From contig KQ965732.1 in assembly GCA_001574975.1 (NCBI GenBank), positions 744,001 through 808,000 of the forward strand: a stretch of 64,000 bases of DNA, read 5' to 3'. Position numbers and translations under genes: made by a program. This document shows positions 1 through 64,000 of the stretch, in pieces (positions within the stretch are counted from its first letter, which is position 1; the number at the start of each line of letters is the position of its first letter). Under the pieces are notes generated by a model. The model did no database searches and was not told where the DNA came from. It saw nothing but the letters and a program-made list of their open reading frames with translations. The stretch is from Gonapodya prolifera JEL478. Taxonomy: Eukaryota > Monoblepharomycota > Monoblepharidomycetes > Monoblepharidales > Gonapodyaceae.

Positions 1-18
1 GCTCGCTTCACTCTTCAG

Positions 19-2151
19 ATATGACATGCTCTGCCCTGAGGGCCTGTCACGAGCTCTCCGCGTGTTCGTCGGCAACGGCAAACCCCCATCTTACCGTCTT
101 GTAGAGCCCAAGGAGCGGCAGAAGATCTACGTTGCCAAAGAGGTCCGTCTTCGCAAAACCAAATGTTCAGCGATCCCGAATGACGATTCAACGGCTCGTG
201 CACTCATGGTTTCAGGTCTCGTCGGTCCGGCCCGTCATCGTCGGTGCCATCCTGCGCAACATCACCTTCACTCCCGCTCGGTACAAGTCCTTCATCGACC
301 TTCAGGAGAAGCTGCACGGCACGCTCGCGCGTAAACGCACGCTGGCGTCCATCGGCACACACGACCTCGACACCGTCAAGGGGCCCTTCGAGTACGTCGC
401 CGTCGAGCCCACAAAGTTCAGCTTCATCCCGCTGAATCAGGAGAAGGAAATGAATGGCGCAGAGCTGATGGAGCATTACTCGGTGGGTTGGTCGTGGTAC
501 ATTACTTGCACCACGACAACATGTTCCCAATTGGAGATGTGTCTGGAGAATGAGCTGCTGCGAAGCAGATTTGTCAATGTGTTCCAGTGGAGACTATTTG
601 GACAATGAGCTTCCACGAAGCATGCTGTTGCGTCCGGTGTTGACGGCAAAGTCTGACGTGCCTCCACTCCATGACTGCAGGCCGACCGCCATATCGGACG
701 CTTCCTCCACATCATCCGAGACTTCCCGGTGTACCCTCTGGTCCGGACGCGTGCGGAGCCCAAGACCATCCTTTCCCTCCCACCCATCATCAACGGCGAC
801 TACACCAAGATCCACACGGGTACCCGCAATGTGCTCATTGAAATCACGGCCACGGACCAGAACAAGGCCGATATCGTGCTCAAAGTGTTCTGCGCTATGT
901 TCAGCCAGTACTGCGACGATCCGTTCACGTGAGTTTGGGCATGAGTGACACACGTCGGCCCCCTGCCGAGCGAATGCGCCTTCTGCGATCGTTTTGCTAA
1001 CCAGTCCGTTGTCTACAAATACCCCCTACCCAGCGTTGAACCTGTCGACATTATTTACCCTACTCGCACACACACCACACCCGACCTGTCCGTCCGGCAC
1101 GTCCCCGTGCACACGTCGTACATAAACTCATGCCTGGGGCTGACCCTCTCTGCCGCCGAAATCTCCTCCCTGCTCAACCGTATGTGTCTCCCCACGAACC
1201 CCTTAGGCGAGGAGATGGTCGAGGTCCAGGTCGGCCCGACGAGGTCCGACGTGCTCCACCCGTGCGACGTCATGGAGGATGTCGGGATCGCGTACGGATT
1301 CAACAAGCTCACGCGCGTTACGGGACGAGTGGCCACCATTGGTGCGGGGCTGCCAATTTCAAGTTTGTCCGACGCGATTCGGAGGGAGACGGCGCTGGCC
1401 GGGTGGACAGAGGCACTACCGCTTATTTTGGTGGGTTGAATCTGCCGCGCTTGGCGCTAAGTTCAGGCTACCAATGCTCATAACCCCGATTGTCACGACG
1501 TTCAGTGCTCAATCGAGGAAAACTTCAACTTCCTCAACCTTAAAGACAACAACCAAACCGCGGTCAAGCTGGCGAACCCCAAAACGATCGAGTACCAGGT
1601 CGTCCGCACGTCGCTGCTCCCCGGATTGCTCAAAACTGTCGCGTCCAACCTCGACTCGGCCCTTCCAATCAAAATCTTCGAGGTTTCAGACGTCGCGTTC
1701 AAAGACGATACCGTAGAACGAAGGGCGAGGAACGAGAGAAGGATGGCTGCGCTGTACGTGAGCCGAACAAGCGGGTTTGAGGTATGTGGACGCTCAACTT
1801 TGGGGCGGTGGACATGTCTCATGACAGACGCGTTAGTACGTCCATGGTCTTCTCGATCGGTTGATGCAAGTCCTGGGCGCCAAGAACGTGGCCAGCGGGG
1901 CTCCAAACACATACTACATTCGGGAATCTACACGTGAGTTCTTCCCGTCTCTACACCGTCCTTTGGTGATTGCACTCGAGCCGAATCTTCCGCCCTTAGA
2001 TCCCACTTATTTCCCTGGCCGTGCTGCCGACGTTGTTTATGGTGGTCAGGTTATTGGCAACGTCGGGGTGCTGCATCCAGATGTTGTGAAAAACTTTGGG
2101 TTACCTTACGCTGTGTCGGCGTTAGAAATGCAAGTAGAGCCATTCTTGTAA
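19..2151 (+). CDS. FRS1: Phenylalanyl-tRNA synthetase beta subunit, cytosolic (5' end outside window)
   Basis: Charges tRNA-Phe as the beta half of the cytosolic alpha2-beta2 enzyme. The window opens in an intron whose acceptor CTTCAG ends at base 18. Visible exons are 19-142, 216-482, 681-928, 1034-1430, 1506-1781, 1837-1933 and 2000-2151; phases agree at every join. The protein reads RYDMLCPEGLSRAL, then LASIGTHDLDTVKGPF, LPPIINGDYTKI, GWTEAL, NPKTIEYQVVRTSLLPG, PTYFPGRAAD and VLHPDVVKNFG, ending in EPFL. These are the B3/4, B5 and catalytic-like core landmarks of eukaryotic PheRS beta, in order. The first donor (GAG|GTCCGT) is weak but is required by phase. Only the N-terminal part is missing. 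FAT1 follows 153 bases downstream on the same strand. Confidence 0.95.
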
Positions 2152-2304
2152 CGTGCCGAAGACAAAGCGAGAGCACTGATTCATGGACGCCTCATAACCA
2201 AAGCCATTCGGCGGATGAACTTTCCTGTGGTCAATCGGTGCCGACCAAGCCGATCGATATTGAAGAATTCTGACAATCACGCGTCATCGTGCCCGAAGCA
2301 TACC

Positions 2305-5213
2305 ATGCATACGTTGCTGAAACTGGGCGTCGCAGCTGGGGCGGCCTAGTGAGTGTTGAAAGGGGAAACCTCAAACGATGCCGACTCAATTGAATTTGAT
2401 TCCGCCCACCAATCAGCGCGGTCGACTCCCAACTTGGTTTCTCGAAGGACTTGTTTATGCTCAATGCGGGCAGACAAACTCTCAAATTGTAATTTTCGCC
2501 CGTGATGTCACCTTCGATAATTTCACCTCACGTGTATCGTTCAAGTGTCGAACAGGAAATGGCCGCGGGACGGTACTCCCAGATCGACAGATTCTTGCTC
2601 CACGTCGCGCGCAAACCGAACGAGCCGTTTCTTGTGTATCAAGAGGAGGCTGGGTCTGGTGTTGAGACGGTCAAGCAGTGGACTTGGAAGGAAGTCGATA
2701 TCGAGTCCAACAAGATTGGTGCGTGAGAAAATCATACACCGCACTTGCCGTCCCTCTAACGTCCACCATTCTTCCTCTTAGCGCACTTGCTCCTCCATCT
2801 CGGCGTGAGGCCGGGAGACATGATTGCCGTGCTGTACCAAAACACGCCCGAATTCATTTTTATCATGGTGAGTATCGTCTCGTCGTCTGCTCTGCTTCCA
2901 CTCACCTGTGCTCTCTCCAGCTTGCCACTTGGAAAATCGGAGCATCATGTGCACTTCTCAACCATCATCAACGAGGCCGGGTGCTTCTCCACTCCGTTGG
3001 AGTCTCTCGAGCCCGCCTCTTGCTGTTTGAAGCGGCAATGAGTGACGCAGTAGCTGAAGCGTATGAATGGAATGAGGGAGGAGTCAGTGGTCTCAAAGAA
3101 CGAGGATTGCAGCTGGTGAGCTCACCCATCAGAACTTTTCAGCGCTCCTTCTCACCCACGTCCCAGGCTTGCTTCTCGCTCACGGCTCCTCCCGACTTTC
3201 CATTCCCCCACCTGTCGTTTTGTCCCAACATCATCGACTTGGAACATCCACTCTGGTGTGCAGCGGTGCCTGCAGAACTGAGGCGCGCTGTTGGGCCCAA
3301 GAGTGTAGCTTATCTTGTTTACACCAGCGGAACGACAGGAATGCCAAAAGCAACAAATTTGGTGAGTCAAATATTCGTTTCGCGCGGGTATTACCAGTCC
3401 CCCCAACTCGAATTTCGCTACATTGACGCGGTTTAGAGCCACGTGCGCCTATGCACTACTGTGACGTTCCGGTATCTTGATGTGTTTCGAGAAGGTGAAC
3501 GAATCTATCCTGTTGGTGGGTACATTGGGTGAAGGGAGAGCAATCGATGGGTACTAATATTTGGTGGGTTCTTAGGACCGTTCTTCCACTTCAATGCCCA
3601 AATTGGCATAATGCGTGAGTGCCATGTCGTCATCGCGGATTACCACCCAACCAACGAATTCCTCCCACATCATTGCTCACTCCATTTGTGTGCACCCTTG
3701 TTCAAACGACGACAAATCTCAAGATGGTCTCAACCTCGGCGACACTATATGCTTCACGCGCCGATTTTCGGCCTCGAATTTCTTTGCCTTCTGCGCCCAG
3801 ACGGGGGTTAACTGTTTCCCATTCGTTGGAGAGGTGAGGCTGCCCCATTGTGCTCCTTTCTCCAAAGTACCACTGCTCACACAAAAGTTACCAGTTCCTC
3901 CGATTCATTCTTTACACTCCTCCAAGTCCATGGGATCGGAATCACAAGGTTCGATCCTGTGGTGGGAACGGCGTGAGACCAGACATTTGGGGCCCTTTCG
4001 AGCAACGTTTTGGCGTCCGTATCAACGAGGGGTGAGTCTCCATTTTCGCAATGAATGAATGATCCCAAGAACCCCTTCATCGTCATTCTGATTTGTGACA
4101 GGTATGGCTCCACCGAGGGAGTTGTCGGTTCCTTTAACCCTTTTGGCAAACAGGGGGCAGTTGGCTTTCAAGGAATCCTGGTCAAGTGAGTTTTTTCGAA
4201 CTCAAATTAGCGCCCCTTGGTTATTGATGTTTAATGCTCTCCGCCGCAGAGCTCTCAATCCCCAGACTCCAAGAATAGTTAAAATTGACCCAATTACTGA
4301 AGAACGTGAGTAAGATCTCGAAACATTACCAAGCGACGTTTTCCAATATCGGTTCAAGTTGTAAGAGACCCCAAGACTGGCTTCTGTATCGAGTGCTCAT
4401 CGGGAGAACCCGGTGAAATGATTGGCCGATTTATAAATGAGAATTTCGAGGGCTACTTCGGCGATGACAAGTGTGAGTTGCAAGTCTTCCAAAGTCTCAC
4501 GTGAACACAGAGTCACAGACTCACATTTCACCCAGCCACAAACAAGAAGTTTGTTCGGGACGTGTTCGAAAAGGGCGACACGTGGTGGCGTTCTGGAGAC
4601 CTTTTGTTCAAGGACTGGCGAGGGTGGGTTTATTTCGTTGATCGAATTGGGGACACGTTCCGGTGGAAAGGAGGTGAGCTTTCGCAAACCTAACACGCAG
4701 CATGCATGTGACATTTGTGTTCAAAGAAAACGTGTCCACGACCGAGGTTCGGGATGTGCTACTTGGATTCTCAGATCTGGAGGATGCGAATGTCTATGGC
4801 GTGCAAGTGAGGCATTCATCCGTGTACATTATTTCGTGATGCAACAACTCTGAGACACTTCGCAGATTCCCGGCCTGGATGGCATGGGTCGCACCGGCAC
4901 TGCAGCAGTAATCTTTAAGGACCACGTTCGCAATCCCGAGGCTTACGAGAGAAAGTCACTTCGAGCACTGTCGCAGTACGTGAAACGGCAGCTGCCGCCC
5001 TACGCCATCCCCCGTTTCCTTCGAGTCTACCAGAACTTCGACGCAGTCTCAACAGTCACATTCAAGCACCGCAAAGTTGAGCTGCAAAAGGAAGGATTTG
5101 ACCCGAGCAAAATTTCTGAGCGTCTTTACTTCTTTGACGAAGGGAAGGGCGGCTACGTTTCGTTGACGCCCGAAGTGTACAACACCATCGTTGCAGGCAA
5201 GGCAAAGTTGTAA
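2305..5213 (+). CDS. FAT1: Very-long-chain acyl-CoA synthetase / fatty acid transport protein (FATP family)
   Basis: Couples fatty acid uptake to CoA activation at membranes. Sixteen exons: 2305-2348, 2417-2488, 2546-2718, 2782-2867, 2921-3115, 3167-3361, 3437-3515, 3576-3614, 3724-3833, 3895-4031, 4102-4185, 4250-4305, 4359-4472, 4536-4673, 4727-4806 and 4866-5213. They sum to 1950 bases, 649 residues, usual for the family. The two tiny 5' exons supply a short hydrophobic N-terminus (MHTLLKLGVAAGAAY), where FATPs are membrane-anchored. The AMP-binding motif YLVYTSGTTGMPKA lies near residue 240, YGSTEG in the middle, and the FATP/VLACS motif WWRSGDLLFKDWRGWVYF before the C-terminal domain (PPYAIPRFLR). 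A start at the in-frame ATG 2505 would drop the anchor and is less likely. It could favour long- or very-long-chain substrates; the sequence does not decide. Confidence 0.95.
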
Positions 5214-5406
5214 GAAAGAGCATCATTTGGGTATCGAAATTTGAAAAGATGAATATATTGATTTTGCTGATGAGAGAAATGGAAGTCCTGACGATAACAT
5301 GCTGCATGAAGCCTTACACCCTCTCTCCTGTTCCTTCCTGTGGGATTCCAACTCCTATAGAGGAGAAAAAACGATTAGAATTGTGGCTTCCATGGCAATT
5401 ACCTCA

Positions 5407-5568
5407 TCACTCGCCTTCGGCGCCCTTCCGTACGTCGGTAAGGAAAATCTTCAATTTCTCGCGGAGTATTGTCACCAGTGCATCCTCGTCCGCGTCTGGA
5501 GCTGGAAGCTGATCAAGAAGATACTCTGCTTCGTCGATGGAGAGGACAAGGACGCCGCGATTTGGCAT
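5407..5568 (-). CDS. Small acidic ORF, 53 residues, unassigned
   Basis: ATG at 5568 to TGA at 5407 reads through 53 codons rich in Asp/Glu/Leu: VLVLSIDEAEYLLDQLPAPD, then DALVTILREKLKIFLTDVRK. The periodic hydrophobic pattern and helix-friendly composition look coded, while the opposite strand over the same bases gives a Cys/Trp-rich frame that does not. A CTTCAG acceptor sits directly before the ATG (CTTCAG|GATG), so this may be the last exon of a gene with an upstream exon, or a stand-alone microprotein. It lies tail-to-tail with FAT1 (194 bases apart) and 3' of another small minus-strand gene. I do not recognise the family. Confidence 0.45.
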   Translation of the reverse strand: MPNRGVLVLSIDEAEYLLDQLPAPDADEDALVTILREKLKIFLTDVRKGAEGE

Positions 5569-5730
5569 CCTGAAGGTTTGAATCTACTCTGCTGGTGCAA
5601 CACCACCCGCAGGTACATAAGGTAACAGTTTACTTTCAAAACGCATGTGTACATTTATTGTGTTCTAATTTTCTTTTGTGGGTCGCAAACTTGCTGCTTC
5701 GTACATTGAACGTCCACTCGAGTTGAGAGT

Positions 5731-6186
5731 TTATTCCGACGCCGTTTCGAGAAGGTCGCTGACCAATTCCTTCAGACCAAATTATGTTAAAGCACGATTT
5801 TGTTCCCTTAAGCCAGCAGACAGTCTCACATGTCCTTCCGCGAGCATGTCCGCAAGTGCACCCTGCCCCTCCGCAACTTCTTTGTCACCACGTGCGTACC
5901 ACACACCGTCTCGCACATGCTCATTTTCGAGCTTACGTAGCCTGTCTTGGAATGAATTGACTTGAAGGAGAGGAGATGTGGATGCGTTTGGAGATTCGAA
6001 GTCGCTTTTCTGTTCACCTTCTTCCTCTTTGACACCGACGCCTTTCGCTTGGAGAGATTTGAGACCTTGGATGATGGACGAGAGCTCTTTGGGACATAAT
6101 TTCACGATTGAGGTAGGGAATCTTGATTGATGTGATGAAATTAACGCGTCACCTTGCTCGAGGGGTTTGAGAGAGGAGTGAACCAT
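5731..6186 (-). CDS. Small helical/coiled-coil protein, 131 residues, unassigned
   Basis: Exon 1 is 6186-5830 and exon 2 is 5769-5731, a final exon of only 13 codons. The donor CAT|GTGAGA and acceptor GTCTGAAG are in phase and replace a run-on Arg/Asn-rich tail with the tidy ending HELVSDLLETASE. The protein is charged and mostly helical (LSSIIQGLKSLQAKG, NSFQDRLRKLENEHVRDG, ALADMLAEGHELV). There is no signal peptide and no membrane segment. It is transcribed divergently from homocitrate synthase across a 194-base gap, so the two may share a promoter. Size and pattern resemble small subunits of larger complexes, but no family is recognised. Confidence 0.6.
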
Positions 6187-6380
6187 TTGTTGATCGTTTG
6201 TGGAATGATTGGGATGACGATGGAGGGACAGCGAGTTTGATGACTGTGCCCCCTGTTGGCACAGCTAGCCGACGGCTCAATTTTTTCTCACTGCATTTCT
6301 GCCCATTCTAAAGCTTTTCCCCGCATCTCCAAACCATTCTACACACTCCACAACCTCCATCAATTCCAATTCCGAGCTCA
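6187..6380. promoter_or_regulatory. Divergent intergenic promoter region (small helical gene / homocitrate synthase)
   Basis: 194 bases separate the two start codons. The homocitrate synthase side carries a pyrimidine-rich leader (CATTCTACACACTCCACAAC) just before its ATG, a common fungal initiator context. No TATA box stands out. Shared control is inferred from the spacing only. Confidence 0.4.
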
Positions 6381-8222
6381 ATGTCTCCTCAAGCAACCGA
6401 GCAACGTCCCTCGACCCCCGTTCCTGTGCCCACACCCACCACACTCAACGGACACACAGCTCCGGTTCACGCCAACGGAGCGACCAAGATCGAGAAGCGG
6501 ACGCGCACTGCTGCATCGGAGCTCCATCTTCCGGAACACAACCGGATCAATCCCAGCCCTTCGGTCTACCAACCCCGCTACCAGGATCTCCTTTCGAATG
6601 TGGACAATTTCGCCATCATCGAGAGGTGAGGACTTCGCGATTTATCTACCTTCAAAAAGAATCGTACTCCTCGTCGGAAAATCGCCGGACGAGGTGATGG
6701 GGTTCGGCTTACGTTTTGCGCTGACCACTCACGATCCTATTCGCTTCACACTTCACACACTCCCAGTACTCTCCGAGAGGGTGAACAGTTCGCGAATGCA
6801 TTCTTTGACACGGAAACCAAGCTCAAGATTGCAAGGGCGCTGGACGAATTCGGAGTGGAGTACATCGAGCTGGTCAGCCCAGCTGCGTCGGAACAGTCCC
6901 GACTGGACGTCGTGGCTATCACCCAGCTCGGGTTGAAGGCCAAGATTCTCACACACATCCGCTGTCACATGGACGATGCTCGTCTGGCCGTGGAAACTGG
7001 TGAGTTCTTCGTTCCTCGATGTGATTGGGTTGAGGATATTTTACAACGACAACTTTCAAGGTGTGGATGGTGTGGATGTTGTCATTGGAACGTCATCGTA
7101 CTTGAGGCAGTTCTCGCACGGCAAGGACATGACCTACATTATCAAGACCGCGACGGAAGTCATCGAATTCATCAAGTCCAAGGGCTTGGAGGTTCGGTTC
7201 TCCACCGAGGACTCCTTCCGTTCGGATCTCGTGGATCTCTTGCAAGTGTACAAGGCGATGGACAAGGTACGCTCATTGGGAGAGCCGTCGTGGGCGCAGG
7301 AGTTGACTTTGCGTCTTCGCAGATTGGCGTCGACCGTGTGGGTATTGCCGACACAGTCGGCTGCGCCAACCCCCGTCAAGTCTACGAACTCGTGCGCACC
7401 CTGCGTGGGGTCGTGTCGTGCGACATCGAAACTCACTTCCACAACGACACCGGCTGCGCCATTGCCAACGCTTACGCCGCACTGGAGGCCGGAGCGACTC
7501 ACGTGGACACGTCCGTGCTCGGCATTGGCGAGCGTAACGGCATCACACCTCTTGGTGGCTTTTGCGCGAGGATGTACGTTGCGAACAGGGACTATGTTCT
7601 CAGCAAGTACAAGATGGAGAAGCTGAGGGACATCGAGAATTTGGTTGCGGAAGCGGTGCAAATTCAGGTTCCGTTCAACAACTACATCACTGGATACTGG
7701 TGAGAGTGGAGAGAACTCGAGCTTGCATTTTTGTAATACTAACTCGTACGTCTCCGAAACAGTGCGTTCACGCACAAGGCCGGAATCCACGCGAAGGCCA
7801 TTCTCAACAACCCCAGCACGTACGAAATCCTCAAGCCAGAGGACTTTGGGTGAGTGTGAGCTGATGTGAGAATGAGTGGAATCGAAACATTAACCGCATC
7901 TGATGGAAGAATGACCCGATATGTCTCGATCGGTCACCGCTTGACCGGATGGAATGCCGTCAAGTCACGTGTGGAACAACTCGGCCTCGCGCTGAACGAC
8001 GAGCAAGTGAAGGCCATCACGAACCAAATCAAGTTGCTCGCCGATGTCAAGCCCATGGGAATCGAGGAAGTCGACGTGCTTTTGGCGCATTTCCACCGTG
8101 AAGTGTCCCGCCAGGGCGTCGAGGGCCAGAAGAGAGAGGGCGTTCTCCAAGCGGCGGCGCAGGCGGCTGCTTTGCTGGAAGAGCAAAGGAGAAGTTCGAC
8201 GGATCTCACCCCCCAAAATTAG
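6381..8222 (+). CDS. LYS20: Homocitrate synthase (first step of the alpha-aminoadipate lysine pathway)
   Basis: Condenses acetyl-CoA with 2-oxoglutarate to homocitrate. Exons 6381-6625, 6767-6999, 7061-7266, 7323-7699, 7763-7849 and 7910-8222 sum to 1461 bases, 486 residues. Landmarks of the HMGL-like DRE-TIM barrel are present: [62 protein letters not shown], the metal-binding [53 protein letters not shown], and the regulatory tail [19 protein letters not shown]. The N-terminus has a Pro/Thr-rich extension of some 45 residues without a convincing mitochondrial targeting pattern. The enzyme is typical of fungi and supports the fungal assignment. Lysine feedback is known for the family and not visible here. 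Confidence 0.96.
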
Positions 8223-8447
8223 GAACTTAGCGTTTTCTTCGAAAGAAGCGGAGAGAGAGTGATTTGTAACATACCTTTTGATGAAAAAATTAACGTCGCA
8301 TTGTTTCAATAATGTCTCTCATTACGCTTTCAGACAAGATTATGGATTAGCTAATACTCAATGTGCCTTTAAGAAGAGTTTAATTTACAGTAACATGAGG
8401 AATGTAAAGGGGGAATGATGATTGAGGATGATGGGGGAATGCAACCT

Positions 8448-9687
8448 TCAGAGGTATCTCCTTCTTGCGTTGATGAACCAGTCGTTGATCTGACGAAGAG
8501 ACAAACCAGTTGCATCGCAGAATCGCAGCTTCTCGGACTCAGTTGGGAAAGGATGCGCCTTATGCGTGCTGAGCCACGACTGAAAGCAAGTGCGGAGGTA
8601 AAATAAACAGATGAATATGAACGATCCCGAGTGCGAGGCCGCATACCATCATCACCGCCTTCTGTTCCTTGGAAAAGTTTGGCCTCCTTCCGTTTCCGAA
8701 CTTTGGTTCTATGTGAGGGTTGGGTTTGCGGGAGAGAGACTTCTTGCTGTGCTTTTGTTTCTTGTTCGACCCCAAGGACGACGAAGCGGGACGGGGTCGC
8801 TTCCCATCTTTACGCCCCGAGCGCTCCTTGGTAGGATAAAACTCCTGGTCGGAGTCCGATGATGAATCGTCGCTGGTGACGGAATCGTCGTCGTCTGGTA
8901 AGGACGGCGTCATCGAATGAACGGATCGAGTTGGAGAAATGCTGCTCTCTCTGGTCCACTTCATTTCAAGAGGGGCCGCATCTCTGGGAGAGTTGTTCGA
9001 GGGCTGTTCCACGTCCTGCAGAGTCACCCCTTTCTCCTCTTCCGATGAGATGTCGCCATCAGTTCCTTGCATGGTCATGCGCGCTTCAGCACACACTTCC
9101 GCCAAAGCATGCAGAGCCGATAAATTAGAAGCCGAAGCGACTGGGTGCAGTTTCTCAGAGGAGAGGAAAAATGGGGCCGCGTAGCTTTGCGAGAAGGACG
9201 AGATGGACGGGAGGGACCACAAAGCGCTTCGACGGTGTCCGCCCGGTGGTGAGATTTTATTGACAATTGGGGGTAGCTCGTAGTGTGCGCGTTTTGGTGA
9301 GGTATTGTCGACCGGAAACGGGTGACAGGGGATATAGAATTCCTCGGGACCATCCCACGACTTGGGGGCCGAATGCAAAGTGAGGGCTTGCGCCATTGAT
9401 CCCAAATCGTCCGTGGTATCGTCCGCATCGCTTGTAAATGGAGTTCGTTCATACTGCATGGTATCTGGCGAGGGAGGAGGCCAGGCGAGGGTTGGTGAGC
9501 TCAGCGACGAGGTTTCAGATACAGGAGAGCCTCCCCGCGGGGTATCGAAGGAGCGGTATCGCGATGTTGCAATAGGTGGGAGGATTACCCGAGGCGCAAA
9601 CTTGATGAGGTCGGACGCGGGCGGTGCGCGGTATGGATGGGAAATGGGCAGCGGTGGGAGGCTGGCGCTCTGCGGGTCGAACGACAT
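8448..9687 (-). CDS. TALE-class homeodomain transcription factor, homeodomain at the extreme C-terminus
   Basis: Exon 1 is 9687-8647 and exon 2 is 8579-8448 (intron donor ATG|GTATGC, acceptor TTTCAG); 1173 bases, 390 residues. The homeodomain spans the splice: RRPNFSKEQKAVMM joins SWLSTHKAHPFPTESEKLRF, and helix 3 reads QINDWFINARRRYL just before the stop. The HPFPT loop and WFINARRR are TALE hallmarks. Upstream is a Ser/Pro-rich region with an acidic Asp/Ser stretch (DDDDSVTSDDSSSDSDQEF) and a basic nuclear-localisation-like tract (KKQKHSKKSLSRK). It lies tail-to-tail with homocitrate synthase (225 bases). It could be a developmental regulator or an HD1-like mating factor; the sequence alone does not choose. 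Confidence 0.88.
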
Positions 9688-10336
9688 GGCTGAATGTATC
9701 CTCGATTCAAATCACTAATGATGTGGGGAGGTAGCGGTAGTGACATTCGGAAGCAGAAGTTGGATGAACGTGAGTTCGCAGTAAGGGATGTATGGGAGAC
9801 AACGCACGGACAGTCAAAGGCACGACTCGAGTTCTCCACTGTTCGCCGGCGTGGGCAGCTGCTATAACCCAGCACCGCGGATTTCCGTGTTGGAGCCAAT
9901 GGGCGCGCGGCGCAGACGGCGTGATGGCACGAATCGGCAGCAGGCGAGGTGAGGCCGTGAAGTCCAGAGCAAACGACCCGTTCGGGGTTTCCGTGGCGCG
10001 ATACGCTAGCTTAGGTGCAGCAGAGACCGAAAGTCGGCGGATGCGGGTGCACTGACAGTGACAGCTTCGAAATCGTCGAGTTTCGTGTGGTCCGTGGTCA
10101 CGACACAGAGCCCACTCTAAGTCACGTGTCCCCTCCATAAGGACTCACCCGTGTTCCCCGTTATGGACAAATCACCTTCCTTTTTTTCGCTTGCACAACC
10201 AGCAAAGGCGCATGTAATAGTTACAATTCTTGGAAAACCTGTCACCATGAAATCTGGCGTACGCCCCGTCCGCACTTGTTATTCGGGAAGACGGTGAATT
10301 GTGAGCAACCCCGACGTGCATGTAATCGAGAAGGCT
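9688..10336. other. Upstream region of the homeodomain gene; no gene seen
   Basis: The 650 bases upstream of the homeodomain ATG are GC-rich and CpG-rich. Overlapping frames on both strands are Arg/Pro-rich and look like composition artefacts. Nothing else is supported here. Confidence 0.4.
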
Positions 10337-10849
10337 TTAATCATCCTTTTTTGTGTTGAAGAGAGAAAGCAGTCGAACGCATGCTTCTTGGAACCTCTGC
10401 TGCACCGGAACCCACACGTTTGGCTTGGGGATTTGGTTTCCCAATATAAAATTGGGGAACGGGTTGGAGCTGTCGGGTTCACGCGAGCAAAACTGGGTCA
10501 GGAATAGAGTCCTCGCAAATTCGCCAAGGTGTTTACCGATACCACGGCTCACACCAAATCGTGCTATTAGGGGTTTCAACCTCATTTCTCGTATTCTGAT
10601 GGCAATTGCTCGGAGTCTCGCCAGTATTGAAAAGGAGAATAAAGCAGAAAGTGAAGAATGAAAACCCTTGATGAAAATTGAACGTGGTGTCGTATTGGTA
10701 TCCATTGCATCTCTGTGATGACGCAGGGCCCTCAAGCTTTGCGTCTGAACAAATGTTAAGTGCAGGTCCAAATCCTGATTGGTCACTCCTTGACGGCAGC
10801 GCAGCACGCTGCCCAAGAACAAACGTGGCTCACTGAAAGGTTTCTTCAT
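10337..10849 (-). CDS. Open frame of 170 codons, doubtful gene
   Basis: A single uninterrupted frame. The second half (IARFGVSRGIGKHLGEFAR, then VWVPVQQRFQEACVRLLSLF) looks helical and could be coded; the first half is less convincing. No family is recognised and no intron joins were found. It sits at the last CpG-normal stretch before the CpG-poor island. It could equally be chance. Confidence 0.2.
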   Translation of the reverse strand: MKKPFSEPRLFLGSVLRCRQGVTNQDLDLHLTFVQTQSLRALRHHRDAMDTNTTPRSIFIKGFHSSLSALFSFSILARLRAIAIRIREMRLKPLIARFGVSRGIGKHLGEFARTLFLTQFCSREPDSSNPFPNFILGNQIPKPNVWVPVQQRFQEACVRLLSLFNTKKDD

Positions 10850-11547
10850 GAAATTCTTGACGCTGCTTTGGTGCGCAATTTTTATTTAGATGACACAAAG
10901 GCACATTTGCCAAATCAGCTAGGGATATATTGTGTAACATCTCCCACTTGAGTGTTCTTGACTCTTGACTGATCCAAGTATATCATGATTGCAGCTAATA
11001 GCTCTGGGGGCCAAGTCATAACAAGTCCCTGGCCAGAAATGATCTTTCTTCTGAACAATTGAGTTCAGAAGCTAGGCAATGTGTGTGCCACATGAAGATT
11101 GCAATTTGCAAAAGGGCATGCACTTGCCAATAGATGCCCACCAGGGAGCTTGCTGTTCATTCCATTGAGGTTTGAGCAAAGCAGCTTTTGTGCAGTGTAC
11201 ATGACTAGTAGCTCAAAGGCTCCACAGTGCTCCTGTGCCTAAGTACCCAGGATCATGTATTTGTGTCTGAAGTATGTACATTGTGGTTCCAGTGCCTTGA
11301 TTCAGTTTGCTGGAACTATTGCAGGGGGGTGGGTACAAGTAAGTTACTCAGGATATTGAGCATTTCCCCTAGTTCTTAAAGGATGATGAATAACTTTAGC
11401 TGCAAAACTTCACCAAATGCGTGTTGTCCACAAAAGCATTGTACCCTGGTAATTTGATGGCAATTGTGATTAGAGTACTCATATATTTGAACTTTCTTAC
11501 TCTTTCACAGCAAAGCTGTAGTTATTATTATGTACTTTTCCACCAAT

Positions 11548-11766
11548 AGTGGGTTTCAAAATTGGCCAGAATGGCCCCTCTGGAATGGCACTTTGTACCT
11601 TTTGAGGGCATTCCAGAGCATTCCAGCAACTTTTTGGCACCTGAAACCCTCTGGAACATTCCAGAAATACATTTCTCTTTGCAAATTGGGTACTCTCATC
11701 TCTGTACAATTTATAGAGACGTAGTTGGTGAATTCCAGAGCATTCCATTCAATTTTGAAACCCACT
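11548..11766. mobile_element. MITE of 219 bases with 17-base perfect terminal inverted repeats
   Basis: The left end AGTGGGTTTCAAAATTG (11548-11564) is matched exactly, inverted, by the right end at 11750-11766. It is flanked by AAT on both sides (11545-11547 and 11767-11769), a 3-base target duplication. Inside, GGAATG/CATTCC units recur many times (CATTCCAGAGCATTCCAG, CTGGAACATTCCAG), so the element is palindromic on a smaller scale too. It has no coding capacity. The 3-base AAT duplication is close to the TWA sites of PIF/Harbinger (Tourist-like) elements. Confidence 0.85.
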
Positions 11767-11896
11767 AATTTTGTTTCCCCCTTCCTCCTTACTTTTCCCC
11801 CATATCTTTCATTTCTACAACTGGTTTTCTTAGCAGTATGTACTCAGCAGTGGTTCCTCAATTCATTTGCAAATTCCCAGTTGTCATGGTGAGGGT

Positions 11897-12130
11897 TGTG
11901 CTACACAACCTAGGTGAGCTGCACAAGCCTGTAAACTGCAGGAACGTGTATATATGATCAGATGTACATAGCAAGACGTAATGTGCATAGAACTCACCTG
12001 CAGGAACGTGATGCCAAACTTAGGGCACGTCCTGCAGGTNNNNNNNNNNNNNNNNNNAGCACTTAACACCTCACACTATATATACCATGTCAATGGATGT
12101 CACCTGAGGCTATGGTGACACAGGTGTGCA
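11897..12130 (+). repeat. Hairpin-bearing repeat, copy A (interrupted by an assembly gap)
   Basis: Shares with copy B at 17717 the order GTGCTACMCAACCTAGG, CTGCAGGAMCACG-like motif, CTCACCTGCAGGAMC again, an inverted CCTGCAGG...CCTGCAGG box, a TATATA run, then CATGTMAATGG and a hairpin TGTCACC...GGTGACA (7-base stem). Part of the middle is hidden by 18 N. No coding potential and no tRNA-like A/B boxes were found. Confidence 0.7.
12040..12057. other. Assembly gap (18 N)
   Basis: A run of 18 N directly after CCTGCAGGT, the point where the repeat's inverted CCTGCAGG arms close. Comparison with copy B suggests that more than 18 bases are missing. Confidence 0.99.
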
Positions 12131-13414
12131 CATCTAAACCCACGGCCACAGTAGTGGCACAGCAGCTAATACCCAACACTCATACTACTCCATATATTCC
12201 ATGTTAGTGGATGTCAGTGTGACAGCGGAGCTCAACAACTACCTGTCCTGGGATCTTGTGGGAACAGAATCTGAGAGTGAGAACAATTTAAATAGTTGCT
12301 GAGCGCGCTTTGAGTGCACCCAGCTCCAATCATGCTGGTATGGTCTTGCAAAGTGGTCAAAGAACAGGGCTGCCTGCTGCAGGACCTGCACCAAAACCAC
12401 TTTCACCCAATGCCAGGAGAAGCCCTGTTGCTCTTCCTCTCAATCATGGATACCAGAAACATTTAAATAGTAAAAAAAATCAGGAGGGTCATATGGGATG
12501 AAATGGATGAGTTGTGGTCAGGTGCAGAAATTCTGCACTTTGAGCACACCACATCACCTGAATTTGCATGGGGATGGCTTAAAGCAGCCAAAGCCTTGTG
12601 ACAGTAAAAGTTGATGAGGAAAGCCTCTTTTTTTGCTCCTATCTATTGTCAGTTGTCCAGAATATATTCCTAAAGTTTAGGGTGCAGAGTGTTCAGAAAT
12701 GTGCAATCAGGGCCCAAGAGCTTAATTTTGACTTTGGAGCTAAGTGGGTTTGCACATTTTACCTCCAATTTTGAAACCCCGTCTTTCCAGAGAGCCAGCA
12801 TGTTCAAGCAGAGTAAGTCTTAATTTTGAACACACCATGGCTGTAGTTCTCCATACCATTATTGAAGTTTTTTGCAGTCTCTGGGTTAAGCAGGGTCTTC
12901 TCATTGCCATCCAAGGACCAAGAGTCCACTGTTTAATGTTCTTACAACTAAATGAACCAACTATCCCTTGAGGATGCCAGGAATGCTGTGATCATGTTCA
13001 GTTCTTTTAAGTTTAATGAAACTAAGTAATGCTAACACAAATGGACTAATTATCTTCATGTATCTTCTCCTTGCATTTTCAATTAAGGCTTAACTTAAAT
13101 GTACCTAAACATACATCTAACTGAATTTTAATAAAAACCCACAAGTGGACATAATATGATGGTGTGGTCAGAGGAATTTCCACTTGTAATGCTTTTTGAT
13201 GATGAAGGATTGATTGCAATGAGCTTCTTGCTCTCTAGCTCATCACAATCACTGTTGGGTGCAGTTGTGGTGGAAATGATCCTTGTTTGTTCAGTCACTT
13301 TGGGACATATCCACAGATGATGCTTTGTGGAACACTTTGCATGGAACAGAGTGAGAAGTTTGTGCAACTGCAGCATATTCTACTGAGGACATATGTAACT
13401 AGTCTAGGCTATGC

Positions 13415-13483
13415 ACCCCCATAATCAATTTGGCCTTGCAATTTCATAAGTCCCAAAGAGGAGTCTAATTAGTGGATTTAGAC
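13415..13483 (+). repeat. Outer inverted repeat, left arm
   Basis: Begins ACCCCCATAATC and contains the core TCATAAGTCCCAAAGAGGAG, then TCTAATTAGTGGATT. The reverse complement of 17328-17397 matches it over about 67 bases with small gaps. It lies 70 bases left of the Harbinger element's left end. Confidence 0.75.
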
Positions 13484-13552
13484 TGAGTGGTAAATCCATT
13501 AGAGGATAAGATATTCATTGACATGATTATGAAAGGAAATAATTCTGTTATT

Positions 13553-13573
13553 AGGGACCTTGCACAATAATTT
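13553..13573 (+). repeat. Harbinger left terminal inverted repeat
   Basis: AGGGACCTTGCACAATAATTT, preceded by target duplication ATT. It pairs with 16501-16521. Confidence 0.88.
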
Positions 13574-13793
13574 TTACTCACACATTTTCATTTGGCTACT
13601 TTATGCCAAGGATATTTGGAAGTGAAAATCACACTAAAACCCCCTTGAATGAAAATTACTTCTTCACTGCCCCCTTGCTACTAGACCAACGTCCATCAAT
13701 GGACGACATCACAGACATTATGTGAGTTCCTGGCTGCAGCTGTGGGCCTCAAAATCCCCTAATCATCCCATGGTGGTGACTTAAATTTACCGC

Positions 13794-15087
13794 TTGTTGT
13801 TGTGTTTCCCCTTCATCCCCAGGTCCACCCCCATCCAATACCCTGCCAATTCCAACAACAAGACATCTGATTTGGGTGCTGCGCCTCTTGGATGCGCGCC
13901 CCTGCCCCAAATCAACTCCCAACGCAGCATGGGGCACAGGCAACCCAAGAAGGCAAAGTGCAGCCCCAGACGGTCTTGCCTTACAACAGAAGAGAAGCAA
14001 CAAAGGAAGGACTATAGGAATCAGCTGAATGGTGGACTTGTGGCTCCAATCAGACTGCAGAAACCTCAAGTAAGTGGCCACAAACTTTACTGCCTTTCCC
14101 CCCCTCAATTTGCCACCCCCGCAGCCATCTCACCCCCTAATGTAGCTTGACCAACAATACATGGCAATTGGCAATGAGCCAGGCGCTGGTGGACCAAGGA
14201 AGGCACTGTTCCGATGGCAAATGGCAAAGGTCCTCCACCTTCTCCAGCTTGCCATGAAAATGGAGCCTTTCAATGCGTCCTGGGACAAACACTGGTGGAG
14301 AACTATGTGGAGCTTGTGGATGCACTAGTGAGCCTCAAGCCCCTCGCCCATGCATGTGCCAATGCCACCAATGTCACCTGAAAACTGGAACAAGTACTGG
14401 ATGCGTATTGGAAGAAGAACATTAGTGCTCTCAAGAAATCTGGAGACAATGAGCAGTACACTCAATTGGACAAGTTGGCCAAGAAATACTGGGCGGTGGT
14501 GAGTTTTCAAATTTCATGCACAAATCAAATTGATTCTAACCCCCCAACGGTGCGCTGCCCACAATTGCACATGCAACCCCCTGCCAAGTATACAGGATAC
14601 ACAGTGGAGCAAGATGCAAGGTGGAATGAAGTCACAAGGAAGCAAAACATGGAAATGCAGATACATACAGGTGAGTCCTGTTTATCAAATGCACAGGCAA
14701 TTCCAGCCTCCGCAATTGTTTAAGCACTAATTGTATCTCCTTTACACCAGCAATTTGTGAAAAATGATCTGCAGTGCCTATCTGACAAGATAGGTGTTTG
14801 GACAAGGACAGGGAATGGTGACAGTGAGGAGTCGTCAGAGCTGGAGAGAATGCCACTGGCCAAAAAGTGGCAGACAGTTGCAAAGGATGCATGCAACACG
14901 CTCAGGGACATCAAGGACCTCATGGACAAGGAAAACAAGAGGCTGGATCCCATCATCAACACTCTTGCCTGAATGATAGACAAACAGACTCAGGACCAGG
15001 CACTTCAACAAGAGGAGTTGGAGTTGCAGAGGGTGCAGCTGGAAGAACAGAGGAAGGAGAAGGAACAAAGGGGGGAGACTAACTGAG
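13794..15087 (+). pseudogene. Harbinger accessory (DNA-binding-type) protein, decayed
   Basis: Pieces in order: a basic N-terminal part (MGHRQPKKAKCSPRRSC from ATG 13929, then LTTEEKQQRKDYRNQLNGG), a middle part (VLDAYWKKNISALKKSG, LDKLAKKYWAV), and a long helical C-terminus (KKWQTVAKDACNTLRDIKDL, then ALQQEELELQRVQLEEQRK) ending at 15087. Introns are likely after QKPQ (14070) and after KKYWAV (14498). A TGA at 14970-14972 interrupts the helical part. Read as decayed CGA it fits the CpG loss of the island. Harbinger elements pair their transposase with a Myb/trihelix-type protein; the domain itself is not certain here. Confidence 0.6.
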
Positions 15088-15154
15088 TGATGTGGGATTT
15101 GCTCATCCAGCCCCTCCAACCAGCAAAGAGCAGTATTAATAATGTTTTTTTAAC

Positions 15155-16192
15155 CTAGAACTTTATAAAATTTATTGGTTTACACGTAAATAATGTTCCA
15201 ATAGGGGGGGGGGGGGGGGGCGGCACCAAGTGCAACAAAGTTTCACTCCCATACAGACAAGAATGAGCATTTGGTAGTAAAATACTACAACAAAAATATA
15301 AAGCAATTGGAGACAACAAAACCTTATGCATTTGCCACCAGTCCAGAGCAGCAAATTCCGTTTTTGTCTTCCCCCATGCCCACTCCACACAAATCTGATG
15401 CTGGCTCATCTCCACATGGCAAGCGTGCTGTTCTGGTGTTGGAAAAGCCGACTTGAAGGGGTACTGGAGGTGGGGGAATTTGCCTTAGTACCCAGGATCA
15501 CCATAGACAAAGAGAATTTTGCTGTTGGGACCAAAAGCTGAAAAGGGCATAGAGCACCGATTTGAATGCAAACAAGAACAATTGCAGGACTCACCATGTT
15601 CAACAAGAAGATCTTTGATCTTGCTCTGTTTCCATAAAGTAATGTCATGAAATGGGCTGTTGAATGGCCCCCTAAGAAGTATCAGGATCCCGCCCAGGGC
15701 CAAAATTCTGTGAAACTTTAGTGCCAGTACTCAACAATGTAAGTTGAACAATTGCCGCTGATACTGTAATGGTCTGCATATCTGCCAGACTGTGCCATCC
15801 ACGAATCCGAAGCAATCCACATATGGTGCACCAGCATCCTTAACAGCATCTGCATATTCCTGGAGAACCTCTGATGTGAGCCAATCCTTGTCCCATTACA
15901 AAACATCACTAAATGGTGCGCAGATATGGGCAATGCCCCACTGGTAAATCCGTGAAATCTCACTGCCTTCACGGCCAAACTCCTTGCTGAGGTCATCCAA
16001 GCGGGTGGGGAAGGAGAGGTGGCGGAGCACAGTACAGAGTACCTCAATCCCAGGTACTATCAGTCTGTTGTCCATGCTGACAATTGCGGGTATGTGGAGG
16101 GCTTGTTGGAGACGGGGCATGTCAGTTTTGTCGAACCTGACCACAGACACCACCCAGGTCATCCAATGCCTGATCCATGGAGAGAATGGCAC
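15155..16192 (-). pseudogene. PIF/Harbinger DDE transposase, decayed
   Basis: The N-terminal part reads VLCTVLRHLSFPTRLDDLSK and FGREGSEISRIYQWGI, the helix-turn-helix-like start of Harbinger nucleases. Catalytic motif 1 is CFGFVDGTVWQICRP, followed by LRGPFNSPFHDITLW. After a probable intron (GTGAGTCC...TTTTCAG) comes motif 2, ILFVYGDPGY, and then motif 3, ICVEWAWGKTKTEF, ending HSCLYGSETLLHL. The Asp/Asp/Glu residues are all present. Three in-frame stops break it: TAA after FSDVL, TGA in LHC-VLALKFH, and TAA after GDPGY. All are single C-to-T type changes from Gln or Arg codons. The 17-G tract at 15204 encodes a Pro run near the C-terminus. Confidence 0.85.
15204..15220. repeat. Homopolymer of 17 G
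   Basis: An uninterrupted G17 on the plus strand, inside the 3' end of the transposase gene on the minus strand. The length is prone to sequencing and replication slippage. Confidence 0.97.
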
Positions 16193-16500
16193 AGCAACTC
16201 ACGTAAACCTCAGCCTACAGTCTGCAGGTGTCATTGCATCCAGATCCATGCGACTGGAGGGGAAAGTAGGGCATTCCTGTGGGATGATTGAAGCGGCAAA
16301 CAGTGAGCACCACCTGGAGCAAAATCTGGTGCCGCCACAGTTCCTGCCTCCTTGTGTACTCATGACGGCCATTCCTGCAAGCTCTAAGGAGGATTGGTCC
16401 ATCAGGGAAAGAATTGTGGATTGATATTTTTAAATTGTGCGCAAGGTCAATAATCAAGATTTCACTCAAGGCGCTTAAACTATTTTTGCGACTGAAAAAG

Positions 16501-16521
16501 AAATTGTTGCGCAAGGTCCCT
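16501..16521 (-). repeat. Harbinger right terminal inverted repeat
   Basis: The reverse complement reads AGGGACCTTGCGCAACAATT, two differences from the left end. It is followed by the ATT duplication at 16522-16524. Confidence 0.88.
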
Positions 16522-17327
16522 ATTGCTAGCAATACTTCTTAATGGCAGAGAAATTGGAAATGAGGATGACAGTAATCATCCTGCTCAGGAAAATCTTATG
16601 AGCCTGTGGTAACATTAGACGTCTTTCTCCACTTAAAACTTGATCTCAAAAACCTGGAAAATCTTTTTGAAAGCACTAAAAAGATCTTGAAATTCTGAAG
16701 CACCTGAAAGCCCATGATAATTCCAGCAAATAGAAGAGAATTGATTTTCACTCAATTTTATACAAACAAAACTTGTCATGTAATAGTGTCAAGCATGAGA
16801 CTTGAAGCATTATAGTCTGTGAGCTGTTTTAATCAGAAATATAGTGTTTGTTATATAAAAACTTTTGCCTCAGTTTTGCAATCAAAGGCTTAGTGCATTT
16901 TATATTTGAGTGGTACAGAGTTGGGATATACAATTAAACAGCTGGAGTAAAAAAAGCCTGCCTGAATGGAAATTTAAGAAGAGAGCTTATAGGGAGAAGT
17001 TCCAATTTGAAGAAGAGGAAGGCTTAAATGCTTAGGATAGACTCTACATTGACTTAGATAAGACAAAACATTTGAGGAGCACTGTGATGTGTATGTTACA
17101 GCTGCTTAGAAAAAGGTTGTCCAATGCCACAGTAAGAGGCAAAAAGGTCAAAATTTACCCAGCACCATTCCAGGTCAAGCTCCCCCTGGACTGTCTGCAA
17201 TAAGTCAATAGAAGGTTGAAGATGCAAGATTTGGGGGCATTCCAGGCTAGGAAGAGGTTTGAATTATATAAAAAGAATCCTGCTAGCCCAGATTTTTAAT
17301 AACTGTAGTAGAATTGACACTTGTACA

Positions 17328-17397
17328 CAATCCACTATAGTCAGATTCCTCTTTGGGACTAATGACCTTGTGGCAAGGAACTAAGGGATTATTGGGG
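17328..17397 (-). repeat. Outer inverted repeat, right arm
   Basis: The reverse complement begins ACCCCAATAATC, contains TCATTAGTCCCAAAGAGGAA and TAGTGGATT, and pairs with 13415-13483. No matching target duplication was found at the outer edges. Confidence 0.75.
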
Positions 17398-17716
17398 TAA
17401 TAAAGCCTTTACTAGTCTATATGTGTCCACAGCAGAATACACCACAATTGCAACCACTTCTCACTCTGCCCCACTCTAACCCTTCCAGCATAGCATTACC
17501 ACCCTAGGACACATCCCAGGCAACTGAGCTTGCAAGTGTCAGTTCCACCACACAACCTTTTCTGGGACAGCTGTAAATGAAATGCAACTAGCAAGCTCAT
17601 CTTAATCCAAATATTGGTTTAGATTTTAAATTATTGTTTGTAGATGCACATACAAACTAGCTGAGCTACAAAGCTTCAACTTTCCAGCAGAAGGAAGATG
17701 TGGGCATAATGAACAG

Positions 17717-18024
17717 TGGTGCTACCCAACCTAGGGGTGCTCCATGAGACCTGTGTGCTGCAGGACCACGATCATATATGAGTGACACAAAGCATACATA
17801 GGAGGTGTGACATAGTCTCACCTGCAGGACCACGACGCCAAACGTGGGCTGTGTCCTGCAGGGGAGAATATATAAACTAGGGAACTGTTCCATGCTGTGC
17901 CGCCTAAGGTGCCTCGCCTTAACAGCACTGTGCCACACACTCAGCCCCTATCTATGCTGTGCCACACTCCACCCCACACAGCCATGTAAATGGCTGTCAC
18001 CCAGCAGGCTGGGTGACAAGTGGG
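17717..18024 (+). repeat. Hairpin-bearing repeat, copy B
   Basis: Same orientation and motif order as copy A: GTGCTACCCAACCTAGG, CTGCAGGACCACGATC, CTCACCTGCAGGACCACGAC, GTGTCCTGCAGG, ATATATAA, then CATGTAAATGG and a hairpin TGTCACCCAGC-AG-GCTGGGTGACA with a perfect 11-base stem. The stem is longer than in copy A and differs in sequence while staying paired. Confidence 0.75.
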
Positions 18025-18831
18025 GTGGAGTGGAACTTGGCACAAGTACAGTGATGACTAGACTAGATCACGTTACCAGCAATAAATGCCAATATGATTT
18101 GCAAGGTTTGGTACTACAGAAAAGCACAAACTACTTCAGTAATGCTTTCTTCATCTCAGATGTATTAGCTTCAATGTCCACATTTAAACTTTGAATTTGC
18201 ACACCAATTGGATCAACTCTAAAACCAAATGAAAGTTTGTATGCTCTCCCATCCTCCATAAAAGTTTCTTTAATCTGTGCCATGATTTACTCCTGGCCTG
18301 GCCTGCCAGATTCCCCATTCCAAGCAGAAATGCCCTCCCATCAGTGCTCTTGCCTTGCCATTCAGCTGTTTGACTTGTGCCAAAGTTTTTAACAATTGGA
18401 AGTGCAACACACAATTTAGTTGCCATAATCACACAGAAAGTACCCAGGAAGTTGACATTTATTTCACACATTCCCCTTGCTCATTTGCTGAATATACATC
18501 AGCAAACTCCTTAATTAATAAGTTTGGAAAAATTACTTTAAATTAAATTGGACACTATGTATGATCAAACATGGGCATCTATCCCCGCATGTGTTTCTGT
18601 GGCTTGAGGGCATCTGAAAACCACAACTACTCCTACATACACGGTTTGATTGTAATTCTGTCAGTTGGAGAATGAACCTTTGCATGGATAATGATGAATC
18701 AAAAAATTGGTAGCAAAATTTAATGGCATTATCATGAAAATTAATGTGAGATAAATTTGACTAACTCCACCATTGAGTAAAATGCAAAATCAATACTTAA
18801 CACTAAATTAATGCGTAAAAGTCAGTGCTTT

Positions 18832-21800
18832 CTAAAAGTTTAGTGAGCAAATTAAGGCTGTCCCTCTCTTTATCCACATGCTTTCAGGTTGGTCAGAGGG
18901 AACTTCAACTGTGAGCACGTAATTTGTGGAATGCCCTGTGGTAGACAGTGTTCCTGCACGTGTTAATCTAACAGATCAAAAATTAATCAATGTAAATGTT
19001 TGTGAAGGGAATCACTTATTGTACCTACGTTTTGTAGCATGGAGAGTTATAGAGTCCACTCTCTGGCTTCTTTCTGTTTGCCTTTGGAAGTAGCCAGATA
19101 ATGGGCATTTCTGTGTATAACTCCTTAGGGCGAGATTCTCCCAGAAGATGCCGTGTATAATCCCATCGAGCTCCCTCAAGGAACAGTCCAGAAATGTAAA
19201 CACCATCATCTGGCTTGGATTTGACGTCTTCCAATCGTTTGTCATCAACCACTTGAAACTCAAAGGACAGAGTATCAATTGAAAGTGTGTACTTTCTTGC
19301 AAAGTTCTGCAGTGCACCAGTAAGAAATGCTTGAGGGAAGAATAATCCAGAGATCCAAAATACAGATGGCTGAACAAAACCAGTGTAAGACATGTTCAAC
19401 AGACAAAACTTGCAGCAAGCTTACAATTCCATTTTCAATCCACTTTGTAAGGAACTCAACTCGCTGGCATAAGTCAGTCACCCATGAACTCAAAGGTTTG
19501 AGTGATGGATATGCTCTGGCCGCCCATATTGCTGGGACTTGATTGATGAACATGCTATTGCACATTGTTTCCAACTGTTCAGACATCACAACAAGACCCT
19601 TCAAAGCCTTTATTGCATCCTGCAGTGTTTGATGTATAATAGCGAGGAGGCTGCAAATGAATTTTATGTGAATAAACACTTATTCAGATCTTTTGAATTG
19701 AGTCAAATGCTCACCGGTTGAAGCGTATCACCTCTTGAAGAAGGACTGTTGACATGGACTCTTTATAGTCTATGGGATGGTTCTTCAAAACATGCTCAAC
19801 GCTAAAAGGTTTTGCAACTTTTCCAGCAATAAGCTGTGCCGTCTCCATCAACTGCTCTTCACGACTTTTCCCTCCACCCTTTGACTGACGAGGCATCAGA
19901 GTAAGCAAAGTGTCAAGGTTATTATAGGTCTCTTGTTGTTTCCTATTGTATCAAAAGCTGCATTTGATCTGATGCAAATTTGTATGGGTATAATAAGTCT
20001 TACCTTGTGATACTGGCATTAGCATGAAGTCCAAACACATCTGGGGGCTCATCAAGAGGCAAACTCTTGATGTAGTTTCTGTAAGCAGAGTAATTGTCTG
20101 CTGGAATGGATTGGTACGTCTCAACAGGAGAGAACATGTGCCCATCCTCCAATATATGGGGATTATAATAATCCTCAACAATATTTGCAATCAATCTTCT
20201 GTCCCAATCATCTGTGACACGTCCACCATAATTGATCTGTGCAACGGTGTATCGTAAAACCTTGTATGGAACCTCTGCATACTCTTCCAAAAACATTTTT
20301 AATTGGCGAAGGCACATCCTCAAATCACCATCTGTGAAGTCTAATAAAAAAAAATATCAGCTGTGGGAAGATAAGGTTCTGAGTGACTTAAAACATACCG
20401 TATGATATGTTCCAACCTAAGGATCCAAATTTGCGCCGTTCTTGAACTACAGAGTGGAAGAAACTCAGAGAAAAGACAAACTTTTTCCATTCTACTTCTT
20501 TTGCACAGCCATTGAGGTACTCGTCATTGAAGGATGTGTATGTTCTCAGAAGGTTAGCTTTAATTCCATATGGTGGCTCAATTGTTGTCTTCACTCCATT
20601 TTGCAATATTGTGACAGGAAACTTAGGAGTAGGCATACTCGTCAGCCAAAGCCGAAAATCTCGATGAACTTTATCTGGTGTGATACCATCAACAATTTTG
20701 TCGAGAGTGGGCATCCAACTTGGGGCAAGATGCAGATTCTGCAAGAGTACCCATGTTCCGCGTTCCACTCCTTCTCGTATCAATGCCTCTGCCTTTGGTC
20801 CTTGGCCTTGTCCCAAAGAAATTGAGTGCAGCTTTTTTGAGAATCGCATTTCATCCGCAAATTTCCATAATGATGACGCTGGGTCAGCCCCTGCTGAGAG
20901 GACAAAGATTAGGGGCGTGGATGGAGTTGAATCTTTATAAAGCATTGACACATCAGAGGCCTGTGGCTCAATGAAACGCTCTCCGAGTTGTGCCGAAATG
21001 AATTCTTGAATTGCAGCAATGACGCTGTCTGCTCGGATACATCTCAGAATAAGTATTCTCTGGAATTGATCGACGTCGCTATTCCACTTTCCAGGTAGGC
21101 GTTCACGTTGAGGGGCGGCACTATCAAAAATTTGTTTGAAACGGTCGACATGAAGTGCCATATCACTATCAAAGCCTTTGAAAGCTGGTAAAGTTGACAG
21201 ACTTCTGATTTCCAGCCAGCTCCTGATTGAAAGCCAATCTAGCGCAGGATTTGGTACATCAATGGTTTCTCCGGTACTTGTACCCGTAAGAAGAAACTTC
21301 CATTCGTCTTGGTCGATCGCGTTTTTATCCATGAGAATTCGTACACTAAGAAGAAACGAAAAGAGCAACTTGTGCTTTTCAAATAAACTCCGGCATACGT
21401 TCAAGAAGAGTGAATACGTGAAGAATTCATTGATGTTCACGATTCGTTGATTTATGTTGTCTGACTTTTCGGAATGACTTATTGCACCGCTGAATAAGTT
21501 CAGAAACCAACTTAAACTGTACTGATACATAGGATCAATTGTTGATAGTTCCGTGATACAAAAGAATAGAATCCTTGTCCTGATGGCAACTGGAGAGTAC
21601 TTCATGCGTGTGGCGTCTATGTCTTCTTCTGTTTTCTCGGCTGCCGCAACTTTAACAGTTATTTCATGTGAGGTTTCTTTTGATGCAGCTAGGGTTTCTA
21701 TAAGGCGTTCATCGTCAACAGGGCTGCCTTGTACGGACGAGAGCAGGTATAAAATCTTGTCCTCGATATCCTTGAGCTCTTTCTTCATTTGGGCATTACT

Positions 21801-24800
21801 GAGAACTAATGCATTCTTTGCTTCTTCAAGATCAGGTCGCTCGTTTGCAACGACTAGACCGAGTAGTTGGTCTTCCAGGCCACTCGGCGCTAGGGTAAAG
21901 TTGACAAGTGTAATTGTTGCGGAAACTTCGGGAGAATAATGCGGGTTTGGAAGCTTTGTTGTAATGTAGAACCGAAAATCATCGTGGTAAGGTAAGATAG
22001 AGTCTCCAACTTTGATGACCACGTTGCCGCCTTGCTTGAAAGTTTGGCGCAGCAACACCGGCTCCAGGGCAGGATCAAGTTTCTCCTGTATGTTTTCCAA
22101 CAGAACAGGCTTGCCAAACCGTATTGCATTCTCTAGAGTTCGCAAAAAGTCCTTGTCAGTCAGTTTGATAATATCCAACCCATTGTCCTTCTCCAGATTT
22201 CGTATCCATTTGTTTGCTTGGCCCTGCGGGTCAATGAGTAGAGGCCAGCGCCGGGTGCTGGATACAATAATTCCATTGTCTCTCGATAGAGTGTCCTTTG
22301 GGAGCCCATTAAGCTCCCTACGAATATGGGTGAGAGGTTACTTGATTTTGAACGTGGCACAAACGCTGTCTTAGCTTACCATTGTCGAAGTTTAACAGGA
22401 TCACCCAAAACGTCCCATAAAGTTAGTAATTCTGAATGGGGTATTGAATCTGATACAAGGCACTCTTTCCATTCCGCCACCAAAGAACTGCGGTACTCCG
22501 AGGTAAAAGGCCCAAGATATGCGATTGCTCCACTTGCAATAACTACATCTCCTACGATGCTCACAATCCGCTTGTCCAGCGTTTTCACTGTTTCTGCCCA
22601 TCTTTGTTTTTCATCTCCAAGTCCAGTGATAAGCTTCCCGGCGCGAGAAAGTTTGACATTGCACTCATCGACTTTGCGTGCAAGTTCCTCCTTCTTGGCA
22701 GTTGCTTCCATGTATCGCTTTTCCATTTCTTTGATATTTTGTTCGGACTCCCGCATCTTTTTGCGCAATTCGTTTAGTGTTTCGAGTGTCTCATTCAACG
22801 AGTCTTGAGCTTCTTTGAGCTTTGCACGCTTTGGTCCAACAGATCTGGAGACCCAGTAGTACTTCTCCATTGCTCTTACCCATTGACACATTGACGTTGC
22901 GGCCTTTGATACACGAGCAATCTGAGCCGGTTGAAATTCTGGGCTGTCAATATACGGCTTTATCTTCTGGACAGTGGCCTCTGGAATGTTGTCTTTGTCA
23001 TAAGAAAACAATGATTCCAAAAACTTTTGGGGATCTCCTAGCAATCCCCTCCCTGGTTCCCAATAGTCGTCAACCTTTTTGCCTGGTTTGTCCCCGTCAA
23101 TCCTTTTAGGTTTGATCCCCTTCATGATACACACTGCTTCCATCACAAGCTTCACACCTTCAGGAGGCCGCTGCATACTTCGCACTTCCACTATATCATT
23201 CTTAGACAAGCTGTTTAGACTCTCCAGAGCAGCATCAAGGGCTGGCAATGCTTCATCCAGATCCTTTTTTGCATCATCAGCAATAGCTTTTGTTTCTTCT
23301 GCCTTCTTAGAAGCCTGTATTTCTTCTTTTGCAACGTGCTCACGGATTTCTTCCGCCTTCACTTTATCAACCGCAATCTTTTTCATCGTGAAGTCGACTT
23401 CCTGTGAAGTCTGAAGTAGCATAGGCTGCATTGCCTCGAGCTCTTCCTGGAGAATTTCCACTTCCTTTGTTGAGCTAAGAAGTTTTTCAAGCCCACCTGC
23501 AGTTCGTTTCCGTTGTGCTTCAAGTTCTCCCCTCTTTCTGTCCAAGAGATTACGATAAAGTCCAAGCAGCTCAAGATAGCTCTTCGGCGTCACGTAATTG
23601 TTTCGGTTTAGCTCAGCTTTGTATTGTGAGCACCTTTGACGCACTGATTCGTGCATTTTGACGCAGAGACCAATGATGCCATCGATTACGGTTTCAGAAC
23701 CGAGATCAGTCATTTCTGGAAGTGAAGAACAAAGATATTAGCAAACTGACAGCAATCACTAGAGTAGAGGTACGTCACCTGCAACTGAGCTTGCAGCGAC
23801 TGATCTCAAAGCTTCCTCCGGCCAAGTCGAAAACCAATCAATGGTACAGCAGTTTACCAAGGAAGGAAACATTCGAATTCGGTTCCGGAATGCTTCTCCA
23901 ATTGGGCTCATGCAAAGGATCAAGTGAAGGCGCTGTCGCACTCGTGAAACAAATAGAGCGTGCAGATTCTCTTTCGTAGGGGTTATCGCCATCTCAGTCG
24001 CAATCGGCCTCATTGCATTTAAAATTCTATCGATTTCATCGGGCTTGTACAGATTTGGAACATCGCCCGAGTTAAGAATGTTGTTGATGTCCTCAACGCA
24101 GCCCTCTGAGACAATTTGTGTATCCGTGTAAAGAAACACCAATGACTTCCCATCAATACCAGAAGCAAAGAGAATTTTCTTCAGGTCCTCTTTCCATTCG
24201 TTCTGACCGTAGTTCTTTGAGAGTTCAATTTGAAAAAGCTCAAACTCCTCAATATGCGTGGCTAGCCGCGCCAGTGATTGCCGACCACTACCGCCAACTC
24301 CCAGCAGCAATGCATGACCGAATGGTTGTCTCAGAACACGACAGATCCTTGAAACATGTTCAATCGCGTCCAAAAACATAACGAGCTTCATCGGGGATGT
24401 TGACGTTGAGTTGTAGTCCTCCAAGTAATCTTCAATGAGTTTCACTAGCTTTTTCATGTCTTTGACCTCTGTGTAGGACTTTGGGTCAGCTCCTGGGGTT
24501 TGATAGTCGCCAAACATGAGTGGCTCCGAAAACACTACGTTGGACCATGGAAGACGTAAGTTTTCGTTCATCGTACCCTTGAGGAGATCCATGAACCACG
24601 ACCTATCAGAAGCATCAACAAGGCGATCCGAAAAAACACGCAAGCACTCGTGGGCCCAAAGGCGAATGAGGTCTGATTCTTGCGTGACGGTCTTGTTGTC
24701 AGCATTAAGAAGACCTTGAAAGATTTTAGCAAGATCGCGAAGATTAAATGTGTAATGTGACTTAAGCGGTGTGGGTAGTAGCTCTGATCGAATGGTGTCG

Positions 24801-27800
24801 TATATTCTCATGGACCCGTTCACGATAGAGCTCGTCAGTGTTTGTACTTCTGGAGTAAACTTTTGGAGGAAAGAAGCCAAGATTGTGCCAAATATTCGAT
24901 GTAAACTGGGATGCTCCATTTCGACGAAAGAAATGGTGTTGAAATGACGCGTCATCCGGCGAGTAACTGGATTACGACCACCACCAGGAGGTCCCATTGC
25001 GCAGACAAAAACAATATCCACAATTTCCATGAACTTCCCCACAGCCTTCCGGTCGTACCAACCACCATGGTCCAACCATTGCCGAATGAGTTCAATCGGC
25101 GGCTGTGCACTGCAGATATCTAATTGCGGCATGTTTAAATCGTCCACAAACACTATGAATTTTTTGCCCATAGCGGGTCCGAACACCCCCTTGCGCCGTT
25201 TCTCTAGCTTCGAGTCAATCAAATCCTGTGTTTGGTTGGCACTGGTTCTCGCTGAGAACGACATAAAGATCGGAGTGCTGTTTTGGTCCATTCCTTTCAT
25301 GAGTTTATCTTGAATAACAACGGACTTGCCCGTTCCAGTGGGTCCGACACATAACACGTGGCAATTATTCCTGAGTAAAAGCTCCACAAGATAGTTGCAC
25401 CGAATTGTGTCGATTGTTGGCACTATTACAGCGTCAGTACCTGCCTTCTGGGGGACCATAAATTCGGGAACATCATCCATCCAGTTGACCCACGCTTGCC
25501 TCTCTTCGTTAAATTTGTAGTCATACACGGAACCATCAGCAGGAAACGCTATCTGAGGCGCTCGATCCTTGAACATTCCACGCAGCCAAGTATCAAATCT
25601 CGTGCGCCCTTCCGAGTCTGAGGTTGCACCGACGGACCATATCAACGAGAACAGGAAAAAGGGTTCTATGAAGTTCTCAAACGAAGCAGCTTTGTTGGGC
25701 AAGTCCTGCGATGTGCCATCGCCACCTGGGTCCGATTTGAAAACTCCCGCGATCATGGAGTACATTATTTTCATGAGACTCAAAGCCAAGCTTGGGCCCG
25801 TCGTAGTTACGTACTCCTTAATGTTTTTTCGTAGAAAATTTAGGGACAATTGCAAATACTCATCAAAAAGGGAGCTCGCAACCTTTCGAAATACATCCGA
25901 GAAGGTTTTCGGAAGAACACGATCAACTGCTGTCATCCAAGAAGCCAGTAGCGGCTGCAACCCTAGTGCTCCTGGTTCCATGTATATCATCCCGCACCGT
26001 GAAACGGTTGCTGGAGAGGCGAATGCTAGATCCTCCACTTCAAACATCATTGTCTGAGTAGAGTCCATTTTGATGATTTCTCCAGAGCTCAAGCAAAGCT
26101 TCTTGTTATCGTCCAGGACGGTGTTCATACTTTCTATCCAAACTGCATCAACTGGACCGTCAAAGACATACCACTTTTTATCGTTCGTATGCTCGTCCAC
26201 TCCTTCACGTATTAAGTATGCACAAATACCATCGGTCCATTCGTGGGTTTGCGGGTCAAACTCTCCGTAAAGTTGACCCATGGTAATTGACTTCGGATTG
26301 AGCACATTAACCTTCACCCTCTCAAATTTGGTACCGGTTGGCGCAGTCTTCCCCTGCAGAGAAGAGAGAGATTGTGCAAGAACCCTATAGCAAGAAGTCT
26401 TTCCTCCCCCGGTTGGTCCAACTAGCATGAGACCGTGACGAACTACTGTCGTCTCATAGAGCTGGATGCACTTGTTGATAAAATTAGGAATCGCCTGGAG
26501 CCCCATAGTCGCGCAAGTGGCGCTCATTACTTCTAGCAATTCGCCATAATCAAGTCTCGGTTGCGTAATTCCAGGAAAGAGATCGGAGATGATCCCGTTG
26601 AAAAGAATCAGATCGTCCGCCAAAAATTTGGGTTGGTTAACATCACATAGAGCTCGCAGGAGCAAAATATCCTCTTGGGTATTGGGTTGTTGTCGCTTGA
26701 GGTTTCCAGCGGCAGATATTACGGTTTTTACAGCTCTCATTCCAAAGTCATAATGATCTTGGGAAGAGAGTTGTTCCGAAGAGAGCTTGAATGTTGCAAC
26801 CATTTTCCCTGCTAACAATTTGGCATTAGCAAATCCAAAGGAGAACAGGCTGATTTCCGCGATCATTCCGTAATCTGGAATCATCATTGCCTGAAACAAA
26901 CGAGCCAAGATGATCTTGCAGTAATAGATGAGGGTGCCAACTTGTTCGACTCACCACAGGACGAAACAAAGCTTTCAAATTGTCAGGTAGTTCTGTACGA
27001 CCCGCATAACCTGGATTCATGGTGATGAATATGCCATTCGTCGCGTCGAGAGGTAATTCTACACCCTCGAAGATGAACTTGGTCAAGCCAGCTTGAGCTG
27101 CCTTCTGAATCGTGGTTATCTGTTGTGCAACAACAGACAGTACTTCAATGTCGATCCGATTAAACTCGTCTAGTGATGCCCATGCCCCGGCACTCGCGAG
27201 ACCCTTGAAAAACTTTGCCATTGCAAGATAGTCAAGTTGATCCGAGCAGTTAAACACTATACATTGCTTTGCCATCGCCTTTGCGAGATCTTTGACTGTC
27301 TCAGTTTTCCCCGTGCCGGCGGGTCCAGCAGGCGCTCCACCCATCCCCAGCTGAAGCGCTCCACATAAAGTCAAATAACATCTGTCCGTCAACGGTGTAA
27401 CAACAAGTCGTCCAGTGTTCCCTAAGTATTCGTACCCATATTTGAAGACTGCGTTGACAATTTTTACTTTCAGATCATCCTCCTCCCAATAATATCGAAG
27501 CTGACTCATCCATTCAAAGTCGTTTTCGGTCTGCACCCCTGAATCAATGAGCCTTTTACAAACATCTCGTGCGTGCACGTCCATAACGATCAAGTCACCC
27601 AGGACCAATCGCTGGATGAATGGGAGTTCTCCCCTCACAAGATTTACTAAACCTTGCAATTGATTCAAAAGCCTTTCGTAAAGAAGCTTCAAGCCTTCTT
27701 GACCAGTCTTAAGAGACTCGGCAACTTCCAACGTGAAGAATATGTGGCTGACGGCCAACACAACCTGTCCTGGCCACTCGAGAACCCACTGCGTGCGTTG

Positions 27801-30800
27801 CTTTTGTGGGTAAGAGTGAAGACCATCAAGCATCACCTTCTTCATACTTTTTCGCATGGAATCCTCTGTCTTCAGGAGCCATTCTTCCACATTACCCTTC
27901 GGATAGAATGGTTCTGAAATTGCAACCTTCTCTCCCTCACCAGAGTACATTGCTGTGATTTGTTTGTCGGGTTGGAAGTCCAATTTCGCAATATTCTCAA
28001 AACACTTTCGGAGATGAGGTTGCACGGCTGTCGGATCTTTTGTTTGTGACAGGATTTGCAACAATTCGTCATCAGAAAGGAAGAAAAAGCGGGGAAACGC
28101 GATTCGTTTGCTTTCCAAGTATGCTGTTAGACCCTTTGAGACCAGCTCAAGCATCTTGTTGGCATCCTTCAAGACCTCCAGGAGCTTGGCATCTGCACAG
28201 CAATCTATCACACCAGGTTTGGCCTTTGCCTGGGTCATTGTCTTTCTCCAAGCCCGATCAATCGCAGTAAAACGTTTGGCTTCTGCAGGCAGCTGCGACT
28301 GGATATCGTCGGAACTAAATATTGGCTCGAGGTAAAGCCAAGACCGCTGGCACGCCATCCAAGCCTCCAACACTTCTTGTACTATTCGGAGCTTAGTATC
28401 CCAAGTATGTAAGCGTTCAGCGAACGGTTTCTTGAAAGGTGAGAAGCTCATCGATTGCGTCATCACAATGTGATCATCAAGCATACGAATGGCCTAGAAT
28501 GGCGACATTTTATCAACCTGCGCAAAACAAAATACACAATAGATGTTCACCTCGTCGGATGCTTTCATAATAAACGTTCCGGTTTCCTTGTAAGGAAGGA
28601 TTTCTAGGTAAACATTCTTCCAATCATTTTCCATCTTGTCTAGAGCTGACTCGATCGCAAACTCCTTGCCGGCAACATCGCATACTTTCGAAATTTGATC
28701 AACTTTTTCTATCAAATTCATCTTGATTAGATCCGTCAGAGTGAACGCATCTCCAGGGCGCAAATTGATACCAAGGTCTGTGGAAAGACGTTCCCAGTGT
28801 CGGTCCCTCATCCCCGGGTTTCTCAAAGCTTGTATCAAAGGTAGATACGGTTTGAACTGATCCATTTCATCTTTCACTTGGTTCGCCACATTTAAGCAAC
28901 CTGGGACGTCCTTGAAAGCTTTCACAAGCTTGAACATCGTTCTCCAAGCATTTGTCAGATTCTTCTCAACATCCTCCGCATTCAAATCACTGAACGCTCC
29001 GTGCATCCAGACGGACTTCCATTTGATCCAATCCGCAGCTGTCACCCAAAGATTCTTGTAAGGTTCGAAGTCCTTCATCAATTGTCCCATTTCTTCATAC
29101 TTTGTGGATTCGAGATTGAACAAGCGTTCCCTCGCGTTGAAGAGCGAAACCAAAGCCTGGCAATCTTTCAACTCCTGAGTCACTCTCTGCACTTCACTGC
29201 CAATCTCTGCAACTTTAGAGATGTCGGCATGTCTGCTGAAGTCCCCAATAATGCTCTGGAGATGATTGATACGCTCTTTGAACACCTCTTGATCCGTTTG
29301 TAAGCCTTTGAGAAACAGCGCATGATCCACTTCAGTCGCTTCGTGTGTCTGCTTCATCAAATCTTCAATCTTTGACGCCCATCCAAACGCGCTCCATCTA
29401 GCGCGGAAGTCTTCGTTCGAGACATCATAACGAAAACCCTCAAGAATTTCACAATACTGGAGCATTTCGGCGACTCTGTTCTTGAGGTTTGTCTGCAGGT
29501 CTGGAACAGTCCTCATGTATTCCCGCAAATCTGTCAGTTCCTCAATCTTGGTAGGCTTTTCTTTAAGCCGCTGTTGGATTTGCGCGTAGTCTGAAGAAAT
29601 GGCGTTCGCGAGCTTCGCAGTGCGTCTCGCGAGGATCTCGAGTATGATTTTCGAAAGGTCTTTCTTCATCGCTCCACGAACGGCATCACACCCTACGTAG
29701 AAAACTCCAAGAGAGATATGACTGGGGATATCTCTTTCCACTTGCTCCCACTCTTGCGCATGTCGCTTAATGTCAATCTGCATTTCCTCCACTGTGTGAT
29801 CTTCCGCCTCGTACTGTTTCATGTAGAGAAGAGGATCAAGTGTGAGCATTTTCATGTGCTTGTCGTACTGCCTCAAATAAGCTTCGAGGGGCAGCAAGCT
29901 TTCCTTAACAGCTGTCCGGACGGAAGCACGTAGGCGGGACACTGCCGGTTCACTTTCTCGCACAGTTTCGAGCACTGGTTTTGTTGCCCAGAACATGGAG
30001 TCCATGACAAGAGGCTCGAGCTGCGGAAGGCCATCCAGGGTAGTAAGCGCCTTGTCGAACACCGAGAGCGCGGCACGCTCGAACAAGTTCAAGTCCGTGT
30101 TGTACTGAACGCGGCCATTACGGAATACCAGGTCGACTTGGAACACTGGCTTTCGTAGTGTCTGCTCCACTGACCCTGTCAGAGAAAACGCTGCGTTGCG
30201 TTCGACGATTTTCACATCGTTGGTCCCTGCCACCACCACCTTGTGGGTCAACGGGAGGGAGAACATCCGGAGGTAATCGTTCAGTGAGTTGAACAACAAG
30301 AACCGCAGCGTATCTTGCATGAGGAACTTGACCGAGTTCATGAACTTTTTGAACTTGGAGATCTTGTACACCTCCATGTTGGACTCTTGGACGTTGTACC
30401 ACCCCTTTCCGACCTCCTTAAAGCCATTTTTTATTATCGTTTTCAGATTTGGGATCCACCTTGAGGAAGCGGTATGTAGAACGGGTGAGACCGTCAACAA
30501 CAACGATCAAAAATGAATGTTCTTGAATAAACACTAAATACTCACTGCTCACGCGTGGCAGCCTTGACGGCCTGCAGATTCTGCCCCTGGATCTGCTCGA
30601 ACTCGTCCAGCTTGACCATCTTGTTGACCTGCGTCGCGAGAAGACTAGATTGGAGCAAGCGGTCGCACTCGAGGCGGACGCGCGACATGGCCCGGATGAC
30701 TTCGACCTTGCCAAAATAAGTCGCGAAGGAGAAGGAGTGCAGGGTTTCGGAGAAGTCGTACGTCGGGACATCGGGACATCGCGAGGACCTACGCGGGGTT

Positions 30801-32734
30801 TTTGTGTAGTTATGGCTCTCGAGAAAAAGTGGCAACCGACGTTTGAAGTGGTGTACATACTCTGGAACAGGTCGGGGCGGTTCTTCCTCTGGAGCTTCCG
30901 CGAGTCCATATTCATCCCGCTTCTGTGAATTACGAATCTTTTCGATAAACATGTCCCGTGAATCAATTAGCACACAAGATCAACCGATATCGCAACACCA
31001 CTCCACGTAACCAACCTCCCGCTCAAAAACCATCTTGCTCATCGTCCGCGCGTAGTCCGCCTTGACGTCGCCAATCAATTCGACCGTCGCCGGGCCTGCG
31101 GGCCGGCCCGACGCGTACTCTTTGCCCAGGGCGATGCGGCAGATCCTGTCCAGAGAGGACGAGTCCATGGCGGGGACGGTGGATGTGGGCATGCAGTCGA
31201 CGTAGAAGTTGTAGCTCTGGTGAGGTAGAGAGCGCGAGCGGATGGGCGAAGGGACGAGCGGGGGAGGCTGTTGAAGGGACTCACCAGCAGGCGTTCCACT
31301 CTGTCACGGGAAGAGATGGCCGATGCGATTCTCTTTGCGAAAGTGGCGGGATCCTCCGCAAGAAACATGAAACGCGTTCTTTGAAGCACGACGGGAGCAA
31401 AGTGCGGTGTGAGCGTGTTTGCTGCGGCAAGGAACTGTAGCTGTCAGGGATGCTCACCGATGCACCCACGCCTCATCAGCTCCGAGCTCTGCGTCAGTCG
31501 CACCCGCTTCCGGCCCTGCCTGTCTCATGAGCGGATCGTCTTCCAACTTCAGGGGCATCTTGACGCCGTGGGTGTCCCACCCCGATGCATCGGTGAAGCG
31601 GATCCGCCAGACGTCCTTGGTGGGGTTGTACCCCATCACGAGCGCGTTGTGCCAGTCACCGTTGTGGAAGGCTTTCGCAGGGATGGAAGGGGATGCCCAT
31701 TGTGTCCGTCGTGTGGACGAGGTGGGAGAGAACATGTGGGTGGTGAGTTGGGTTTGGTCACTTCCGTCGGTTCCTCCTGCGCCGTTGCTGCGATTCAAGT
31801 TTAGCCACTCGCTGGTTGACCGCGTCTCAAACTCGGTGTTGTCGAAGAGCGACATTGGTAAAAAGGGTGGAGAAGTGGTGTATTGAGGGGTTGAGTCGGG
31901 CTCCCCGAGCATGGTGGATCCATGTTCCGACTGTGGCTCAACCGAGAACTTTTCTTCCGCGCACATCATAGCGCGCGTTACGCCCAGTCCCTCGAGGATT
32001 TCGGAGATGTCCTGCTTTGCGTACAGTCGTTTCCGCCGCTCGATTTCCACCTTGCGGGGTGTCTGACCCGCCCGGTTTTCGTAGGGAAGGAGCACTTTAG
32101 GCTCCAAGCATATCGATCTATCCAGTTTAACTCGTTTCATTGTGTCGCTGGTGACAGACGTTTCACTGCCGCGTTTGGAAGGTGGTGCCCGTTCCTGAGC
32201 CTGCGGCTGTCCCTCCAGAGAGCTCGACTGCTGTAACACGCTGATCTCTGGAGGTGGTGGCTCAAGTTCATTCGATGGTAACGGAGGGAGAGCCCGGGAC
32301 GATATGGATGTCCGTGACGAGTGCGCAGACGACGCAGAGAGCGTGGGGAGGAGCGTCTTTGAGACATCGCGGGGGGAGGGCGAGCGAAGAAGCGGCGAAA
32401 GATTGGATGATGGGGAGACGAGGAAGTCCGAGAAGATGGCAGCTGTCTTTGCGGATGGAGTTCCCTTCGTTCCCTGCGCGGCCAGTTCCTCTGCAATGCG
32501 CGTCCTCTCCGCGGCCGCCAGTCTGCTCCTATGGTGGATGGACACTGGGTCAAGATACGACTCCATCGCGGAGTGCGCTCTCGCTGGTGAATTGGAGCTG
32601 TCCGCCTTGTTGTTTGGTGTGACCACAGCCCCACTACCAAATGAACCACAACCCTTTTCGCCCATTTTTCCCATTGTCGAAAGGGAACCCGACGAGCTCT
32701 TCATGTGCCAATGCATTAAATTCGGTGATGCCAT
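18832..32734 (-). CDS. DNAH1: Axonemal inner-arm dynein heavy chain, DNAH1 type
   Basis: ATP-driven motor of the flagellar inner arm. Fifteen exons (high to low): 32734-31458, 31378-31285, 31216-31016, 30922-30861, 30788-30546, 30459-28551, 28493-26955, 26890-23779, 23715-22380, 22317-20399, 20340-20004, 19942-19715, 19650-19425, 19369-19029 and 18967-18832. They total 12,960 bases, 4,319 residues, close to animal DNAH1. The tail has [26 protein letters not shown] and [11 protein letters not shown]-loops: AAA1 [10 protein letters not shown] near residue 1650, AAA2 [10 protein letters not shown] near 1930, AAA3 [10 protein letters not shown] near 2290, AAA4 GVGGSGRQS near 2640. The coiled stalk lies at 22.4-23.7 kb ([16 protein letters not shown]). 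The C-terminus [20 protein letters not shown] and [10 protein letters not shown] fits DNAH1 rather than DNAH3/7/12. No stops or frame breaks. Exon 4 may start 15 bases earlier (30937). Confidence 0.96.
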
Positions 32735-32954
32735 GATGCAGAAAGAAGTATGTGTGAAACCGGAAAGAAGTATGTGTAAAACTTGACCAGCGGGATTAGC
32801 ATGGGGGCATTAAAACTCTCCTAAGTATAGGAACTCTTGAGGGGGAAACTAACTAGGGAAACTAACTAATGAAGGAGTGTTTCGGGAGGGTGGGTACCAC
32901 GACCGCAATAAGCCCTCAAGAGCTCACTGACTCCCCGAAACCAACGCATCGCAA

Positions 32955-33131
32955 ATGGCCACCTCTGCCACCACAACTGCTCCGGTGTTCGCTCTCGTCC
33001 CCGCCCTTGCCACCACCACCACTGGCGCGCCCACCCCGCTTGTCCTCCTCGGCACGCTCACTCCCTCTCCCACGTTTGCTCTCATAGCTTCGTGCGCTTT
33101 ATCGAATTGGGCCCTTGTCGTGCTTGGGTAG
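32955..33131 (+). CDS. Small hydrophobic ORF, 58 residues, doubtful
   Basis: ATG 32955 to TAG 33129-33131 encodes a Thr/Ala/Leu-rich, hydrophobic peptide (FALVPALATTTTGAPTPLVL, then FALIASCALSNWALVVLG), which could form one or two membrane segments. It lies upstream of the dynein gene on the opposite strand, 220 bases from its ATG. No family is recognised, and composition alone could produce it. Confidence 0.2.
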   Translation: MATSATTTAPVFALVPALATTTTGAPTPLVLLGTLTPSPTFALIASCALSNWALVVLG

Positions 33132-35555
33132 TGTCCAAATTCATCCCTAACACATCACAATAGAAAAACTTCTGCAATTCGGGTCAGAAAAAATCGAGAT
33201 AGGCATCCAGATAGCCCCAAACATTGCGCATCATTTGCCGCAAAAAAGGAAAAAAGGGTAGTCGCGTGCGGAAGAGTGGGCCTGGTGGTCGGGCGTGAGG
33301 GGGGGTGCGGGGTTTGGGGGTGGGTGGGGGGAAGGCCGCTGGAGGCCGTTGGCCGGTCTCCACACGACGTGAAAGCGCACCAAGTTCACTCCCCATGGCG
33401 TTTGATTTACTTTATTAGAATATCTTTCAATACAGTAAATGTGGAATTTAGCAGGCGTACTAAATCTGAGCTCATACCATTTCGCTTCAGGCACTCTCAG
33501 CTGTCCCGGTCTCAACCTCATTTCCGCAACAAGTCACCTGCTCCCTCGTATCAGCGTCTTCTTCGTCAGACACCGGTGTTGCTGGCATCTGAATGGAAAC
33601 AGCGCAAGTGAACCTTGGAATGCCACAGAGAGTTGCGCTTCCTCGACCTTTCTCTGCTGGACGGAATGTCATTGACCAGACCACAACGGAGGAAAGCATC
33701 TCGCACTCACACACACAGAAAATGTGCCCGAGTGTGGAGCCCCGTCCTCCGAGGCGGGATTCGTGAGGGTGAAAATGTGCGCCTGACCTTAGTTCTTTCA
33801 CCATCAACGTCCATCCTGTCCTCCTCCGGAGCAGATTCCTCACAACTGGACAAGAGCATCTTGTCTGCGTCGTGTGGCGTCCCCTCGCTCTGGGCAAAAC
33901 TCCGATCCTGACTAATTCGACCCGATTCCATCTTTTCCGCAAGAACAGTCGCCCTTCCGTTGCAAGCCCCTGTTCATTTCGATTAGTAGCCTCTCGTCTT
34001 CAAGCGGTCGTTGCTTTCTTTCCACGTTTCGGCATCTTGGGAGTTGGGATGCTTTCGCTCACTGGCGGGGAAGGAAGGATGCGCGGGAAGGTCACCACGA
34101 CGAAATCAAGACCGGATAAATTTTGACAAATCTCAACATATTTGCCAAAACACGCCCCGCTTCCTTGCAAATGTCTGAGTATCGTGACGTCCAGTTTTAC
34201 AAGTTTTTGGAATTTGTAACATAGAGGAACGTAGCACGCTGCAAGCAAGGATATGAACGTTGTAACGCTGCAATTGAGTACATTTAAATTTAGGGAGCAC
34301 GGAAACCGCCACTTGGTGCGTAATCTACACACCACCTGATTTCGCCCCACCCATAGATTCTCCCATTCCCACGAAAAACTTTCATTTCTCTGCAATTTAC
34401 ATCAGAGTTTCACCAAATTTGATATATATGTAGTTCTTACGATAAACTTCACAATAAGCCGACTCAATATGTGATTCTCACGCTTCCTCTTGTCGCGTCA
34501 TCGTCGGCGTGTCCGTACACTAGGGTGTCACGACGGGCCCCAAGCACCCTCCCCGACCTGGGGAATGTTTTGGAGGGGGGGCATCCTGTATACGAGGTGC
34601 CATCAGGGAGGAATTCCGTGTTTCTTGCCCGGGGGCGATTGTGAAAGGTGGTTCTGACGCAAACAGCAGTCGTGAGAGTTCATTATCGATGGTAAGGATG
34701 CCTTGGAACCAATGGAGAAAGCTCATCTACGCCTAGTAGTGGTCAAGAAGCATCAACGAGAAATTTGGAGGGGAAAAGCTCACCAGATAAACGTGAGAGC
34801 AGCAATGCCCCCCCATCAGAAGTTGTCCATCGAGTTCCGTGAGCGCGTGAGATGGTCAAAGGAACCATTTTCCGTGTCCTCACATACATTTGAATGTTTT
34901 TCATTCGAAGGGCCGGTGATGGGGAAGGTGAAATGAAGGGGATGGGGGACAGAAGGCCATCGAAAGAGTCCGTGATGGTGAGCAATCCGCCGCAGTATGA
35001 GGCTGATTGGAGTAGCGGTTCCCATGATATGAAATTTTTCCAGGTGGAAATTGTCGCTGGGTTTGTGCGTGCATGGGTATGGGCAAATCAGGTGACGATT
35101 TGATTACGCGGCTTCTTTGTTCAAGTGTGTACTTTCCGTGCTCCCTAAAATTCAGTACTTTGCGTTCAAATGAAAGGTCCCGTTCAAATTCAGGTCTTTG
35201 TGTTTGAGTGCGAGTGTTGGATGAATGTCACACTTGTGCGTTCGAACGTTGTTGAACACATTCAAACACAAACATTTAAACAACACTCTGACTTACGTTT
35301 GAGTGAGTTCAGCACTCAGCTGCGTTCAGCAACGTTCAAGCCCAGAGACGGTTTTCAGATGATGTATTTTAATCAAGCAACTCAAACAGTGGATGTACAC
35401 ATTAAATCAGGGGTAACTCTCTAGGGAGGTGACTTGGGTGATTAGCAATCCAAAAGCGATGAAGCGCCCTCCAGTCCTGCACGACCTCACAACACTCCAC
35501 ACATCTCTCCCTCGCCGCAGCAGCACAGCACAGCACAGCACGGATCTTGTCTTGT
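33132..35555. other. Long intergenic region with one doubtful minus-strand ORF and a TTCAA-rich block
   Basis: No confident gene. On the minus strand, 33931-33707 contains an acidic frame from ATG (MESGRISQDRSFAQSEG, EESAPEEDRMDVDGERTK). It could be an exon: a CTACTAAT branch site and an ATGAACAG acceptor lie just upstream near 33970-33990, and a downstream exon VEEAQLSVAFQGSLALFPF would be in phase. Neither end could be fixed. 34130-35150 shows nothing recognisable. The TTCAA-rich block at 35160-35340 is listed separately. Confidence 0.35.
35160..35340. repeat. Cluster of CGTTCAA / TTCAAA words
   Basis: Within 180 bases, CGTTCAA or its near form recurs (35164, 35182, GCGTTCGAACG near 35239, CATTCAAACAC, GCGTTCAGCAACGTTCAAG), with inverted partners GTGTTTGAGTG and AGTGAGTTCAGCACTC. 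It forms interleaved short inverted repeats upstream of no obvious start codon and 3' of the HMG gene. The function is unknown. Confidence 0.5.
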
Positions 35556-36489
35556 CTAGAAGAGGAACGGTATCGGCAAGTCCATTCCGTCGTCGAGGGG
35601 GCTCCCCTCCTGCGCCATCTGCGAGGTAGGGGAGAGCAGGTCATAGTACCCGCTGCGATCCTTGGAGGGAGTCTCGTCGGGATTGGCTTGGACGGGGGCT
35701 GGGTCACCCAAGGAGAATCTGCACGTGAGGGGTACGTGGGTGTAAATGGGCTGTCTTTGCAGCTCAGAAGCCAGTAAGGGACCCACATCTCGCGATGCTC
35801 CATCTGCGCCTGCGTGTACATCTTCTGGTAATGCTTCCTGATCTCCTCGTTCTCCGATTGCCACCATGCCGCCAACAACTTGCTCTGCTCCGCGAAAGGC
35901 AACGAGTCGATCCCGTACCGCCGTGTCTCCAGTCTGAGCGAGCGCCGGTACAGCAGGAACGCGTTGGGGCACCGAGGAGGCTTCGTGTCGACCCGACGAC
36001 GTCGGTGGCGCCGCTTGCCGCCCTCCCTGCCGAACATGAACTCTCTCAGCTGATTTTTGCCTGCGGGAAGCTGAAGGAGAACGAAGTCCTGTGTGGCGGG
36101 AGTGTGGGTGTTAAACGAGGACCCCAAACACGGGCGGGGGTGGAGAGGAAACTCACGGGGCGGCAGGGAGATGACGCAACCAGAGCTGCCAAATCAACTT
36201 CTGCTCGTTGGAAAAACATGGAGTGGAATCGGCGAGTAGGGTGTGGTGCGGGGGAGGCGGTGATGATAACGAGGTCGCCGCCACATGTGAAAACCAGCGG
36301 TGTTTTTCAACCACCTCGAGCGATCGCACCTTGCTCCTCCTCGCTCGCGCGTGCGGCGTCACAGGGCTGGTACCATTCCTGCAGGGCGATGGATATTGGG
36401 GTCAATGGGCCCTTTGTGCCAGGAAATGGACTGCAGGGTACCTCGATATCCGTCTTGCTCTGCGCATCCATCTCGTAGCCCTGCTCCAT
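35556..36489 (-). CDS. HMG-box protein of the mating-type (MATA_HMG-like) class
   Basis: Exons 36489-36315, 36200-36157, 36088-35787 and 35718-35556 sum to 684 bases, 227 residues. The box lies in the middle: PPRCPNAFLLYRRSLRLET, then PFAEQSKLLAAWWQSENEEI and HYQKMYTQAQMEHRE. It matches the fungal mating-type pattern P-x-N-A-F-x-L-Y-R-R, followed by a W spaced before E-x-x-x-H/Y, and has a basic patch GGKRRHRRRRVD just upstream. The N-terminus carries LTPISIALQEWYQPCDAA; the C-terminus is acidic and Pro-rich (SPLDDGMDLPIPFLF). Splice joins are in phase. The box shape resembles Ste11/SexM-type regulators, so a sex-determination role is possible but not shown. Confidence 0.85.
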
Positions 36490-38033
36490 CACACGTTGAG
36501 TGGCGTGGGTATGGTTCCGGTGGGTGTCTGGGTATCGGCTGGGTTTTATGGGAATGGAGAGGGAGAGTCAGCTGACATTTGCGGGATCACCGCATTGCAC
36601 CCTGTGGCCGCAGCGTCCTGTGTCACCCCGAAAAGTTCCGCTGGATTGGGCAGAAAATAATGTACCAAAAACGGGCTCCCACACGTTTACTTATTATCGA
36701 AAATTTGGTCTATTTTGGCTCGGCTTGCAGGCCCATTTAGGCCCCGACTTTCAGGGACTCGTGGAGAGGAGATTCTGCGCGCGGCGATACTCGAATACGT
36801 GTGGAGCGATGCGGCGCCCGTTCTGCATGTGTTACGCATGCCTGGCTCGGCATAGAGCGGTCGTCACTCCGCCCGCAAACCCTTCCGAGGTACAAACGAC
36901 CACGTGACCGTCATTGCCACCTTTGAGCTCGCAAAGAGGCTTTCGGAAGGCTGCACGTTAGACAAGAGGCATGTTTTGTGGTGAGCTTTGAATCGCAATG
37001 GTTGTTTTCGATGAACTTCATCAGTGCTATTTTGTACCACCGGCACCTGGATTAGGGCAGGGCGCGAGAGCTTCAACGAGACATACAACAGTTCTTACTC
37101 CTCGATCCATGCTGTCCCGCTGCGATTCTGCAGGTCGACAACGGGACAGCGGGAACTTCTCCAAGCTAAAAGGGGCGCCCGTAGTGCGTGGGCGGGGTAA
37201 GTGTCGGTTGCACGGCATGGCGGCAGTGGCGTGGTATTGAAGCGCACGCTTTGGAGAGTGTGTTGGTGTTTGGGGAGGGTCGGGTGCGGGCTTGGGTTTC
37301 GGGGAATGCTTAGACGGATTGGCAGAAAGTGCATCACGTGAAGGGGCGGAGAATCCTTGTACCGCTTCAGGAGGATATGTCACGGTGGTTTGCGTGGGAG
37401 TCACGGGTGACGGGTGACGGGTGACAGGGGAAATTGGGAATAGGGAGTTGCGCGAGGTCACTGTTTTGCGTGACGACAGACTGGAAGTGGGATTTGGGAG
37501 GTTTGTCAATGGGCGAGAGCGGCGGGTCGATGAAAAGGAGATTGATGTGGAGTTCCGCGCTCGAGCAGTATCTTAATTCATTCATTCTCCAGTCAATCCC
37601 TCCACCCATCTTGCTCACCATCTTGGGAGACATTGACCAGCCAACCCAACGGAACTGGGCACCACCAAAGATTCAAGGTCCAATTCTATCCTCCAACCCC
37701 GCTATCAACCCACAAGACGCGGTGGGAAGAGCATGCACCGAGACGAGGGCGGGAGGGGTGGTACCTCGCACTGGGAAATAACCTCTCAACCGCGGCAGGT
37801 TCGCTCCGAAATCCGATTCCCCGGCCACCTTGTTTCACGCAAGTATCGGGTGCTTGTGAATTCAGGGCTTGCACAATTACATAATGTCTCCAGTTATTAG
37901 GTGAAGGATGATCTGGTCACACAGGGTCTTCGTCCCTAGGAGGCGCAGTGCGCTCAATGTTTTTCATTTAAACTCTGACACAGATCAAGTCTCACGGCTT
38001 AGAGACTGAGGCGCAACAGCCTCTTCTTATTAG
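36490..38033. other. Intergenic region, no confident gene
   Basis: About 1.5 kb GC-rich DNA. A Pro/Ser/Thr-rich minus-strand frame (37509-37027) looks like a product of composition. A short tandem repeat CGGGTGA x3 with a partial fourth unit lies at 37404-37428. Nothing else is supported. Confidence 0.4.
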
Positions 38034-38800
38034 AATCGTTCTTCGAACTCCCTTCTCGGCCGACAACTTGCGCTCCATCATGAGAATACCTGCCACATCA
38101 CCTCGACCATCCACGAAATAGCGACACTCACCCAGCTCGGGTCGGTGGCAAACGCCGCCAAACTTTGCGCAACGGGTGAACCGACCTTCTGCTGTGAAAC
38201 GACGAGCGGAAAGGACGGTGATTTATCGCTGAGGGTGACTTTCCAGAAGACGGGCCTGAGGTACGTACCTTCGTCACTTCTGCCGTCAAGCCCAACTGCC
38301 GCTGTTTAAAATCTAATGTCGTCCATCACTTTGCAGCTTGGCAGCTTTTGGAATAAGTCCCAATGGCACTATGATCGGTAAATACCTGCCACGTCTTCAT
38401 TCCCAAGTCCAATTTTCCTTCTCACACGACAATTCGCCCTCATCTAGGCACTGAAGCGTATATTCTCTGGGCCAACACGTCCAGCACCAATGGCACCATG
38501 ACCGTCTCCGACCATACGCAACACAGTACGCTATGCCGGTGGAGGACGGCACGCCGGACGTGCTGCTTCTCCCTGGAAGCAGCTACGACGCTGCGACGGG
38601 GGCAGCTGGTCGCAAACCTTGCGAGCGTGATGCGAGGCATGGGGGACGATAACGGCAACGATTTTAAGGGCGGGAACCAGACGTACGCTTTGTGAGTACA
38701 TTCGAACCGCCACATATTCTGCATTGCTGTTCCGACATCCGCCCACTTCTCTTTCCCCCACTTGGCTGTTGGTGTTCTCGCTCTTCACAGCTGGCATTGA
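38034..38800 (+). pseudogene. DOMON-domain (cytochrome-b domain-like) secreted protein with two frame changes
   Basis: Exons 38034-38260, 38337-38377, 38448-38691 and 38791-38800 have good splice signals. The reading starts in phase: GEPTFCCETTSGKDGDLSLR, VTFQKTGLSLAAFGISPNGT, MIGTEAYILWANTSSTNGTM, the beta-strand order of a DOMON domain. In the third exon the frame changes after TVSD (near 38512) to QYAMPVEDGTPDVLLLPGSS and returns near a G5 run (38597) to GQLVANLASVMRGMGDDNG. The two shifts cancel, so the last splice is again in phase and ends TYAFWH. Either this is a recent pseudogene or the assembly has two single-base errors. An upstream signal-peptide exon was not found, and no membrane cytochrome b561 part follows. 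Confidence 0.65.
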
Positions 38801-39133
38801 CGCTGCCGTTGTTTATTTTTGCAATGAGACTTGGGGTGCATGTGATAAGTATTTGGAAGAAAATAAAATGACCAGAAAGCAATTGGCGATTTGGGACACT
38901 ACGATGACCAAAGTGCGCCCCTCGGGCCTGCCCGAGTGCCCGCCCACTCGGAACACACGAAGAGCTTTCGAAGAAGACGATCCATCAAAGGAAATAAGGT
39001 GACCTCAATTACTCAAGTTCTACAATACGAATTAGTCGTGTTTGTTTTTTTTTTCATTTAAATTACTCCGTCCACTTCCCATCGCTCCCCTACTCTGCTG
39101 CACCCAGCACCCAGCACCCACATCCCAATCATT

Positions 39134-40269
39134 TCACGTCTCCTCGACCTCTCGCCACGCCTTGCGCGCCACAAGCCGTTCCCACCACGCCTTGACGTGG
39201 GGCCGCGAGGGCGTTGTCAGAATCGGGAGGAGCTGTGTTGTGTCGTGTCGGTACGGTGCGGGTAATGCGAGTTCGTACGAGGCAAGAACGACGGGTTCAC
39301 GGGTGAGGTTTGACCATCGAGCAAAACCACACAACCATCTCTCCGAGCTCAGCTCAACTCACACCAACGGGCGCCAAATACACTCCATACGGCGCATGGA
39401 ACAAATCGGCCAGCGAGAACTCGCCCGCCAAGTACTCCTTGCCGTCGCTGAGATGGCGCTCGTACACGTCCATCACTTCCTCGAGCTGCCGGACAAGAAC
39501 GCGAGCGCGAAGAGGGTCGTGCTCAAGCCCGCGCGATTTTTTGAACAGGAGCTCCGACACGAGGCCGGAGCAGGGGGGGTCGAAGATGGCCTGGGGAGTG
39601 TGGGGGGAGTGTGGGGGGTGGAATGGTTTGGTTAAAGGGTGGGAGGAGTGTTGAGAATAGTTGGTGGGATAGGGTGGTGCGGAATGGTCCACATTGGATA
39701 GAGTTTGGGCAAAGGGGAGTGCCCTTTGCTCGCTCGAACCAGCAGTGAAGACCTCCACCGTCTCCTTGCTTCTTCACTCCACTACACGACAACAACCAGC
39801 GAAACCTTCCGTCAGGATTCCGGGCACGCGACCTTGGGCCTTGTCTCCTCCCACGCACCTGTTCAACCGAACACCACTCGTCCACAATCCCGGCCTCCTT
39901 TGCACCCTCGGGAATCAGCGACGTCCCGTGGCCTCTGTACTTGCGCTCGATGTAGCGACATATCGCGCGCGACTCGAACAGGGTGAAGGTGCCGTCCTGG
40001 AGGACGGGGATCTGTCCAAACGGCTGGAGTTTGAGGAACTCGGGCGACTTTCAGGCGCGAGGTTATCCGTGGGTGGAGGTAGGAGAGTGTGAGCGCGACG
40101 ACGATTGCAGGTGAGGACGTTGCAGGCATACTTTGTGTTCGCCGGCTCGCAAATCGACGGCCACAAGCTCGTATGGCACGCCCTTCTCCCTGAGCGCAAA
40201 CAGAACTCGCCGCGTGCAGGTTGACAGCGGGTTTCCGTACACTGTGAGCGGGGAGTCGGGGGTGGTCAT
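39134..40269 (-). CDS. Glutathione S-transferase, phi-like
   Basis: Conjugates glutathione to electrophiles in the cytosol. Exons 40269-40132, 40047-39859, 39590-39363 and 39232-39134 give 217 residues. The N-terminal thioredoxin-fold domain reads LTVYGNPLSTCTRRVLFALR, with the Ser/Thr-Cys region where phi-class catalytic Ser lies. FLKLQPFGQIPVLQDG and LFESRAICRYIERKY (glutathione-binding E-S-R) follow. The all-helical domain contains EYLAGEFSLADLFHAPYG and ends RPHVKAWWERLVARKAW, a phi/theta-type finish. All exon joins are phase 0 at donors AAA|GT, CAG|GT and GGT|GT. The likely role is detoxification or stress response; the class assignment is from motif memory. Confidence 0.9.
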
Positions 40270-40648
40270 GGGCTGGAAGAAGTGGAGGGACCAAATGAGG
40301 TGTCCCGTGCACGTGACCTGCCGAGGACGTGGCCACAGTAAACCACCCTCGGGAGTGAACCCGAGAGGTCCTTCACTCACAGCCCTGAATGGTCCGACCT
40401 TCGTTGCCCTTCGCGTCTCGCTGACCGGATTCCCACGACGTCTGGCTGCCTGTCGTGTCTGCGAATGTTTTGGCGTGAATCGACACCCTCGCGAAGCCTG
40501 CCTTCGCCCGGCTTCGCGGGGGCGAGATTGGTCCAAACATTCGCACAGACCTTCTTATTGATCAGCGCATCGGCTCTTCGTACCCATCAGTTACCCACAT
40601 CAGATCATTCTCGCAGTCTTTGTGCAACTCACCACCGGACACCGCACA

Positions 40649-43450
40649 ATGCGATCTCCTCTTTTCGCAGCGGCATGCATAGCCCTTGTCTCGCTGACAG
40701 CCCGGCCCATCATTGCTCAGTCCTTCACGATGGCACATCGGGTCTTGGTCCTCACAGTCAATTCTGGTACACCGCCTGAAGGTATGTTTGACAGAGTCAG
40801 ACTGTCACATCTGTCAAAGCGAACGAAATGATTGACTTTTAACTCTTATGCGAACCATTAGCTGGCATTGTACAAGCTCTCCAGTCATACGAGATCCCGT
40901 ACGATCTTATCACCATCAACCAGACAGGCCTCGTAGGCAACCTTTCACTTATTGACACTTCAGCGAACGCGTTTCCCAAGTACAGGTACGCTGCGGACCA
41001 GCGCTCTCATGCAACCTCAATTGTCGGTTCCTGATGTTTTGTGCCTCCCGCAACGCAGTCTCATTGTCGTCGCCAGCGCCCAGCTCGCATACAACAATAG
41101 CGGTGCATTTACCAGTGCGCTCACACCCGCACAGTGGGCCTACGTACGTTACCGCTTCAGAACGTTCATCAAGCATTTCGTTTCGATTGAGCCCATGTCT
41201 CATCTTTACAGCTCGAAGACTACGAGGCAACGTACCGCGTTCGCCGAGTCTCCATGGACGACTATCCAGGCGCCGCCACAGGAACACAGGTCTACAACAC
41301 AACGGTCGGAAAGACTGTCCTGAGCGTGCAGAACATCACTCTGAACGCAACATACGCCAGTGCCGCCGGGGTCCAACCAACAGCAGATGTAGATACCAAC
41401 GGGTGGGTATTGCGTCTCGGTCTCTTTTACTGGAGTAACCCTGACTCGTTCAACTTTTCGAACTCTTCACCCCACACCAGTCTGTTCCACACTCCCGCCG
41501 TCGTCAGCGCGTCTCTCCCATCCACTATTTCGTCCGTCGCCCCCGTATTCTGGTACAACCCTTGCCCCCCCGAGTTCCCCGTCACGACCGTCGGGGCCGT
41601 GCACGTGACTTACTCCAACTACCGCGAGCACATGGCCTTCTTCCTCGCGTTCGGGTCATGGTCCGCCACGTCGTCGCTGCTGAACCACGTCTGGCTGCAA
41701 TGGGGCACGCGCGGGCTCTACCAAGGGTTCCGCAGGACGTATGCGCTGGGACAAGTCGACGACCTGTTCCTCAAGACGGAGACGGTCTTCAATTCAGCGC
41801 AGACGTATAGGGTCACTCCGGAGGATATGGCCAATCTTGCCGCCTGGCAAGCGAGCCTCAATCGCCGCCTGCCCCGCGGGTCTGCATTCCGGGTCGAGGT
41901 GGCCCTGAACGGGAACGGCATTCTCGAGGCGGCGGGGTCTGCCGACCTGATCAATATCAATACCGAGTCCACGGTTAACAAGACGTACGTGAAGCCTCTG
42001 GGCAGTGGGACGAACAGGTGGCCGTCGAGCTACACGAGCTCCTGGGTGACGAATTCGACTGGGTTGCTCAAGGACGCGCTGTTTGCGTGGTTTGTCCAAA
42101 AGTGAGTGGCGGAGGATGATGGCGTGCTCTGAAGATGGAACACTGGAGACTGAGCGCGATTTGCTTGTTCGTTGATTTTCAGCAAAACTGCCAACATGGC
42201 GCCATTCTCTTGGTTGTCGCACACGTGAGTCTGGTTCTTTTCACATTTCCCTTCAATTTTTCAACCTCGTAACTTGGTACCTCATCGCCCAGCTTCACAC
42301 ACGAAAACCTCGACGACGCCACGCAATACGACGTCACTCAAGAAGTCACGCTGAACCAGAAGATGGCCACGGTCCTCGGTCTCACGGGCCAACCCTACTG
42401 GTCCTCCAACGGCATGGTGACGCCCGAGATTTCGGGCGTGTTCAACGGGGACGCATATACGGTATTGACGGCAAACAACATCACGACCATCGTGGGAGAC
42501 AATTCGAGGTCCCAGTTGGTGCCCAGCGACATTTACGGGCTTTGGAGGTCCACCAGTGCGTCGTCGAATTATGTTGGGTATGCGGTGATTCCGAGACAAC
42601 CTACGTGAGTTGCGGATGGCCGTCTGATCCAAACCTGTGGGACTGATTTTCTGCTCGTACCACACAGGGAGGTGTACTACGACTGCAGTACTGTGGCGGA
42701 AGACATTTACCTCTACAACAACATGTCAGTCGCCAACCTTTCTTTGCGAGCATTGCAATTTTTCACCGTCTTTTACAGGTACTTCAACACTTTCGGATAT
42801 AACTCCACCTGGTCGCAAATTCTGTCACGGGAGCAGACAAGGCTCACCAGCATGCTCCTTAATCTCCGTCACGACCCCCACATGTGCGTTAATCTCACAA
42901 CTTCGCCTTCCAAAATCAATTCTCACCACCCACTCCCTCCACACCACAGGTTCCACCAAGCCAACCTCCGCAACCACGATCTGGCTCGTGTGATAATTAA
43001 CCGCATCAGTGGACGTTGGGGACTGTACGAGCAGTGGTTCGAAACCGTGTTCGCGAGATACAACCAACTCGTCACTTGGCCCGTTGTCAGCTTGAAAATG
43101 GACGACCTTGCACAGTTCTATCGGTACGTGGTGTTTTTGCTCGACTCTACCGCCGTTACCTAATCCCAGAGCTCATCGCCACTAGTGAGAGGGAGGCCCG
43201 CACCACCTGCTCAATCTCGACTTCCTTCACGGTCAGCACGTACCAAGTCACCGGCGTCACCATCAGCACCAGCGGCGCATGCAAAGTTGGCATCACAATT
43301 CCCACCAATGTGACGTCCGTCAACCCTGCCCACTCGTACGAGCAGCTTGGTAGCGACCCGCTCACGGTGTGGGTCCCCATGACGTCGGGCACTCCGGTCA
43401 CGATTCCGGTGAATGCGGTGAAATGGGGTGATAGACCCGTGGCGATGTAA
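40649..43450 (+). CDS. Secreted Agd3-type polysaccharide deacetylase (CBM87-CE18 architecture)
   Basis: Exons 40649-40781, 40862-40985, 41059-41143, 41212-41402, 41481-42101, 42183-42224, 42293-42604, 42668-42724, 42779-42883, 42950-43123 and 43186-43450 sum to 2109 bases, 702 residues. A signal peptide is clear (MRSPLFAAACIALVSL, cleavage near ARPIIAQ). The N-terminal domain begins RVLVLTVNSGTPPEAGIVQA; the catalytic part has WLSHTFTHENLDDAT (metal-ligand His candidates), VVGDNSRSQL and HDPHMFHQANLRN. Many N-x-S/T sites suggest glycosylation. In Aspergillus, Agd3 deacetylates galactosaminogalactan in biofilm; here the substrate is unknown. The 41403-41480 intron has good ends but would also read through in frame, so intron retention is possible. 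Confidence 0.85.
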
Positions 43451-43591
43451 AGTGGTTATGTGGGGATCTTTAGTGCGACAGACAGTCTTGTACCATATTT
43501 TGTTACCTTTGGGGCGAGAGGAGTTGAAAGAAAAATGCTGCGCTACACTCTTTCTCCATCTCACACCCCGAATCCCGTCTCCTCCTCTTGA

Positions 43592-44804
43592 ATGACCCGT
43601 TTAACCGTTCCAGTGACATCCATACCTGCCCCGCTGGCGCAACAGACGCAGGCGCCATGGACAGCGGCCGAGGGTGCCATGTCCCAAGAGCAGGTTGACC
43701 GCCCATGCTCAAAGCCTGGTGATGCTCAAGACAACGGCAGCGTCGCGCCCTCATCCCAGGAAGCAGAACAGGCTCTTGCGGTGCGTGTAGCAGCTCCTAT
43801 TTCAGTCCATTCCTTTCATCGTCAAATGACATCATGCGTTCTTTTCCTGCCTCCTGACCCCAAGGTTCTGCAAGGGGCGGTCGCTCGCTTGTTAGCAAAG
43901 CAGGCACGTAAAGCAGAAGCGACGATTGGACAGACTGTGAGTGAGTCGTTTCCACTGCTTCCGCAACCGCATCGCGTCGCAGACTGGTTCTACTTCTTTC
44001 GACGGAAACACCAACAGCTCACGTTCATCGCATCACTCTACATCCTTTTTGGCCAACCCCCACCAACAATCTCACCTACGGAAAAAAGGGCCTGGGAGGA
44101 GGACTATTCTCTCATAACAATCTGCGTGGTAAGTTGATTCCCACTGTCAAGACGAGCGTAGCCAGAGGAAATGAACCCTTCTGTATGCATCCTCTGGTGT
44201 CACATCTCGCAGGTGGAGCGCAAGAACGTTCTTTTCCGCCAGTATGGCCTACCTTCCTCAGACTCACTCACTCCAGGGACGCCTCACGATGACCAGTCTG
44301 ACGCACTGCTTCTCGCAGTGGAGCCGCCCGCTCTTCCGGCGATGATGCAGATGATAGCAAACACTATGTCCCTGTTAGACGACCTTGTGTTGAAGATGGC
44401 AAGAAACAGGGAAAGGATGGCACGTCATGCTGTGAGAACGTTTTCTTGTCCACAAAGCCGCATTTCTGAATCCAATGTTCTTTCTTTCTTTAAGGTTTTC
44501 GCTGTCGCATATTTGTACATCGTCGTCGGGCACGAACCGCCGGTCCCCTCAACTACAGAAAGGAAAGTCTTGGAAGACGATTACGGCGCCATGACGGCTT
44601 GGATGTTCGGTAGCCAACTGTCACTACCGTATTCAGCTCGGCGTTCTTTTTTACCCTCCTTTCCACAACAGACTGAGCAAATCAATGCTCTCTTCAGCTT
44701 CCATGGCCTCTCTTTACTTTGCCGCCGGACTCTTACGTGACGACCACCCCAACTGCTGCCCCCACCAGTCTTCTCCCCCTTCCCCTTGCCCCAAACCTTT
44801 CTAG
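43592..44804 (+). CDS. Unknown protein of two diverged tandem repeats, 270 residues
   Basis: Exons 43592-43780, 43865-43936, 44018-44128, 44213-44431, 44495-44609 and 44698-44804; phases agree, 813 bases. A low-complexity Gln/Pro/Ala-rich head (about 63 residues) is followed by repeat 1, a helix (VLQGAVARLLAKQARKAEA) plus FIASLYILFGQPPPTISPTE, then KRAWEEDYSLITICV. After a linker comes repeat 2, a helix (MMQMIANTMSLLDDLVLKMA) plus VFAVAYLYIVVGHEPPVPST, then TERKVLEDDYGAMTAWMF. Each repeat has one hydrophobic stretch, then G-(Q/H)-x-P-P and E-x-D-Y. The exon structure repeats as well. No family is recognised. It could be a membrane-associated protein, or soluble with buried helices. No signal peptide. 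Confidence 0.7.
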
Positions 44805-45054
44805 CTTCGGTGACAATGGGAACTGGCAAGGGGGTTCCGGTGTAAGGGTACAACGCAATGACTTAGAGTGATTGAAGGAGACCAAAAAAAACATTGAAAA
44901 AAAACATTGAATGCCACAGCTTTTTCGTGCAAGGTCCCACTCACCCAAAGTCGCTTCACCAGCATCTTCGCCTGCTGAAGTAATTTTGGACTGGTAGAGT
45001 CTCCGCACTCCCAACCTATAGTCCGAATTCAGATTCCGGTGGAACCATCCCGCA

Positions 45055-46487
45055 ATGGTGAGCGCAATCGATGGATGGATGCCTTTTTCGGTGTGCTCAC
45101 CCCTCTCTTCCCAACCCAACGAACACTCCAGCCTTTCGTGAAAGTCGTTAAGAACAAAGCTTACTTCAAGCGGTACCAGGTCAAGTACCGGAGAAGGCGC
45201 GGTGAGTGTTCTTCTGGAGTAGCCGACGCATCGTGGAAGGGAGTCGCGTTGACGTTGGACGTTACGGCATCGTTGGTCGCTCGGATTTCGAAGCCAAATG
45301 AAAATGACGCCAACATGACTCCCCTCCATGGAAGTGCAGGATTCGAATGGAGCTGTGTTGCCTAGGACTGCCTGGATTCCACAGATGGTGCAAGGATCCA
45401 CACTCGACGATTGATTTTTCGATCAACTCTCTTCATACAGAGGGTAAGACCGATTACTACGCCCGCCAGCGTCTCGTCGTCCAGGCCAAGAACAAGTACA
45501 ACTCGCCCAAGTACCGTCTGGTTGTCCGTTTCACCAACCGTGACACCATCGTTCAGGTTATCTACGCCAAGATCGAGGTTCGTTCGTCGTCGAACTGTTT
45601 CTGCCACTGTTTCCAACTTACCCTTGACTTGTTTCGCAATGTTAGGGCGACTACGTTCTCTGCTCCGCCTACAGTCATGAGCTCGAGAAGTACGGCATCA
45701 CTTTCGGTCTCACCAACTGGTCTGCTGGTACGTTTATCATTCATCCTCGAGCTATGCGTTTTCAAAATCAATTAATCGACTTAATATTGACTCCCAGCCT
45801 ACGCCACTGGTCTTCTGTGCGCCCGCCGTCTGCTCAAGAAGCTCGGCCTCGACACCGACTACATCGGCCAGGAGAAGCCCACCGGCGAGCACTTCCAGGT
45901 TGAGGAGAACGGTGACAAGCGCCCCTTCCAATGCTTCCTCGATGTCGGTCTTGCCCGCACCACCAGCGGATCCCGTGTGTTCGCTGCCATGAAGGGCGCC
46001 GCCGACGGTGGTCTCCTCATCCCCCACTCCGAGTCCCGTTTCCCCGGATACGACAGGGAGGCGAAGAAGCTCGACGCTGAGATGCTCAAGAAGTACATCT
46101 ACGGAGGCCACGTGAAGGAGTACATGGAGTACCTCGAGGAGGAAGACGAGGAGGCGTACAAGAAGCAGTTCGCCAAGTACATTGAGAACGACGTCGGCCC
46201 TGACGATCTCGAGGAGCTGTACAACGACGCCCACGCCAAAATCCGCGAGGACCCCGACCCCGTCCTCAAGGACAAAAAGGAGCTCACGGAGGAGGAGAAG
46301 AACAAGCTCAAGAAGTTCAAGCAGAAGCGGAAGAACCTCAAGGAGAGGAACGACACCGTCAGGCAGAAGTGGGTTGGCGTCCAGTTCGAGCGACGCGTGT
46401 ATAGATTCATTGACCGCTCTTTCCATTCGTGTGTTTGCCATTTGCAGGAAGGAGGCCTTCGAGCGCAAACTCGCTGGAGACGAATAA
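45055..46487 (+). CDS. RPL5: 60S ribosomal protein L5 (uL18)
   Basis: Binds 5S rRNA in the central protuberance of the large subunit. Exon 1 is only the start codon (45055-45057), followed at once by GTGAGC; then 45132-45201, 45441-45577, 45646-45727, 45798-46368 and 46448-46487. Total 903 bases, 300 residues, as in other eukaryotes. The protein opens [20 protein letters not shown] and continues [57 protein letters not shown] and [18 protein letters not shown], ending with a Lys-rich helix ([17 protein letters not shown]). Codon use is strongly biased to C-ending codons, as expected for a highly expressed gene. Confidence 0.97.
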
Positions 46488-46824
46488 ACGTCTCGCTTGC
46501 AGCTCGGGAGGCCCACGGCGGTGGACGTGTGGTGGGAGGTCTAGTTATCCAGGCGCGCGTTTTGTACCAAGTTGGGAGCGTCTTTTCGCTTGGCACAGAA
46601 GGCGGCTCGGTTGCAAATATGAAAACTGTAATCAAACTCTCGGTTCGGAGGACAGTCCCTCCAAAGTGCCCTTCGGCAGCCGCCCCGCTCCTTAGGTAAT
46701 TTCGCGCTGAATCGGGCTACTATTTCACAGTTTTACGGTCTGCATAGTTCCACGGCGTATCCACACGATGGGTGACTGTGGAGGTGACAAAGCCGAACAA
46801 TTGCCTGGTGGGTTATTTTTCAAC

Positions 46825-48357
46825 ATGATGATGTCCTCGCCCGCACGCCCCATCCGACCTCTGCTACGAACGATTCGCCCCTCCCGGACACTGCGACCTC
46901 GCTCCTTTTCCATCGCAGCTGCCCCTGCAAGATCGCATGCCGAGGGACCGGGACCGTCGCCAAAGGACGGAGTGTGGCACGTGCGCATCTCGAATGTGCG
47001 AAAGCGAGGAGCGCTGAGTCTTGCAGTGCTGGAGAGTCTTGAAAATCAGCTGCTGGAGGTGGGCTGCGGTCTGTGCGGTGTCGCTACTAATTGACAATGT
47101 CGGAACCAAATACAGATCAACCCGGGGTGGAGCTACAATCCAGACTGGATCGATTTGAATGACGTGGAGGGCTCACTGTCGGCAGACCGCGGAGTCAACA
47201 AGAAGGTGAAGGCGGTCATCCTGTCCAGCGAGGGGGACGTGTTCTCAAGCGGGGTGAGTCATGGCGAGGAGGGGGGTCCCGCTGTACCATGGAGAGCGCA
47301 GCGTGCTGACCCAATCCATTTTAATGGTAGCACGATTTAAAGGAGATGGCGTAAGTGTCGCGATGATGAGCAGACCTCGTGAACCCATAGCGACCGCGAA
47401 TTATTCAGAACACATGATCGTTCTCTTATCGAGGCCGTGTTTGCGAAATGTACAGACGTTATGCTCCTCCTGCGGAGGCTCCCTCAACCAGTCATCGCCC
47501 AGGTGCGACGAGGCTATCAACAATCACTTGACGGGATGATGAAAAGCTCATTCGAGAACCCTTCCTCCAGGTCCAGGGCCTCACCACTGCCGCGGGTACT
47601 CAACTTGTTGCGCAGTGTGACCAAGCCGTCGCGAGGTATGACGACGCATCTGCCTTTGTGACCCACGCAATGTGAACTTTACTTCCCACAGTGATCGCGC
47701 AACATTTGCAACTCCTGGCATCTCCATAGGCCTGTTCTGCACGACTCCTTCCGTCCCGCTGGCCCGACCACTAGCCTTGCCCTCCAAGCAAAGCCTCCGC
47801 ATGCTTTACACCGGTGACCAAGTCAGACCCGTCTTTGCTTCCCTTGAAGTCACTCTGATTTCGCTGACCACCCATCCAATTGCTCTCGTTCTCGCAGCTC
47901 TCTGCCGCCGACGCCCTGACTCACGGCCTAGTGTCCCACGTCGTTCCTCACGACGAGGTACAGTTACCGTCTCAGTTTTGGGGTTGGATAGATACCATCC
48001 CAAGACACCTTACATGACCTTTTCGCACACACTTTCGTGACCATAGGTTCGCGACTACACCCAAGAGCTCGCGGCCTCGATTGCCCGTCGTTCCTTCCGG
48101 ACCCTGGTGCTGGGCAAGTGGGCTTTCCACCGGCATTCCGAAATGCCGACGATTGAGGAGAGTTACAGGTAAGATGAGACTTTTGAAGCGGGATTATGCA
48201 TCTGACCGATGCCGACTTTTTCTTTCGACCATTTCCGTGTTCCGTGTTTTGCAAAAGGTTCGGGGAGAAGGTCATGGTTGCGAATATGATGCTCGGCGAT
48301 GCGAAAATGGGTGTAGATGCATTTCTGGCGAAGAAACCACAACCCGACTGGGAGTAG
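46825..48357 (+). CDS. Enoyl-CoA hydratase/isomerase family protein, ECHDC3-like, mitochondrial
   Basis: Exons 46825-47058, 47116-47253, 47331-47350, 47409-47502, 47571-47635, 47692-47821, 47898-47957, 48047-48168 and 48258-48357 give 963 bases, 320 residues. The N-terminus is Arg/Ser/Pro-rich without acids ([20 protein letters not shown]), a mitochondrial presequence pattern, so the start at 46825 is preferred over the upstream in-frame ATG 46768. Crotonase-fold landmarks: [20 protein letters not shown] (oxyanion hole), [57 protein letters not shown]. The order and wording fit ECHDC3 rather than classical ECHS1, and the Glu pair of active hydratases is not obvious, so a true hydratase activity is uncertain. 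Confidence 0.88.
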
Positions 48358-48678
48358 ACTGCTACTTGTTTTCTATTTATGTTAACTCGTTTGTCAAGGA
48401 TGAGAAGTTCTACTTTCGATACAGCAGATCAAAACGTTTGTCGCGAGAGCATGAATCACTGCGTCATGTTCCGCTGGGGAGCAGAAGTGAAACACCGCCA
48501 ATTTGTGGGTATTGGGAGAAGCGCATTTGGTGGAGAGGTAGCACGATGAACGCGGAGTGGGCTGTGGTGCTGTCGGTGTGAGAGTGCAGCAAGGTTGGCA
48601 TCAAGATTGCGTGAGAGATTCGAAGGAGCGGGCAGCAGCAGAGTAGAGCTTTGTGTACGTATTCCTTTCCTTCATAAT

Positions 48679-50484
48679 CTATTCTTGTACAGAAGCAACA
48701 GTATCCTCGCCATGCTCTCCAACTACAACGCGAATCTTGCCCTCCTTCGCCTCCTTGACGATTTCTCCTAATCGCCGCAAACCTTCTCTCATATTCGCCT
48801 CTGTTGCCATGGAGAAAGAAGCGCGGACATGGAGCGATGGCCGTCCATCGAAATAGCACGCCGATCCGGGGACAAAGAGAACCTTTTTCACGGGGGCACC
48901 GTATGTTAGAAGAAGAGGTTGTGTTGACGGCGTTGATGGAGGGAGGTTTAGTTGTACCCAGGCAAACATTCCTGATCAAAAAGCAATTCAAGGGTCGAAG
49001 GTGGAGCTGGGACCATTGACGTTCGTTAAAATCACCTGCTTGGGGCTCTTCCATGAAGCCAAGTCCCTTATCCTCCAGCTCCTCCTTGCAAGCCTTGTAA
49101 AACCACTTGCCCCTCTCCGCGTACATTTTCCAGACCCACTCGACGTGTGCATCAAAGCCCTCGTAGCCCCACTTCTTGAAGAGCGTCCACGTCAGTGCTT
49201 GGGCGATGCCGGATGCATGCTGATTGCTGCAAGCCTGGTGGTACTCTGGTGTTGGAATAAGAAGAGGGAATGGAAATAATTATCAGCGATTGCGATTCGA
49301 ACGAAATTATGCTCACCAAGTTGGGAAATGAGAGCTGGTGATGCCGTCACCCATCCCACGCGAATACCTACAGATGGAGATCTTCATCGCAAGGGACAAA
49401 GTTGCTCGTGGGAGCTATGAACTGACCAGCTGAGACGATCTTTGCAAGCGAGTCCATTCGCACAACACGAGCATCAACATCCATTGAAAGGAAAGAAGGG
49501 ATTCGATGGGTACTGGTGAACTGCAAGTAGTAGTATGGATCATCTGGTGATGAAAGGTGAGCAGCGAGCAACGTCTTTGAGATCGCGAATGTTCCTACGA
49601 AGCGGTACGTCGACGCACCTTCCACAATGAGAAAGTCCCATTTTTGTGCCAAAGCATACACCTCCAGCTTCCGTTCCAACGTCATGTTCACCCCGCTGGG
49701 ATTTTGCCCGCAAGGTACCACATAGAGCACCCGAGGTCGCCGTTTCCCCTTGTTCCGCTCATCTGTTTCCCAGTTTTGAAAGGTGCGATCAATCTCTTCA
49801 GGAACAAGACCGTCGCGGTCGATGGATATAGGAACGTAATGCAGTGACAGGGGCTGCAGGATATTGAGCGTCGCGGGATAGGTTGGTTGCTCAATGAGAA
49901 TGCTGTCCTCTTCATCCAGGAGCATTTCTAGAGTCTTTTTACGAGAGGACGTCAGGTAGTTGTGCGAGGAGAGGTGCTTCAAAAGAGATCACCTTCGCGA
50001 GCCCGTCTTGGCTCGCACCAGCGATGAGAAGATCAAACGCCCCAGGAGGGGAATGGTCACGCTTCATCAACCCCTTGAACCAATTGTTGAGCTCTGTGGC
50101 TCCTTTTGGGTTGCCATACTGCAATCCCCTCAAAAGATCGGTTTGTTCGACGTGGAGCGTTTCCGAGCCACCGCCTTCGGTTTCGATTTCGAACGATAAC
50201 GATTTAAAGGGGAAAGAGTCGGGATGCGGAAGGCCACCACCGAGAGAAATAATATCGGAGCGTCCGATGTAGGGTTGAATGACCGCAATCGTTGCCACCT
50301 GCGGATGTGAAATCGTTGCAGAGTGGAGGAGACGGCCAACCATTGGTCGATAATTCCCGGGAAAAGCAGAGATACACGTCAAGAGCAAATGCATATGCAA
50401 CAGTTTTAAGCGACGGTGACTGACCGGCCCACGGCGACGAGAGCGACTCGATAAATACGGTGTGTAGTCAGCGATCGGAGCCAT
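48679..50484 (-). CDS. PLP aminotransferase of the kynurenine/alpha-aminoadipate (ARO8/AADAT) group
   Basis: Exons 50484-50425, 50298-49993, 49934-49619, 49543-49427, 49367-49317, 49245-49036 and 48971-48679 give 1353 bases, 450 residues. Fold-type I class I/II features: SDIISLGGGLPHPDSFPF near the start, LQYGNPKGATELNNW, PRVLYVVPCGQNPSG (the PxGxNPTG-type loop), DFLIVEDDPYYYLQF, and the PLP-lysine motif RVVRMDSLAKIVSAG near residue 263, then RVGWVTASP. The C-terminal part PQAGMFAWVQLNLPP closes the fold. The family takes aromatic amino acids and/or 2-aminoadipate; the latter would link it to lysine metabolism, but substrate cannot be read off. It is divergent from TFC4 over 191 bases. Confidence 0.92.
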
Positions 50485-50675
50485 TCCAGACGTCAGCGTT
50501 GGCGATGGCGGTGTAAAAAAGCGATTGAATCAAGTTGATGGGCACGCGGTGTCCGGGACCGGTGAGACAGTCTTTCAAGAGGTACGGACACCGGATAAAC
50601 TCCTTACTGAGGTCACGAGGAAGAAAGTCCGGTCCAATCTTTCCATTTTATTGATTGGAACGTTACGTTGGAACG
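50485..50675. promoter_or_regulatory. Divergent promoter region, aminotransferase / TFC4
   Basis: 191 bases between the two start codons. There is no TATA box at a usual distance on either side. Shared control is inferred from spacing only. Confidence 0.4.
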
Positions 50676-53600
50676 ATGAGCCAGCTGCCTTTTCACACAT
50701 TTGAGTACGTAGAGGACGAGGATGGCGACAACACCACGGATCACGCGATGGGAATGGAGGGAGTGCAAAACATGGCTCACATGGAGGCAACGGCAGGACA
50801 TCCAGCGCCTTTTCATCAACTTCAGGCCGTGCAGACGTCAAATAATGGGCTTAGCTCTCAAATGGCGATGGGTCAGCTTGGTGGATTCGCCGTGGGCCCC
50901 AGTGGAACGGCGTTTCATTCCCAGTACCAGACAGGATCTTTTCTCGTCTCGCAAGGATCTTATGGCTTCGGTGGTTTGGCGGCCGGATTCGATGGACTGG
51001 CTGGCTACGGGGGCCATCTTGCTGGGGGTGGTGCGGCGGGACAAGCAGACTTTGACAATGGACGGGATGCTGACCTCGACGCCGAGGATCTCGAGGCCGC
51101 AGAATTGGACGATGATGAAGCCGCAGAGGAGAATGAAGAGGCTCTTGGCGATCAGTATCAGTCTATGGCAGGCGGTGCTGGTAGCAGTGGGGTTGGAGGT
51201 CACCCAGATGTGAAAGTCGCTACAGTGTCTAATGACGTCGATAATGAAGGTGGCGATGAAAATGATGATGAAGACGAGCCAATACCACAGTTTCTTGCGT
51301 GAGTAGCGTTGAGGGGGGTGGACGGCGGGGTGGGGAGGGGAGAGGAGGGGAGGGGGGGGCGATATTCTCGTTATAGGAAGAGATGCACCATGGATGGACC
51401 CAGTGGAGTCGTGGAACGTCCGGCGATGAGTCTCGTATGTGCGACTACCAGGTACTTGCTGAGAGGAGCACGAGAAGTGGACTCCCCAGGCGCACACAAC
51501 ACAAGCGCAGTTCGTCTCAGAAAATCACGAAACGTGTTCATACTTTCCGTAGCCCAACTTGATTAACCTTTACCACCACCGTCATGCCTTTAGAGGCTAC
51601 CTCTCTACTGCCACGAATATTTTGCACACAACTCCGGATGCGCTGCTCAACCTTCTCCGCCCCCGCCAAGCATCACAGTCTCTCGCAGGGTTCTCCCGCC
51701 GCGGACCTCCAGCGTCTCTATCCATCCGTCCCGCAACAGGCACGTCTTCAGCTGGGGCACCTGAACAGTTGGATGACATGACAGGGTTGGAGGCTGTTTT
51801 TCTTGTCAGGGAGGATGGCTTTGCAGGAAGGAGACAGGCGAGGCGTCTTCTGAAGGAGAGGAAGAGGAGAAGGGCGAGGAAGACGGGGAAGGTACGTGTA
51901 TTCACGTCGTGAATCTTGCGCAGGGTCTTACGGACTGTTGTGTTTGCCACCTCCCCACTCACAATTGTCTTTATCACCCTTCAGTACATCGCGCCCGCTC
52001 GAGAGCTCCCCGCCCGTTTGAAGAATCTATTCGGAGAAGCCACCCTAGATTGGATGACCGGCAACCCTACGAGAGCCATCTCAAAGCTCCTTGAGATTAT
52101 CGCCGCAGAACCTTCGTCCTCTGAAACGTGGCACCTACTCGCTGAGATCACAGAAGAACAAGGACGTCAAGAGGAGGCGGCGAATCATTGGATCTGTGCT
52201 GGAATAACAGGGGATGATGAGGCTTGGAAACATGGAGGAGATTTGTCCCGGTGGGTGAGAGTATCTCGCTTTGTTCGATAAGAAATGTTTATGCGAAGTG
52301 CATATTCCTTCTTGGGGGTGACACTGTGGGATTTCGCGATGGTCCCTCAGGTCTCTCGGGAAGTTGGATGAAGCTGTCTTCTGTTACACAAAGGCAGTGC
52401 GCCTCAGCAGGTCCGAGACGGAAGCACTTCGGAAACGTGCTGAGATTTATAAAGAAAAGGGCGAGATTAAAAAGGTGCGGAACTGGCCTCTCTTCGAATC
52501 AATTCCTAAGCTGAAGGAGTCCACAAATCACAGGAAATATCGACCCTCAATCTCCTTCTCCGCCGTGACCCCTCAAACTCGCTTGCTCTTCGTACCCTCG
52601 CAGAAGCTTCTCTTCGCTCCCCCCAACCCGCTCGCTGTCTTGCCCACTTTGATGCGGCATTCCAACTCGATTTCGAGGACGAGCGCGTCGGAGTTCTTTT
52701 CGCCGACCCTCTCGACCACATGCGTGAAGATATGACAAGATTTCGTGCGCGACGCGTCGGGTACGAGGAGCTGGACGCACTTGCTGGAGTGTACATCGCT
52801 GTTGGAGAATACGAGAAATGTTTAGAAGTGATGAAAAGGGTCGTTCGCGTAATTCAAGGGAGGATGGACGAATCGGAATGGTGGGACGCCGATGGGCGTG
52901 GTGATTACGACATGGAGTTCAATGAAGGTGCTTATGCGGCCCCAGGCACAGAGGGCAGGATTCGACAACTCACCTTGGCGTTGAGAGTAAGATTTGGGGT
53001 TTGCAGACTCATGCTGGATGATGGAGAGCTTGCAAAGGTGAGCATAAAGGTACTTAGAGATGAACCGAATGTTCACTCGTTTATCGTTCCAAAGCATCAT
53101 TTCGCGCATCTGTATTCTGTCCCACGCACCGCAGAGATGGTGCCACTATATCTATCTGTTGCAGACGGTTATATCTCGAAGAGGCTTTATGCCACTGCCG
53201 TGGCGATCTTGGAGAGGCTGGGAGAAGGCCCAGATATCGGTGTGGAGGTGTGGAGACGATGTGCTCGATGCACTATAGAAATGAATGAATTGAAGCGGAC
53301 GGTCGGTTACTTGAACGCAGGTGATATTTCTGCCACAAAGCTGATGTTTAACGTGACTCTAGCCATCCCTCACCCGGATTCTCTTCGGCAGTTTTGTGCG
53401 ACCATCCCGATGACACTGAAAGTAAAGTACAGCTTGTTGAGTGCTACCACGAGCTTGGAAAGGCCGACGTCGCCATGAAACTTCTGACAGAGTGTAAGTT
53501 GGAGCTCAATTTCTAATGTTTGATATTCGGGTTGAAACCTTTTATTTTTAGTGCAAATTGCCGAAGAAAAAGCCCGTGCCGCCCGACTCGCGGCTGGGGA

Positions 53601-55502
53601 AACCCAGTCCCGACAAAAGCCCGACCGAGCGAGAAATCGTCCCGTTGGACCTGGCGAAGCGGCTTCTGGCATACAGAGTGGGAGGGGCAACCGCGGCGAC
53701 GATGAAGTGCCTAGTGCAAATGAACTGAGATTGGAGCTTGAGAATCGAGAGAAGATCAAGATATGTTTGAATGTGTGGAATCGTGCAGAAGCTGAAAGGA
53801 TAGAAAAGGGCTTTGTAAGCACAGCTTTACTGGTGAGTGGGTGCAATAATAAGATTTTGGCGAAGGTTTCCAATCTAGCTCCTCTCAGAACGAGTTCACA
53901 AAAGCGGCTCGGCCCCTGGTGCAACGTTTTCACGGATCCAAAGACTTGTACCCATATGATCGAGTGAGCACTCATCTTCACTGTTTGGTCTCCACATAAC
54001 CAGTATCTCATTCGACAAACCCAACTGCTTGTTTCTATAACGTCCTCCACACGCACCCCCGAAAAAACTTCTATTGATGCTACAAGCGGCCGCCCATCAT
54101 ATCCGCTGATGGAAAAATCGTGAAAGGAGGTCAAACGCGCGAATCGCTGGCTTCCCTCAGCAAAAGAGTTGGCAAAAAAAGTTTGTTTTTACAAATGCTG
54201 CTTCAGTTCATCATTGATACATTGAATTGTTTCGATTAGTTGATCGCTCCACTCAATTGGATGACATGTCATATGTGGACTTTCAAGGACTTACTTTGAA
54301 GGATTGGTATGAGTTGTGTGTGCGAGTAAGCTTTCGCAATCCAGCTTGAATTTCGAGGCTTTATGCTCATCCAGTTATTTTAGTATGCAATCATCCTTGC
54401 TCGAAGGCAGCAATTTGATATAGCTCAAGCGACGTTGGAAACGACAGCAAATGCAGTAGTATTTGCGTACAACAGAGAGTGTGCATGGAAGCTGCATATG
54501 CATATGCTCAGTGAGTGGCCTCTCTCAGTCCCATGTTGGCGGTTTCCACTTCTTATTTGTCTACACCAGGTGTTGCGTTGCTTTCTACGAATACAAGCAA
54601 GATAAGTGAAGTGTGCCGGTGGATTTCCAACGAGAGACAAGTGCATGGCGATGCGTTTAGACTTTATTCAGCAATGATGAGCAGGTGAGTTCGTTTATTC
54701 ACTGCTATCAAGTATGCTTCCACCAAATGACCAATAACCTTCAGTGGCACTGAATCAATTTCCGTGTACAACAATCATCCCAACCATAAATACATCCAGC
54801 GCCAAATAAACGAGGACAAAAAGATGCTGCTGCAGAATGATGTTGATCCGGTCCTCTTATGTCTGAATGGTCACATCTTCTTGGCTGGACGAACATATAA
54901 AAATGCGATACGTACGTGCACAGTATAGTTTCTTTCCAACTCTAACGTCATTCACATTCTATATTATCAGCTGCGTACCTTCGTGCCTACGAGGCCTGTC
55001 CCGTGGATCCTCTAATAAATCTTACGCTGGGAATTGCGTTCTTGGGGAAAGCGTTGACCAGACAAACTGAGAATCGGCATCTTCAGATTACACAGGTACG
55101 CCTCCATGCAGACTTAACGAAAGGAAACTGTTAGTCAAATTTATTGTGAAGGGACTCGCGTTCATTTTCCGTTACTACGATCTCCGACGTGGCAATGCGG
55201 AGGCCTGTTACAACGTTGCACGAGCGTTTCATCAGATAGGTGGGTCTTTTCACGGAGTTTTGGGCGCCTTTATCCCTAAACAGTGCTGCCGACTCTGTAA
55301 AGGGCTTCTTCACCTTGCAATCCCCTACTATGAGCGATGCCTGAATGTACATCGTTTGCCGCAGAGAGATAGTGCAGGGGCAGCCCTTCCATATTCGCCA
55401 GATCTGACAAAGGAAGTGGCTTACAACCTGACGAGGCTTTACATGCGAACAGGCTCAAGAGCCATGGCGGCTGCCGTTGCGAGCAGGTTCCTTGTTGTGT
55501 AA
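50676..55502 (+). CDS. TFC4: Transcription factor IIIC subunit TFC4/GTF3C3 (TPR protein)
   Basis: The TPR scaffold of TFIIIC that recruits TFIIIB to tRNA genes. Exons 50676-51298, 51594-51891, 51985-52250, 52351-52474, 52534-53320, 53392-53493, 53552-53832, 53889-53963, 54087-54180, 54240-54325, 54384-54510, 54570-54684, 54745-54911, 54971-55095, 55152-55239 and 55303-55502 total 3558 bases, 1185 residues. An acidic, Gly-rich N-terminus (to about residue 208) leads to the basic RRQARRLLKERKRRRARKTG and then TPRs (FGEATLDWMTGNPTRAISKL, LGKLDEAVFCYTKAVRLSRS). The C-terminal signature is DPLINLTLGIAFLGKALTRQ, then FRYYDLRRGNAEACYNVARA. An optional 57-base intron (53038-53094) would shorten it by 19 residues. 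The 295-base intron 1 could hide another exon. Confidence 0.92.
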
Positions 55503-56828
55503 CAGCAAAAATACCCTTGCGAGCGTACGATACCTGTTGCCCAGAATAGGCACATTCTCTGTACATTTGCACTTATACAAAAACATTCGATGCACTTTGA
55601 CAAGTGAAATCTGCAAGCGATGAGATGACAGGCCCAAGGTGGCAACGGTGGTCGTCAGATGCAGTATGGGATACCACGAGGTGGTACTATTCAATGTCAA
55701 GCCTTGGAATTAGTGCCAAGTTCTCCCGAAGACCTCCAGTGGTGTGCAACAACAGCAAATAGAGCGCAACAATTAACAATTAATGTCGTCTTGGAGCCTG
55801 GCAACAGAGATCAGATAGATCGCTCCGATGTATGAGTCCAACAACCGAATTCTTGAGAAGGCAAGAGGTTGCAATCAGGATTTGGCTGTGCAGTGAACGA
55901 GGAAAGGTCAATGTACTGTCGCACGATCCGATCCGAAAATCGTCAGGAAGTCACAATTCGTTACATTCTGACTCCGTCGAAAACAGAACATCTCAGCATT
56001 TCAAATTAGGTGGATGATCGTATTCACGATGTTTCACTGGGATCAAGCACGCGCGTCTTTATGTGGGTCCTCCACTTCGAAAATTGAAATTCTCATGCAC
56101 AACTCGAATGGGTAGCAAGAACGGGACATAGCTACAACGTTCCACACCAGAATATTCCAAAGAGCCTAGTCTATTTTCTTATCTCTTGATCTTGTGGATA
56201 CCGTTTGCCACCGAGCTCTCCGTGTTTTTGGTCCACGGGAGTGCGGGATCAGAATTCACGCAGATGCGGTGACTCGTGCTCATCACGACATTGTCGTGAC
56301 TGACACGTCACAACTGCGGTAAAAACCTCGGGGCAGTCCGGTCCCAGGTCGCGTCTTGCCAAGCTAGCAACGAGCGTCTTTGTCTTCATAGCTGGGACGT
56401 AAATGGGATAGTGGCAGTTGCAGCTCTTTGTCCACGAACAACACGGCTTAACGTCTGGTATTCGATGCCTATGTGGTTGATCCCGAGCATGGCGAGTGTT
56501 GCTTTCTCTGACATCCTCGACAAAAGGTAATCGTAAGGTCCCAAGTGCTAGCAAGAAAACGAAAGTGATTGTATTGTTGTGTCCTGGATCTCCTTCCGGT
56601 CTTCACTCTTGGTACCGTGAATGCAGATGGCGTCTCTGACAGTGTGTTCAAGCAGGTCCGATGACGGCGAAGAGCACACGGCGAGTACATAGCGCACTGA
56701 TTTGGGGCAATCTGAGAATTGAGAACGTGCGGAGTGGGAGTTGTGACGTTGTGAAGGAACGGTTAGTGCTGCGGTCACGATTCCGACGCGCTTGAAGGTC
56801 GGATTGAACGATTTTGACGACGGCCGTG
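55503..56828. other. Intergenic region between TFC4 and HIRA, no confident gene
   Basis: 1.3 kb between two same-strand genes. A minus-strand frame at 56554-56249 is Cys/Arg-rich (TAVVTCQSRQCRDEHESPHL) but has no supporting splice structure or family. Nothing else seen. Confidence 0.35.
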
Positions 56829-59800
56829 ATGCCCGCTGGTGCAAACACGGTGGAATTTGTACGCTGCGAATGGATAAGCCACTTCGTGGACGACAAAAGG
56901 CGCCAGATCGCAGCGCCCATATATGCAGTGGATTGGCACCCCTCGGGGACCAAGATCGCAACAGGCGGGACCGGTGAGTGCACACACAACCGGCAAATGC
57001 GGTGAAGGGAGTGTCTGGCTTAGGAAGTGAGGATCGGGCAGGCATTTCGTGTCGTTGGGAATGGAACTTTGGAACAGTAGGAGTGATTGGACACCTACAT
57101 ATGTCCCTGGACATCTATATCGCTTTCTTTCGACTGAAAATTTCCAATACGAGTCGATCTTGGGCAGTGACCGAGTTTCGCGAATGAAGTCGGAGAAGAA
57201 GAAGCTGACATTCACTTTCACTCTCCGCACCCCTTCTCCATGGATGGAACTCTCCCGCACACGAAAGGACCGGACTCGGTGAAAGTATGGAACGCCGCCC
57301 CACTTCTGGATCCGGATTCTGAATCAAACGTGGAGGTGCCGAAGCATCTAACGACTCTGTCGACTCACATTGGTGAGAGCTGCCTTCTTCTTCCCCTGCC
57401 GCGATCACAAATTCGTCCTAATTTATACGTCCGGATGATCACCACACTCACATCGTCCCTGACAATTTCCGTTATTGCCAGGAAACGCCCTCTGCGTGCG
57501 ATGGTCGCCAGGGCGTGGGACTTACCTTGCTTCTGGCTCCGACGATAAACTCATCATTCTGTATACAAGAGAAACGTGAGCTTTGAAGTTCTTGCATGTG
57601 GCGTCGTCAACATTTAACTAACGCTTACCCAATAGCTCAGACGGTGGCCCCTCTCGCGTCTTCGGCTCCAGCTCCTCCGCACCTCAAGTGGAGCGATACG
57701 TAACTGCACACGTTCTGAGAGGGCACGCGCTGGGTGAGTCTCTCAGTCCGCTCGTGTTCCCACATCTAGCACCTCCAAAAATGCACCTTTAACAGACGTC
57801 TTCGACGTTTCCTGGTCACACGACGCAACCCTTCTCGCCTCATCATCCGCTGACTGCACAACGCGCATCTGGAGCGCGCCTTCGTTCGCGTGCGTGCGCG
57901 TCTTGGACACCACTCTCCTCCTTAAAGAGCCCACAGTTTCAGGCGGCACGAACCCACCCGCAACTCCGGCCAAGTCAAAGGACAAGGAAGATCCGCTGGG
58001 TTTCGTGAAAGGCGTCGCATGGGACCCGGTGGGGAAGTACCTCGCTGTGCAAGTGAGTGTTTTGGTCCATTCTCGGTGTCTCAATGTTGAAGACACCTGA
58101 CCTTGTCCACTGTTCAGTCCGACGATAAATCCGTCGTTATTTGGTCTGTGACCGGTGGTCCTAACGATTGGAGATCGGAGAGACGAATACGTGACCCCTA
58201 TCAGGGATCTATGCAGGCTCCCTGGTTCTCGCGACTGAGGCAAGCTCCACCTCAAACCTACCCTGTCACCCTCCCAGGCATTTATATGATCTCGCCTTTA
58301 TTCGTAGTTGGTCCCCAGACGGTACCGTCCTCGCCACTGCGGGTGGCCACAACGCCCGAATGCCCTGCGTGCCACTGTTGATGCGTAGCAACGACTGGAA
58401 AGCGGACATTTGGCTCGTGGGGCACATGAAGCCTGTAGAAGTTGCCGTACGTCCGAGTCCTTTTGCGTGGGCCGCCTTGGGGATTCTTACTGTGGACGTT
58501 CTCGATAACGCAGAAATTCAACCCTCACTTGTTCCGCCCGATGCCCGGGGCTGCACCAAACGGCGACGCTAACGGGACATCCTCCACCGCTCCGACTCCA
58601 GAGGGAAACAGCGAACCCTATGCGATCTGCGCGACGGCTTCAGAGGACGGGTCTGTTGCAATTTGGAGGAGCGGGCGCGCTAGACCCGTGGTGGCTGTAA
58701 CAGCTCTGTTTAAGGGAACCATCCATGACCTCTCATGGTGAGCTGTCGTTTGAAGTTGCTGGGAAGAAGAATATTTGCGACTGGAACAGTACCGCTGCCA
58801 ATTGTGAAGGTCTCCCGACGGACTCAACCTGGCTGCAGTCGGCCACGACGGTACGTGTGCGTCGCTTCGACTGGACCCTTCCATTCTCGGAGAAGCTGTA
58901 GAAGAATCCGAAGTTCTCGAACGGATGGCCAAGTTTGGGAGGAGAGGGCCAGGTGCTCGAATCTCCGAAACGCCAGGGCAAGTGCTAAGAGAGGAGAAGG
59001 CCAAGGAATTGGACGCCCCGGCGCTGGTGTCTGGAAATGCGTCAACTCCCAAGAAGGCACCGCAACCACGCGTTCCACCTCCCGAAGGTACATCGGCATC
59101 CTCGGCCGGAGGACGGGTCGATGCTGGGTCAGCTGCCGGGCATCCTGTGACATACACAAAAGAAGGAAGGAAGCGGATACAACCAACTTTCATTCGTAGC
59201 CTTACAGTTTCAACCGAAGAAGAGCAACCCGAGGTGAGTACTTTCAAAGTGCAAAGACTTGAACTTTTGCCAATCGTCGAGCTCTTGTCTATCGTAGGAT
59301 GTCCCGCAATCGAGCACTGTAGTCGCGATGACCAACAGCGTGGACCAACTTGGAATCCTCGATAGCAATCGTGTTCCCGACACAGGGAAACGAAAAGTCG
59401 CGGATATGGACATTGATGTTGACTCTGAACCGAAGCGGGTCAAGATCGAAACTATTCGTGTTCCGGTAGGCCTTTTTTGCTGGAATGTACATCGTCGTGA
59501 TAGCGCTGTATGAATCATTCATTACAGGTCGTCGCCCCGGCTGTGAACCTCCCCGCCCCACCCATCCAACGGCGAATAATGTGTCGCTTTGCCCCCCGTG
59601 GGCCAGCGGCAGGTACTGCAACGGACCAAGTTAACAACGTGGAAGTATTGAACCCGTCCCTCGATAAAGGTTTGTTTGTATGTTTCTCTGTCATAGTCAT
59701 GTGTCTCAAGACATTTCCTCGCAGGAATGTGCCAAGTCCGCTGTATGCCGGTACAAACCACCAAGGATGCTGTAGGTGGACTCCCTTTGTGGGAGGACAA

Positions 59801-61077
59801 CCTACCCCATGCGGGGACGCACGTGGCAACAGGAGATTTTTTCGTCGCTGTGGCGACCGTTGACGGCGGCCTCTGGGCGTATTCCGTAGCGGGCAGAAGG
59901 TTTGTGCGATATTTTTTTGGTGACGAAGTAAGCTAAGGGACGCATTTGAAATTGCTTCGTCAGAATCCTTCCCCCTATTGTATTGGAGTCGAGACCGGTA
60001 TTCTTGGATGCTTCAAAGGACGTGGTTATGGTAGTAACACAAAACGGAGGGTTATACACGTGGTGCGTTGTGAATGGATTCGTCGATGGCCTTGGCTTTG
60101 CTGACACGGAGGGTCGTTGCAGGAATGTCCACAAGCGACGATGTATCCTTGATGGTGTCTCCGTCACTCCGGTTTTGACAAATGCATCCCGACTTTCGAC
60201 ACATAACAATGCAATCACTTACCGTCGTACAAATGCTTCAGGCCCTGACGCCCGCATAGAAATAGCAAAGTTGATGAGTCCCGGACCGGTTCCCGTCGTT
60301 GCAACGTCCGACTTATCAGCTTACGCGTATGACTCCGCACTCGCGACGTGGATTCGAGTCGCCGAGCGGCCGGCCGCTGAGCGTGCATTGGTCAAATCTT
60401 CGGGGAGGGTTCAGGGAATCGGCTCCGACTTGGCGGAGATTGCTTCAGAGATCGCATCTCGAAACGCGCAAGCAGGTCGTGGCGACCTTGACGAAGACGA
60501 GGAACGGGGTGGTCCTTTAGGGAAAGCAAGAGAGATTGTGGAGAACGCTCGCAAAGCACGGGCCGGCGCAAGTTCACGTGGTTGGGTTGGTGCATCACGC
60601 ATGACTTTTGGAATGGTGGAGGTAAGATAGTATGTGTCGCAATTTGGTGGCTCGTTTTAAACTTGTTGTACGTGTTCGCGACAGAACTACCTTGCGTCCG
60701 CCCGATCTCTTCAATCTCCGCACGATTATCTCTACTGGCTACGAGAATATGCGCGTAAGCTTGCGGAGACGGTCAATTTAGAGAAGGTGGAAGAGGTCCT
60801 CAATGAGTTGGCAGAAGGTTTGGATGGAGAATCGGGTGATACTGATTTCGCAGACGATGATGAAATATGGGGAAACGCGGTGAAGCAAATCTTACCAATT
60901 TTATGTGAGTGTAGATCCTTGGGAGACATCGCTTGCCCTTACTGAATCGTTTGTTGCAACCCATTCTTGGTAACACTTCCGGGAATAAAAGCCAAACAAC
61001 GCGCCTACGAACGTAAAATATCCGCCTTTATTGAGGCGAAGAGTTTGAGCCCAATAGTCCCCGGCATAGACGTATGA
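56829..61077 (+). CDS. HIR1: Histone H3-H4 chaperone HIRA / Hir1
   Basis: Deposits H3-H4 independently of replication and represses transcription. Exons 56829-56973, 57268-57372, 57482-57575, 57636-57733, 57796-58052, 58118-58239, 58308-58446, 58514-58737, 58810-59233, 59298-59465, 59528-59669, 59725-59899, 59964-60062, 60123-60621, 60685-60904 and 60992-61077 total 2997 bases, 998 residues. The N-terminal WD40 propeller: IYAVDWHPSGTKIATGG, CVRWSPGRGTYLASGSDDKL, FDVSWSHDATLLASSSADCT, VAWDPVGKYLAVQSDDKSV, RLSWSPDGTVLATAGGH, FNPHLFRPMP, WSPDGLNLAAVGHDGT. Then a B-domain-like segment KRKVADMDIDVDSEPKRVKI, and the HIRA C-terminal domain (LYTWNVHKRR, HDYLYWLREYARKLAE, EIWGNAVKQILPI). One intron (58240-58307) uses a GC donor. 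Confidence 0.94.
58240..58307 (+). other. GC-AG intron in the HIRA gene
   Basis: The donor is CTGAG|GCAAGC and the acceptor TTCGTAG|T. Using it restores RLSWSPDG, a WD repeat landmark, in frame. No GT donor within reach gives the same result. GC-AG is the known minor form of U2 introns. Confidence 0.85.
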
Positions 61078-63674
61078 CGCAATTCACAGCATTCTGTACC
61101 ACCTTTTTGCCTGCTATCTGTGACGCTTACTTGTCCGAGACCTCCAATTAAATTCACAAATGTACAAGAGCAAATGCATCTTAGTTCACCAAACGCCGAC
61201 AGGGGTCAAAGCCATACTTCGTGAAATACATTTTTAGCACACTTTCTATGATAACAGTTCAGTACAGCGATTAGAACAGTTTTCATCCCTACAAATGACA
61301 ATACTTTCTATCCGAATGCACCGAAACGGATTCAATCTGAAGATCAACACAATTCTCTGATGTTCCCATAACCCTGCATACACCACAGCGCTGCTCCTGA
61401 TTTCACCTGGGCAAATATCTTACCCCTCTGCCCCTGTACACGTCCCCAACACACAGTTTAGGATCACCTCATCCATCTTTCGCCTGAGGCTGCACTGTGT
61501 CGGGCAGGTCGGTGAGCGATTGATCTCCATCACGTTCAGTGGGGTAAATTTGGCTTACCTCAACCGGCATTGCGGCATTGAGAGATGCCATCCAGGGTAA
61601 ACTGTCAGGCCTCTGATAATTGTCGGTAAGCCGTTTCCAAGAGGAGGCACCCCATGTAGAAAACGAATTTGACATTGGTGAGTCACACACCGCGGCCATT
61701 TTACCCTGCATCTTCTGGTTTCCAAACAGGTCGCTCGTTGAGGGGATGAAGTGGGATCAGCCTGTAGCAAGTTTGGTTACAGCAAAGACGGATTTGACAG
61801 TGGTCATTGTCATTTCCGCGACCACCAGCCTCACCTCACCAAATCTTCCTCACCGCTCTCTGAGCCCAAAAAAAAAGGTCAGCTATCGCGTCAGTCTGCT
61901 ACAGCGACCCCAGGAGGTGAAGCCCGGTGCCATCGTCCCAGCATCCTGCCACAACGGTACCCGCCCAGAGTCTGCGTGATCGCAAATGCGCGAGCCCGTT
62001 AGTGAGGCAAGCCATTCAGCCAAGACCAAATGCCAACATGGGTACATCCTGGCGCCAGCACAAGCCCCATTTCGCATCTGGAGGCCCAAGGGCTCGCAAC
62101 CACTACTATGACGACACGCCGGAGCGGACGAAACAAGCACTGCGCACCAAGGAGACCACGGGCGTGTGTTGGGAAGCCCATTGTGACACCGTCTGAGAAA
62201 AAAGGGAATTGGAATGTTGGAGCGATTCCCTCCAAAGGAAGATGGTCGATTTCTTGCGTACTCACCTTGGTGCAGGAATCAAATGGCCCACTCACCACTC
62301 GCTTAGCGTGCCGCAGAGGAAATCCAATGGACCACGGTTTGGGGCATACGCGAGCGGTAACTCGTCCAACTCGCTGTTCCAGGTACACCAGGGTACACCC
62401 GTGCTCCGCCCCCGCGTAGCAAGCACGCAAGTCCGCCTCCCCGAGAACGAACTTGTTGTCAAAGTTGGCACTTGGCACATCAGTCCGCTGTTCGTCGAAG
62501 TGGGTCAGGGGGAGGCACCGTCTGTGGATAAAGACAAAAGAAACGTGTGAGAGGGTGGTTATGGTAGTCCGCGGCTTCCTAATCGCTCGATTAGAGGGGA
62601 TGGACGGGGTTCGTTGGAACGAATTTGTGTGTGTGTCTTACCCCTTGTGATATTACAGATTCGAACCAATGAATAGCCACTTCTACGATCCGACACGCAG
62701 ACACACCGCAGGCCCACCGCCTTCCAGACTGTCGCATCGCGGCACCGCCTGAAATGCAGCTTTGCGCGTTTTGAATTCTCTCCAATCCGCCCCGAATGAC
62801 AGTGAGCAAACTCGCGCTAAGGGGGACGCCATCGTGTCGCCGTCGTGCACCACTCCAGCGCGCCGAAACTCATACGTGAGGTCAACGTCTCGCAGCGCAC
62901 ACCCTGGTTCTCACCGCCCACGCGTAAATAACTCACGCGGTGTCGGCCGCGTCGAGCGCCACCCTAGTCGGGCACCCGGCGGATCGCCACCAGATGGGAC
63001 GCTTTAAGCACTTGTCAACCACGATGTCGCTGAGCGCGTTTTGACGACGTAACTGGAGCACCCGCACCTCAAGCTCACGAGTCCAGTACTTGTTCCTGCA
63101 CATCCCTCGCCAGTGCTCACAGCTTTTGCAGAGCAGTGCACCGATCACCAATTTTGCGTGTCTTTACATGGCGCACCTTCAATTTCGCGGCGTGCTCTTT
63201 GCAGTACTGCAACCCCGAATGCTCCCCGTCATGCTTTCTGCGGGGCTAATTGATCGTGTATGAGCTGAAATTTTACGACGTTTCTGCGGCCGAGCTCTCC
63301 TGCGGCCCCCCGCCAAGCCCTGCCTCCCCCACACACAAACATTTTTTTCCCATTCCACTTACCTTGTGTGAAGAACGGTCGCGCTCGGCTTGGACTCAAT
63401 TCGGATGACGATCACCCACTGCATCCTTCGATCCACGCAAACCTGTAAGTTTACTCGACTGGTGAATCTTATTCTCTGAAAAAGTTGTCCTCAATGAGCA
63501 TGATTCATTCCTATTAAAAATTTCATCGCTGCCTCAGTGTTCCGGTCTCATAGAATTGCTTCCGATTGGCGCCATAAACTAAGTACATATATGGCGACGC
63601 TGTGAAATGCCTCCGAACCCTCAAATACTCCACATCCAACAATCACACGGCGCGAACACGATAATTGATTGATC
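61078..63674. other. Long intergenic region, no confident gene
   Basis: 2.6 kb between HIRA and the MFS permease. Minus-strand frames at 63151-62933 (CKSCEHWRGMCRNKYWTREL, then LEVRVLQLRRQNALSD) and near 62900-62690 (LTYEFRRAGVVHDGDTMASP, then LARVCSLSFGADWREF) look partly coded, with a GTGAGT donor near 62935, but no full model could be closed. 61100-61450 is AT-richer, likely 3' flank of HIRA. Nothing else recognised. Confidence 0.3.
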
Positions 63675-64000
63675 ATGGCAGAGCTCGCGGACACCCACGA
63701 GCAATCGGCGCCTTCTGCTTCAAAGCTTATTACTCCCGATGTCGAACAAGCTCTTGTGAGAAAGTGGGTTTCAAGTCCATGTTACCGACACTCGTTTTCT
63801 TCATTCATCCCATGACATCTGCAGAATCGACATCCACGTTCTCCCTGGTGTGATATGGCTGCTGTTATTGAGTGTGCGTCGGTCTGCGCTATGTTACCTC
63901 CCCCGCAAAACTCACCAATGAAATCAGTACATTGATCGATCCAACTTGGGAAACGTGAAAGTCACAAGTACGTATGCAATTTAGTTGCGTGTCGCCTCCA
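63675..64000 (+). CDS. MFS permease, anion:cation symporter (DAL5/TNA1-like) family, 5' part
   Basis: The first three exons are 63675-63763, 63825-63873 and 63928-63967, all in phase; the gene runs off the window after donor GTACGT. The N-terminus reads MAELADTHEQSAPSASKLIT, then EQALVRKIDIHVLPGVIWLL in membrane segment 1, followed by LSYIDRSNLGNVKVT. The motif R-K-I-D-x-x-x-L-P ... Y-I-D-R-x-N-x-G-N is the start of the DAL5/TNA1/VHT1 group of fungal plasma-membrane permeases (allantoate, nicotinate, biotin, pantothenate). The substrate cannot be told from this fragment. Confidence 0.85.

Follow-up and report, generated by a model that had tools for sequence, protein, structure and literature searches.

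Does this fungal genome encode a complete axonemal dynein heavy chain of the DNAH1 type, and if so, what does the gene say about the organism that carries it? We addressed this question for a stretch of 64,000 nucleotides (hereafter the window) corresponding to C2:744001–808000, where C2 is a contig of 1,488,045 bases in a 47.56 Mb genome of 207 contigs. In the best explanation we reached, the locus is almost certainly an unbroken gene for an axonemal dynein heavy chain of the DNAH1 type, carried by the nuclear genome of a fungus that is flagellated and produces zoospores. Gene structure, domain content, orthology as judged by score, the fungal setting, and the presence of further flagellar genes in the genome come from the analysis itself, whereas expression, arm position, and motility are inferred.

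In the spliced model, the gene runs on the minus strand from 32734 to 18832 in 15 exons and encodes a protein of 4,319 residues, with a single stop codon at its end, exactly the structure and ends that the initial annotation had given for an intact gene. This model was rebuilt through a splice search that used no homology for most joins, followed by correction by hand at the junctions. All 14 introns are GT..AG and span 55–93 bases; intron length is not divisible by three in 10 cases, and an in-frame stop appears on read-through in 10 of the 14. A first automatic splice model of 4,202 residues, which differed at the acceptors of introns 1 and 4 and did not include the last intron, was rejected: the version of the initial annotation is the better of the two, as its extra residues can be aligned to DNAH1 chains and complete the Dynein_C domain.

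At several joins, the choice of splice sites could be evaluated individually. Intron 1 allows 13 frame-keeping donor–acceptor choices. With the one used in the model (31457–31379, acceptor TTCAAAG), 14 residues across the resulting join of exon 1 (31458..32734) and exon 2 (31285..31378) align without a gap to DNAH1 'WVPRIQLLFCAEDP', which supports the acceptor originally proposed; the 12 alternative choices were compared by eye, without alignment. For the join of exon 3 (YNFYVDCMP..., 31016..31216) to exon 4 (30861..30922), there are 27 frame-keeping choices, so that the 3′ end of exon 3 (31016 or 31007, among others) and the start of exon 4 are both uncertain. Intron 3 as modeled (31015–30923) uses a weak donor, GTTGGT, while an alternative and also weak donor at 31006 (GTGGAG) would add the residues VGY, for a total of 4,322, near a point where the DNAH1 alignments show a gap of three residues; either donor, among others, may be the one used. 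Finally, intron 4 (72 bases) is alone among the introns in keeping the frame and containing no stop, and frame alone is thus no proof that it is spliced. Its retention would add 24 residues, for which the DNAH1 alignment leaves no room.

The predicted protein displays the complete domain order of a dynein heavy chain, i.e., tail, linker, AAA1–6, stalk, and C-terminal domain. In a Pfam scan of seven long frames of the gene, five carried dynein domains, namely DHC_N2 (two pieces), AAA_6 (two pieces), AAA_7, AAA_8 (two pieces), MT, AAA_9, Dynein_heavy, and the start of AAA_lid_11, while the two N-terminal frames had no Pfam match. Along the gene, exon 1 provides the start codon, then ~150–200 residues without clear homology, then a DNAH1-type N-terminal tail, which continues through exon 5 (30546..30788, aligned to DNAH1) and into exon 6 (28551..30459), where Pfam and solved-chain matches place more of the tail and the start of DHC_N2. 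Exon 7 (26955..28493) holds the remainder of DHC_N2 and the first half of AAA1 with the Walker A motif GPAGTGKT; exon 8 (23779..26890) the second half of AAA1, AAA2, AAA3, and most of AAA4; and exon 9 (22380..23715) the end of AAA4 and the microtubule-binding stalk (MT, by Pfam). Pfam matches in exon 10 (20399..22317) correspond to AAA5 (AAA_9), the AAA6 region (Dynein_heavy), and the start of AAA lid 11, the rest of which lies in exon 11 (20004..20340). The C-terminal region then extends over exons 12 (19715..19942), 13 (19425..19650), and 14 (19029..19369) to exon 15 (18832..18967), which encodes the end of the C-terminal domain and the stop codon. Once joined, the last 629 residues match Dynein_heavy, AAA_lid_11 (1–140 of 140), and Dynein_C over its whole profile (1–309 of 309). 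All four P-loop motifs are kept (residues 1652, 1933, 2291, and 2639), as is the AAA1 'DEFNR' motif, and the integrity of motor motifs, stalk, and tail fits an active motor.

To assign the gene to a paralog, pieces of it were searched against all solved chains, with orthology judged from score gaps. The best matches of the tail portion in exon 6 (636 residues) were three DNAH1 chains at 520–528 bits, followed by DHC2 at 420 bits and by chains of unnamed paralogs (9e5c_6e, 377 bits; 9y6s_6t, 372; 9e5c_6b, 262; 9y6s_6o, 248). Among the other named paralogs, DNAH7 reached at most 205 bits, the best value for any other animal paralog, ahead of DNAH12 (141) and DNAH3 (138). In the motor region, exon 8 matched DHC2 at 1339 bits and DNAH1 at 1301–1304, with the next chain, an unnamed paralog, at 1092 and the best DNAH7 at 1041. 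The first 640 residues yielded eight matches at E up to 0.01, led by three DNAH1 chains (161–169 bits) and DHC2 (151 bits), the other four being unnamed 'putative' chains (105, 84, 54, and 32 bits); none of the eight was named as another paralog. These N-terminal alignments begin at residue 209 for DNAH1 and residue 150 for DHC2, and no solved chain matched residues 1–149 at the same threshold. The protein thus possesses a DNAH1-type N-terminal tail, and its nearest named paralogs, for the tail as for the motor, are DNAH1 and DHC2, in agreement with the DNAH1 identity first suggested for it. Since DNAH3, DNAH7, and DNAH12 are among the nearest named paralogs, the gene could instead encode a single-headed inner-arm dynein of that group. 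However, the lead of DNAH1 chains over these paralogs exceeds 300 bits for the tail and 250 bits for the motor region, none of the eight N-terminal matches is to DNAH3, 7, or 12, and neither tail, exon 8, nor N-terminus had one of these three as its best match, which makes this assignment vanishingly improbable.

A contaminating protist or alga, and not a fungus, might be the source of this DNAH1-type gene, axonemal dyneins being common in protists. Base composition could be read in that direction, as GC drops from ~0.55 to 0.40–0.47 across 10–30 kb of the window, the remainder of which ranges from 0.46 to 0.57. Yet 11 pieces of other dynein loci in the genome are equally or more AT-rich (GC 0.38–0.47, against 0.48 for the coding sequence here, calculated on a model version one base off at the last donor). 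Within the gene itself, third-position GC falls from 0.81–0.88 in exons 3 and 5 to 0.38–0.45 in exons 9–15. The fungal character of the surroundings, as the initial annotation had proposed, is supported by Fungal_trans (PF04082), which occurs mainly in fungi. Three of its 72 genome matches are on C2, including one at C2:676666–677115 and one at C2:861935–862447, i.e., ~85 kb to either side of the dynein gene on the same 1,488,045-base contig; one of these flanking matches is strong (E 7e-19) and the other modest (E 2e-7). The 14 control genomes used for Fungal_trans were all prokaryotes and therefore provide no test of a protist origin, which leaves this point on the side of contamination. Chitin_synth_1 was detected in nine stretches on five contigs, including C28, which also holds a dynein. 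Closer to the gene, homocitrate synthase pieces lie ~11 kb away (best NCBIfam TIGR02146, at 292 bits where the whole-protein cut-off is 414, with exon frames only as the query), and farther neighbors include an Agd3-type deacetylase, RPL5, and a Hira/TUP1-like gene. Given Fungal_trans on either side, Chitin_synth_1 including on the dynein-bearing C28, and homocitrate synthase and the other neighbors, protist contamination is unlikely; with DNAH1 chains also being the best match of the tail, we assign it a very slight probability.

Other features of the window were recorded alongside. The interval between homocitrate synthase and the dynein gene (10000–18800) is AT-richer, with a GC of 0.43–0.47, and contains only two frames of at least 150 residues, neither with a Pfam match; an 18-base N gap is found at 12040. 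The exons of the Agd3-type deacetylase, CBM87 domain included, span 41191–43160, Agd3 being involved in mold exopolysaccharide synthesis. A frame at 49371–49988 weakly matches models of aminotransferase class I/II and of bacterial MocR/PdxR-type regulators.

We then considered the DNAH1-type gene together with the rest of the genome, in which AAA_7 and MT profile searches identified 12 dynein-heavy-chain-like loci. Seven of the 12 were typed by their best solved chain, with C129, C45, C4, C20, and C192 left out. Besides the DNAH1-type gene in the window, these assignments comprise an outer-arm dynein of DNAH17/9 type (C84), DNAH10 (C2:1479777), DNAH2 (C9), two DNAH7/12/3 dyneins (C74 and C28), and the IFT dynein DYNC2H1 (C8, at 176 bits only). 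The typed set thus includes outer-arm, I1, and DYNC2H1 types, and C74 and C28 display the opposite pattern to the gene in the window, preferring DNAH7/12/3 over DNAH1. The genome also encodes RSP3 and IFT46.

A further candidate, C10, was rejected as a dynein locus and left out of the count because its AAA_7 matches were weak (E 8e-5 and 6e-4), it had no MT match, and the one frame tested had no blastp match to the other dyneins of the genome. Two of the loci are unusual. The first (C20:6000–12500) is a very divergent dynein-heavy-chain-like gene, with AAA_6, AAA_7, MT, and AAA_9 matches weaker than in most other dynein loci; the four frames scanned gave no AAA_8 match at E up to 1e-5. Its AAA_7 frame shares ~21–23% identity with its five best dynein matches in the genome, while a frame without AAA_7 had no match at E up to 1e-30, which has little bearing on the type of the gene. 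Conceivably, the gene encodes a degenerate dynein of the DNHD1 kind; none of the literature matches listed contained the term DNHD1. The second (C192:6000–13000), on a 20-kb contig, is nearest to the DNAH3/7/12-type dyneins of C74 and C28 (45% and 50% identity over parts); with its AAA_7 match in three pieces and a stop within the MT match, it either has many introns or is a broken copy.

DNAH1/DHC2 is the heavy chain of a single-headed inner arm. From what is known of the family, the N-terminal tail of the protein would anchor such an arm to one of two adjacent outer doublets, the linker stroke would be driven by ATP hydrolysis at AAA1, the stalk would walk on or pull the neighboring doublet, and the resulting sliding of doublets would bend the flagellum of the zoospore. 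Taken together with the outer-arm, I1, and DYNC2H1-type dyneins, RSP3, and IFT46, the DNAH1-type gene makes it probable that the organism builds a motile flagellum bearing both types of arm, for which the whole flagellar gene set offers better support than DNAH1 alone. The original proposal of motile, probably inner-arm-bearing zoospores is a reasonable inference, strengthened by these additional genes. The presence of a gene is no proof of motility, and a motile flagellum might have been lost from a lineage in which the DNAH1 gene is still intact, either kept for another role or only lately made useless; sanchytrid fungi, for instance, are described in one study as having a non-motile pseudocilium (PMC10459994). 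A reading frame open across 4,319 residues and the presence of the outer-arm, I1, RSP3, IFT46, and DYNC2H1-type genes argue against such a loss here, to which we give very little credence.

A DNAH1-type dynein in a flagellated fungus is the expected, ordinary state: passages of a 2026 survey (PMC13358043) count both outer and inner dynein arms among the parts of the minimal fungal flagellum and report their retention by flagellated fungi. On the strength of these passages, the surprise at a fungal DNAH1 implied by the initial annotation was unwarranted. It is doubtful in the extreme that the fungus comes from a lineage regarded as non-swimming and that its intact dyneins reveal a hidden flagellated stage, and nothing points there. 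The value of the locus is that of a useful annotation, a full-length fungal DNAH1 with a well-resolved gene model and homology support for most of the N-terminus. It is consistent with the known retention of the ancestral axoneme by zoosporic fungi and leaves that picture unchanged.

Among known systems, the inner-arm dyneins of flagellated fungi in general are a close comparison, differing in the paralogs that are named: passages of the same survey describe DNAH3 and DNAH9 as ubiquitous in fungi (PMC13358043). The solved DNAH1 chains (8j07_g6, 9fqr_X1, and 9d2f_U), the best match of the fungal protein in its tail and N-terminus, align with it from residue 209 through exon 6 and again in exon 8, these being the portions compared. 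The fungal protein is 54 residues longer than DNAH1 8j07_g6 (4,319 versus 4,265), and its first 208 residues do not align to DNAH1. DHC2 (8glv_Lc), Chlamydomonas inner arm dynein d, is the best match of the motor exon and shares the N-terminal 'TPRKV.I.RR.R' stretch with the fungal protein, but the DHC2 chain is shorter (4,165 residues) and its tail match weaker than that of DNAH1.
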